Assembly (NCBI GenBank): GCA_017479645.1
Contig: JAFVBZ010000179.1
Location: 1-43,141, forward strand
Reading direction: 5' to 3'
Length of the DNA: 43,141 nucleotides
Origin: Ruminiclostridium sp.
Lineage (GTDB): Bacteria > Bacillota > Clostridia > Oscillospirales > Ruminococcaceae
Shown here: positions 1 to 43,141 of the stretch, in pieces
Position numbering within the stretch: the first letter of the stretch is position 1
Layout: every line of letters begins with the position of its first letter
Made by a program: the position numbers and the translations under genes
The notes under the pieces: model-generated
Databases searched by the model: none
Seen by the model: only the letters and a program-made list of their open reading frames with translations
What the model was told of the DNA's origin: nothing

Positions 1-357
1 AAGCGATTCACACTCAAATCCGAGCATTCTGCATGCACTTTCCAGATATGTGATACGCTTGTTTGAGCTGTCAAGAAGTGTGAACTGCAAGTCCGGACGG
101 TATATCTTCATGGGCAGAGACGGAAAACCCGCACCTGCTCCGACATCAATAACGTTTGTTCCACGTGGAACATTTATCATCGTAAGCGGAAGAATGCTGT
201 CGATGTAGTGCTTTTCCTCGATCTCTTCCGGTTCGGTTATACGGGTGAGATTCACATTCTTATTGTATTCTACCATATATTCGGCGAGCCTGTCAAGCTG
301 ACACGCCTGTTCGTCGGAAAGGTCAATGCCGCATTCCGCAAATTTAGCCTTGTTCAT
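1..357 (-). CDS. rsmG: RsmG, 16S rRNA m7G527 methyltransferase (3' end outside window)
   Basis: This gene (older name gidB) methylates N7 of G527 in 16S rRNA using S-adenosylmethionine. The visible 119 residues begin [10 protein letters not shown] and carry the family hallmarks: a helical N-terminus, NLTRIT followed by an HYIDSILP stretch, and the SAM-binding loop [11 protein letters not shown] with the acidic strand end LLDSS about 20 residues later. The protein continues beyond the left edge. The ATG lies inside the end of mnmG, overlapping it by 14 bp, so the two are almost certainly translationally coupled, as in many bacteria. A perfect parS-like palindrome (157-172) is embedded in the coding sequence and encodes NVPRGT. 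The family call is firm. Confidence 0.95.
157..172. promoter_or_regulatory. parS-like site 1 (perfect palindrome)
   Basis: The 16-bp sequence TGTTCCACGTGGAACA is a perfect inverted repeat and matches the broadly conserved ParB/Spo0J centromere-like site. It sits inside rsmG. Its function as a ParB nucleation site is inferred from known parS sequences. Confidence 0.85.
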
Positions 358-2239
358 TCGTTTTGTCCTTTCCGCCGTTATTTGCCGACAGCCAGATCAG
401 CAGAACCGATATGTCCGCGGGATTTACTCCCGAAATACGTCCTGCCTGTCCTATGTTCAGAGGTCTGTGTTCATTCAGCTTTTCTCTTGCTTCAAGACGC
501 AGTCCCTCAATCTTCATATAGTCGATATCGGCAGGGAGCATTTTATTCTCCAGCTTTTTCATTTCCTTTATCTTTGCAAGCTGTGTTGAGATGTATCCCT
601 CGTATTTGATGTTTACTTCAAGCTTTTCGGCAAGATCCGGTCTTATTTCCGGAGCGTTCTCGTCGAATTTTATCAGGTCTTTGTATAGGAGCTGGGGGCG
701 CTTCAACAACTCCACAAATCGAGTCGGCTGATCTATCGGGGAAGTGCCTTTTGATTCAAGCATTGCATTCAATTCCGGAGAAGGGCGCAGTGAAGTCTTG
801 CTTATACGCTTTGTCTCCTCTTCCACTATACGTTTCATTTCAAGAAAATTCTGGTATCTTTCTTCCGAGATAAGACCAATCTCATGTCCCAGTTCCGTAA
901 GACGTTCCGGTGCATTGTCCTGCCTCAGTATCAGCCTGTACTCACTTCTTGATGTCATCATTCTGTAAGGTTCGACACAGCCTTTTGTCACAAGGTCATC
1001 TATCAGTGTCCCGATGTAAGAACCTGAGCGGTCAAGTATTATCTGCTCCTTACCTGCAATCTTTCTCGCAGCATTTATTCCTGCAACAAGACCCTGTGCA
1101 GCCGCTTCTTCATAGCCGGAGGTAGAGTTGAACTGTCCTGCTCCGTAAAGTCCCGATATTTTTTTCGTCTCCAGCGTTGCATACAGTTCCAGCGGATCAA
1201 TGCAGTCATACTCTATTGCATACGCCGGGCGCATTATCTCCACATTTTCTAAACCTTTTATTGTGCGCAGAAATTCAAGCTGAACATCTTCCGGCAGGGA
1301 AGTTGACATTCCCTGTAAGTAGTATTCGTCCGTGTCTTCTCCCATAGGTTCTACAAAAAGCTGGTGACGCTCCTTATCCTTGAAACGCATCAGTTTTGTT
1401 TCTATGCTCGGACAGTATCTCGGTCCCACGCCTACTATTTTTCCGGAATAAAGCGGGGAACGGTGCAGATTATCAAGAATTATCCTGTGTGTCCGTTCGT
1501 TTGTGTATGTCACATAGCACTTTGCTTTGTTTTCAAGCGGGAGCCGGTTATCAAAAGAAAACGGTGTGATGATATCATCACCCGACTGTTCTTCCATTTC
1601 ATCAAAGTTTATGGAACGTTTGTGAACTCTCGCCGGTGTACCTGTCTTGAACCTTCGCAGTTTAAGACCAAGCTTAACTAAATTTTCCGTAAGCTCGCTT
1701 GAAGGATTGACATTGTCCGGTCCGCTCTTATATGACATCTCACCTATGAATATCTCACCGCCGAGATAGGTTCCTGTTGTAATAATTACAGCCTTTGCCC
1801 CGCAGAATGCACCGAGCTTTGTTTTTACTCCGGTGACCTTGCCGTCCTCAACGCAGACTTCTGTGACTTCCGCCTGTCTGATATCGAGCATCGGCTCCTG
1901 TTCCAGCGTGTGCTTCATATATGTGTGATATTTTACTCTGTCTGACTGCACACGAAGAGAATGCACGGCGGGACCCTTACCCCTGTTCAGCATTCGTGAC
2001 TGGATAAAGGTACTGTCTGCCGCTATTCCCATTTGTCCGCCGAGGGCGTCTATCTCGCCGACAAGCTGACCTTTTGCGGAACCTCCGATACTCGGGTTGC
2101 ACGGCATATTTGCTATCGTATCGAGTGACAGCACAAAAACGACTGTTCTCATTCCGAGTCTTGCTGCTGCAAGAGCCGCTTCACAGCCGGCATGTCCGGC
2201 TCCGACAACGGCAACATCGTATTCTCCTATACTATATAT
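344..2239 (-). CDS. mnmG: MnmG, tRNA U34 carboxymethylaminomethyl-modification FAD enzyme, probable AUA start
   Basis: MnmG (GidA) works with MnmE to install cmnm5 on U34 of certain tRNAs, using FAD and methylene-tetrahydrofolate. The Rossmann motif [12 protein letters not shown], the MPCNPSIGG loop, the central GPRYCPSIE segment and the C-terminal helical MnmE-interaction region are all intact. No ATG, GTG or TTG in this frame precedes the Rossmann motif before an in-frame TGA. The first in-frame ATG (2152) would delete the FAD-binding loop. A GGAG with 10 nt spacing precedes an ATA codon at 2239-2237, giving [13 protein letters not shown] and 631 residues, the normal family length. A second strong AGGAG-ATG nearby is out of frame. 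mnmE is not adjacent. The gene overlaps rsmG by 14 bp. Confidence 0.9.
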
Positions 2240-2272
2240 ATTATATCATCTCCGACAAAAAACTATAAGTAG

Positions 2273-2288
2273 TGTTCCACGTAGAACA
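2273..2288. promoter_or_regulatory. parS-like site 2 (one mismatch)
   Basis: TGTTCCACGTAGAACA differs from the perfect palindrome by one base in the right half. It lies just upstream of the mnmG start. It is probably a weaker ParB site. Confidence 0.7.
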
Positions 2289-2379
2289 TTTTGAATAAAA
2301 TCATTAAATAATGATCCGTGCCGAAGGCACACCAAAATTATTCATTATTCATTATTCACTCTTCATTATTCACTAATAC

Positions 2380-2395
2380 TGTTCCACGTGGAACA
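2380..2395. promoter_or_regulatory. parS-like site 3 (perfect palindrome)
   Basis: TGTTCCACGTGGAACA again, identical to the site inside rsmG, in the intergenic region upstream of mnmG and downstream of the aldolase gene. Confidence 0.85.
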
Positions 2396-2440
2396 CCAGA
2401 TATTGACAAAATAGAGAAAGTTATGTCAAAATAAGGTGAA

Positions 2441-3124
2441 TCAAAGGCTGTATTTCTTATATCCGGGGTGACGGATAGGGAATGCCTTCGCTATCTCGCA
2501 GCACTCGTCAATCTTGTTCTTCGGAAGTTCCTTCGCACCGCCGAGAAGTCTTGCAACAAGACTTGTCTTTGCAAAATGTTCAAGCGTCTCCATGCGGTAG
2601 TATGCCTGGGTGATATCCTTGCCTACTGTCAGAGCGCCGTGGTTCATAAGAAGAATGGTGTCATGGTAGGGAAGGAAAGGCTCGATGCTGTCCGGAACTT
2701 CCGTGGTTCCGGGAGTTCCGTAAGGTGCAATCGGCACAGAACCAAGGAAAATTATAGCTTCCGGCATCGTGTACTGGTCAAGCGGGATATGCGCGATCGC
2801 ATAACCTGTTGCAACAGGCGGGTGTGCATGAACCACCGCGCCAATGTCGGGACGGTCCTTGTAACACTTGAGATGCATCTTGAACTCGGAAGAGGGCTTG
2901 TACCCATCGGGGCAGTAGATGACCTCGTTATCGGCGTTCATTTTTATCAGCATTTCCGGAGTAAGTATTCTTTTGCTGGTGCCTGTGGGAGTTGCAATAA
3001 ATGTACCGTCGTCAAGCTTTACGGAAATATTTCCGTCGTTTGCAGCGACAAATCCAAGCGCCCAGAGATTGTGACCTACTTCGCATATCTGTTCTTTGAT
3101 CTTATATTCTTCTGCTTCTGTCAT
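2441..3124 (-). CDS. Class II aldolase/adducin family protein (L-fuculose-phosphate aldolase-like)
   Basis: This 227-aa protein belongs to the zinc-dependent class II aldolase family, whose members cleave L-fuculose-1-phosphate or epimerise L-ribulose-5-phosphate. Visible motifs are the N-terminal phosphate-binding NDGNIS and TPTGTSK, the catalytic acidic SSEFKMH segment, the zinc ligands in VVHAHPP, and a further histidine in LMNHGAL. Length and layout suit FucA better than AraD, but substrate cannot be fixed from sequence. The ATG at 3124 follows an AAGGA about 11 nt upstream. No fucose or rhamnose genes are adjacent, so it stands alone between the radical SAM gene and mnmG. Confidence 0.85.
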   Translation of the reverse strand: MTEAEEYKIKEQICEVGHNLWALGFVAANDGNISVKLDDGTFIATPTGTSKRILTPEMLIKMNADNEVIYCPDGYKPSSEFKMHLKCYKDRPDIGAVVHAHPPVATGYAIAHIPLDQYTMPEAIIFLGSVPIAPYGTPGTTEVPDSIEPFLPYHDTILLMNHGALTVGKDITQAYYRMETLEHFAKTSLVARLLGGAKELPKNKIDECCEIAKAFPIRHPGYKKYSL

Positions 3125-3205
3125 GACATTTTATTCCTTTCTTAAATCAGTAATACTATTATATATCTTTTTCTATGGGTTGTCCATAGTTTTTTGCTTA
3201 TGTTT

Positions 3206-4066
3206 TCAGAAATCCGGGGTCATGTCAAGATTCTCACAGCCTTTTTCCTGCATGAACCCTTTCAGCCCGATATCGGCACAGTGCTCTGTCACTTTGTCGT
3301 ACTCGAATGTGGTAAGCTTCCTGTTGATCTCCGGAAACTCCGATGCTCCGTAGCAGGGAGTATATTGACGCATTATGCTGACAAGAGGACGTGAGGGAAG
3401 TTCAGAAATAATATCGAGCAGCTTCATACTGTCGTGATAGCCTTTCGGGAGAACGAGATGACGTACAATAACTCCACGCTGCATTATCCCGTTATCGTCG
3501 AAAACCTGTTCCGGCTGCTGACGGAGCATTTCTTTCAGCGCAGGCAGTGCATACTCAAAATAATCCGGCGCTCCGGAATATCTCGCTGACATCTCAGCGC
3601 TGTAATACTTCATATCCGGCAGATAGATATCCACCAGACCTTCCAGCATTTTCAGCGTTTCGGTCTTTTCATACCCGCCGCAGTTATATACGATCGGTAT
3701 GCCGAGTTTATCCTTGCATTCATGCAGGATCTCTGCTATCTTATCAGCGAAGTGTGTGCCGGTGACAAAGTTGATATTATGCGCTCCCTTTTCTTTCAGC
3801 TCAAAGATCATCTCTTTAAGTCTGTCCGGCGTTATATTATCACCTTTCAGTCCGTGACTTATGGGATAGTTCTGACAGAACGCACATTTCAGATTACAGC
3901 CGGAAAAGAATACCGCACCGCTTCCTCTTGTTCCGGAGATACAGGGTTCCTCACCAAAATGTAGCATATACTTCGCTACCCGTATTTCATCTGTGCAGCC
4001 GCAGACTCCTGCTTTCCTGCTTCTGTCTGTCCCGCAGTTTCTCGGACAAAGTCTGCACTCACTCAC
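3206..4066 (-). CDS. Radical SAM protein, PflX-like (pyruvate formate-lyase activase homologue)
   Basis: This 286-aa protein is a radical SAM enzyme. The 4Fe-4S/SAM motif is CNLKCAFC at about residues 57-64, preceded by a second cysteine cluster at the N-terminus (CRLCPRNC and CGC), as in the uncharacterised PflX/COG1313 group related to pyruvate formate-lyase activating enzyme. Residues 100-180 contain the expected barrel strands, including FVTGTHF and IYLPDMKYY. Its substrate is unknown; no pyruvate formate-lyase gene is visible nearby. Its start overlaps the end of the upstream 403-aa gene by 8 bp, which suggests co-translation. Confidence 0.85.
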   Translation of the reverse strand: MSECRLCPRNCGTDRSRKAGVCGCTDEIRVAKYMLHFGEEPCISGTRGSGAVFFSGCNLKCAFCQNYPISHGLKGDNITPDRLKEMIFELKEKGAHNINFVTGTHFADKIAEILHECKDKLGIPIVYNCGGYEKTETLKMLEGLVDIYLPDMKYYSAEMSARYSGAPDYFEYALPALKEMLRQQPEQVFDDNGIMQRGVIVRHLVLPKGYHDSMKLLDIISELPSRPLVSIMRQYTPCYGASEFPEINRKLTTFEYDKVTEHCADIGLKGFMQEKGCENLDMTPDF

Positions 4067-5270
4067 TTTTTTTCAGCTCCCCGGCGAATTTTTCCGAAGC
4101 CTCGAAAGAATAGAGTATCTCTGCCTGGTATTCGGGGTCTTCTAAATATAACATATAGTCAAAATGTGCCATTTTATAACAGAATGACACAACTGTGGAA
4201 TACTGCTTTATCAGCATTATCCTGTCATTCACAGTCCAGTAATTGGTGAATGTACGTTTCTTGAAGTACTCCTTCATATCTTCGTTGAAGATGTTGTAAT
4301 TACATATCTGCTCACAGACCGCAGCAACAGACGCAGCCGCGTAATACAGCGAATAGTTATCCATTACGCTTCCGAGATCGTTCATATTTACTTCCGGCAT
4401 TTCCGAAGAAACAAAGTTCATAATCATTTCTATGAAAACACTTACGATCTCCATACGGTTGCCGTTATATACTATATTAATAAACTCATTTGCAAGCTCG
4501 CTCAGCCGTCTTTCCTTATCGAAGCTTTCGATCTCAAATACAGTATTCTTTGAATAAATATCGGAAAGTGCATATCCGCCGTATTTCATTGCATACATCA
4601 CCGAATAGATTATTCTTATCTTCGGATTTGAAAGGTCAGTCAGTATTTTATCACTTGCCTGCGAAAAAACGGAAATAAGTTCTTCAATAGATACCGGCTG
4701 ACGGTTAATTGAAAGATTAGTGCTGAAACGGCGGTAATTATACTTGTCGATAAGCTCCTTATAGCTGACTGCAAATCCCATTCCGTATTTAAGTGCAGAG
4801 AGCCTTATAGATTCAAGCACAGTTTCGGCTTTTTTATCAAATTCCTCCGTCGGCTGTTTTCTTTTCGGAAGTTTTAATTTTTCTGCGTTATCCGGAGCAA
4901 TTTTAATATTCACAGCCTCCGGATCTTTTATGTAAGCTTTTTCATTTCCGATAACCGCACCGGATATGCGGATAAATTCACCTTTAAAAAAGTATCTTAA
5001 AAGAAGCGCAGTCCTTATCGTGTCTTTATCTTTTTCTCTTGCATTCCGCAGATATTTTCTGCACATATAATAGAAAGGCTTATCATTCACAAATACAAGA
5101 TCAAACACATTCAACCCGAGTTTTTCACATGAACTCAGCGTTTCTGTCCCGAAGATATACTTTCTCATTCTTACGAGATATTCCACAGTAAGCTTATCGG
5201 AAACTATTTTTTTGGGTGAAAAAAAGAATGATTTTATATTTGCGGGAAAATTGGTTATTTCAATTTCCAT
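4059..5270 (-). CDS. Uncharacterised 403-aa protein
   Basis: I do not recognise a family. The protein starts MEIEITNFPANIKSF at the ATG preceded by a GAGAG purine tract about 7 nt upstream; an in-frame TTG 18 nt further up (5288) is a weaker alternative. It has no signal peptide and no obvious membrane segments. It is mixed alpha/beta at the N-terminus, with a lysine-rich linker at about residues 135-148, and predominantly helical after about residue 150, with many tyrosine- and isoleucine-rich amphipathic stretches. It sits directly upstream of, and overlaps by 8 bp, the PflX-like radical SAM gene. A soluble cytoplasmic role is likely, but no function can be assigned. Confidence 0.75.
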   Translation of the reverse strand: MEIEITNFPANIKSFFFSPKKIVSDKLTVEYLVRMRKYIFGTETLSSCEKLGLNVFDLVFVNDKPFYYMCRKYLRNAREKDKDTIRTALLLRYFFKGEFIRISGAVIGNEKAYIKDPEAVNIKIAPDNAEKLKLPKRKQPTEEFDKKAETVLESIRLSALKYGMGFAVSYKELIDKYNYRRFSTNLSINRQPVSIEELISVFSQASDKILTDLSNPKIRIIYSVMYAMKYGGYALSDIYSKNTVFEIESFDKERRLSELANEFINIVYNGNRMEIVSVFIEMIMNFVSSEMPEVNMNDLGSVMDNYSLYYAAASVAAVCEQICNYNIFNEDMKEYFKKRTFTNYWTVNDRIMLIKQYSTVVSFCYKMAHFDYMLYLEDPEYQAEILYSFEASEKFAGELKKSE

Positions 5271-5335
5271 AAAATCACTCTCTTTCAAGAATTTCTATTG
5301 ATCTATTCAAAGAATTTCAGATTTCAGTGTTCCGA

Positions 5336-6169
5336 TCACTTTCTGTTTTCCGAGATAACGCCGGAATAGATCTCGCTCTTGGTGAAGCCGAATTTTTTTG
5401 CAGCTTCCTTGCATGCGTCGGACGTCTTTGCACCGTCAACGATAAGCTTGCGTGCATACTCTATCGCTTCTTCCGTAACATATCTCTCTTCCGGTACTTT
5501 TACATTTCCTTCTACCACAAGTACAAACTCTCCTTTCGGCGTATTGTTTTCATAATATTCTATCATTTCGGATATCGTTCCGCGCAGCACTTCTTCATGA
5601 ATTTTAGTCATTTCCCGGCATATAGATATTCTTCTGTTTCCGAGAACATTCAGCAGATCATTCAGAGTGTTTTTCAGCTTGTGAGGAGCTTCGTAGAATA
5701 TCAGAGTATGCTTGAGATCCTTGACCTCTTCGAGATGTGCGTTTCTCTGCTTCTTTGTTACGCTGAGAAAACCTTCAAATGCGAATCTCGATGTTGAGAG
5801 TCCGGATATTGCAAGTGCGGACATAGCGGCGGTAGGGGAGGGAACTACGTTCACCTCTATGCCGTGTTCGGCGCAGAGCTTTACAAGATCTTCGCCGGGA
5901 TCGGAAATGCAGGGCATTCCGGCATCCGTAACTATTGCACAGGTCTCGCCGGCGAGAATACGGTTTATTATCTCCTCGCCCTTTTCCCGGAGATTATGTT
6001 CATAGTAGCTTACAAGAGGCTTATGTATATCAAAATGTGTAAGAAGTTTAAGGGTTACTCTTGTATCTTCCGCCGCTATAAAATCCACGGAATTTAGAAT
6101 ACCGATCGCTCTTGGCGTCATATCAGACAGATTTCCTATCGGAGTACCTACAACATATAGTTTCGACAT
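5336..6169 (-). CDS. rsmI: RsmI, 16S rRNA 2'-O-methyltransferase (C1402)
   Basis: RsmI methylates the 2'-hydroxyl of C1402 in 16S rRNA. The protein (277 aa from the chosen start) shows the tetrapyrrole-methylase fold signatures: LYVVGTPIGNLSDMTPRA at the N-terminus, AAEDTR, YYEHN, VTDAGMPCISDPG and the VPSPTAAMSALAISGL segment. The ATG at 6169 is chosen because AGGTG lies 6 nt upstream and MSKLYVVGTPIGNL is the normal family start; an ATG 24 nt further upstream is less likely. It is the first gene left of the AT-rich 6.2-6.75 kb gap, so its promoter should lie there. Confidence 0.95.
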   Translation of the reverse strand: MSKLYVVGTPIGNLSDMTPRAIGILNSVDFIAAEDTRVTLKLLTHFDIHKPLVSYYEHNLREKGEEIINRILAGETCAIVTDAGMPCISDPGEDLVKLCAEHGIEVNVVPSPTAAMSALAISGLSTSRFAFEGFLSVTKKQRNAHLEEVKDLKHTLIFYEAPHKLKNTLNDLLNVLGNRRISICREMTKIHEEVLRGTISEMIEYYENNTPKGEFVLVVEGNVKVPEERYVTEEAIEYARKLIVDGAKTSDACKEAAKKFGFTKSEIYSGVISENRK

Positions 6170-6193
6170 AATATCACCTTCAGAATTGTTCAT

Positions 6194-6753
6194 AAATTTT
6201 GTTCCTCATTGTTCCTCACAATGATTCAACCATTCAGAATTTACCAAAACAGGCTTAAACAAGCCTTATTTTAACATTTTTAACTGAGTTTTCAACTGTT
6301 CATAGCTTATTTTCGCTTGAAAAATGCAGGTTTTCAACAGTTTCAACAGATTTTTGGTTTAAAAAAACTTTTCTACCAAATGTAATTATGTAGTATCTCA
6401 AAATCAAATCTTTGTAAAATCTCCAAACCCTATTGTTTATCGTCAATTTTTGCTTCATAAATAACATACAAAAAATCAGTGGAATTTTAGGCAATTTGCA
6501 TACAGATTCTGACATAAGTTTCACATACTTACGGGTTGAAAAAAATTTTTTAAGAAAAATCCGCAAACATTATTGGTAGAGCCAAATCTAACACTTTCAA
6601 CCAAGTTTTCAACAAAAACTGCGGTTGAAAACATCAATTCAACACTTTTCAACACAATTATATTTTTCGGGTACAAATTTATGATTTGGTTACAGTTAAG
6701 TGACAATAATACAAAAAGTAAAGAAAAAACTATTGACAAGCGCGGAGGGCGGT
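6194..6753. other. AT-rich gene-free region with TTTTCAAC iterons
   Basis: About 560 bp without a credible gene. It holds six exact copies of TTTTCAAC: plus strand at 6289, 6331, 6606 and 6646, minus strand at 6535-6542 and 6624-6631. At least three near-copies lie at about 6340, 6594 and 6636. The copies fall into two groups separated by about 190 bp. The region is strongly AT-rich. No exact TTATNCACA DnaA box was seen. It could be a regulatory or replication-related iteron array, or the promoter region for both rsmI and the small gene at 6754. Confidence 0.6.
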
Positions 6754-7017
6754 ATGAAAGGCGTTAACAAGCTCGTTATGGAAGTAAGACCGGAAAGCGA
6801 ATACTTTGACAAGGCTATTCTTTTCCTCAGACCGGATATTGCAGACAAACCCCAGAAAGAGATCTCAAAAGGTGCGGAAAATTTACTGAAAGATATATCC
6901 ATATCAGATTTTAACAACAAGTCAAGCAAACCAAGTCCTGTTATCCTGCTTTTTGCCGGAATAACAGCCGGCTCACTTATTTCGTGGGCTGTATTCATAC
7001 TGATCGGGCTTATCTGA
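6754..7017 (+). CDS. Small predicted membrane-anchored protein (87 aa), unknown function
   Basis: A strong GGAGG ends about 5 nt before the ATG at 6754, and the product begins MKGVNKLVMEVRPESEYFDK. Residues 1-60 are hydrophilic and charged. The last 27 residues (SPVILLFAGITAG onward) form one hydrophobic membrane segment with a very short tail, so it would be a tail-anchored protein. An upstream in-frame start at 6700 has no ribosome binding site. It is the only rightward gene in the left arm. Its stop overlaps the stop of remB by 8 bp, tail to tail. I do not recognise the family. Confidence 0.7.
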   Translation: MKGVNKLVMEVRPESEYFDKAILFLRPDIADKPQKEISKGAENLLKDISISDFNNKSSKPSPVILLFAGITAGSLISWAVFILIGLI

Positions 7018-7261
7018 CAGACGATACCTCTTCAAATCTTTTCCGCAGGGTAAGACAGCTGACATTGCTGATGTACACTGTATCTGTGCAGACGATTATA
7101 CTTTTAGGCATATCAAGCGACACATAGTATATTTTACTATTCTTTTGACAATATGATAAATATTCGTTCATATAACTCTGAACAGTCACCTTTTCTATAT
7201 CGAAAATGCCGACTATTTCATTCACATTTACCGAAACATCGCTTCCGAGGTGCAGATACAT
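7010..7261 (-). CDS. remB: RemB-like (DUF370) regulatory protein
   Basis: This 83-aa protein starts MYLHLGSDVSVNVNEIVGIFD, which matches the RemA/RemB (DUF370, formerly YaaB) family. In Bacillus the remB gene lies between recF and gyrB, and the related RemA is a DNA-binding regulator of matrix genes. Position here, 12 bp after recF in the same direction, supports the assignment. Unlike the usual arrangement, no gyrB follows: the next gene is convergent and overlaps its 3' end. The DNA-binding role is by analogy with RemA. Confidence 0.85.
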   Translation of the reverse strand: MYLHLGSDVSVNVNEIVGIFDIEKVTVQSYMNEYLSYCQKNSKIYYVSLDMPKSIIVCTDTVYISNVSCLTLRKRFEEVSSVR

Positions 7262-7273
7262 TGCTTTCCTTTC

Positions 7274-8407
7274 TTACCTGTCTTTGAGTGTAAATTTACC
7301 GTCCGATACGTTCCAGATCTTTCCGGACTCAAATTTCTCTGTATCAGATAAATTACAAGAAGTAATAAATATTTGAAATTTTTCAATATGGTTAATAATG
7401 AATGCACGTCTGAACTCGTCAAGTTCGCTCAAAACGTCATCGAGTATAACAATAGGAACATCTCCGCTCTTTTCGGTTATCATTTCCGCTTCTGCGAGCT
7501 TCAATGCAACAGCAATGCTACGGACCTGTCCCTGTGAAGCAAAGTCCTTTGCAGGCATATTGTTGATAAAGAAGGAAACATCGTCTCTGTGAGCACCAAC
7601 TACTGTATATTTCATTCGCCTTTCGCGGTCTTTGCTCTCATTAAGCTTTTTCAGATATGTCTCATACATAAGGATATGGTCTTCCGGAGTAAACGGAGTA
7701 TCTCCCATTATCGAGCTTTCGTATTTAACATTAAGTATTTCATTATTACTGTTCAGCAGTGAGTAATATTTTTTAGCTCCCGCAGCAAGCATATCGAAGT
7801 ATCTGATACGTCCGCACATAACATTCACTCCAAGCTTTGCCAGCGTCTCATTCCAGCTGTCAAGCATCATCAGAGCGCTGTTATCGTAGATTTGCATATT
7901 GATAAGAATGTTATTCTTCTGACGCAGTGCTTTATTGTATTCATAAAGTTTAGAATTATGAACACGATTTATCATATTTGAAACGAAGTCAATATAATTT
8001 CTTCTTTTTTCCGGATCACCTTTAACAATATACAGATCTTCCGGTATAAACAGAACATATCTTAACGCGCCGTATAGTTCTTCTGCATCTTTCATACCTA
8101 TGCCGTTGAATTTCAAGCGAAAGCTGCTGTTCTTCTGGGTATAGGTGACAACATTCTCCTTATCCGGCATACTGTCGAAAGAAAAGCAGACCTCAACGGA
8201 AGTTTCCGTATCCAAAGAGCCGAAAGGAAGCAGCTCCGATGTTTTAGGATTTCGGAAACTCTTGCCGAAGCATACGGAAATAGCCTCGCACAGATTTGTT
8301 TTGCCCTGGGCATTATTTCCCGTGAATATATTCACCTTTGGGTCAAAAATAAAATCAGCCGAGGCTATATTTCTGAAATTTCTGATTGACAGTGATCTTA
8401 TTATCAT
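7274..8407 (-). CDS. recF: RecF, recombination mediator SMC-like ATPase
   Basis: RecF acts with RecO and RecR to load RecA at single-strand gaps. The 377-aa protein has the P-loop GNNAQGKT at residues 30-37, a central region of helices and coil, the signature-like ASQGQVRSIAVALKLAEAE and the Walker B VILDDVLSELD from residue 320. Length is typical. The ATG at 8407 gives MIIRSLSIRNFRN, the normal start. No purine-rich ribosome binding site precedes it: the edge of a dispersed repeat begins 10 bp upstream (8418). Translation may depend on weak initiation or on coupling across the repeat. Confidence 0.95.
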   Translation of the reverse strand: MIIRSLSIRNFRNIASADFIFDPKVNIFTGNNAQGKTNLCEAISVCFGKSFRNPKTSELLPFGSLDTETSVEVCFSFDSMPDKENVVTYTQKNSSFRLKFNGIGMKDAEELYGALRYVLFIPEDLYIVKGDPEKRRNYIDFVSNMINRVHNSKLYEYNKALRQKNNILINMQIYDNSALMMLDSWNETLAKLGVNVMCGRIRYFDMLAAGAKKYYSLLNSNNEILNVKYESSIMGDTPFTPEDHILMYETYLKKLNESKDRERRMKYTVVGAHRDDVSFFINNMPAKDFASQGQVRSIAVALKLAEAEMITEKSGDVPIVILDDVLSELDEFRRAFIINHIEKFQIFITSCNLSDTEKFESGKIWNVSDGKFTLKDR

Positions 8408-8417
8408 AGAATACAGC

Positions 8418-8577
8418 TGAGAGTTTTTGAGAGAGTTTTTGAGACTTTTTAAGATTTTTTAAGACCCGGGCGCTGCCCGGACCCGCAATCTGTCGGACAG
8501 CCCCTCTGTCACCTTACGGTGACACCTCCCCGATAACCGGGGAGATCACCCTTTAAAAAGGGTTTGATCCTAAACTT
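8418..8577 (+). repeat. Dispersed intergenic repeat family 1, copy 1
   Basis: The copy begins TGAGAG, runs through GAGAGTTTTTGAG-like and TTTTTTAAGA tracts, then a CCGGGCGCTGCCCGG hairpin, a CCCCTCTGTCACC / GGTGACACC hairpin and CCCTTTAAAAAGGG. It separates rlbA from recF. Related copies are at 12,121, 15,328, 15,566, 34,527 and 39,190. Confidence 0.75.
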
Positions 8578-8695
8578 AGTCCCGTTACACGGAGATCAAC
8601 AAGTCTCATCTCACTTTTAAAGTGAGTATTTAACTGTCGTTCTGCAAAAATTTATTTCAGCTTTATCTCCTGTTATAATTTACAATTTGTTATAA

Positions 8696-8920
8696 TTATT
8701 TTATACGGCAGATAAATTCTTCTGTTCCTTCTTCAAAGTTCACATCAACTTTGTCGCCGTCATAAAGCTTCTTTCCTCGCATAGTGCATACTTCACCGTT
8801 GACTTCAACTATGCCGTCAAGTATCATCATCTTCGCCATTCCACCAGTATCAGCCACATTCGCAAGTTTCAGAAACTGCTCAAGCTTGATAAAAGGAGGA
8901 AGTACTTCTATTTCTTTCAT
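8696..8920 (-). CDS. rlbA: S4-domain RNA-binding protein of the origin cluster (RlbA/YaaA)
   Basis: A 74-aa single S4 domain protein: KLEQFLKLANVADTGGMAK is the RNA-binding alpha-L motif start, followed by GIVEVNGEVCTMRGKKLYDGDKV, the classic S4 turn. In Bacillus the equivalent gene (yaaA, now rlbA) lies between dnaN and recF and is linked to ribosome assembly. The same position here, downstream of dnaN, supports the name. Spacing to dnaN is 38 bp; a repeat copy intervenes before recF. Confidence 0.9.
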   Translation of the reverse strand: MKEIEVLPPFIKLEQFLKLANVADTGGMAKMMILDGIVEVNGEVCTMRGKKLYDGDKVDVNFEEGTEEFICRIK

Positions 8921-8958
8921 ATTAAATACCTTTTGTAATATGATGTATATATTATACT

Positions 8959-10059
8959 TTATTTACTTCTTACAGGAAGAACTATTCCCACAAAACTCTC
9001 ATCTTCAAGAGGACGTATTCTGATAGGGAAGAGAGGACCTGTGAAATCTATCCTTACTTCGTCGCATTCGCTGTTTTTGAGTGCGTCTATCATATACCGT
9101 GCGTTGAATGCGATTTCAAGTTTCTCTCCTGTAAACTTTATCGGGATATCATCGTTCATCTTACCTACAGAAGTCTTTATCTCGATATGTACAGAATCAT
9201 CTTTGAATGTGCATATTACCGGGCATTTATACTTGTCTGTATTAAGCAGCAGAGTTCTGTCGAGAGCTGTTGAAAAGTCTGTTGCATTAACGACAGCTGT
9301 TGACTTTTCTTCAAAATTCATTATCTTGTCGTAATCAATGAAGTTTCCTTCAAGAAGACGGGAAATTATGATGTAGTCCTCTTTCGAGAAGCAGATCTGA
9401 TTGCGGTCTATGCAGACGGATATCTTCTTGTCATTCGGCTCGTCGGAAAGCATCTTCATAAATTCGTCAAGAGTCTTCTTCGGAACAACGAAATCAATGT
9501 CATTATAAGTAACAGGCTCTACGCGCTTTGCCATTCTTACGCCGTCAACAGAAACAACGCTAAGAATGTTATTTTCGATATGAAATTTACTTCCCATGTG
9601 TACCGGCTTGATATCAGTTACCGCAACAGCGTGGATAGTCTGACGGATCATGCTCTTCATAACGGATTCGTCAACGTTGAAACAGATATCGTTCTTGAGT
9701 TCAGGAATATTGGGATAGTTGTCTCCGGAAACACCTACAACATTGAATACTACCGAACCGGACTTTATTGTGACATTATCACCTTCAGATGTTATCTCAA
9801 CGATCCCGGCAGGCATCTTTCTTATCATTTCGCCGAATATCTTTGCATTAACTACGATCTCGCCGTCCTCAAAAGATTCTGTCGGAGAGATCATACATTT
9901 GATACCCATTTCAAGATCATAGCCTGTAATTGTGATAACTCCATTTTTAAGGCAGATCAGAACTCCTTCAAGAGCAGGGATCGTTGAACGGACAGCACTT
10001 GCCTTAGATGCATTTGTAAGAGCATCGGATAATGTTGTTCTGTCGATAGTGAATTTCAT
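8959..10059 (-). CDS. dnaN: DnaN, DNA polymerase III beta sliding clamp
   Basis: The beta clamp forms a ring on DNA and tethers polymerase III and other factors. The 366-aa product from the ATG at 10059 begins MKFTIDRTTLSDALTNASKA. It shows three similar domains, with VVGVSGDNYPNIPEL and DGVRMAKR in the middle and the conserved end PIRIRPLEDESFVGIVLPVR. The start is chosen because AAAGGA lies about 8 nt upstream; an in-frame start 33 nt further up lacks a ribosome binding site and would give an abnormal extension. It is 444 bp downstream of dnaA. Confidence 0.97.
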   Translation of the reverse strand: MKFTIDRTTLSDALTNASKASAVRSTIPALEGVLICLKNGVITITGYDLEMGIKCMISPTESFEDGEIVVNAKIFGEMIRKMPAGIVEITSEGDNVTIKSGSVVFNVVGVSGDNYPNIPELKNDICFNVDESVMKSMIRQTIHAVAVTDIKPVHMGSKFHIENNILSVVSVDGVRMAKRVEPVTYNDIDFVVPKKTLDEFMKMLSDEPNDKKISVCIDRNQICFSKEDYIIISRLLEGNFIDYDKIMNFEEKSTAVVNATDFSTALDRTLLLNTDKYKCPVICTFKDDSVHIEIKTSVGKMNDDIPIKFTGEKLEIAFNARYMIDALKNSECDEVRIDFTGPLFPIRIRPLEDESFVGIVLPVRSK

Positions 10060-10503
10060 ACCAGTATTCCTTTCGTATTTTATCTTTTGCAAGAAAAAAA
10101 ATCAGAAAAAAAACAAACAATAAATATATATTTCAGTAGTTATAGTAGAGCCGGGCAAAACGTGAAAAAACTATTCTTTTCCTTTTATGGAAAGAGTTTC
10201 CACAGTTAAATCCGAGGTGAAGAAAAAGTGGACAATGTTAAATCGGATTTTAACAAACAGCCGTTTTAACTTTTACCTTTCAACCATTAAAAGAAAGTTG
10301 AGAAAGCCGTGAATTATTGTTATATTATTTAATCATATTCTATGTTCGTTTTCGGTTTATATTTCACAGATGTAAACAGAATGAAAACGTGTTACATGGT
10401 GAATTTTAACAACAGGCTGTTAAGCTTATTTTTTAAGTAAACCTCTAAACGACATTTTTCCCCGTATTCCGGACATTCAACCTCAAAATGTTGAAAGATC
10501 TGT
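10060..10503. other. dnaA-dnaN intergenic region, possible part of oriC
   Basis: An AT-rich gene-free gap of 444 bp. It contains a direct repeat GTTAAATCCGA (10205-10215) / GTTAAATCGGA (10237-10247), TTTCCACAG at about 10198, TTTTAAC-type words at 10248, 10263 and 10403, and TTCAAC / GTTGAAA words near 10279 and 10476-10496. None matches the TTATNCACA DnaA box exactly. In Bacillus the equivalent gap is half of a bipartite origin; that role here is inference. Confidence 0.5.
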
Positions 10504-11895
10504 TCACACATTGCTGATATTCTTGATAAGGTCTTCTACTGTAGCACGGTAAGCGGGATCGGACTGCATAACTTTCTTGACCTTGTTGGTTGCATATACG
10601 ACTGTTGAATGATCGCGTCCTCCGAATTCCTTTCCGATAGATGTATAGGAAAGATCGGTGACCTTGCTTATTACATACATAGCGACCTGACGTGCGGTAG
10701 ATACCTGGGAGTTGCGGTTCTTTGATCGCATTTCTTCCGCAGATACATTGAAAATATGAGAAACGTCGGTTATAACGTGCTCAACGGTAACAGGTACCGG
10801 CTGAACTTCGGTCATAACGTCCTTTATGATATTCTGTGCCATGATTATGGTGGGGGTAGTACCGGTAAGGAATACGATATGGTACATCTTTACGATAGCG
10901 CCCTCGATCTGACGGATATTGTTCTTGAGCTTGTCCGCCATATATTCCATAACGTTGTTCGGGATCTTTAGATCCATAAGCTCGGCTTTGCGCTTTATTA
11001 TAGCAAGTCTCGTTTCAAACTCCGGAGCTGCGATATCGGTAAGAAGTCCCCACTCAAAACGGGTGATAAGTCTTGTCTCAATATCGTTGATCTCTTTCGG
11101 AGGTCTATCTGATGTAAGGATTATTTCCTTGCCTCTTCTGTGAAGTTCCTCGAAAGTATGGAAAAGCTCGTTCTGGGATTCCTTCTTTCCGGAGAAGAAC
11201 TGGACATCATCAACAAGCAGCATTTCAGCGCTTCTGTATTTCTTCTTGAATTCCTCGGTGGTATTCATTTTAACGCTGTTGACGAATTCGTTTACGAATG
11301 TTTCAGCGGAAACATATACTATATTATAATCCGGGTGTCTCATTTCAACTTCATTTTTAATTGCATAAAGAAGATGAGTTTTGCCGAGACCGGGCTCGCT
11401 GTAGATGTAGAGCGGGTTGAAATCAGCTTTATCCTGGGCAATAGAACGGCATGCAGCGCAGGCAAGACGGTTGCTTTCACCGACGATAAAGGTATCGAAT
11501 GTATATTTGTAATTGCTGTTTTCTTCTGTTTCGTGGAGTCTTGTTTTTGCGTAGGGATCGTCGTCGAGCTCCGGGATAGGATCCGCAAAGCGGACATGCT
11601 CTTCGGGAGTTACGGAATTATCATCGTTTGTAACATATTTGATATCAACTTCAAAACCGAGGATATCGCGCAGATGTTTTTTGAAGATCTCATCGTAATT
11701 TTCCTGGATAACCTGTTTTATCCAGTCGTTTGCGATAAAGAGGACAGCGGTCTTGTTATTGAGTTTTACGGGCTTTATGGGATTTATGAAGAGTTCGCGC
11801 GCGGTATCTGTGATATCGAGTCTTGTCTTCATAAGTTCAAATATATCGCTGAACGAATTAAGTGAATTTCCGTTTGAGTTTTCGAAAGAGCTCAT
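10504..11895 (-). CDS. dnaA: DnaA, chromosomal replication initiator
   Basis: DnaA binds origin boxes and opens the duplex. The 463-aa protein has an N-terminal helicase-loading domain, an acidic variable linker at about residues 88-130, an AAA+ core with Walker A SEPGLGKTH (166-174) and Walker B LLVDD (226-230), and a C-terminal DNA-binding domain with the signature FGGRDHSTV (about 424-432). The ATG at 11895 is preceded by GGAAGGA. A good promoter lies at 11971-11999 on this strand. Transcription is leftward, divergent from the SRP RNA and dnaX. Confidence 0.98.
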   Translation of the reverse strand: MSSFENSNGNSLNSFSDIFELMKTRLDITDTARELFINPIKPVKLNNKTAVLFIANDWIKQVIQENYDEIFKKHLRDILGFEVDIKYVTNDDNSVTPEEHVRFADPIPELDDDPYAKTRLHETEENSNYKYTFDTFIVGESNRLACAACRSIAQDKADFNPLYIYSEPGLGKTHLLYAIKNEVEMRHPDYNIVYVSAETFVNEFVNSVKMNTTEEFKKKYRSAEMLLVDDVQFFSGKKESQNELFHTFEELHRRGKEIILTSDRPPKEINDIETRLITRFEWGLLTDIAAPEFETRLAIIKRKAELMDLKIPNNVMEYMADKLKNNIRQIEGAIVKMYHIVFLTGTTPTIIMAQNIIKDVMTEVQPVPVTVEHVITDVSHIFNVSAEEMRSKNRNSQVSTARQVAMYVISKVTDLSYTSIGKEFGGRDHSTVVYATNKVKKVMQSDPAYRATVEDLIKNISNV

Positions 11896-11970
11896 TTCAT
11901 TTTTCCTTCCGTTTGCTGTTTTACTTAAATATTATATATATTTTTCTTAAACATAATGATAAGTATATTT

Positions 11971-11999
11971 ATTTTACCATATTACAATTTTTTTTTCAA
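11971..11999 (-). promoter_or_regulatory. dnaA promoter
   Basis: On the minus strand TTGAAA (11999-11994), a 17-bp spacer and TAAAAT (11976-11971) form a sigma-A-type promoter with a leader of about 70 nt before dnaA. The -35 box lies inside GTTGAAAA, the complement of the TTTTCAAC word that is clustered at 6.3-6.65 kb. Confidence 0.65.
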
Positions 12000-12120
12000 C
12001 AGCAAATCACATAAATTTTGTGGTAATTATTAACAATTATAATGCATATTCAATAAAAATCGGGGAATGAGCAGCGACTTATTTTAATCAGCTTGTGCAT
12101 TGCACGAAGCCATTGAATAA

Positions 12121-12349
12121 AAAACAGCTTGAAGAAAACATCTCTGTAAGCTGTTTTCTTGTTAGTCTGAATGGAATCTTCGCCAACCCCACTGCATTTC
12201 AGTCGGCGTTCGCCCATAGCTGTATGCTCTGAAATACAGCAGTCTGTTTAGGGGGTTAAGACCCCTTTTTTAAAGGGGGATTGCGGGGTCCGGGGCGGCG
12301 CCCCGTCTCAAAAAATCTCAAAAATCTTAAAAAGTCTCTAAAAGTCTCA
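12121..12349 (-). repeat. Dispersed repeat family 1, copy 2, including a terminator-like hairpin
   Basis: Read on the minus strand, the copy starts TGAGAC at 12349. It continues through alternating AGACTTTT / TTTTTGAG tracts, a GGGGCGGCGCCCC-type hairpin, a GGGTCTTAACCCCC-like block, and a tail shared with copy 3. It ends in AAAACAGCTT...AAGCTGTTTT (12121-12157), which has T-runs on both sides and can act as a bidirectional terminator. It lies between dnaA and the SRP RNA promoter. Confidence 0.7.
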
Positions 12350-12357
12350 CAAATCAC

Positions 12358-12386
12358 TTGATTTTTCGGAAAAAATAGTATATAAT
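12358..12386 (+). promoter_or_regulatory. Promoter of the SRP RNA gene
   Basis: TTGATT (12358-12363), a 17-bp spacer and TATAAT (12381-12386). The predicted start at about 12393 coincides with the first bases of the SRP RNA terminal helix. Confidence 0.8.
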
Positions 12387-12392
12387 AAATAG

Positions 12393-12523
12393 AAAGCTCT
12401 TGAATATGAACACAGACCCTGTGCAAGGTCGTGTTGTGAACCATGTCAGGCGGGGAACCGAGCAGCATTAAGCAAATTTTCGGCTTGTGCGCAGTAAGCC
12501 TGTGTTCATAATCAAGAGCTTTT
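12393..12523 (+). ncRNA. ffs: Signal recognition particle RNA (small bacterial type)
   Basis: The 5' stretch GCTCTTGAATATGAACACAG pairs with CTGTGTTCATAATCAAGAGC at the 3' end, giving a long terminal helix. The apical part holds the conserved Ffh-binding domain: GTCAGGCGGGGAACCGAGCAGC contains the GGAA tetraloop and the asymmetric loop with AGCAG. Length is about 130 nt, so it is the small form without a full Alu domain. The gene lies directly upstream of dnaX, a frequent arrangement in Firmicutes. The RNA joins Ffh to target membrane proteins. Confidence 0.9.
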
Positions 12524-12551
12524 GTATGGCTGAAAGACGGGAGGTTTGATG

Positions 12552-14357
12552 ATGTATCTTGCATTGTACAGAAAATATCGTCCTCGTACATTCGACGACG
12601 TTATCTCGCAGGAACATATCACTACCACCCTCAAAAATCAGCTTAAAAGCGGACAGGCTTCCCATGCATACCTCTTTACCGGTTCCCGCGGAACAGGTAA
12701 GACCACTTGTGCGAAAATTCTTGCGAAAGCTTTGAACTGCACGGATCTGCGTGACGGAAACCCATGCCTTGAATGTGAGTCCTGCAAGAGCATCGACGAG
12801 GATTACTCCGATATAACCGAGATAGACGCTGCTTCAAACAACAGCGTTGACGATGTAAGAGTAATGAAAGAGGAATCTTTCTACGCTCCTATGTCCGGCA
12901 AGTACAAAGTCTATATAATAGACGAGGTACACATGCTCTCAATACAGGCATTCAACGCTCTTCTCAAACTTATCGAGGAACCGCCGGCACATGTCGTTTT
13001 TATCCTCGCTACTACCGAAGTACACAAAGTTCCCGCAACTATACTTTCCCGCTGCCAGCGTTTCGAGTTCAGACGTATAGATATAGGGGACAGCAAAAAA
13101 CGTCTTCTCTGGGTAGCTAAACAGGAAGGTAAGAATCTTTCCGATGACGCTGCATTCCTTATTTCAAAGATATCGGAAGGCGGTATGCGAGATGCGCTTT
13201 CGCTTCTCGATCAGTGCTTCTCCGTCAGCGATAATGTTACAGCAGATGTAGTAAGGGAATGCGCGGGTATCTCCGGAAGCGATTACCTTTTCAGGATCGC
13301 AGACCTCATTTATAATTGCAGTACCGGCGAGCTGCTTATGCTGCTTGATGAGCTTATCTCAAAATCAAAAGATGTGACAAGGCTCTGTGAAGAGCTTATC
13401 TCCCATTTCCGTGGACTTATGCTCACAAAAGCAGGTGCAGACGCGCTTGCAGTCCGTGTTACTTCTGAAGATTTTGAAAAGCTGAAAGAACAGTCTGACA
13501 GATATACGCTCGAACAGATAATGCGCTGTATATCTATATTAAGCGAAACATTCTCACAAATGGGGCGTGTGCGCACTCCGGCATTGCTGCTTGAAATGTG
13601 CTTCATAAAGCTTTGCACTCCGAAACTCGATATCGACGAGAAATCACTCTCAACAAGAATAGACAGACTTGAACAGCTTATCGAAAACGGTGCTTCTTCA
13701 CGCCCTATATATTATAATGGTATATCCGAAAATTCTGCACCTGTCAATCCGATACAAGAACCTGTGTCTGTATCAGAGCCGGAGCCTTTCGGAATAGAGC
13801 TGCCGGAAAAGCTTAAAGAAAAAGAAGCAAAACCGGATAAAGACAAAAAGAAAGATAAACCAAAAGAGAATGCTCACAGATCCGAGCCGGAAGATCTAAG
13901 GAGTGCGGTATTCGGAAATGAGCCTGCACCCGTACCGGAACCGAAGAAGGAAAAGCCGGTAGAATTCCCGGCAGTGGAACTTCCTCATGCTGACGAAACT
14001 CCCGAACCGGAAAGCAGACCCGTGCAGAAACAGCCGGACAAAGCCGCACCTCTCGCAATATGGCAGGATATAATATCTACTCTGCCGATCTCGATACAGT
14101 ACAGCCTTGAAAATACAACTGCGTCCATTTCGGGAAACACGGTCTATATCAGTGGCGGAAAGCTTGCTGTGACAATGGCGGTGAACGATTACCGCGAAAT
14201 GATCCAGAAAGCTGCGTCAAAGGCAATCGGAAGAAGTGTAGGAATAGCGGCTGCGGAGGATACGGAGAGCGATGCTCCCGTACAGCAGAAAACAGATAAA
14301 GTAAGTCTTTTTCTTGACCTTGCAAGGTCTAAAGGAATTGAAATAAAAAAGAAATAA
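12552..14357 (+). CDS. dnaX: DnaX, DNA polymerase III tau/gamma clamp-loader subunit
   Basis: DnaX is the ATPase of the clamp loader. The protein (601 aa) starts MYLALYRKYRPRTFDDVI and has Walker A GSRGTGKTT at about residues 44-52, a zinc-binding cysteine group including CLECESC, Walker B YIIDEVHML, and the SRC-type motif LSRCQRFEF. Residues about 380-500 form a proline, lysine and glutamate-rich linker, followed by a C-terminal tau-specific domain. ATG occurs twice in tandem at 12549 and 12552; the GGGAGG ends 7 nt before the second, so that is preferred. It heads dnaX-ybaB-recR. No frameshift signal was recognised. Confidence 0.97.
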   Translation: MYLALYRKYRPRTFDDVISQEHITTTLKNQLKSGQASHAYLFTGSRGTGKTTCAKILAKALNCTDLRDGNPCLECESCKSIDEDYSDITEIDAASNNSVDDVRVMKEESFYAPMSGKYKVYIIDEVHMLSIQAFNALLKLIEEPPAHVVFILATTEVHKVPATILSRCQRFEFRRIDIGDSKKRLLWVAKQEGKNLSDDAAFLISKISEGGMRDALSLLDQCFSVSDNVTADVVRECAGISGSDYLFRIADLIYNCSTGELLMLLDELISKSKDVTRLCEELISHFRGLMLTKAGADALAVRVTSEDFEKLKEQSDRYTLEQIMRCISILSETFSQMGRVRTPALLLEMCFIKLCTPKLDIDEKSLSTRIDRLEQLIENGASSRPIYYNGISENSAPVNPIQEPVSVSEPEPFGIELPEKLKEKEAKPDKDKKKDKPKENAHRSEPEDLRSAVFGNEPAPVPEPKKEKPVEFPAVELPHADETPEPESRPVQKQPDKAAPLAIWQDIISTLPISIQYSLENTTASISGNTVYISGGKLAVTMAVNDYREMIQKAASKAIGRSVGIAAAEDTESDAPVQQKTDKVSLFLDLARSKGIEIKKK

Positions 14358-14378
14358 CGATCAGAAAGGAATATTATT

Positions 14379-14729
14379 ATGAAAGCAAGATTACCCCAGG
14401 GTTACCAGAACAAGGGTGCCGCAAATATGAATTCTATGGTAAAGCAGGCACAGAAGATGCAGGAAGATATTCAGGCTGTTCAGGAAAGAATGGAACAGAC
14501 TGAATTTACCGAGACAGCAGGCGGCGGAATGGTAGAGCTTACCATGACCGGCGGCAGAGTTCTCAAGTCTATAAAGCTTGATCCGGAGATCGTTGACAAG
14601 GACGATATCGAGGGACTTCAGGACGTTATAGTTGCAGGTGTAAATGCAATTATCCAGAAGATCGACGAAGAGAGCGCAAAGGAAATGGAAAAGGTAACAG
14701 GCGGCGTAAGCTTCCCGGGACTTTTCTGA
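14379..14729 (+). CDS. ybaB: YbaB/EbfC nucleoid-associated protein
   Basis: A 116-aa member of the YbaB/EbfC family, small dimeric DNA-binding proteins usually encoded between dnaX and recR. The sequence shows the expected long helix (residues 17-45, MNSMVKQAQKMQEDIQAVQ), the central beta region GGGMVELTMTGGRVLKSIKLDPEIVD split by turns, and the C-terminal helix. A 16-residue N-terminal extension (KARLPQGYQNKG) precedes the usual start; an internal ATG at residue 17 is possible, but AGAAAGGA lies just upstream of 14379. The recR start follows after one nucleotide. Confidence 0.93.
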   Translation: MKARLPQGYQNKGAANMNSMVKQAQKMQEDIQAVQERMEQTEFTETAGGGMVELTMTGGRVLKSIKLDPEIVDKDDIEGLQDVIVAGVNAIIQKIDEESAKEMEKVTGGVSFPGLF

Positions 14730-14730
14730 T

Positions 14731-15330
14731 ATGGCTGAATACAATTCACTTCCGCTTGTGTCGGCTGCGGAGCAGTTTGCAAAGCTGCCGGGCATAGGTA
14801 TGAAGACTGCGCAGAGACTTGCGTATTTTATACTGAACCAGCCGGTTGAAGAAGTCGAACTTTTTTCATCGCAGATATTGAATGCACGGAAAAGCGTGCA
14901 TTGCTGCAAGATATGTCAGAACTTTACTGACACGGAGCAATGTTCTATCTGCGGTGACGAAAAGAGAGACAAAAGAGTGATATGCGTGGTAGAGGCGCCG
15001 AAAGACGTTTCCGCACTTGAACGTGCGGGCGGTTTCAGCGGAGTTTATCACGTTCTTCACGGACTTCTTTCGCCTATGGAGAACATAGGACCAAACGATA
15101 TCCGGATAGCGGAGCTTATGAAGAGGCTTTCCGGCGACGTTGACGAAGTGATAATGGCGACAAATCCCACGGTTGAGGGCGAAACTACCGCATCTTACAT
15201 CAGCCGCATGATAAAGCCTCTCGGTGTCAAGGTCACCCGTCTCGCATACGGTCTCCCCGCAGGCTCCTCTCTCGAGTACGCAGACGATGTCACCCTCCAG
15301 CGCGCTTTGGAGAACCGCAACGAGCTGTGA
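14731..15330 (+). CDS. recR: RecR, recombination mediator protein
   Basis: RecR forms a ring clamp that works with RecF and RecO in gap repair. The 199-aa product has an N-terminal helix-hairpin-helix (KLPGIGMKTAQRLA), a four-cysteine zinc finger between about residues 57 and 73, a Toprim domain starting VICVVEAPKD, and the conserved GLLSPMENIGP and ATNPTVEGETTA motifs. It begins one nucleotide after ybaB. The stop codon TGA forms the first bases of a dispersed repeat (TGAGAG), yet the C-terminus looks complete. Confidence 0.97.
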   Translation: MAEYNSLPLVSAAEQFAKLPGIGMKTAQRLAYFILNQPVEEVELFSSQILNARKSVHCCKICQNFTDTEQCSICGDEKRDKRVICVVEAPKDVSALERAGGFSGVYHVLHGLLSPMENIGPNDIRIAELMKRLSGDVDEVIMATNPTVEGETTASYISRMIKPLGVKVTRLAYGLPAGSSLEYADDVTLQRALENRNEL

Positions 15331-15565
15331 GAGATTTTGGAGACTTTTTGAGATTTTTTAAGACTTTTTAAGAAGGGGCTCTGCCCCTGTGACCCCGCAA
15401 GCCCCCTTTAAAAAAGGTGGCTTGACCCCCTAAACAAATGCAGTATTTCAAAGTGTACTGCTATGGGCGGGTACTGATTGAAATGCAGTGGGGTCGGCGA
15501 AGATTTCATTCAGAAAATAACAAGAAAACAGCTTACAGAGAAATATTCTGCAAGCTGTTTTATAT
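15328..15565 (+). repeat. Dispersed repeat family 1, copy 3
   Basis: Starts at the recR stop codon as TGAGAG. It then has GATTTTGGAGAC / TTTTTTAAGAC tracts, an AAGGGGCTCTGCCCC hairpin, a GACCCCGC block, CCCTTTAAAAAAGG, CCCCCTAAAC, and a tail with AAATGCAGTGGGGTCGGCGA. It ends at the terminator hairpin 15525-15562. It is a near full-length inverted copy of 12,121-12,349, so the two bracket the SRP RNA, dnaX, ybaB and recR. Confidence 0.75.
15525..15562. terminator. Bidirectional terminator between recR and the patatin gene
   Basis: AAAACAGCTTACAGA pairs with TCTGCAAGCTGTTTT around a short loop, with A-rich and T-rich flanks. It sits at the midpoint of two repeat copies that face each other between the convergent genes. 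Confidence 0.7.
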
Positions 15566-15796
15566 TCAGAAGAAAATAACTAACCGATGTGGCGCACCTG
15601 CCGCAAGAAGAGTGTCGCTACGCATCAGTTTAGGGTGTCCAGCCCCCTTTTTCAAAGGGGGCTGGCGGGGGATTGGGGGGTGTCTCCCCTTTAGAGGGGA
15701 GGTGTCACCGTCAGGTGACAGAGGGGCTGACCGACAGACTCAGCGCCCCCTCTCTGAAATCTCTCAAAATCTCTCAAATCTCTCAAATCTCTCTCA
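15566..15796 (-). repeat. Dispersed repeat family 1, copy 4
   Basis: Minus-strand copy beginning at the stop codon of the patatin gene (TGAGAG, from 15796). It contains a long run of GAGAGATTTGAGAG-type units at about 15760-15800 and the CCCCTCTGTCACCTGACGGTGAC hairpin seen also in copy 1. It then has CAGCCCCC / GGGGGCTG arms and an ACTGATGCGTAGCGACACTC segment shared with copy 5. The last codons of the patatin gene are themselves composed of the repeat-like tract. Confidence 0.7.
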
Positions 15797-16648
15797 ATCT
15801 TCTCTCAAAAACTCTCGGATTCTCTCCAGATTTCTGACGGCGTAGTCGTGACCTTCTTTCTCATACGGGAGGAGGATCTTCGGGTCATTCTCAAGACGGC
15901 TGATGCCGTAATCGCGCTCCGGAGCAAGAACAAGTGCCTTGCCCTCGCTTTCAAGCCGGGAAAGTTCCTCCGTTTCGCGGTTGTACATCAGATGCCGGTT
16001 CCGTATGGCTTCCGCAAGTTTTGGGTACTTCGGGTATGTTACCTTTATAAGATTCGCAAGCTTTTCCGGAGACTTCTTATATCCGCGCGGGCGGGTGAGT
16101 ACCACGATAACTTTGTCAAATCCGCTGTCAAGTGCATATTTAAAAGGTATGGAATCAGTGATCCCGCCGTCCATATAGTACATTCCGTTGATCTTTATCG
16201 GCTGGAACAGAAGGGGAAGTGCGCAGGAAGCGCGGAGTACCGTCCATTTCTTATCCGCTGCAAGTACGCGCATATACTCGGTCTCGCCGGTCTCTATGTT
16301 TGTAACAGCGCCAAAGCCGTTTTCGCCGGAACGCTTGTATTCCTCAAAATCGTAGGGGAGAAGCTTCGACGGTATCTCGCCAAATACAAAATCAAGTCCG
16401 TAGTAGGAGCGGTTTCCCTTTTTAAACATGTTCGATGCGCCCATATAGCGCTTGTCGCTCATATACATTTCGGTGATCTTGTGATTTCTGCCGATCTGTT
16501 TCGACAAATACGAAACTCCGTATGAAATGCCCGCCGACGCTCCCGCAACGTAGTTTATGTATATCCCGTTTTCAAGAAGTGCATCAAGTATTCCGCAGGT
16601 AAATATCGTCCTGCTCGCTCCGCCTTCAAGTACAAGTCCGGTTTTCAT
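15794..16648 (-). CDS. Patatin-like phospholipase family protein
   Basis: A 284-aa serine lipid acyl hydrolase of the patatin family. The oxyanion-hole loop is GGASR at residues 9-13, the nucleophile elbow GASAG at 36-40 (Ser38), and the catalytic aspartate lies in MDGGITDSIPF (Asp160). Together these form the Ser-Asp dyad. No signal peptide or membrane helix is seen, so it is cytoplasmic. The best substrate guess is a phospholipid or acyl ester. The C-terminal IREFLRED is encoded by repeat-like DNA. A minus-strand promoter overlapping a palindrome lies about 140 bp upstream. Confidence 0.9.
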   Translation of the reverse strand: MKTGLVLEGGASRTIFTCGILDALLENGIYINYVAGASAGISYGVSYLSKQIGRNHKITEMYMSDKRYMGASNMFKKGNRSYYGLDFVFGEIPSKLLPYDFEEYKRSGENGFGAVTNIETGETEYMRVLAADKKWTVLRASCALPLLFQPIKINGMYYMDGGITDSIPFKYALDSGFDKVIVVLTRPRGYKKSPEKLANLIKVTYPKYPKLAEAIRNRHLMYNRETEELSRLESEGKALVLAPERDYGISRLENDPKILLPYEKEGHDYAVRNLERIREFLRED

Positions 16649-16786
16649 AAATTGTCTCCTTTGTTAAAATTGATATATGGTTAATATAGGAAATGATAAT
16701 TTATTTTTAACTTTTTTTATGATATCACTTTCTTGTACAAAAATCAAGGTAAAATTTACTGATAACGATTACTTTTGCAACAATAT

Positions 16787-16815
16787 ATTGTATGTGAAAA
16801 ATAATTTCACATCAA
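16787..16815 (-). promoter_or_regulatory. Candidate promoter of the patatin gene with operator palindrome
   Basis: On the minus strand TTGATG (16815-16810), a 17-bp spacer and TACAAT (16792-16787). The spacer is filled by an inverted repeat, ATGTGAAA-AATAA-TTTCACAT (16792-16812 on the plus strand). A repressor bound there would block the promoter. The regulator is unknown. Confidence 0.55.
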
Positions 16816-16900
16816 TATCTGCTAAAATTAACACATAGTTTATCTTTTTTGGTCAATTCGCCATAAGAAAACAAAACGTCTCAAAAGTTTTTTAGAAATA

Positions 16901-16929
16901 TTGACAAATCACGAGTTTTTTGATATAAT
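16901..16929 (+). promoter_or_regulatory. Promoter of the sugar-ABC locus
   Basis: TTGACA (16901-16906), a 17-bp spacer and TATAAT (16924-16929): a near-consensus sigma-A promoter about 75 bp upstream of the first ATPase gene. It is the only strong promoter I see before the nine-gene run that ends at 30,617. Confidence 0.8.
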
Positions 16930-17004
16930 AGTAGGGAAAAGTATGGGGATACTATGCTCTTTTGTAGAAAGTGTTAAAATTAGCTAATATATAATACTTA
17001 ATTT

Positions 17005-17706
17005 ATGGAAAATATACTAAAAGCTGAACACGTTTCCCGTGAGTTTCTTATCGGAGACGGGAGTATAGTTCATGCGCTCACCGACATAAATCTTGAAGTC
17101 AACGAGGGGGAGCTTGTCTGCCTCAGAGGAAGATCCGGTTCCGGAAAGACTACTCTCATCAATATCCTCGGCGCCCTTGACCGCCAGAACAGCGGAAATG
17201 TAATATTCTGCGGTGAAGATATAGGAGCATTGAGCGATATCGCAAGAGATAAGCTCCGCAGAGAAAAGCTTGCTTTCGTATTCCAGTCGGTTGCGCTGAT
17301 CTCCACAATGACCGCGCTGGAGAATGTAGAGTTTTCGCTCCGGCTTGCAGGTCACCCAATCTCCGGAAGAACGAAACGCGCAAAGGAATGCCTTACCCGC
17401 GTAGGTCTCGGAAAAAGAATGGATCACCGCCCCGGAGAATTGTCCGGAGGTGAACAGCAGAGAGTCGCTATCGCAAGAGCTGTTGCCAGCAAGCCGAAGA
17501 TCATCTTCGCAGATGAACCTACCGCAGCACTCGACTCGACAACCGGAACAGCTGTGCTCGCGCTTTTCAGAGAGCTTGTGCATGACGACGGTATCACCGT
17601 GGTAATGACCACACACGACGAGGCGATGATGCAGCTTGCCGATGTTGTATATTCTCTCGAGGACGGAGAGATCGTAAACATAACAAGAAATGATATACCA
17701 TTATAA
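17005..17706 (+). CDS. ABC transporter ATPase, LolD/MacB type
   Basis: A 233-aa nucleotide-binding subunit. Walker A is GRSGSGKT (residues 42-49), the Q-loop glutamine is at 94 in VFQSVALI, the signature is LSGGEQQR (from 146), Walker B is IIFADEPTAALD (166-177), and the switch histidine is in TTHDEA. The closest style is the LolD/MacB/FtsE group rather than the MalK/MsmX group normally paired with sugar permeases, since it has no C-terminal TOBE regulatory domain. The ATG at 17005 has no clear ribosome binding site. No FtsX-like permease gene is nearby, so the likely partners are the CUT1 permeases downstream. Confidence 0.9.
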   Translation: MENILKAEHVSREFLIGDGSIVHALTDINLEVNEGELVCLRGRSGSGKTTLINILGALDRQNSGNVIFCGEDIGALSDIARDKLRREKLAFVFQSVALISTMTALENVEFSLRLAGHPISGRTKRAKECLTRVGLGKRMDHRPGELSGGEQQRVAIARAVASKPKIIFADEPTAALDSTTGTAVLALFRELVHDDGITVVMTTHDEAMMQLADVVYSLEDGEIVNITRNDIPL

Positions 17707-17733
17707 TATATATAATATATAAGGGAAATACAA

Positions 17734-18675
17734 ATGCCGAAGACCATACTACTCGCTCCTCCCGAAAATGTCATGGTGAGATGCGACAATCTGGTCAAGA
17801 TCTATAAGAGCAGAGACATTGAGGTAATGGCGCTCCAGGGTCTCGATCTTACAGTCGAGCGCGGTGAGCTTATGGGGATAGTCGGAGCTTCCGGTTCCGG
17901 AAAATCCACACTGCTCAATATGCTCGGCGGTCTTGATAAGCCGTCAGCAGGAAGCCTTTTCGTTGACGGGAAGGATATGCTGAAATTCACCGACAAGGAT
18001 CTCATAGAATATAAGAGACATACGGTAGGATTCGTATGGCAGAACAACGCAAGAAATCTGATACCGTACCTTACCGCGCTGGAGAATGTCGAAATGCCGA
18101 TGATGCTCAGCGGATATGAGGGCAGGCGGAAACGTGCGGAGCATCTGCTGGATATGGTGGGACTCTCGGCAAGAAAGAACTCGATGCTCGGACAGATGTC
18201 CGGCGGTGAGCAGCAGAGAGTGGCAATTGCTATCGCTTTAGCGAACAATCCGAAACTCCTGCTCGCAGACGAACCTACCGGTGCGGTAGATACAAAGACC
18301 GCGGGAAATGTTCTCGATGTTTTCAGAAGACTCAACAAGGAAACAGGCGTAACGGTGATAATCGTAACGCATGATGTGAACCTTGCAAAGTCGATAGACC
18401 GCGTAGTGGCAATACGCGACGGAAAGACCTCAAGTGAGCTTATCCGCAAAAAGCCCGTGATGACCAATATCTCCTTCGAGCAGCTCAGTGAACAGCAGCA
18501 GGCTGAGATCAGAGCGATGCAGGAGGAAAGCGAGGGTCACGATGAGCTGGTACTGCTCGATAAGGCAGGACGGCTACAGATACCAAAAGAATACCTGTCG
18601 GCGCTGGGCATAAACGGCGGTGACAAGGTGCGCGTTGAACTTGACGGTGATAAGATCAGTATATATAAGCAGTAA
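17734..18675 (+). CDS. ABC transporter ATPase fused to a C-terminal AbrB-like domain
   Basis: A 313-aa protein. Residues 1-235 are a second LolD/MacB-type ATPase: Walker A GASGSGKS (51-58), signature MSGGEQQR (from 155), Walker B LLLADEPTGAVD, switch histidine in VTHDVN. A helical linker rich in Glu and Gln (about 245-268) leads to residues 270-313. There, LVLLDKAGRLQIPKEYL followed by LGINGGDKVRVELDGDKI has the look of a SpoVT/AbrB (MazE-type) swapped-hairpin domain. Such domains usually bind DNA as dimers. Here it could dimerise the ATPases or link transport to gene control. AAGGGAAA precedes the start. It follows the first ATPase gene by 27 bp. Confidence 0.85.
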   Translation: MPKTILLAPPENVMVRCDNLVKIYKSRDIEVMALQGLDLTVERGELMGIVGASGSGKSTLLNMLGGLDKPSAGSLFVDGKDMLKFTDKDLIEYKRHTVGFVWQNNARNLIPYLTALENVEMPMMLSGYEGRRKRAEHLLDMVGLSARKNSMLGQMSGGEQQRVAIAIALANNPKLLLADEPTGAVDTKTAGNVLDVFRRLNKETGVTVIIVTHDVNLAKSIDRVVAIRDGKTSSELIRKKPVMTNISFEQLSEQQQAEIRAMQEESEGHDELVLLDKAGRLQIPKEYLSALGINGGDKVRVELDGDKISIYKQ

Positions 18676-18702
18676 AGGCTTATAAAATAAAAGAATAATT
18701 AT

Positions 18703-18777
18703 CCCGTTTCGTTCTTCCCTTGAGCCGGGAAGGCGGGCGGATATTGAGACCGGCAGGAAGCTGTGTCTCAGCCGGTC
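18703..18777 (+). promoter_or_regulatory. Folded leader between the ATPases and the solute-binding protein gene
   Basis: First hairpin: CTTCCC (18714-18719) with GGGAAG (18727-18732), extended by CCCG / CGGG. Then two alternatives compete for the same bases: TGAGAC (18745-18750) with GTCTCA (18765-18770), or GACCGGC (18748-18754) with GCCGGTC (18771-18777). No U-run follows. It may set the relative expression of the very abundant binding protein or act as an attenuator. Confidence 0.45.
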
Positions 18778-18825
18778 CTGTGAGATATTGCAGGTACCGG
18801 ATTTTAAGGAAAGGTGGAGCTAATT

Positions 18826-21786
18826 TTGGGCAAGAAGAAAAGGATTACAGCGATACTTCTTACGGCTGCAATGATTCTGTCAATGCAGAGTTTTCCTGCG
18901 TTTGCGGATAATGAGACAGCTGCCAGCGAAGAGGAGCAGAGCGAGATATCCACTATTACCAACATCATGAACACCGGTAACAGGGATAACGCTTACAGCG
19001 CGTATTACGAGAAATACCGCAATGATAAATTCCCGAAAAAGGAGATCGTGATCGAGGCGAAAAATGCGACTGCGGGCAAGGATTCCGGAGGAGAAGATCC
19101 CTTATATGAGATCACGGACTATTCCGGTCAGGAAGACTGCCTCGTATGGACAAATAACCGCGGTACGCTTACATACGATTTTGAGGTATCCGATCCGGGT
19201 AATTACTGCCTTGAGCTTTATTACTACACCATTTCCGGAGGAAGCACCACAGTCGATGTCGGAATTCTTATCGACGGCGAGTATCCCTTTACAGCCTGCA
19301 ACGACATCACGCTCGACAGGTATTGGGAAGATGCTTCCGATATAAAGAAGGACAGCAAGGACAACGAACTTAAGCCTACACAGATCGAGAAGGATATGTG
19401 GGTCACTTATCCGGTAAAGGATAAGGAGGGTCTGTTCAACGATCCCTACTTCTTCAATCTCTCGGCAGGCAGACATACTATAACGATCGAGGGTATCAGA
19501 ACCAACATCGCGCTCAAGACACTTACTTTCAAGAACTATGACAGCGCTCCCGATTATGTTGAGCCTCCCATGGGCGATATCGAAGCAACTCCGGCATTAA
19601 GCTCCGGCAAGAACGATATCGGTTCCCAGACCATACTCATTCAGGGCGAGAAGGCGCTGTACAAGACAGCTTCCACTCTCTATGCCACATACGACAGAAC
19701 CAACAGCTACACAAGCCCGTCCCACCCCACCAAGCAGAGATACAACACCATAGGCTCCGAAACCTGGAACAAGGCAACACAGGCTATAACATGGAGCTTC
19801 ACGGTTCCTTCGGACGGTTACTACAACCTTTCTTTCAAGGCAAGACAGAACACGATGCGCGGCTTCTACTCCAACAGACGCATATACATCGACGGAGTGG
19901 TTCCGAACAAGGATATGGAGATTGTTTCCTTCCCCTACGATCCTAACTGGTACACCCAGAGGCTCAAGGATCACAACGGCAAGGATATGTACCTCTTCCT
20001 CACAGCCGGTGAGCATACCATAACAATGGAAGTAGTTCCCGGCGACATAGGCGAGATAATGAGAAGACTCGACGATCTCGTTTATACCCTCAACTACTAT
20101 TACAGAAGAATACTTATGATAACCGGTCCGTCTCCCGACGAGTACAACGATTACCTCGTTGACAGACAGATCCCCGAGCTTATCCCCACATTCAGAGATG
20201 CGATAGATACCCTCTACGCTGAAAAGGCAAATATCGAAAAGCTCGGTCAGGGCTCGGAAGCTTCTTCGCTCCAGTCCCTTGCAGTCATCTTAAAGCGCTG
20301 CGTTGACAAAGTTGACGATATCCCGTCAATGGTAGGTACCCTTAAGGATTACATCTCCGCAGTTTCCGCGTGGATGAGAGACTACCGCGATCAGCCCCTT
20401 GAGCTTGACTACATCGAAGTTCTCACGATACACGAAAAGCCCGGCAACCCCAGAGGAAACTTCTTCGAGGAATTCGCGTTCGGCTTCCTGGCATTCATCG
20501 GCTCCTTCTTCGAGGATTACACGATGCTTTCCGATACCAGCGAAAAGTCCCTCAATGTATGGGTATCCCTCGGACGTGACCAGGCAACAGTCGTAAAGGA
20601 TCTCGTTGATAACGACTTCAACCAGAACAATACCGGCGTTCAGGCAAGCATAAACCTCGTACAGGGCGCTATCCTTGAAGCTACACTTGCAGGAAAGGGT
20701 CCGGATATCGCACTCTTCCTCGGCGGTGACTTCCCGATACAGTGCGCGGCAAGAGGACTTCTCGTAAATGTCAAGGAATTCAGAGATTACGAGGACGTTG
20801 TCGCAAGCAGATTCACACCTACTATCGAGACACTCTACACATACAACGGAGGCGTTTACGGACTCCCCGTTTCGCAGACCTTCCCGATGATGTTCTACAG
20901 AACGGATATCCTCGAGGAGCTCAATGTCAAGAAGGTTCCCGAAACATGGGATCAGCTCATCGAGATAATCCCTGTTCTCCAGCGTTCGTACCTCACAGTC
21001 GGACTTCTTCAGCCGACATCAAACCTGTCCAGCTCGATCTTCGAGTCCGGCGACACATTCTCGATGCTCGTTCTCCAGACCGGCAACAATATGTACGTTG
21101 ACGATCTCACAAAGACAACCTTCGATCAGAAGATAATCGTTGACGCGTTCAAGAAGTGGACAGATTTCTACACTATCTACGACTTTGAGCAGACATACGA
21201 CCCCTTCACACGATTCAGAACAGGCGAAATGCCTATCATCATCAACAACTACACGTTCTTCAACCAGCTCACGGTTTCCGCTCCTGAGATCAAGGGTCTC
21301 TGGGATTTCACACACGTTCCCGGAACTCCCGACGACACGGATATAAACGGCAACCCGATAGGTGAGATCCACTACAACGCGAACTCCAGCAGCGCCGGCG
21401 CAGTTATCTTCACAAAGTGCGTAGATAAGAACGCGGCATGGGAATTCATCAAGTGGTTCACCTCCGACGATGTAATGACAAGCTACGGAAGAACGATCGA
21501 AGGTCAGATGGGTCAGATGGGACGTTTCGATACGGCAAACAAGAACGCTCTGCGCGCTCTGCCGTGGTCAAACGCGGAGTATGAAAAGATCTCCGATCAG
21601 ATGAACCAGACCGTAGAAATTCCGATAATCCCCGCGTCCTACGCGACAACCCGTCACGTCAAGAACGCATTCAGAGCAGTCGTAAACGATGCTTGGAATC
21701 CGAGATATTCTCTCTCTTCCTACAACAGAGACATCAACTCCGAGATCAAGAGAAAGAACGAAGACCTTGCGTTCAACAACAAGTAA
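18826..21786 (+). CDS. Giant secreted solute-binding protein with two N-terminal sugar-binding-like modules
   Basis: A 986-aa exported protein. A signal peptide (KKKRITAILLTAAMILSM...AFA) ends at a type I signal peptidase site with no lipobox cysteine. Residues about 60-230 and 255-410 look like two beta-sandwich modules of the CBM6/CBM35 style, each with a Tyr-rich strand pattern and an ending AGRHTITIE / AGEHTITME. A helical segment follows (about 415-520). From about 570 to 985 there is a family 1 extracellular solute-binding protein domain (LNVWVSLGRDQ, GPDIALF, YGLPVSQTFPMMFYR, EFIKWF). The TTG at 18826, with GGTGGAG just upstream, is preferred over a GTG at 18814. It should deliver an oligosaccharide to the permeases. 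Confidence 0.85.
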   Translation: MGKKKRITAILLTAAMILSMQSFPAFADNETAASEEEQSEISTITNIMNTGNRDNAYSAYYEKYRNDKFPKKEIVIEAKNATAGKDSGGEDPLYEITDYSGQEDCLVWTNNRGTLTYDFEVSDPGNYCLELYYYTISGGSTTVDVGILIDGEYPFTACNDITLDRYWEDASDIKKDSKDNELKPTQIEKDMWVTYPVKDKEGLFNDPYFFNLSAGRHTITIEGIRTNIALKTLTFKNYDSAPDYVEPPMGDIEATPALSSGKNDIGSQTILIQGEKALYKTASTLYATYDRTNSYTSPSHPTKQRYNTIGSETWNKATQAITWSFTVPSDGYYNLSFKARQNTMRGFYSNRRIYIDGVVPNKDMEIVSFPYDPNWYTQRLKDHNGKDMYLFLTAGEHTITMEVVPGDIGEIMRRLDDLVYTLNYYYRRILMITGPSPDEYNDYLVDRQIPELIPTFRDAIDTLYAEKANIEKLGQGSEASSLQSLAVILKRCVDKVDDIPSMVGTLKDYISAVSAWMRDYRDQPLELDYIEVLTIHEKPGNPRGNFFEEFAFGFLAFIGSFFEDYTMLSDTSEKSLNVWVSLGRDQATVVKDLVDNDFNQNNTGVQASINLVQGAILEATLAGKGPDIALFLGGDFPIQCAARGLLVNVKEFRDYEDVVASRFTPTIETLYTYNGGVYGLPVSQTFPMMFYRTDILEELNVKKVPETWDQLIEIIPVLQRSYLTVGLLQPTSNLSSSIFESGDTFSMLVLQTGNNMYVDDLTKTTFDQKIIVDAFKKWTDFYTIYDFEQTYDPFTRFRTGEMPIIINNYTFFNQLTVSAPEIKGLWDFTHVPGTPDDTDINGNPIGEIHYNANSSSAGAVIFTKCVDKNAAWEFIKWFTSDDVMTSYGRTIEGQMGQMGRFDTANKNALRALPWSNAEYEKISDQMNQTVEIPIIPASYATTRHVKNAFRAVVNDAWNPRYSLSSYNRDINSEIKRKNEDLAFNNK

Positions 21787-21806
21787 AGAATCGGGAGGAA
21801 TAGGCA

Positions 21807-22742
21807 TTGGCTAAGCAAGATAGATCTCTCTATATCGAGGACAATAAGTTCCGATATACTCTGAGAGAAATGAAAAAGAACATAGGAGTTTACGGACTCA
21901 TTGCTCCGTACTTCGTTCTGTTCCTTATATTTATGATAATCCCTGTTTGTATCTCCCTCCCTATGGGCTTTACAAACTTCAACATGGCGCAGTTCCCGCG
22001 CTGGGTGGGACTGAGCAACTTCTACTCGCTGTTCCTTGAGGACGAGGTTTTCCTGAAAGCTATCGAGAACACTCTCGTCTTTGCGGTAGTTACCGGACCT
22101 ATAAGCTACATACTCTGCTTCATTCTCGCGTGGCTTATAAATGAGCTTCCCGGACCGCTGAAAACCGTGTTCACATTCGTTTTCTACGCTCCGACACTTG
22201 CGGGTAACATCTATACCACATGGCAGCTCATCTTCTCCGGCGATACATACGGAATAATGAACGCTTACCTTATCAACCTCGGCATCTCAAACGGCGCGAT
22301 CCAGTGGCTTACCGATGCGAACTACATCATGGGCGTGCTGATAGTCGTTCAGCTCTGGATGGCACTGGGCGCAGGCTTCCTTGCGATAAGAGCGGGTCTC
22401 CAGGGTATCCCGCGCGACCGTTATGAGGCAGGTGCTATCGAGGGTATCAAGAACAGAGGACAGGAACTTATCTACGTTACTATCCCCGCTATGGGACCCC
22501 AGCTCATGTTCGCGGCGGTAATGCAGATCACATCGTCCTTCACGGCAGGCGATATCGGAAGAATGCTCACAGCCTTCCCGACTACCGACTATGCGGGTCA
22601 TACGATAATGACTCACGCTTTCGACTACGGCTCTATCAGATACGAAATGGGCTACTCCTCGGCAATATGCTTCGTCTTGTTCGCAGTCATGCTGATAGCG
22701 AACTGGGCGATCAAGAAGCTGCTCGGAAAGTATCTCGATTAA
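21807..22742 (+). CDS. Sugar ABC transporter permease, MalF-like (pair 1)
   Basis: A 311-aa inner-membrane permease of the CUT1 carbohydrate family with about six membrane helices. The cytoplasmic coupling loop that contacts the ATPase (EAA loop) is EAGAIEGIKNRGQELIYVTIP. The start codon is TTG at 21807 (product MAKQDRSLYIEDN), with GGGAGGAAT about 10 nt upstream; TTG starts recur in this locus. It follows the binding protein by 20 bp. It should form a heterodimer with the next gene's product. Confidence 0.92.
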   Translation: MAKQDRSLYIEDNKFRYTLREMKKNIGVYGLIAPYFVLFLIFMIIPVCISLPMGFTNFNMAQFPRWVGLSNFYSLFLEDEVFLKAIENTLVFAVVTGPISYILCFILAWLINELPGPLKTVFTFVFYAPTLAGNIYTTWQLIFSGDTYGIMNAYLINLGISNGAIQWLTDANYIMGVLIVVQLWMALGAGFLAIRAGLQGIPRDRYEAGAIEGIKNRGQELIYVTIPAMGPQLMFAAVMQITSSFTAGDIGRMLTAFPTTDYAGHTIMTHAFDYGSIRYEMGYSSAICFVLFAVMLIANWAIKKLLGKYLD

Positions 22743-22764
22743 ACGTGAAAAAAGAAATGATATT

Positions 22765-22794
22765 CCGCTTCTCCGTATGCAGGCGGGGAAGCGG
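22765..22794 (+). promoter_or_regulatory. Intercistronic hairpin between the pair 1 permease genes
   Basis: CCGCTTCTCCG (22765-22775) pairs with CGGGGAAGCGG (22784-22794) around an 8-nt loop, with one G-T wobble. No U-run follows, so it is more likely an mRNA stability or processing element than a terminator. Confidence 0.5.
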
Positions 22795-22823
22795 GCAAAT
22801 AAACAACCGAAAGGACGGTAGTC

Positions 22824-23684
22824 ATGAGGGCTAAAAAATCCAGAAAGAAATATGGCGGAAGCCGCGGCGGCGACATAGCCATTTTTATACTGTTGGTTCT
22901 GCTCGGACTGTTCATGCTGTTCCCGATCTATCTGTCGGCGATACAGTCGATAAAGCCGAGTGAAGAGCTGTTCCTGTTCCCGCCGAAGCTTTACGCTATG
23001 GCACCCACCAATCAGAACTATGTCGATCTTATAAATACGGCATCGAATATGTGGGTACCTTTCAGCCGCTACATCTTCAACTCAGTTTTCGTAGCGATAG
23101 TAGTAACAATTGCACAGCTCATCTTCTCCTCTTCCGCAGCGTATGCACTTGCTAAAGTTCAGTTCCCCGGAAGAAAGACGCTCAACAAGATCATTGAGAT
23201 CACACTTCTGTTCACAAGTACAGTTCTTTACATAATGCAGTACATCGTTATGGCAACAATGGGCATCATAGATACCTACTTTGCTATCACTCTCCCGTAC
23301 ATCGCAACATCAATGGGACTGTTCCTTATGAGACAGTTTATCGGACAGCTGCCGGACGCGCTCATCGAAGCCGCTTACCTCGACGGTGCGGGTCAGGTGA
23401 GAATATGCTGGCAGATAGTAATGCCGAACGTAAAGCCTGCGTGGCTGACGCTGATGATATTCGCGTTCAACGGCGCTTGGCAGATCACAGGTTACTCCTT
23501 CATCTATAACGAAGCATTAAAACCGATCCCGACGGTACTGCAGCAGATAAGCGCTTCGGGTATCGCAAGAGCCGGTGTCGCGGCAGCCGCGACAGTCGTG
23601 CTGATGATACCGCCGATGCTCATATTCCTGCTGTGCCAGAGCTCAGTCGTTGAAACAATGGCGCAGAGCGGTCTTAAAGATTAA
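22824..23684 (+). CDS. Carbohydrate ABC transporter permease, MalG-like (pair 1)
   Basis: A 286-aa CUT1 permease with a short basic N-terminus (MRAKKSRKKYGGSRGG) and about six membrane helices. Its EAA coupling loop reads EAAYLDGAGQVRICWQIVMPN, and the FLMRQFIGQLP stretch just before it is typical of MalG homologues. GAAAGGA lies about 8 nt before the ATG. It pairs with the MalF-like protein encoded upstream. Confidence 0.92.
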   Translation: MRAKKSRKKYGGSRGGDIAIFILLVLLGLFMLFPIYLSAIQSIKPSEELFLFPPKLYAMAPTNQNYVDLINTASNMWVPFSRYIFNSVFVAIVVTIAQLIFSSSAAYALAKVQFPGRKTLNKIIEITLLFTSTVLYIMQYIVMATMGIIDTYFAITLPYIATSMGLFLMRQFIGQLPDALIEAAYLDGAGQVRICWQIVMPNVKPAWLTLMIFAFNGAWQITGYSFIYNEALKPIPTVLQQISASGIARAGVAAAATVVLMIPPMLIFLLCQSSVVETMAQSGLKD

Positions 23685-23703
23685 TCAAGAAAGGATGATT
23701 TTA

Positions 23704-25296
23704 ATGTCGTTTATGAAAAAGCTTGCAGCTTCGGTACTCGCCGCCGCTGTATCGCTTACCGCTCTGGCTGTGACGGCATCTGCCGACGAGCCATATACGG
23801 GTTATAACTACGACTGGTGGGGCGATCCGATTCCGTCGCAGAACGGCTTCGTTGTTGACAGAGTTGTTGACGGAAGCGACCTCGGACTTGACCAGCGCGA
23901 CTACAGCGATCAGACCAGCACGATGCAGGAGCAGATGAAGAACTTCGCCGAGCCTTCGGATATCTTCATAGATCAGAAGACCGGAAAGATCTACATCGTT
24001 GACAGCAAGAACAACAGACTTATCATTACGGACGAGAATTTCTCGCCGGATAATACCAAGATAATAACAGAGCTCAAGTACAGCTCCATATTCCCGGAAA
24101 GCAGGAGCACCGTCAAGAACACAAAGTTCAAGGCTCCCGCGGGCGTATATGTAAGAACGAATACCGACGGCTACACGCTGATATACGTTGCCGATTACGA
24201 CAACAACAGAGTTGTGGCATTCAACGAAGACCTTGAGATAGATATGGAATATGTCCGTCCGTCAAGTGACGTTTACGATGCGAACGTAACATTCAACCCG
24301 AAGAAGGTAATAGTTGACAGCGCATTCAACGTTTATGTCATCGTTCCTTCCATAACACAGGGTGCAGTCCAGTTCTCCGCAGACGGAATGTTCAACGGAT
24401 ATTACGGTGCGAACCGAGTTGAGGCGACAGCGGAAGTTATCGCCCAGCAGTTCTGGAAGCTCATTTACACAAGAGACCAGATCATAGCGATGCGCCGTTC
24501 GGTAGCTATCTCGATAGCAAATATGGATATCGACGATGAAGGCTTCATCTACACCGTTACCGAAAACAAGACAGCCGACACCGATATCTTAAAGAAGCTG
24601 AACCCCGCAGGTACGAACATCTTCATCAACCTCGGATATTCGGACTACACCTACGGTGATTACGCAACAAGATACTACAAGGGCAACAACTACGCTTCCG
24701 CGATAACCGACGTCGATGTCGATACACAGGGCAATATCTACCTGCTGGATTTCGCTACGGGACGTGTGTTCCAGTACACCGACGAGTGCGATCTGCTCTT
24801 CATCTTCGGAACCAAGGGCTTCAAGAACTCCCAGGGTACACAGAAGGGTACATTCAGATCGGTATCCGCAGTCGAGTCCTACAAGGGCAAGGTTTACGTC
24901 GTTGACAACATCAAGAACAGCATCACGGTATTCCGTCAGACGGAATTCGGTTCGATAGTGCAGAACGCGATCTCGCTGTTCAACGAGGGTCTCTACGATG
25001 AGGCAAAGGAGCCGTGGGAGGAAGTCCTCAGAAGAGATGCCAACTACTGGCTCGCTTACATCGGTCTCGGAAATGCTTACCTCAACCAGAATGACTACGC
25101 TACCGCGCTCGATTACTTCTACCGCACATCGAGAGCCGGCTACAACAGAGCATTCAAGAGCTTCCGAATCGAGTTCATAAGAGCAAACTTCACATGGATG
25201 CTCATAATCGTGCTTGTGGTGATACTTGCACTCATAGTATTAAGCTACATCAACAAGGCACGCAAAAAGAAAAAAGCTAAAGGAGGGTCACAATAA
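23704..25296 (+). CDS. Secreted beta-propeller protein with TPRs and a C-terminal membrane anchor
   Basis: A 530-aa protein. An N-terminal signal peptide (MSFMKKLAASVLAAAVSLTA, ending ASA) is followed by a domain rich in NHL-like blades: FAEPSDIFIDQKTGKIYIVD, YVADYDNNRVVAFN, ANMDIDDEGFIYTV and DVDTQGNIYLLDF at about residues 80-420. Two TPR-type helical pairs follow (ALSLFNEGLYDEA-like and WLAYIGLGNAYLNQNDYATA). One membrane helix near residues 495-515 and a lysine-rich cytoplasmic tail finish the protein. The topology puts the propeller outside the cell. The ATG at 23704 is preceded by AAAGGA. It probably scaffolds the transporter or binding protein; the exact role is unknown. Confidence 0.8.
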   Translation: MSFMKKLAASVLAAAVSLTALAVTASADEPYTGYNYDWWGDPIPSQNGFVVDRVVDGSDLGLDQRDYSDQTSTMQEQMKNFAEPSDIFIDQKTGKIYIVDSKNNRLIITDENFSPDNTKIITELKYSSIFPESRSTVKNTKFKAPAGVYVRTNTDGYTLIYVADYDNNRVVAFNEDLEIDMEYVRPSSDVYDANVTFNPKKVIVDSAFNVYVIVPSITQGAVQFSADGMFNGYYGANRVEATAEVIAQQFWKLIYTRDQIIAMRRSVAISIANMDIDDEGFIYTVTENKTADTDILKKLNPAGTNIFINLGYSDYTYGDYATRYYKGNNYASAITDVDVDTQGNIYLLDFATGRVFQYTDECDLLFIFGTKGFKNSQGTQKGTFRSVSAVESYKGKVYVVDNIKNSITVFRQTEFGSIVQNAISLFNEGLYDEAKEPWEEVLRRDANYWLAYIGLGNAYLNQNDYATALDYFYRTSRAGYNRAFKSFRIEFIRANFTWMLIIVLVVILALIVLSYINKARKKKKAKGGSQ

Positions 25297-25934
25297 TGAG
25301 ATTTGATCTTGATCTGCCTGCGTGGAAATGGCCCTTCTACGTTATGAGACACCCCTTTGAAGGTTATGATGACCTTCGCTGGAAAAAAGGCTACAATATG
25401 AAGGTCGCGTGGGTAATAGTTATCGCGTTCTTCATAATAAGCGTCGCGAGCGCACAGCTCACAGGCTTCCTGTTCAACGATACTTATGTAAAGGTATTCA
25501 ACATCGTCCCCTACTTCTCCTCTTCGATAATTCTCTTCCTCACATGGGTAGTGGGAAACTGGTCTCTGTGTACGCTGTTCGACGGAGAAGGTACAATGAA
25601 GAACATCTTCTGCGTATCGGCTTATGCGCTTCTCCCTTACCTCTTCTCTGAGGTGATCGTTATAATCGCCAGCAACTTCCTGCTTCGCACAGAGGGCGGA
25701 TTTATAACATTCTTCAGATATCTCGGCATCGTCTGGTCGGTGGTGCTTATGATATCCGCAATGAAAACAGTTCATCAGTATTCGATACCAAAGACGCTCG
25801 TGGCAATGCTGTTCACGATTGTCGCAATGGTCATCATACTCTTCCTTGCGGTACTGCTGCTCACACTGTTCCAGCAGGTATTCGTATTCGGATATTCGGT
25901 TTATACCGAGCTGATGTACCGATTCAGTATTTAG
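25296..25934 (+). CDS. Yip1-family membrane protein
   Basis: A 212-aa polytopic protein with about five membrane helices. A short amphipathic N-terminus (FYVMRHPFEGYDDLRWKK) is typical of bacterial Yip1-domain proteins, which carry the P-F-x-x-F/Y-x-x-L-R/K pattern before the first helix. Further on, GNWSLCTLFDGEGTMKNIF and SAYALLPYL match the family style. Its ATG overlaps the stop of the previous gene by one base, behind an AGGAGGG, so the two are tightly coupled. Bacterial Yip1 proteins have no settled function. It may assist assembly of the transport complex. Confidence 0.75.
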   Translation: MRFDLDLPAWKWPFYVMRHPFEGYDDLRWKKGYNMKVAWVIVIAFFIISVASAQLTGFLFNDTYVKVFNIVPYFSSSIILFLTWVVGNWSLCTLFDGEGTMKNIFCVSAYALLPYLFSEVIVIIASNFLLRTEGGFITFFRYLGIVWSVVLMISAMKTVHQYSIPKTLVAMLFTIVAMVIILFLAVLLLTLFQQVFVFGYSVYTELMYRFSI

Positions 25935-25984
25935 CGGACAAAACACTCTGATACGATACGATTGACCAATATGGAGGTTATAAA

Positions 25985-28330
25985 ATGCAGAATATAAGGA
26001 AAAGGCTGCTGACTGCCTGCCTTGCCGCGGTGATCGCGGTCTCAGCGGCGTCAATGCCCGTCTGGTCCGATAACGAGGACACGGCGGATATAGCCGATGC
26101 TTCCGAGGAAGCTGCGGCTGAGCAGGACGTCGGAGAAGAGGAGACGGGTACGTTCGTTACCGAGGAAGAGGCTATGGCTGATATGAAAGTCTATGCCGAA
26201 AACTCGAAGCTCGCGCTTTATGTAAACGAAAAGACCGCCGTCTTCATGATCGAGGACAAGGGCAGCGGTCACAAGTGGTGGTCGAGCTACTACAACTCCG
26301 ACCCCTCTAACAAGACCAAGATCAGCAAGCGCAACACCACTCTCTCGATAGACGTTGTCGGGACCGAGAGCAAGACCGTTGAGTCTTCCGTAAGAGCTTA
26401 CGATACAAACGTAGGAAAGAAGTGCGAGAAGATCGAAAACGGCGTGCGCTTCACGTTCACCTACAACAAGTACAGCATTGATATCCCGCTGGAGATCGTG
26501 ATAAATGCTGACGGCACATTCTCCGCAACAGTTCCTTCGGCACTTATCGCCGAGAACAGACCGGAGACCGATCCCGAGACAAAGGAGACCGGATATCAGC
26601 TCCTCAATGTGCATGTGCTGGAGAACTTCGGCGCTGCGGGCTATGACGAAGAGGGAATGATGATCGTTCCCGACGGTTCCGGCGCAGTCATCAACTACAA
26701 CAACGGCACCGCTTACGGTGACAACAACACCTTTGAATCAAAGGTTTACGGCGAGGACCTCGCAGTCGGAAAGCTGTATGCCGGCGATATAATCGAGAAG
26801 GTAACGATGCCGGTAATGGCAAACATCAACAAGACCGCCGGAGCGGGACTTGTGATGATAGCGACGGACGGCGACGCGTATGCGATAGAGCATGCGATGG
26901 TTACCGGACAGAACGTTACCGATCTGAATGCCTGCTGGTTCGAGTTCACGCTCAGAACGAGAGACAACTACTTCATGGGCAACAACAACACAGCCCTCAC
27001 GGTATATGAGGCAGAAGGCATCAAGGCGGGCAATCTTACCACAACATACTACCCGATCTACGGCGACGATATCTCTTACGCAGACGTTGCGAACATTTAC
27101 AGAGACTACCTCATCAACAAGATCGGCGTTCAGAAGAAAACAGTTTCTGACAGCGCTCCTTTCTATCTCACACTTTACGGCGGCACGGTAAAGACACAGT
27201 CGATACTCGGTTTCCCCGCAAAGGTCCAGACCTCGGCAACAACTTACAGCGAGGCTCTTGAGATAATAAAGAAGCTTGAGAACAACGGTGTTACCAACAT
27301 CAAGATCATTTACGAGGACTTCAATGAAGCCGGCATCGTCGGAAAGATAGCTGCAAGCTTTGAGTATTCGTCAAAGCTCGGCGGCAAGGGCGCTTACAAC
27401 GACTTCAAGAACTACGTCACATCGAAGGGCTACGATCTGTATCCGAGCTGCGATATCATGGAGTTCTATGAGTCCGGAAACGGCTACTCCTTCACACTCA
27501 ACTCCTCGAAGCAGATCACAAAGGCGTATGCGACTCAGACTCCCTTTGAGCTTGCATTCGGTCTCCCGCACCTCACAAAGAGCAGCTGGACGATCCTCTC
27601 ACCTTACTACTTCACGGATATCTTCACCAAGCTTTCCAACAGCTTCCGTCAGGAAGGCGCTTCCGGCATCTCGCTCAACCAGGCTTCCAACACCCTGTAC
27701 AGCGACTTCAGCCGTGAGAACAAGGACGGCAGGGCTTACATCGTAAGAGAAGATACTATCGGTATCCTCACCGAAGGCTATCAGAAGCTTAAAGACAGCG
27801 GACTCTCGATAATGACCGAGAACGCTAACCAGTATGTACTGCCTTATGCGGATCAGATCAAGGACGTTCCGCTCTACTCCTCGAACTATGATATTTTCGA
27901 CTACGATATCCCGTTCGCACAGATGGTTCTCCACGGACTCGTTCCGTACACCACAAAAGCGATCAACAAGAGCGCTGATGCGGAAGAGCTGAGAATGCTC
28001 GCACTTGTTACCGGTACTCCGATACATTACGAGATGATGTACACCAACCCGAACAAGTTCGCGGACAGTGAGTATGATTACCTCTACTACACCAACTACA
28101 CCGGCTGGATGGAAAGAGCGGTAAGCGAATACAAGCTCTTCGACGAGATCGTAAAGTCGGTTTCCGACGCAAAGATCACAAAGTATGAGAGGCTGGACGA
28201 CGGTTCGGTACAGTCCACATTCGATAACGGCAGCGTTATCCGTGTAAACACCAAGACGGGTGAGATCGTCTTCAACAATAAGTCCGTCAATATGAAGGAT
28301 TACGGATTGGGGGTCGCAAGTTATGAGTGA
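25985..28330 (+). CDS. Large secreted protein, DUF5696-like
   Basis: A 781-aa exported protein. The signal peptide (KRLLTACLAAVIAVSAAS) is followed by an acidic stretch at about 28-60. A beta-rich region then includes IVPDGSGAVINYNNG (about 225-239), which I associate with the DUF5696 family. After about residue 390 an alpha/beta, barrel-like half begins (FYLTLYGGT, NNGVTNIKIIYEDF, YPSCDIMEFYE, YYTNYTGWMERA). This could be a carbohydrate-active fold, but no catalytic pair can be named. There is no lipobox or C-terminal anchor. The gene has GGAGG upstream and overlaps the next gene by 8 bp. Confidence 0.75.
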   Translation: MQNIRKRLLTACLAAVIAVSAASMPVWSDNEDTADIADASEEAAAEQDVGEEETGTFVTEEEAMADMKVYAENSKLALYVNEKTAVFMIEDKGSGHKWWSSYYNSDPSNKTKISKRNTTLSIDVVGTESKTVESSVRAYDTNVGKKCEKIENGVRFTFTYNKYSIDIPLEIVINADGTFSATVPSALIAENRPETDPETKETGYQLLNVHVLENFGAAGYDEEGMMIVPDGSGAVINYNNGTAYGDNNTFESKVYGEDLAVGKLYAGDIIEKVTMPVMANINKTAGAGLVMIATDGDAYAIEHAMVTGQNVTDLNACWFEFTLRTRDNYFMGNNNTALTVYEAEGIKAGNLTTTYYPIYGDDISYADVANIYRDYLINKIGVQKKTVSDSAPFYLTLYGGTVKTQSILGFPAKVQTSATTYSEALEIIKKLENNGVTNIKIIYEDFNEAGIVGKIAASFEYSSKLGGKGAYNDFKNYVTSKGYDLYPSCDIMEFYESGNGYSFTLNSSKQITKAYATQTPFELAFGLPHLTKSSWTILSPYYFTDIFTKLSNSFRQEGASGISLNQASNTLYSDFSRENKDGRAYIVREDTIGILTEGYQKLKDSGLSIMTENANQYVLPYADQIKDVPLYSSNYDIFDYDIPFAQMVLHGLVPYTTKAINKSADAEELRMLALVTGTPIHYEMMYTNPNKFADSEYDYLYYTNYTGWMERAVSEYKLFDEIVKSVSDAKITKYERLDDGSVQSTFDNGSVIRVNTKTGEIVFNNKSVNMKDYGLGVASYE

Positions 28331-29498
28331 GTTTGAAAACGAAAATATGAATGAGCTCGAAAACGCTGCGGAAACTGCCTCCGAGACAGTTGAAGAGATC
28401 ACTGAGACCGTCTCCGAAGCTGCTGAGGAAGCAGCAGAGGAGATAGCCGAAGAAGCTCCCGTAAGAAAAGCTGCGGTACACATGACTGCTTCGGCAGCCG
28501 CTCTCAACGCAGAGGGCGAGATCGATATCCGCAGAAGAAAGCCCAGAGAAGTCAAGCAGATAAAGCAGTCCAAGATCTCCTACGAGCGCAAGAAGGGACT
28601 CTACGGCTACGGATTCGTGGCACTCTGGATAGTCGGCGTTCTGTATATGTTCATCGTCCCGATGTGCCAGTCCTTATGGTACGCGATGTGCAAGACCGAG
28701 CTGGTAAACGATGCAGCAAGACAGGCTGAACTGGGAATGAGCGGTCCCGGGATCTACACCACATGGAACGATTTCGAGAATATCCGCTGGGCATTCACAG
28801 TAAACCCCGATTACCCGAAGAACCTTGCGGCTTCCCTCGGAGAGACAGCTTACACAGTACCGCTGGTACTCGTATTCTCCCTCTTCGTTGCTCTTCTGCT
28901 CAATGACAAGTTCAAGGGAAGAACTCTTGCGCGAGCGATATTCTTCCTGCCGGTACTGATAGCGACCGGTCCTGTGCTCGGAGTTATCAACGGTGATATG
29001 CTCTCGCAGGGTATATCGGACGCGTCACAGTTCAGTGCGCTGTTCAAAACGGACTTCGTTCAGGACTTCCTGCAGTTCATGGGTCTGAACAACATAAGCC
29101 AGCAGCTCGCCGACACCGTTTCGGAAGTCACGAGCTCGATACTGAACCTTATATGGGATTCCGGCATCCAGATACTGATATTCATTTCCGCACTCCAGAC
29201 GATACCTGTTTCCGCGAAGGAAGCGGCATCAATGGAAGGCGCTACGGGCTGGGAATTCTTCTGGAAGATAACATTCCCGACGATCTCCCCGATGATCTTC
29301 GCAAACCTCATCTATACAACGATCGACGCGTTCGTTAAGTCCGACAACCCCGTAATGCAGCAGGTAATGACCTATATCAAGCAGTGGGAATATGACCACG
29401 CATCTGCGATGGCTTGGGTTTACTTCGCAATAGTCGGAGTTATCCTCGCGATCATTTCCGCAATAGTTTCCAGATTCATATTCTATCAGGTAGATTAA
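28323..29498 (+). CDS. Sugar ABC transporter permease, MalF-like (pair 2), with acidic N-terminal tail
   Basis: A 391-aa CUT1 permease. Residues 1-50 are highly acidic and alanine-rich (repeats of ETV/EE with SEAAEEAAEEIAEE), probably a long charged helix; residues 75-95 turn basic (RRRKPREVK). About six membrane helices follow, with the EAA coupling loop EAASMEGATGWEFFWKITFPT. It starts 8 bp inside the DUF5696-like gene (ATGAGTGA overlap), implying coupled translation. The tail is absent from the pair 1 homologue. Confidence 0.92.
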   Translation: MSEFENENMNELENAAETASETVEEITETVSEAAEEAAEEIAEEAPVRKAAVHMTASAAALNAEGEIDIRRRKPREVKQIKQSKISYERKKGLYGYGFVALWIVGVLYMFIVPMCQSLWYAMCKTELVNDAARQAELGMSGPGIYTTWNDFENIRWAFTVNPDYPKNLAASLGETAYTVPLVLVFSLFVALLLNDKFKGRTLARAIFFLPVLIATGPVLGVINGDMLSQGISDASQFSALFKTDFVQDFLQFMGLNNISQQLADTVSEVTSSILNLIWDSGIQILIFISALQTIPVSAKEAASMEGATGWEFFWKITFPTISPMIFANLIYTTIDAFVKSDNPVMQQVMTYIKQWEYDHASAMAWVYFAIVGVILAIISAIVSRFIFYQVD

Positions 29499-29510
29499 GG
29501 AGGTGCTTCA

Positions 29511-30617
29511 ATGGACAACGAAAATATTCAGAATGTACCGGGAGCCGCTTCCGCTGCAAAGAAATCAAAGAGACAGCTCAAGAAGGAAGAGAAGAAGCGC
29601 TTAAGCAAATTTCACGTTTCGAGCTGGGAGATCATAACGCACTATTTCAAGTACTCAGATGCCGAAAAGAAGCATTACCGCTATATTCTCGGCAGACGTA
29701 CCGGTGAAAAGGTATGGCCGGTCTTCCGCTTCCTTATCCTCTTCGGACTTGCGTTCGTCGTAGTTTACCCGATAATCTACATGATATCCTGTGCGATAAG
29801 ACCGCAGGTCGAAATGTCCGACCCGTCTATCATGTGGATACCCAAGACGCTGACCCTCAGCAACCTTGAGGAAACATGGCTCGCTATCGACTATCCGAAA
29901 CTTGTATGGGATACGGTGACGGTCAACGTAGTCTGCTCGATCATTCAGGTCCTTACCTGCTCGATAGCCGGCTACGGATTTGCAAGATTCAAGTTCAAGG
30001 GCAAGGGACTGATGTTCGCGATAGTTATTCTCCAGATCATCGTTCCTACGCAGGTTATCCTGATACCGCAGTATATGCAGTTCAGATACTTCAACCCCCT
30101 CGGCATCGTCGGTCTCTTCAACAACGGCGCGGCGATAAACCTCGCGGACTCCCCGTGGGCGCTCTACTTACAGGCATTCTTCTGCAACGGTATCCGTGCG
30201 GGTCTGTTCATCTTCCTTTTCAGACAGTTCTTCAGAGGACTTCCGAAGGAACTCGAAGATGCAGCGTATCTTGACGGCTGCGGACCGTTCGAGACATTCG
30301 TAAGAATCATGGTTCCGAACGCTTCCAACTCCTTCCTCACGGTTTTCATCTTCTCCGTAGTATGGTACTGGAACGACTCCTATGTATCGGGTATGTTCTT
30401 CACAAAGTCCAACACGGTAGCGCTTATGGTAAGCAACCTCTATCAGACGATCTCCGCCTACTACAGCCCGAACGGAACCCCGACCGGCGTGCCGTCCGAC
30501 TGGCTCGTTTGGATTGAGTCCGGATGCCTTCTCTCGATACTTCCTATCCTCGTCATGTACATCTTCCTCCAGAAGAACTTCGTCGAGGGTATCGAAAGAT
30601 CCGGTATCGTAGGATAA
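29511..30617 (+). CDS. Carbohydrate ABC transporter permease, MalG-like (pair 2), with basic N-terminal tail
   Basis: A 368-aa CUT1 permease. Its first 40 residues are unusually basic (KKSKRQLKKEEKKRLSK), in contrast to the acidic tail of its partner. The membrane part carries the EAA coupling loop EDAAYLDGCGPFETFVRIMVP and the preceding FLFRQFFRGLP. AAGGAGGTG lies just upstream of the ATG. It is the last gene of the locus; four small hairpins and a terminator follow. Confidence 0.92.
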   Translation: MDNENIQNVPGAASAAKKSKRQLKKEEKKRLSKFHVSSWEIITHYFKYSDAEKKHYRYILGRRTGEKVWPVFRFLILFGLAFVVVYPIIYMISCAIRPQVEMSDPSIMWIPKTLTLSNLEETWLAIDYPKLVWDTVTVNVVCSIIQVLTCSIAGYGFARFKFKGKGLMFAIVILQIIVPTQVILIPQYMQFRYFNPLGIVGLFNNGAAINLADSPWALYLQAFFCNGIRAGLFIFLFRQFFRGLPKELEDAAYLDGCGPFETFVRIMVPNASNSFLTVFIFSVVWYWNDSYVSGMFFTKSNTVALMVSNLYQTISAYYSPNGTPTGVPSDWLVWIESGCLLSILPILVMYIFLQKNFVEGIERSGIVG

Positions 30618-30618
30618 T

Positions 30619-30690
30619 GCGCTGACGCGCTTGTCCTACGCGGACGGCGCCAGCCTACGCGGCTGGACCGCGCAAGCGCACGGGCGCTTG
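30619..30690 (+). repeat. Array of four short hairpins at the 3' end of the sugar-ABC locus
   Basis: Back-to-back perfect stems: GCGC-TGAC-GCGC (30619-30630), GTCC-TACGC-GGAC (30633-30645), CCAGCC-TACGC-GGCTGG (30650-30666) and CAAGCGC-ACGG-GCGCTTG (30673-30690). Two share a TACGC loop. They lie between the last stop codon and the terminator and may protect the mRNA 3' end. Confidence 0.6.
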
Positions 30691-30734
30691 ACCCCGATGA
30701 CCGTAATACGGAAATTCGGAACTTTTGATGAAAT

Positions 30735-30765
30735 AAAAATGCCCCGCGTAAGCGGGGTGTTTTTA
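30735..30765. terminator. Bidirectional terminator between permease and XRE genes
   Basis: CCCCGC (30742-30747), loop GTAA, GCGGGG (30752-30757), with A-run before and T-run after. The stop codon of the convergent XRE gene is inside the T-run. Confidence 0.9.
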
Positions 30766-31089
30766 TTTGCCGAGAAGTATGTCAAGCCGTTCGAGAAGCC
30801 TGCCTTTGTTCTGCGGGGAAAGTGAGCGGTATTTTTTGAGAAGTACGGTCTCGTCTTTCGGAAGCTCCGATTTCGTAAGACCGCGCTTGTCGTTGGTAAG
30901 CCCGGCAATATAGTCGAGAGAGACATTGTAATATTTGGCGAGTTCAATAGCGATGTGAAAAGGAACTTCTCTTTTTCCGCTTTCGTAAAGTTGATATTGT
31001 GCCTGCGCCATATTCAAAACATTTGCAATCTCACGCTGTGTTTTGTCGCTGTCCTCTCGCAGATCTTTTATTCTTTGGTAGTAGTACAT
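30763..31089 (-). CDS. XRE-family helix-turn-helix regulator
   Basis: A 108-aa protein with an N-terminal HTH_3 domain: KTQREIANVLNMAQAQYQLYE at about residues 16-36 gives the two recognition helices, and the domain ends ALEL-style with YYNVSLDYIAGLT. The C-terminal 35 residues are charged. The ATG at 31089 is chosen because AGGTG lies 6 nt upstream; an ATG 18 nt further up is weaker. It faces an AT-rich secreted-protein gene across about 150 bp that contains a palindrome at 31114-31129, so it may control itself and that gene. Confidence 0.88.
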   Translation of the reverse strand: MYYYQRIKDLREDSDKTQREIANVLNMAQAQYQLYESGKREVPFHIAIELAKYYNVSLDYIAGLTNDKRGLTKSELPKDETVLLKKYRSLSPQNKGRLLERLDILLGK

Positions 31090-31113
31090 ATTTTTCACCT
31101 TCATCAAATGATT

Positions 31114-31129
31114 ATAAAATAGATTTTAT
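31114..31129. promoter_or_regulatory. Candidate operator between XRE and FN3 genes
   Basis: ATAAAAT-AG-ATTTTAT is a perfect inverted repeat, extended outward by GATTATA / TATAATC. It is 20 bp upstream of the -35 box of the FN3 gene promoter and just upstream of the XRE start. Confidence 0.4.
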
Positions 31130-31149
31130 CATATAATCCTTTGAATATA

Positions 31150-31178
31150 TTGACAAGACGTTTAAAAGGTTGTATAAT
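31150..31178 (+). promoter_or_regulatory. Promoter of the FN3-domain protein gene
   Basis: TTGACA (31150-31155), a 17-bp spacer and TATAAT (31173-31178), about 60 bp before the start codon. Confidence 0.75.
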
Positions 31179-31237
31179 ATAAACTATAATAACCGATAGG
31201 TTGTAGAATATTATGTGAAACCCAGGAGGAAAAATAA

Positions 31238-32191
31238 ATGAAATTAAAAAAGTTTGTTGCAGGTTTGACAGTAGCAGTAATGTGTTCGACCGGACTTATG
31301 ATAACACATTCTTCGGCTGAAGGAGGGATTTTTCCGGCTATTGGCGGGAATGAACAATTCAGACAAATGAAGATGGACGTCATTAAGGAAGATATTGTAA
31401 ATAATGGGCAGACGGTAAAAGTATCTGATATTATGGTAAGTAATATTTATGGCGTTGTTTATAGCGCGGAACGATTTTTTAATATAGAGAAAACAGGAAA
31501 AGCAGAGCTGGAGATAAACGGTATTTCACAAAAATTGTCTTTGGGTTTGAAAGTAGGCTATGGCGGCAATGTTTACTACGAGGCAGATGCTATAACAATA
31601 GACGGTAAAGAATATAAGTCATCAGATTTAAAAAAATCAAAAGAAAAAGATTCTCTTTATGGAACATACAATTTGTATAGTTTAGATACTATCAGTGTGA
31701 AGATAAATACAAAAGTTCTGGATTATAAAGATATTATTTCAAATCATTTTTTCTATAATATAGAAATTAAAGACGGTAAAGAACATAAGATAAAACTTAC
31801 ATATAACAATATAGAATACGGTTATTATGAGGTATATGTTGACCACGAAGAAATAAAAGATAAAATAAATAAGAATACAACTATCAAGTTTATTTCCTCA
31901 GCGTCTGCTTCGGAAACGCTCAATAAAACCACCCTCAAGGCTTCCTCAAAAAATGGGAAAGCAACTCTTAAATGGTCAGCGGTTGCAGGCGCGGAAAGGT
32001 ATCAGATATATGTCTCAACAGACGGGGGAAAGACATATTCGAGATATAAGACATATAAATCAACTGTATTGAAATCAACATACACTATGACAAAGGGAAA
32101 AACTTATAAATTCAAAATAAGATCATATAAGACTGTTGACGGTAAAAAAGTTTACAGCAAGTGGTCAAATGTCAAAACAATTAAATACTGA
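31238..32191 (+). CDS. Secreted protein with C-terminal fibronectin type III domain
   Basis: A 317-aa exported protein. The signal peptide MKLKKFVAGLTVAVMCSTGL ends near HSSA-E with no lipobox. Residues about 30-220 form an uncharacterised beta-rich region with many Lys, Tyr and Ile. Residues about 228-317 are FN3-like: GKATLKWSAVAGAERYQIYV and TYKFKIRSYKTVDGKKVYSKW. Such domains are common on secreted clostridial proteins. AGGAGG lies 8 nt before the ATG. Base composition and codon use (AAA, ATA and TTT rich) are clearly more AT-rich than the flanking genes, so it may be a recent arrival. Function unknown. Confidence 0.85.
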   Translation: MKLKKFVAGLTVAVMCSTGLMITHSSAEGGIFPAIGGNEQFRQMKMDVIKEDIVNNGQTVKVSDIMVSNIYGVVYSAERFFNIEKTGKAELEINGISQKLSLGLKVGYGGNVYYEADAITIDGKEYKSSDLKKSKEKDSLYGTYNLYSLDTISVKINTKVLDYKDIISNHFFYNIEIKDGKEHKIKLTYNNIEYGYYEVYVDHEEIKDKINKNTTIKFISSASASETLNKTTLKASSKNGKATLKWSAVAGAERYQIYVSTDGGKTYSRYKTYKSTVLKSTYTMTKGKTYKFKIRSYKTVDGKKVYSKWSNVKTIKY

Positions 32192-32201
32192 TATAGAACA
32201 G

Positions 32202-32230
32202 CCGGCTGACCGAAAATCAGCCGGTTTTTC
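32202..32230 (+). terminator. Terminator after the FN3-domain gene
   Basis: CCGGCTGA (32202-32209), 7-nt loop, TCAGCCGG (32217-32224), then TTTTTC. Confidence 0.9.
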
Positions 32231-32250
32231 TGTTTTTATTTCAAAACCCC

Positions 32251-32279
32251 TTGACAAATCCGGCTCACAGGTATATAAT
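32251..32279 (+). promoter_or_regulatory. Promoter of the metal-transport operon
   Basis: TTGACA (32251-32256), a 17-bp spacer and TATAAT (32274-32279). A near-palindrome overlaps the predicted start of transcription. Confidence 0.8.
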
Positions 32280-32288
32280 AACAATTGA

Positions 32289-32304
32289 ACAGTTGATCAA
32301 GTGT
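32289..32304. promoter_or_regulatory. Candidate metalloregulator operator
   Basis: ACAGTTGATCAAGTGT is a 16-bp inverted repeat with one mismatched pair, centred about 10 bp after the predicted start site. Position suits a repressor. No regulator gene is adjacent. Confidence 0.45.
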
Positions 32305-32326
32305 TTAAAATTAAATTTCGCTTTCG

Positions 32327-32411
32327 CTTCCTTTCGCGTACGAAAGGAAGTGGGATAAGAGCTCGAGAGAGGGGCAAAGCTCCTCTCTCGTCCGCAGCCC
32401 AAAGGCTGCGG
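32327..32411 (+). promoter_or_regulatory. Triple-hairpin 5' leader of the metal-transport operon
   Basis: Three perfect stems stand in line: CTTCCTTTCG-CGTA-CGAAAGGAAG (32327-32350), CGAGAGAGG with CCTCTCTCG (32364-32390, extended inside by G-C pairs to an AAA loop), and CCGCAGCC-CAAA-GGCTGCGG (32392-32411). The ATG of the HMA gene follows at 32438. It does not match the NiCo (czcD) riboswitch pattern I know. Confidence 0.55.
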
Positions 32412-32437
32412 CGGCATACAGCAGATAGGAGAAACGT

Positions 32438-32656
32438 ATGAAGAAGAAATTCAAACTGCAGGATCTTGACTGCGCGAACTGCGCACAGAAAATGGAAGAC
32501 GCTATCAAGAAGATACCGGGCGTTACGGACGCTTCGGTGAACTTTATGATGCAGAAGATGACGGTTGAGGCTGACGACGATAAGTTCGACGACATCATGA
32601 AAGAAGTGCAGGCAGTTTGCAGCAAGGTAGAGCCGGACTGCCGCATTCTTATGTGA
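32438..32656 (+). CDS. Heavy-metal-associated (HMA) domain protein
   Basis: A 72-aa stand-alone ferredoxin-like HMA domain. The metal-binding motif is DCANCA (Cys12 and Cys15), followed by the helix KMEDAIKKIPGV and strand DASVNFMMQKMTVEA. In CadA/ZntA-type P1B ATPases this domain is normally the N-terminus of the pump; here it is a separate gene ending one nucleotide before the pump start. It probably delivers metal to, or regulates, the pump. ATAGGAGA precedes the ATG. Confidence 0.92.
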   Translation: MKKKFKLQDLDCANCAQKMEDAIKKIPGVTDASVNFMMQKMTVEADDDKFDDIMKEVQAVCSKVEPDCRILM

Positions 32657-32657
32657 T

Positions 32658-34529
32658 ATGGGAAGCCTCACCAAAAAGCAGAAGCAGACGCTCCTGCGGA
32701 TAATCGTGACCTTCGTGATGTTTGCGGGGCTTATGGTCTGCGAGCATACGGGGGTATTTGAGCCTTTGCCGTGGTGGGCGGTTATGCTCATTTTCGTAGT
32801 ACCCTACATCATCATCGGCTATGACATCATCATAAAAGCCGCGAAGAATATTGCTCACGGTCAGGTTTTCGACGAGAACTTCCTTATGCTTGTCGCAACC
32901 GTCGCCGCGTTCTGTATCGGGGAGTATTCCGAGGCAGTTGCGGTAATGCTGTTCTACCAGGTCGGCGAGCTGTTCCAGAGCTACGCGGTGGGGAAGTCCC
33001 GCGCTTCTATCACCGAGCTTATGGATATCGTACCGGAGTACGCGAACATCGAGTGGGAAGGCGAGCTTAAGCAGGTTGATCCCGACGACGTGGAAGTCGG
33101 TGATATCATCGTTATAAAGCCCGGCGAGAGGATACCGCTGGACGCTGTTATAACCGAGGGCGATACCATGATCGACACGGCGGCGCTTACCGGGGAATCC
33201 GTTCCGCGTCATGCGGCAGTCGGTGACGAAGTGATAAGCGGCTGCATCAACGGCAGCGGGACTGTCAAGGCAGAGGTCACGAAGGCATTCGAGGATTCGA
33301 CGGTAACACGCATACTGGAGCTTGTGGAGAATGCCGGAAGCAAGAAAGCGAAAGTTGAGAATTTCATTACCCGTTTCGCTAAAGTCTATACTCCTGTGGT
33401 AACGATTGCCGCGCTTCTGCTTGCGGTAGTACCTCCGCTTTTTGTCGGCGGCTGGAGCGACTGGATAGCGAGAGCCTGCACATTCCTTGTAATCTCTTGC
33501 CCCTGCGCACTTGTGATATCCGTACCGCTGGGATTTTTCGGCGGTATCGGCTCGGCTTCCCGTGCCGGAATACTTGTCAAGGGCGGCAGTTTTCTTGAAG
33601 CCGTTTCGGAGCTGAAAACTGTTGTGTTCGACAAGACCGGAACGCTGACGAAGGGCGAGTTCCGGGTAAGCGCGGTTAAGCCGGCGGACTGCACGGAAGA
33701 ACAGCTTCTTGAGCTTGCGGCGTATGCGGAATGCTACTCCGATCACCCGATAGCCTTGTCTATCCGCGAGGCTTACGGAAAGAGCATAAGCACGGAGCGT
33801 GTCTCCGAAGCGGGCGAGACTGCGGGACACGGAGTGAGTGCGCTGGTTGACGGTAAGCGCGTACTGCTCGGTAATGCGGCGCTTATGCGGGATAACGGGA
33901 TCGAAGTGCAGGAGCTTGATACTGCCGGAACAGTGGTTTATGCTGCGGAAGACGGCAGGTATAAAGGCGCGGTGGTTATTTCAGACAGTATAAAGGAAGG
34001 CAGTGCCGAAGCGATAAAGGAGCTGAAAGCATCGTGTGCGGCAAAGTGCGTAATGCTTACGGGCGACAGAAAAGCGGAAGCTGACGCGGTATCAGCCCGG
34101 CTCGGACTTGACTCGCATTTCTCGGAGCTGCTCCCTGCCGATAAAGTCGGCATAGTTGAGAAGCTGCTCGGTGAGTGCGGAAAGGGCGAGAAGCTGGCAT
34201 TTGTCGGTGACGGGATAAATGACGCGCCGGTACTTGCGAGAGCCGATATAGGCATAGCAATGGGCAGCATGGGCAGTGACGCGGCGATAGAAGCGGCAGA
34301 TATCGTGATAATGGACGACGATCTCCGCAAGATACCGAAAGTAATGAAGATAGCGTCGAAAACCATGCGTATAGTCCGGGAAAACATAGTTTTCGCGCTT
34401 GGTGTGAAATTCGCGGTTCTTATTCTCGGCGCGCTCGGTTTCGCGAATATGTGGCTTGCCGTGTTCGCCGATGTCGGCGTTGCAGTCATAGCGATACTGA
34501 ACTCCATGAGAACGTTGAAGAGATCGTGA
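32658..34529 (+). CDS. P1B-type ATPase, Zn/Cd/Pb exporter type
   Basis: A 623-aa heavy-metal pump without its own HMA domain. Visible signatures are the actuator TGES (TAALTGESVPR), the membrane metal site SCPCALVISVP (about residues 278-288), the phosphorylation site DKTGTLT (Asp at about 325), the SDHPIAL histidine motif, the TGDRKAEA and GDGINDAPVL hinge, and a late membrane aspartate in VFADVGVAVIAILNSMR. The CPC motif together with that aspartate points to Zn(II)/Cd(II) rather than copper. It is coupled to the HMA gene. Its stop TGA starts a dispersed repeat. Confidence 0.93.
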   Translation: MGSLTKKQKQTLLRIIVTFVMFAGLMVCEHTGVFEPLPWWAVMLIFVVPYIIIGYDIIIKAAKNIAHGQVFDENFLMLVATVAAFCIGEYSEAVAVMLFYQVGELFQSYAVGKSRASITELMDIVPEYANIEWEGELKQVDPDDVEVGDIIVIKPGERIPLDAVITEGDTMIDTAALTGESVPRHAAVGDEVISGCINGSGTVKAEVTKAFEDSTVTRILELVENAGSKKAKVENFITRFAKVYTPVVTIAALLLAVVPPLFVGGWSDWIARACTFLVISCPCALVISVPLGFFGGIGSASRAGILVKGGSFLEAVSELKTVVFDKTGTLTKGEFRVSAVKPADCTEEQLLELAAYAECYSDHPIALSIREAYGKSISTERVSEAGETAGHGVSALVDGKRVLLGNAALMRDNGIEVQELDTAGTVVYAAEDGRYKGAVVISDSIKEGSAEAIKELKASCAAKCVMLTGDRKAEADAVSARLGLDSHFSELLPADKVGIVEKLLGECGKGEKLAFVGDGINDAPVLARADIGIAMGSMGSDAAIEAADIVIMDDDLRKIPKVMKIASKTMRIVRENIVFALGVKFAVLILGALGFANMWLAVFADVGVAVIAILNSMRTLKRS

Positions 34530-34740
34530 GAGATGTTTGGAGAGAGAATTGAGAGATTGAAAGAGATTTGAGACGGGGCGCTGCCCCGGACCCCGCCAGC
34601 CCCCTTTAAAAAAGGGGGCTGGACACCCTAAACTGATGCGTAGCGACACTCTTCTATCGGCGGGTTCGCCACCTCGGTTAGTTTTATTCTTCTATACATA
34701 ATAAAAGACTGCTGAAAGAGTTGGTTTCAGCAGTCTTTAT
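34527..34740 (+). repeat. Dispersed repeat family 1, copy 5
   Basis: Starts at the ATPase stop as TGAGAG, then GAGAGATTGAAAGAGATTTG-like tracts, a CGGGGCGCTGCCCCG hairpin and CAGCCCCCTTTAAAAAAGGG. It continues with ACACCCTAAACTGATGCGTA, which matches copy 4, and ends at the terminator hairpin 34704-34738. Confidence 0.75.
34704..34738. terminator. Terminator after the metal-transport operon
   Basis: AAAGACTGCTGAAA (34704-34717), 7-nt loop, TTTCAGCAGTCTTT (34725-34738), followed by ATTCTGTT. It can work in both directions. Confidence 0.85.
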
Positions 34741-34783
34741 TCTGTTCTGAAAGCCCTCTCCCTTACTTGCGGAGCGACTAAAG

Positions 34784-34880
34784 TTTTTTGGGAAGGGGGT
34801 TCGGGGGAATGACCCTTTTTTCAAAAAGGGTCTGCCCCCGATCTCGAGCGTAAGCGACCTTCTCGAGCGGGAGGTTTTGT
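34784..34880 (-). repeat. Structured repeat family 2, copy 1
   Basis: On the minus strand it reads CGCTCGAGAAGGTCGC, TTACGCTCGAGATCGGGGGC, then a GACCCTTTTT / AAAAAGGGTC hairpin. The same words occur on the plus strand at 38,534-38,605. The two copies bracket the ABC exporter genes in inverted orientation. Confidence 0.6.
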
Positions 34881-34935
34881 GTAAATTGGGTGAAAATTTT
34901 TCGGATATATTGAATTTTTAAGAAATATATGGTAT

Positions 34936-34941
34936 TATAAT
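34936..34941 (+). promoter_or_regulatory. Possible -10 box for the ABC exporter operon
   Basis: A TATAAT hexamer lies 59 bp before the start codon. The nearest -35 candidate, TTGAAT at 34910-34915, is 20 bp away, which is too far for a standard promoter, so the -35 is unclear. Confidence 0.4.
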
Positions 34942-34999
34942 GAAACTTTGTGAAAACGATTTCTGACTACAACAAAAGCAACATGCCGGAGGTGGTCTT

Positions 35000-36739
35000 A
35001 TGTTTATGTTAAGGTGGCTCTGGAAGAATATGAAAGGCGACAGGGCTATATACTGCTTTGCCCTCTGCCTTACCGTTATCTGCCAGTCCATGTACATCAT
35101 TACCCCATACATAACGCAGGGTATAATAGATACGTTTCTTGTCGGCGAGGAAGCGGCTGAGAATCTCCGCCAGGGCTCCGACAAGCTTATGTTCATGCTT
35201 GCCGCTATGGTGGGATTCACGCTGCTGCGCTGCATTATCCAGTACAGCTCTAATATGTGCTACGAGCATGCGTCACAGGGTATTATCTACCGCGTGAGAA
35301 AGGTGCTGTTCGATAACATCGAGAAGCAGGACGCCGCCTTCTACGACAGGCACAGGACCGGAGATATTATGACCGTCGTGACCGGTGACCTTGAAATGGT
35401 GCGCCATTCCATAGCATGGATAATCAAGACGACCCTTGAATGTATCGTGCTGTTTTCTGCAACGATGATCTACTTCTTCACCATAGATTGGCTCATGGCG
35501 ATCTGCATGCTTATACTCACGCCGGTCATACTTATGATTACCAAGGGGTTCAAGAATAAAGTCGGACCGTTCTATGTCGATCTGCGCGAGAAGCTGTCCG
35601 CAATGAACACCCGCGCCGAGGAGAATATCTCCGGAAACCGTGTTGTAAAGGCATTTGCACGCGAGGAGACTGAGATAGAGAAGTTTGACGGCTGCAACAA
35701 GTCATACAACGAAGCCAACAAGAAAGCAGCGTTCACATGGCTGAAATATTTCCCGGGACTTGAAATAACCGCGCAGGGGCTGAGTGTGATATGCCTGCTT
35801 TTCGGCGGTATATTCGTATCCCTCGGAAGGCTGACATTCGGTGAGTACGCGGCATTTGCCGGACTTGTCTGGACGATCTCAAACCCCATGCGAACACTCG
35901 GCAACATAGTGAACGACTACCAGAGATTCACAGCTTCCGCGAACAAGATAATCGAGCTCTACTACGGCAGACCCTTTATCGTCGAGCGGGAAGATGCGGA
36001 AGATGTGGAGGGACGCATCAAGGGAAGCGTTGAGTTCAGAAATGTTTCGTTCTCCTACGGAAACACGGAAGTGCTGAAAGATATCAGCTTCAAAGCCGAG
36101 CCCGGAGAAACTGTCGCTATAATGGGCGCTACCGGAAGCGGAAAGACTACGCTCATAGACCTTATACCGAGAATTTATGATGTATCTTCCGGTGAGGTGC
36201 TGGTTGACGGGCATGACGTAAGAATGATGAAGCTGAAACAGCTCCGCGGCGCGATCGGTGTTGCTACGCAGGATGTACTGCTGTACTCCGATACTATTGA
36301 GGGAAATATCTGCTTCGGAAATATTGATCTTCCGGAAGAGGAAGTCGTGAAATATGCGAAAGCTGCTGATGCACACAACTTCATTGAAAAGACTGCCGAC
36401 GGCTATGACACCATAATCGGAGAGCGCGGAGTCGGTCTTTCCGGCGGTCAGAAGCAGAGAATATCGCTTGCAAGAGCGCTCGCTGTAAAGCCGTCGATAC
36501 TGATACTTGACGATACCACCTCGGCTGTCGATCTTGAAACCGAAAAGCATATCCAGGACGCACTTGCCGCACTTGATTATCCCTGCACGAAGATAATAGT
36601 TGCGCAGAGAATATCTACTGCAAGATCGGCGGACAGGATCATCGTCCTCAAAGACGGCAAGATCGCGGAATCGGGAACTCACGAGGAGCTCATAAAGCAG
36701 GACGGCTATTACCGCGAAGTTTATGAGCTTCAGAAGTAA
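35000..36739 (+). CDS. ABC exporter subunit A (half-transporter, degenerate ATP site)
   Basis: A 579-aa half-transporter: six membrane helices (about residues 15-310) and one nucleotide-binding domain. Walker A is GATGSGKT (about 374), the signature LSGGQ (about 479) is intact, but Walker B reads ILILDDTTSAVD with Asp instead of the catalytic Glu, and the switch region reads VAQR with Gln instead of His. This is the degenerate subunit of a heterodimeric exporter of the TM287/288 or BmrCD kind. GGAGGTGG precedes the ATG. The partner gene follows after 15 bp. Substrate (drug, peptide or lipid) unknown. Confidence 0.92.
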   Translation: MFMLRWLWKNMKGDRAIYCFALCLTVICQSMYIITPYITQGIIDTFLVGEEAAENLRQGSDKLMFMLAAMVGFTLLRCIIQYSSNMCYEHASQGIIYRVRKVLFDNIEKQDAAFYDRHRTGDIMTVVTGDLEMVRHSIAWIIKTTLECIVLFSATMIYFFTIDWLMAICMLILTPVILMITKGFKNKVGPFYVDLREKLSAMNTRAEENISGNRVVKAFAREETEIEKFDGCNKSYNEANKKAAFTWLKYFPGLEITAQGLSVICLLFGGIFVSLGRLTFGEYAAFAGLVWTISNPMRTLGNIVNDYQRFTASANKIIELYYGRPFIVEREDAEDVEGRIKGSVEFRNVSFSYGNTEVLKDISFKAEPGETVAIMGATGSGKTTLIDLIPRIYDVSSGEVLVDGHDVRMMKLKQLRGAIGVATQDVLLYSDTIEGNICFGNIDLPEEEVVKYAKAADAHNFIEKTADGYDTIIGERGVGLSGGQKQRISLARALAVKPSILILDDTTSAVDLETEKHIQDALAALDYPCTKIIVAQRISTARSADRIIVLKDGKIAESGTHEELIKQDGYYREVYELQK

Positions 36740-36754
36740 AGGCGGGTGACGGAA

Positions 36755-38521
36755 ATGGCAAGAAATAAATTTGATATAGACGAGGCCCTTGAAACGCCTT
36801 TTGACATACGGCATCTCAAACGCGCACTCACTTATGCGGGGAAGTATAGGAAGCGGATATTCCTCTCGCTTTTCATCAGCATTCTCGCCGCTGTAATATC
36901 ACTGCTTTCGCCGCTGATCGTGCAGTACGCTGTGGATAACTGCATGAAAGGTCCGGAGACTATCCCTATGCTTGCGGTATGTTCGGGAGCTTTGCTCGGT
37001 TGCATCGTTCTGAGCGTATTCATGGCGCAGAAGCGTTCAAAGATGATGACGCAGGTGGGACAGGACATAATCTACGATATAAGAAAGGATCTTTTCCGGC
37101 ACATGCAGGAGCTTCCTTTTGAGTATTACGACAGCCGTCCCCACGGCAAGATCCTTGTCCGTGTAATAAACTACGTCAACAGCGTTTCGGATCTTATGAC
37201 AAACGGTATCATCAACTTTGTGCTTGAAATGATGAACCTGCTCTTTATAATGGTGTTCATGTTCTTTGTGAACTGGCAGCTTGCGCTCGTTGTATTGTGC
37301 GGACTTCCGGTTTACGGTGCGATAATCATGTTCATCAAGAACCACCAGCGCAAGGCATGGCAGAACGCGTCGAACAAAAGCTCGAATCTTTCGGCATACC
37401 TGCACGAAAGCATTGTGGGCGTTCAGATATCGCAGGTATTCACCCGCGAGGAAGTGAATGCCGAGATCAACGACAAGCTTGCGAAGAGCTACCGGAAAGC
37501 GTGGATGAGCGCGGTAAGCTACTCTAACCTTGTGTGGCCGTCAACGGATATCGTTTCGATATCAACCCGCGCGGCGATATATCTTGTGGGACTGCTTTTC
37601 ATACCGGGGCTGTCGCTTGGAACCATACTTGCTATGGGGGATTACTCCGCGCGTTTCTGGCAGCCGCTCATGAACCTGTCGAATCTGATGAACACGTTCA
37701 TCAACGCGGTAGCGTATCTTGAAAGAATATTTGAGATGCTTGACGAGCCGGTTACGGTAAAGGACAGGATCGGTGCAAAGGAAATGCCGGAGATAAAGGG
37801 AGATGTGCATTTCAAGGACGTGACTTTCTCTTATGACGACGGAACGACTGTGCTCGAACATCTCAGCTTTGATGTCAGGGCAGGGCAGAGCATTGCCCTT
37901 GTTGGTCCCACCGGTGCCGGCAAGACTACGATAGTAAGCCTTATCTCACGGTTTTACGATCTCGATTCCGGCGCGGTGCTCATAGATGATACGAACATAG
38001 CAGATGTAACGCTTCACTCGCTGCGCAGTCAGATGGGGATAATGCTCCAGGACAGCTTCATTTTCAGCGGCACTATAATGGAGAATCTGAAATACGGACG
38101 GCTTGACGCTACCGATCATGAAGCCTATGAAGCTTGCAGGATCGTCGGCATAGACGAGTACATCAACAGGCTGAAACACGGATATGAGACGAAGGTGAGC
38201 GAGCGCGGAGCCGGACTTTCACAGGGTCAGAAACAGCTTATTGCGCTTGCGAGAACGATACTTTCAAATCCGAAGATACTTGTGCTTGACGAGGCAACTT
38301 CGTCTATTGACGCAAAGACCGAGCGCAACCTGCAGAACGGTCTGAATCATCTGATGAAAGGGCGCACATCGTTTATCATAGCGCACCGGCTTTCGACAGT
38401 CCGCAACTGCGACAAGATAATGTACGTTTCGGACAAGGGCATTACCGAAGCCGGCACACATGATGAGCTTATCGCCAAGCGCGGTGATTATTACAGACTT
38501 TATACCGCACAGGCAGTATAA
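36755..38521 (+). CDS. ABC exporter subunit B (half-transporter, catalytic ATP site)
   Basis: A 588-aa half-transporter with six membrane helices and an ATPase domain. Walker A is GPTGAGKT (about 381), Walker B LVLDEATSSID keeps the catalytic Glu, and the switch histidine is in IIAHRLST. Its signature is LSQGQ rather than LSGGQ. This pairs with subunit A so that one composite site is complete (this Walker B with the LSGGQ of A) and the other is degenerate. The ATG at 36755 with AAAGGCGG 9 nt upstream is preferred over a GTG at 36746. Confidence 0.92.
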   Translation: MARNKFDIDEALETPFDIRHLKRALTYAGKYRKRIFLSLFISILAAVISLLSPLIVQYAVDNCMKGPETIPMLAVCSGALLGCIVLSVFMAQKRSKMMTQVGQDIIYDIRKDLFRHMQELPFEYYDSRPHGKILVRVINYVNSVSDLMTNGIINFVLEMMNLLFIMVFMFFVNWQLALVVLCGLPVYGAIIMFIKNHQRKAWQNASNKSSNLSAYLHESIVGVQISQVFTREEVNAEINDKLAKSYRKAWMSAVSYSNLVWPSTDIVSISTRAAIYLVGLLFIPGLSLGTILAMGDYSARFWQPLMNLSNLMNTFINAVAYLERIFEMLDEPVTVKDRIGAKEMPEIKGDVHFKDVTFSYDDGTTVLEHLSFDVRAGQSIALVGPTGAGKTTIVSLISRFYDLDSGAVLIDDTNIADVTLHSLRSQMGIMLQDSFIFSGTIMENLKYGRLDATDHEAYEACRIVGIDEYINRLKHGYETKVSERGAGLSQGQKQLIALARTILSNPKILVLDEATSSIDAKTERNLQNGLNHLMKGRTSFIIAHRLSTVRNCDKIMYVSDKGITEAGTHDELIAKRGDYYRLYTAQAV

Positions 38522-38775
38522 GAGAGTCCGCTCGCGCTTGAGAACGGTCGCTTGCGCTCGAGAATGGTCGCGCACGGCGCTCGAGACTGGGGGCACCCCT
38601 TTTTGTGAATCGAAGTTTTCTGTATAGCGCGCATCGTGCGCGCTTTTGGAAAACTTCTCACCGCTTCCGTGCGGTGCAAAAGGGGATTCCCCTACGACAG
38701 GAAGTCGTACAGAAGGTTTCCAAAACGCCGCAAGGATGCGGCGATAATAGAAACCTTCGACAGACCCCTCCTCAA
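38522..38775 (+). ncRNA. Highly structured intergenic segment, candidate RNA element (includes family 2 copy 2)
   Basis: Three degenerate direct repeats of GCGCTYGAGA with GGTCGC-like tails start at 38534, 38554 and 38577. A fold follows in which CCCCTTTT (38597-38604) pairs AAAAGGGG (38678-38685) around two hairpins: GAAGTTTTC...GAAAACTTC (38612-38657) with an inner GCGCGCA / TGCGCGC stem, and CACCGC...GCGGTG (38659-38676). Next come TACGAC / GTCGTA (38693-38709) and GAAGGTTTC...GAAACCTTC (38712-38758) with an inner CGCCGCA / TGCGGCG stem. No ORF is credible. Whether it is a separate RNA, an mRNA tail or a mobile repeat is open. Confidence 0.5.
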
Positions 38776-38832
38776 AATCTTTAATCGCTTCGCGCTTATT
38801 TACAGAACAGTTGAAAATGAACAGATACATCA

Positions 38833-38862
38833 GGTGCAGAGTATTTTATCTCTGCACCTTTT
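38833..38862 (+). terminator. Terminator after the ABC exporter region
   Basis: GGTGCAGAG (38833-38841), 8-nt loop, CTCTGCACC (38850-38858), then TTTTC. Confidence 0.85.
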
Positions 38863-38984
38863 CAAATATTCAGAAAATTTTATAAAAATACTGCCACATC
38901 AGAAATAACTGCGTATAAAAAAACAGAAAGCAAAAAACAAATGATAAATTTCTCATTGAGTTCTTCATAAAATTTTCTCTCCAA

Positions 38985-39042
38985 ATGACGTACCCCGATG
39001 AAACAACGAACTGCTTACGGTTGTTTTATCGGGGTGCGTCAT
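38985..39042. repeat. Long 23-bp inverted repeat
   Basis: The arms at 38985-39007 and 39020-39042 pair over 23 positions with only G-U type mismatches, around a 12-nt loop; the core is ACCCCGAT / ATCGGGGT. No clear U-run in either direction. It could be a factor-assisted terminator for the leftward ABC-F operon or a remnant element. About 150 bp of plain DNA follow before repeat copy 6. Confidence 0.6.
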
Positions 39043-39189
39043 TATTATTATGGAGTCTTTGTTGAACCAAAACTCTGGAATCTGTCTCCCCATTGATGAA
39101 TACAGAATAGTAGAATTGAAGCTATGAAAGTTACTGTACAGCGGTCAATGAGTCGCCGCCTGTGCAAGATGTGGGATAAATACTTACTT

Positions 39190-39318
39190 GTGCGGCGAAT
39201 CAGTTTAGGGGGTTAAGACCCCTTTTTTAAAGGGGGATTGCGGGGTCGCAGGGGCAGCGCCCCCGTCTTAAAATCTCTAAAATCTCTAAAATCTCTTAAA
39301 ATCTCTCAAACTCTCTCA
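39190..39318 (-). repeat. Dispersed repeat family 1, copy 6
   Basis: Minus-strand copy that begins with the ABC-F stop codon as TGAGAG. It contains GAGATTTTAAGAGATTTTAG-like tracts, a GGGGGCGCTGCCCC hairpin, GACCCCGCAATCCCCC, TTTAAAAAAGGGG and CCCCCTAAACTGATTCGCCG. Confidence 0.75.
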
Positions 39319-41247
39319 GACATCTTCTCCCGATATCTCTTCCAATCTCTCGGAAGCTTCTGCCCATTCATCTGTCTGTGCATCGAGCTCGGACTGGAGT
39401 TCGCCGAGCTGCAAGCCGAGGGCGGTGATCTTTTCGTAATCTGCGGAAAGTTCGGGAGACTGCATTTGCGCTGTGACTTCGGCGATCTGCGCTTCGAGCT
39501 CCGCTATCCGCGCTTCCGCGCGGGATACGCGGGTCGTAAGCTTGCGGATATCGCTTTGGAGCTCCTTGCGGCGCTTGTAATCAAGCTTGTTGGAGCTGTC
39601 GGCGGCAGGCTTCTCCGCTTTTGCAGCTGTGAGGACTGCCGCGCCCTCAGATGTCGCAAGATAATCGTCGTACCCGCCGTTGATGCTCTGCGCACCGCCC
39701 GGCGAAAGCTTGTACAGCCGGGTCGAGATCTTGTTTATAAGATAGCGGTCATGGGAGATTATAAATACCGTTCCGCCGTAGTTCGCAAGCGCATCTTCCA
39801 GTGCCTCGCGGGAGTTTATGTCGAGATGGTTCGTAGGCTCGTCAAGCAGCAGGAAGTTGCAGCCGCTCAGCATCAGTTTCAGCAATGCCACACGCGCCTT
39901 TTCGCCGCCGCTCAGAACGCCTACCTTCTTGAACACGTCCTCGCCGCTGAAAAGAAAGCTGCCGAGCGCAGTCCTCACCTGTGTCTGCGACATTTTCGGG
40001 TACGCGTCCCAGATCTCGTCCATTACCGTCTTGCTGTCCGTAAGCCCGGTCATAAGCTGGTCGTAATAGCCTGCGCGTACCGCCGGACCGTAGGTGACAT
40101 TCCCCGTTTCCGGCGCAAGCTCCTTCATCAGTATCCGGAAAAGCGTAGTCTTGCCGCTGCCGTTAGCGCCGAGAAGGAATACCCGCTCGCCCTTGCGCAC
40201 CTCTATGTCCACTCCGCCGAAAAGCTTTTCGCCGTCAAAGCTCATGGACACATTCTTCGCCGTCATTATCTCGTCCGTCACCGGATCGGTGCAGTGGAAC
40301 GAGAACCGCAGCTTCTTCGGAAGCACCTGCGGCTTTACGAGATCCGCTTCGAGACGCTCGATCTGCTTTTCCTTGCTCGCTATCGTTATATAGTTTCGCT
40401 CCTGGTTGAAGCGTTTCTGCTGTTCGATAATGCCTTTGATACGGTTGATCTCTTCAAGCTGGTTTTCGTAATGCCGCCACGCTATCTCAAGATCTTCCTC
40501 CTTTTTCTTCCGGTATGCGCTGTACCCGCCCTTGTATGCGGTGAGCCGTTTGTTCTCAAGCTCGAATGTGCGGGTAGTTACAGTGTCGAGGAAGTAACGG
40601 TCATGGGAGATGATGATGTATGCGCCCCGGTAGTCCAGCAGGAACTTTTCAAGCCATGTAGATGCCGCGATATCGAGGTGGTTGGTGGGCTCGTCGAGAA
40701 GCAGTAGATTTGCTCCGGATAAAAGCAGCTTTGCAAGCTGCACCTTCGCCTTTTCTCCTCCGCTCAGCACCGAGACCGGCTTTTCCTGCTCCTCAAGCGA
40801 AAAGCCGAGACCGAGCAGACTGCTCATAGCGCGGGTGCGGTAGGTAAGTCCGCCCTCCGACTCGAACCGTTCGCGGAGAATCATCTGCTTTTCCAGCTGT
40901 TCGGGAGTGGGGCTTCCGCTGCCGATCTCCGCGTTAAGCTCGTCAAGCTCGCTTTCAAGCTTCATCAGCGGCGCAAATACCGACAGCACCTCGTCATAAA
41001 CGCTGACCGAACTGTCACGGATAACGTGCTGCTCCATATAGCCGAGGACTGCGTCCTTCGATTTCACGAACTCGCCGCCGTCATATTCAACTTCGCCGCG
41101 GATCGCCTTGAAAAGCGTTGTCTTGCCGCAGCCGTTCACGCCGACAAGACCGATCCTGTCGCCTTTCTCTACCTCGAATGTAACGCCGCCGAAAAGCATT
41201 TCCGCGCCGAAATATAGTGTTATATCTTTTGCGTTAAAAATTGCCAT
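39316..41247 (-). CDS. ABC-F family ATPase (ribosome-associated type)
   Basis: A 643-aa soluble protein with two ABC ATPase domains and no membrane helices. Domain 1 has Walker A GVNGCGKT, signature LSGGEKAKV and Walker [12 protein letters not shown]. Domain 2 has [17 protein letters not shown] and [12 protein letters not shown] charged linker with [11 protein letters not shown] lies between, and a C-terminal coiled coil spans about residues 570-640. ABC-F proteins act at the ribosome E site; some confer antibiotic resistance. Subfamily here (Uup/YdiF-like) is a guess from the C-terminal coil. The ATG at 41247 ([14 protein letters not shown]) is preceded by AAGGA. It is 13 bp after the pseudo-amidase gene. 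Confidence 0.92.
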
Positions 41248-41260
41248 TTTGTAAAATTCC

Positions 41261-42541
41261 TTAAATGTTGGCGGTATTGTAGCCGGCGATGTGCAGGACC
41301 CTGAATCCCGCGCAGCCCACGGACAGCAGCGATACCGAGGAATACCGGTCATTTGAGATCAGGTAATCCCGCACGTTCCCGTCGCCGTCAGCCATAACGC
41401 CGGTTATCATATACTCGGCGACTGCCTTGCCGCCGATAACGAACTGCACCACATCGCCGATATCTCCGCCGCCTGCCGATGTTTCACAGCCTGCAAGTCC
41501 GAATCCGCTGTTTGTGAGAACGTACTTGTAAAACGCTTCCCGATCAAACCAGCTTTTCGAGCAGCCTGTCTTTTTGCGCTCGGTATTGACCTCTTCGTCG
41601 TACCATTTCCACTGGTCATACCTGTCGCCCTGTGCGTCCATTGGAATATAGCCTTCAAAAATGCACCGAGAAACGAAATTCGCGTCGTTCTCGTCATATT
41701 CGGCAAATGCGCCGTTTCCGGAAAAGCCGTTTATAGCAGCATTCGCGGCGATATCGCGGGCATAGTCGAATTCCGGCTCAGGGTAAAGTGCGGTGTCCGG
41801 GGCGGGGAATTTGACCGCGGAAATGCCGGTTTTGAGCATCTCAAGAGCCGGCGCGGTGTATTTCGGGAAGAATGTGTACGCAAGATCGCTCTGTGTGAGG
41901 CGGTTCGCTTCAAGCACCTTGTCCAGCCCGGCTTCAAAATATACACGGGAGGGACGATCGGTGGTATGCTCCTCTATGAGCAGATCCTTGTTTTCACGGT
42001 TGAGCACGAATGTGTGGTATTCGCCGCGAACGATCGCATGCCGTCCGGTGGTGACGTAGCCCGACTCCGATGAAAGAAGCAGCTCTATTTCGACTTTTTC
42101 CGAGCGCTGGACTTCATGCCTGCGGCGGACGTAAAGCGAGACAGTGCATTCCGCGAAAGTGAGATCAACGGGACACTGCTTTGCAAGCCAGACCTCATAT
42201 TCGAGCGAGCATTCGTCGAAAAGCTCGCATACAACCTGTTTTTCGTAAAACCGGGAGATCTTTTCCGGTTTAAGAGCTCCAAGTCCGGCGTAGTAGTATG
42301 TAAAAAAGTCGGTTAGAAGAAGCTCTTCCTCTTCGGAAACAGTTTTGCCGGACATTGTGAGATCAACTTTCGTTGATGAGTCCGGGGAGTATTCAACGCC
42401 GTAGAGATCCTTGTTTATCAGTTCGTCCAGAGTGTTCTCGACATTGAACACGTCCCAGAAAAGAAAAAGGCCGACAACATAGATAGCCGTCAGAACGACA
42501 ACTATCATCGCTGTCAGCACAGTTTTGAATTTGCGGCTCAT
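41261..42541 (-). CDS. Membrane-anchored protein with degenerate amidase_6-like domain
   Basis: A 426-aa protein with one N-terminal membrane helix (about residues 8-29) and the rest outside. Residues 40-230 are a beta-rich region. Residues about 255-415 resemble the putative amidase (amidase_6) domain: FDYARDIAANAAINGF, then DENDANFVSRCIFEGYIPM, WKWYDEE, SKSWFDREAFYKYV and GDIGDVVQF. In active members the central motif has Cys (DCTNFVSQ-like); here it is Ala287. The later His-containing motif reads AEYMIT. So it is probably catalytically dead and may bind cell wall or act as a sensor. It starts one nucleotide after a 56-aa gene. Confidence 0.75.
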   Translation of the reverse strand: MSRKFKTVLTAMIVVVLTAIYVVGLFLFWDVFNVENTLDELINKDLYGVEYSPDSSTKVDLTMSGKTVSEEEELLLTDFFTYYYAGLGALKPEKISRFYEKQVVCELFDECSLEYEVWLAKQCPVDLTFAECTVSLYVRRRHEVQRSEKVEIELLLSSESGYVTTGRHAIVRGEYHTFVLNRENKDLLIEEHTTDRPSRVYFEAGLDKVLEANRLTQSDLAYTFFPKYTAPALEMLKTGISAVKFPAPDTALYPEPEFDYARDIAANAAINGFSGNGAFAEYDENDANFVSRCIFEGYIPMDAQGDRYDQWKWYDEEVNTERKKTGCSKSWFDREAFYKYVLTNSGFGLAGCETSAGGGDIGDVVQFVIGGKAVAEYMITGVMADGDGNVRDYLISNDRYSSVSLLSVGCAGFRVLHIAGYNTANI

Positions 42542-42542
42542 A

Positions 42543-42713
42543 TCAGGACCAGCCGCAGTCGTCGTACTCTGCCCATTTGTTGTAGGCAGTCTGCTGGGTG
42601 AGCTTAAAAACGATATATACAGCCGCAGTGATTATGAGTGCAACAGCTGCGAAAACAGGGATCAGCATCGATGCTGTCGAAGAAGTTTTCTGCGGAACAG
42701 ATGAATTAGACAT
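42543..42713 (-). CDS. Small membrane protein (56 aa), unknown function
   Basis: A short gene with AAAGGA 8 nt before its ATG at 42713. The product begins MSNSSVPQKTSSTASM, has one membrane helix (about residues 17-36) and a cytoplasmic or external tail ending KWAEYDDCGWS. It ends one nucleotide before the pseudo-amidase start, and a strong promoter lies just upstream, so it heads a three-gene operon with the pseudo-amidase and the ABC-F protein. The tail with its single cysteine near the end is distinctive. Family not recognised. Confidence 0.75.
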   Translation of the reverse strand: MSNSSVPQKTSSTASMLIPVFAAVALIITAAVYIVFKLTQQTAYNKWAEYDDCGWS

Positions 42714-42755
42714 ATTATCAGTCCTTTCGAGGGGTTGTTATTGTACACCTTTTAT

Positions 42756-42784
42756 ATTATACTATATAGGAACTGATTTGTCAA
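42756..42784 (-). promoter_or_regulatory. Promoter of the small-membrane-protein/pseudo-amidase/ABC-F operon
   Basis: On the minus strand TTGACA (42784-42779), a 17-bp spacer and TATAAT (42761-42756). Confidence 0.85.
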
Positions 42785-42836
42785 TTGGTGAAAAATAGCA
42801 AAAAAGAAAAAAATTAAAAAAATCGAAAAAAATCCC

Positions 42837-42865
42837 TTGACAAACGGAAAAAGCCGTGATATAAT
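42837..42865 (+). promoter_or_regulatory. rRNA operon promoter P1
   Basis: TTGACA (42837-42842), a 17-bp spacer and TATAAT (42860-42865): a perfect consensus promoter. A CTTCCGG / CCGGAAG hairpin follows in the transcript. Confidence 0.85.
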
Positions 42866-42941
42866 AGTGCTATTCCACCACTTCCGGGGACAAGCCGGAA
42901 GGCAGGTCAAAAAATTTTTCTGAAAAAATTGAAAAAAGGTA

Positions 42942-42970
42942 TTGACAAAGCGAGCGGATTGTGGTAGAAT
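42942..42970 (+). promoter_or_regulatory. rRNA operon promoter P2
   Basis: TTGACA (42942-42947), a 17-bp spacer and TAGAAT (42965-42970), 105 bp after P1. Tandem promoters like these are typical of rRNA operons. Confidence 0.85.
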
Positions 42971-43141
42971 ATTAAAGCTGTCGAGAAGAAGAGGTTTTTT
43001 GGAGACAGCGGCACATGAGCGAAAGCGAATGTGAGTATTTGCGAGAACGCGGAGCGTTGGAGCAAATACGAGGCACCTTGAAAATTGAACAGCAGACAAG
43101 AACGAATTAACGAACCCTTGATATTCAAGGAAAAAGATAAT
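42971..43141 (+). other. Leader of an rRNA operon (16S rRNA expected just beyond the edge)
   Basis: The leader ends with GGCACCTTGAAAATTGAACA, a phrase characteristic of the region before 16S rRNA in Firmicutes, and contains paired arms (ATTTGC... / ...GCAAAT) used in leader folding and processing. The 16S 5' end is not in the window. Confidence 0.75.

Follow-up and report, generated by a model that had tools for sequence, protein, structure and literature searches.

A conserved eight-gene cassette in Clostridia, predicted to import glycans through two CUT1-type permease pairs and headed in one family by the probable motor genes of an FtsX-type pump

The window, a 43,141-nucleotide stretch of DNA from a Ruminococcus-like bacterium (Ruminiclostridium sp., contig JAFVBZ010000179.1), carries a ten-gene operon-like cluster at positions 17005-30617 of the + strand. 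Judged from its sequence, the eight-gene core of this cluster is a predicted CUT1-type glycan importer with a conserved but undescribed layout. The whole is probably an MsmX-energised importer, its cluster having taken in the motor genes from a MacAB/YknWXYZ-like pump. The evidence links the two ATPases at the head of the cluster, A1 and A2, to an export-type pump encoded elsewhere; the importer therefore probably draws its energy from a shared sugar ATPase of the ordinary kind.

Layout of the cluster

Each named part is backed by Pfam or NCBIfam matches. The parts listed in the first-pass annotation were all found in place on the same strand, neighbours overlapping or standing a short distance apart, although the genes it counted as nine number ten. 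The features are:

16901..16929, + strand: promoter site, sigma-A-like, TTGACA-17-TATAAT with extended TG (12/12, a consensus match only)
17005..17706, + strand: A1, ABC ATPase of LolD/MacB type, predicted to work with an FtsX-type permease encoded elsewhere
17734..18675, + strand: A2, LolD-type ABC ATPase with a C-terminal AbrB/MazE-like domain (aa 279-312)
18814..21786, + strand: SBP, 990-aa secreted binding protein
21807..22742, + strand: P1, CUT1-type permease (UgpA/MalF-like)
22824..23684, + strand: P2, CUT1-type permease (UgpE/MalG-like)
23704..25296, + strand: PROP, NHL propeller, TPR and C-terminal hydrophobic helix
25296..25934, + strand: YIP, Yip1-family membrane protein
25985..28330, + strand: DUF5696 secreted protein, GH129/GH101-type fold (from a model)
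28323..29498, + strand: P3, CUT1-type permease, second pair
29511..30617, + strand: P4, CUT1-type permease, second pair
30742..30757, no strand assigned (the scan lists the - strand): possible terminator 3' of P4, GC stem followed by a T-rich tail

The single promoter proposed earlier corresponds to the site at 16901-16929. Because the scan returned 25 promoter-like sites against 17.7 expected, only this perfect 12/12 match stands out. For the C-rich codon use from which high expression had been suggested, the third-position C values span 0.26 to 0.42. The PROP reading frame opens at a TTG (23650), with the ATG at 23704 (or that at 23695) as its likely start.

Components of the importer

SBP consists of two beta-sandwich modules, a helical segment and a CUT1-type solute-binding domain. 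The latter resembles oligosaccharide-binding proteins, and the N-terminal modules show weak matches to domains of carbohydrate-active enzymes. The signal region of SBP contains no cysteine, and therefore no lipobox. All four permeases have an EAA-type loop, so that each pair, taken with the carbohydrate-type SBP, has the make-up of a CUT1 importer; P1 scores below the Pfam permease cut-off (18.5 versus 26.4 bits) and has a weak UgpA match. YIP is fused to PROP in other lineages.

In some relatives the cassette is flanked by plant-wall glycosidases (GH10, GH26, GH5, GH9, GH130 and GH3), and the substrate class is perhaps plant-wall hemicellulose, possibly beta-mannan. These flanking genes, the SBP-domain match and the matches of the N-terminal modules fit the initial suggestion of sugar uptake by two CUT1-like permease pairs served by a modular binding protein.

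The DUF5696 model combines a beta-sandwich with a TIM barrel, the fold of GH129 and GH167, and superimposes on NagBb and DagB with Foldseek E-values of 9.7e-27 to 1.1e-32 and TM-scores, by target length, of 0.66-0.74. By this model, DUF5696 has a GH129/GH101-type glycosidase fold, in common with GH129 (NagBb), the GH129-like DagB and GH101, although identity to these is only 10-15%. DagB was later given its own family, GH167. For the PDB profile search a broader alignment was preferred, because the family-heavy one ranked designed repeat-protein chains top. The profile alignments stop short of the acid/base and of the catalytic Asp (D435 in NagBb and D486 in DagB, as numbered in excerpts of PMC5698469). 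A glutamate shared by 27 of 30 family members is replaced by Val, Ala or Met in the window's protein and in its two family relatives, and DUF5696 may not be catalytic. The earlier statement that there is no ordinary glycosidase holds for the window's other listed open reading frames (part of them Pfam-scanned), among which no glycosidase or sugar kinase was recognised, but needs a caveat, since DUF5696 itself has a glycosidase fold.

Conservation of the core cassette

In many Clostridia and some Bacilli the eight genes from SBP to P4 come in the same order. Among loci with full-length DUF5696, the whole series SBP-P1-P2-PROP-(YIP)-DUF5696-P3-P4 is present in 67 of 79 class-wide, 65 of 77 named-record and 25 of 27 family loci, most incomplete ones being cut by contig ends; the core order is thus not a chance arrangement. 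The named-record set is biased towards near relatives and, since the three sources overlap, some counted loci belong to the same genome. In the literature searched, DUF5696 is named in no paper, and nothing relevant to the gene combination was found.

A1 and A2 are not part of every such cassette: where upstream sequence suffices, they are present in 53 loci (34 named-record, 17 family, 2 class-wide) and absent from 101 (29, 8 and 64, respectively), with 11 undecided. In the class-wide set, no same-strand ATPase precedes SBP in 63 of the 66 loci whose upstream sequence can be read. At least 600 bp were needed for this count; of the 79 loci, six had too little sequence and seven no SBP. The three exceptions are two loci with A1A2 (L132 and L135) and one relative, L113, with two MalK-type ATPases directly upstream of SBP, in the slot of A1/A2. 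All A1A2-containing cassette loci of known kinship fall within the family of the window. The named ones are labelled Ruminococcus, Ruminiclostridium, Oscillospiraceae or Clostridia, apart from one 'Bacteroides sp.' MAG (L202) that looks mislabelled. Cultured Ruminococcus albus AR67 (L247) has the cassette with A1A2, R. flavefaciens (L222, L223, L225 and L226) has it without them, and loci L270, L273, L276 and L280 place it in Paenibacillus or Lederbergia.

A1 and A2 track an FtsX-type permease

A1 and A2 carry Walker and signature motifs. Their best NCBIfam matches are DevA, LolD and MacB, all below the respective cut-offs, which places them as LolD/MacB-type; LolD proper, and hence a LolCDE assignment, is ruled out by the equivalog scores (204.8 bits for A1 and 228.2 for A2, cut-off 307.75). 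The AbrB-like tail of A2, which the first-pass annotation did not mention, matches PF04014 just below its cut-off (E 4e-5; 23.9 versus 24.7 bits).

Counted as raw genomes with kinship ignored, A2 occurs in 38 and a MacB/FtsX-type permease (FTSX) in 39 of the 293 genomes of the class sample, with both in 38 and FTSX lacking an A1A2-type match in one (G199); A2 lies within 2 kb of FTSX in 26 of the 38. By the same raw count, FTSX is found in 36 of the 197 genomes of the family sample, including all 33 with A1A2 and three without an A1A2-type match (G321, G383 and G468), and in none of the 41 with near-full-length DUF5696 but without A1A2. In 10 of 11 family A1A2 genomes lacking the cassette, A1-A2 directly follows FTSX. 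The window's own genome encodes an adaptor-FTSX pair on another contig (C203:3266-7324), not adjacent to A1/A2. Its HlyD-type adaptor matches PF16576 and its FtsX-type permease is 39% identical to kin permeases, PF02687 being present in both of the two kin scanned.

Within the family, A2 is next upstream of SBP in all 22 genomes, from 13 genera, with A1A2 and SBP; FTSX is remote in 19 of them, either hundreds of kb off or on a different contig. Such stable linkage would be expected if A1/A2 served the importer, and counts against reading them as a pump motor. There is no partner-switch signature: EAA loops are alike in cassettes with A1A2 and close cassettes without, and A1 and A2 differ from FTSX-adjacent kin at only one and two group-specific sites, respectively, all conservative. 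FTSX also lies beside the cassette in separate layouts, 3' of P4 (L233, L253, L302 and others) or directly upstream of SBP (L097/L110). The cassette A2s form one clade (97/88); for the A1s, a single origin is not recovered by the tree (7% of bootstraps).

UgpC/MalK-type ATPases are encoded elsewhere in the genome, and none within the cluster. An orphan MsmX-like ATPase (C190:3345-4403) has D77, R104, E110 and K154 at MsmX numbering, the multitask residues given in excerpts of PMC7658222; a second C190 ATPase does not have those four residues at those numbers. Of 54 genomes tested, 51 yielded an MsmX/UgpC-type ATPase (it was missed in G360, G340 and G482), and presence so near universal does not discriminate between readings. 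The first-pass annotation had let A1/A2 replace MalK/MsmX unless an MsmX-type ATPase elsewhere was the true energiser; as far as can be read from sequence, candidates for that role are encoded in the genome, and the replacement is not supported.

Alternative readings

That A1/A2 took over from MalK/MsmX and, as a heterodimer, power both CUT1 pairs (P1P2 and P3P4) would account for their constant place ahead of SBP, for two ATPases sharing a cluster with two permease pairs and for the Walker and signature motifs. The tracking of FTSX, the similar EAA loops and nearly unchanged ATPases, the many class-wide cassettes lacking A1/A2 and the MalK-type pair in L113 make it highly improbable, and LolD-type ATPases are rejected as default CUT1 energisers. 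A dual-use pair, serving the FtsX-type pump as well as the CUT1 permeases, would explain co-occurrence and position together, but the same absence of adaptation, and the report of ATPase sharing only among CUT1 importers in excerpts of PMC7658222, render multitasking across transporter classes very unlikely. We also consider improbable a neutral accident, in which one rearrangement under a shared promoter was inherited without functional link: it is favoured by the single A2 clade and, outside the family, by 9 of 38 class-sample A2 genomes in which A2 is more than 2 kb from FTSX and, judged by contig position, has no DUF5696 match next to it, against linkage kept across 13 genera and FTSX placed beside the cassette in separate layouts.

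The cassette might instead recycle or remodel the cell's own envelope glycan. The lack of a recognised glycosidase or sugar kinase among the other listed frames, together with a possibly non-catalytic DUF5696, would suit this unlikely reading; the plant-wall glycosidases beside some relatives' cassettes point to dietary polysaccharide. Also unlikely is a single envelope machine made up of the cassette and the adaptor-FTSX pump. In it A1/A2, expressed from the importer cluster, would power the FtsX-type pump and tether it to the CUT1 permeases through a Yip1/propeller-TPR scaffold acting as a YknW-like assembly factor, possibly energising both; importer and MacB-type transporter would then share one motor.

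Proposed mechanism and relation to known systems

In the preferred reading, that of an MsmX-energised importer with captured pump genes, the modular secreted SBP and a membrane-anchored PROP-Yip1 unit would hold the glycan near the two permease pairs, DUF5696 may trim or grip it, and an MsmX-type ATPase encoded elsewhere would power uptake. A1/A2 would be the paired motor subunits of a MacAB/YknWXYZ-like transporter that has its adaptor and FtsX-type permease on C203. In the family of the window they would have come to head the importer cluster, probably through a single move, and relocation would couple expression of the pump motor to glycan uptake.

The cassette resembles MsmX-dependent Bacillus importers such as AraNPQ and MdxEFG, as described in excerpts of PMC7658222, in that an SBP and two CUT1 permeases have no ATPase encoded beside them and an orphan MsmX-like one lies elsewhere. 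It differs in its two permease pairs, its multi-module SBP without lipobox, the additional propeller-TPR, Yip1 and DUF5696 proteins, and A1/A2 at its head in the family of the window. The putative pump shares an HlyD-like adaptor, an FtsX-type permease and a LolD-type ATPase with MacAB and Bacillus YknWXYZ, which includes a Yip1 protein (PMC4887032, excerpts). Unlike these, it has two different ATPases, of which A2 bears an AbrB-like tail, and in the window's genome their genes lie apart from that of the permease; unlike in YknWXYZ, Yip1 is part of the importer cassette and is found in genomes without FTSX.

The co-occurrence of A1A2 with FTSX corrects a tempting inference, that cluster neighbours share an energiser, and raises the question of why an FtsX-type pump motor stays with a sugar importer. 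The four-permease cassette, with its propeller-TPR-Yip1 unit and protein of predicted GH129 fold, is widespread in Clostridia, including Ruminococcus, and defining it would add a type of glycan uptake in gut and rumen bacteria.

Gene cluster

The cluster comprises ten genes: two LolD/MacB-type ABC ATPases (A1 and A2), a 990-aa secreted solute-binding protein (SBP), the CUT1-type permeases P1 and P2, an NHL propeller-TPR protein (PROP), a Yip1-family membrane protein (YIP), a DUF5696 protein and the CUT1-type permeases P3 and P4.

16901–16929: promoter-like site, perfect consensus match (consensus match only)
17005–30617, + strand: A1, A2, SBP, P1, P2, PROP, YIP, DUF5696, P3, P4

Pfam domains are ABC_tran (twice), SBP_bac_1, BPD_transp_1 (four times, below cut-off in P1), NHL with TPR, Yip1 and DUF5696 (E 4e-144). 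Intergenic gaps, in gene order, are 27, 138, 20, 81, about 19, −1, 50, −8 and 12 bases, the fifth presuming that PROP starts at 23704; the widest separates A2 from SBP. P4 is followed by a GC stem and a T-rich tail, and a patatin-like gene lies upstream of the cluster on the opposite strand. The A2 tail is MazE/AbrB-like, slightly below the Pfam cut-off (residues 279–312; gene 17734–18675). It is retained in both cassette and FtsX-permease-adjacent kin and perhaps has a regulatory or dimerising role.

Elsewhere in the window, a second perfect promoter-like site (12/12; 31150–31178) precedes a secreted-looking protein without a Pfam match (31238–32191). The open reading frames 15438–15845 and 34092–34649 have the peptide SLRISLGCPAPFFKGGWRG in common, which points to a repeated intergenic element; they are probably not genes.

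Distribution of the core cassette

The core cassette, from SBP to P4, is widespread and usually lacks an adjoining ATPase. DUF5696 was found in 89 of 293 class genomes, in 75 above cut-off. Eighty neighbourhoods of such hits were fetched, 79 with a full-length DUF5696 protein, and the full order SBP-P1-P2-PROP-(YIP)-DUF5696-P3-P4 is present in 67 of the 79. The other 12 are incomplete, mostly at contig ends; P2 is displaced in L124 and L125, and P4 was not recognised in L164 and L169, the former also lacking upstream genes. For at least 600 bp before SBP there is no same-strand ATPase in 63 of the 79 loci; three have one, six are too short upstream and seven lack SBP. Named genomes contributed 80 further loci, including Ruminococcus flavefaciens, R. 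albus, Paenibacillus and Lederbergia; 77 hold a full-length DUF5696, and 65 of these show the full order. This set overlaps the others, some loci being from the same genomes. DUF5696 is named in no paper of the literature searched, and searches for combinations of the components returned nothing relevant.

A short PROP with a separate YIP occurs in 127 cases and a long PROP without YIP in 41, the one exception being L115. Ten long PROPs were scanned, and each has a C-terminal Yip1 domain. As the long PROP replaces the YIP gene and carries its domain, propeller-TPR and Yip1 likely form one unit. The published account of YknWXYZ describes a Yip1 protein, an adaptor, a LolD-type ATPase and an FtsX permease united in one system (PMC4887032). 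This is a possible parallel, although Yip1 is found here also without the FtsX-type permease.

Probable partner of the A1 and A2 ATPases

A1A2-type ATPases occur in 33 of 197 family-sample genomes; A2 matches at E ≤ 2.3e-94 in 32 of them, and G361 contributes a contig-end fragment, 65% identical. A2 immediately precedes SBP in 22, all those with SBP, and 21 of these have DUF5696, the exception (G360) being at a contig end. In the other 11, full-length DUF5696 was not found; in ten of them A1-A2 follow an FtsX-type permease (FTSX) of about 950 residues, itself preceded by a HlyD/MacA-like adaptor or a fragment of one, and the eleventh (G299) is at a contig end. FTSX is present in all 33 A1A2 genomes and in three others (G321, G383, G468), and in none of the 41 family genomes with a near-full-length DUF5696 match and no A1A2 (raw counts, kinship ignored). 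Of nine neighbourhoods viewed among these 41, eight hold the cassette; the ninth, L317, is cut. Across the class sample, 38 genomes have A2 (E ≤ 1e-65) and 39 have FTSX (E ≤ 1e-40), 38 being common to both (kinship ignored) and G199 alone having FTSX without A2; for comparison, 23 of the 38 A2 genomes also have near-full-length DUF5696. Some class genomes have several FTSX and one A2, so one A1A2 pair may serve several FTSX.

Of the 22 genomes, three (G355, G437, G335) have FTSX downstream of P4; in the remaining 19 it is hundreds of kb distant or on a different contig. The window's genome has its adaptor-FTSX pair at C203:3266–7324, with no ATPase adjoining and a FeoA-FeoB fusion gene immediately after the pair (L323:7321–9756); this genome has no second A2-type gene at E ≤ 1e-65. 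G031 (L325/L110) has at least three FtsX-type permeases and one A2 match.

The EAA loops of P1–P4 are nearly alike in cassettes with A1A2 (52–53 rows) and their closest relatives without (29, 30, 8 and 25 rows, respectively). Between cassette (46 and 48 rows) and FTSX-adjacent (10 and 11 rows) proteins, A1 has one group-specific site and A2 two, all conservative. A single clade unites the cassette A2s (97/88; 98% of bootstraps). With its long branches, the A1 tree is indecisive, giving two changes, and one change in 7% of bootstraps. The similar loops, the scarcity of group-specific ATPase sites and the A2 clade fit a single relocation of A1/A2 with the partner unchanged. The first-pass annotation had A1 and A2 replacing MalK/MsmX; this is unlikely, since they track FTSX, show no sign of a partner switch, and the cassette usually has no ATPase.

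Candidate energiser

An MsmX-like ATPase of the C190:3345 type is a likely candidate for energising the importer. At least three UgpC/MalK-type ATPases of the window's genome score above the NCBIfam cut-off: C190:3345 and C190:15602, on a contig that yielded no BPD permease, and one on C224. The full set of four residues published for multitask ATPases is present in the C190:3345 protein; the second C190 ATPase does not share this set at the same numbers. An MsmX/UgpC-type ATPase (E ≤ 1e-80) is present in 20 of 22 genomes with A1A2 and 31 of 32 without among those tested, being missed in G360, G340 and G482. In G253 (L113), the slot of A1A2 immediately before SBP is taken by a pair of MalK-type ATPases (46% and 44% identity to the C190:3345 protein), a natural form of the cassette with probable energisers of its own. 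G126 has an MsmX-type gene some 3.5 kb upstream of A1, separated from it by other genes. The two C190 ATPases (L326, C190:1–20000) are inside a cluster resembling galacturonate/pectin catabolism, a reading in which gene names were guessed from sequence.

Structure and substrate

In the SBP model (pLDDT 86), two beta-sandwich modules and a helical part accompany a binding domain nearest to oligosaccharide-binding proteins, a beta-1,2-glucooligosaccharide binder ranking first. The first module weakly resembles a beta-agarase domain (E 0.005) and the second a cycloisomaltooligosaccharide glucanotransferase domain (E 1.4e-5); these two enzyme domains are classed as CBM6 and CBM35, respectively.

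The broad DUF5696 profile matches DagB (5opq, 8rzg/8rzk) at 2e-17 and NagBb at 8e-8; the AlphaFold2 model (pLDDT 87) matches both (E 1.1e-32 to 9.7e-27), followed by GH101. As modelled, DUF5696 has the fold of DagB/NagBb-type enzymes, and any activity is putative. The profile alignments did not reach the GH129-type catalytic acids. A Glu is present in 27 of 30 DUF5696 proteins, with V, A or M in the window's protein and two relatives. DagB is an alpha-1,3-(3,6-anhydro)-D-galactosidase, for which the study describing it proposed a new family (PMC5698469).

Among 85 same-strand flanking proteins, the top families are additional SBPs (19) and GH10, GH26, GH5 and CBM35 (four each), with GH9, GH130 and GH3 (two each) among others; no such glycosidase gene was recognised in the window itself. 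A GH26 protein (Pfam) lies between P4 and the adaptor-FTSX pair in L233 and L253, similar proteins (BLAST) occur in L257, L262, L263, L264, L298 and L311, and in L302 the pair follows P4 with no GH26 protein between. The substrate is likely hemicellulose, perhaps beta-mannan.

Outside the family, FTSX immediately precedes SBP in G086 and G031. Importer cassette and adaptor-FTSX pump are thus brought together by more than one gene arrangement, suggesting that they act jointly. The cluster is a real, conserved importer cassette, its layout new to the literature searched, headed by the probable motor genes of another transporter.
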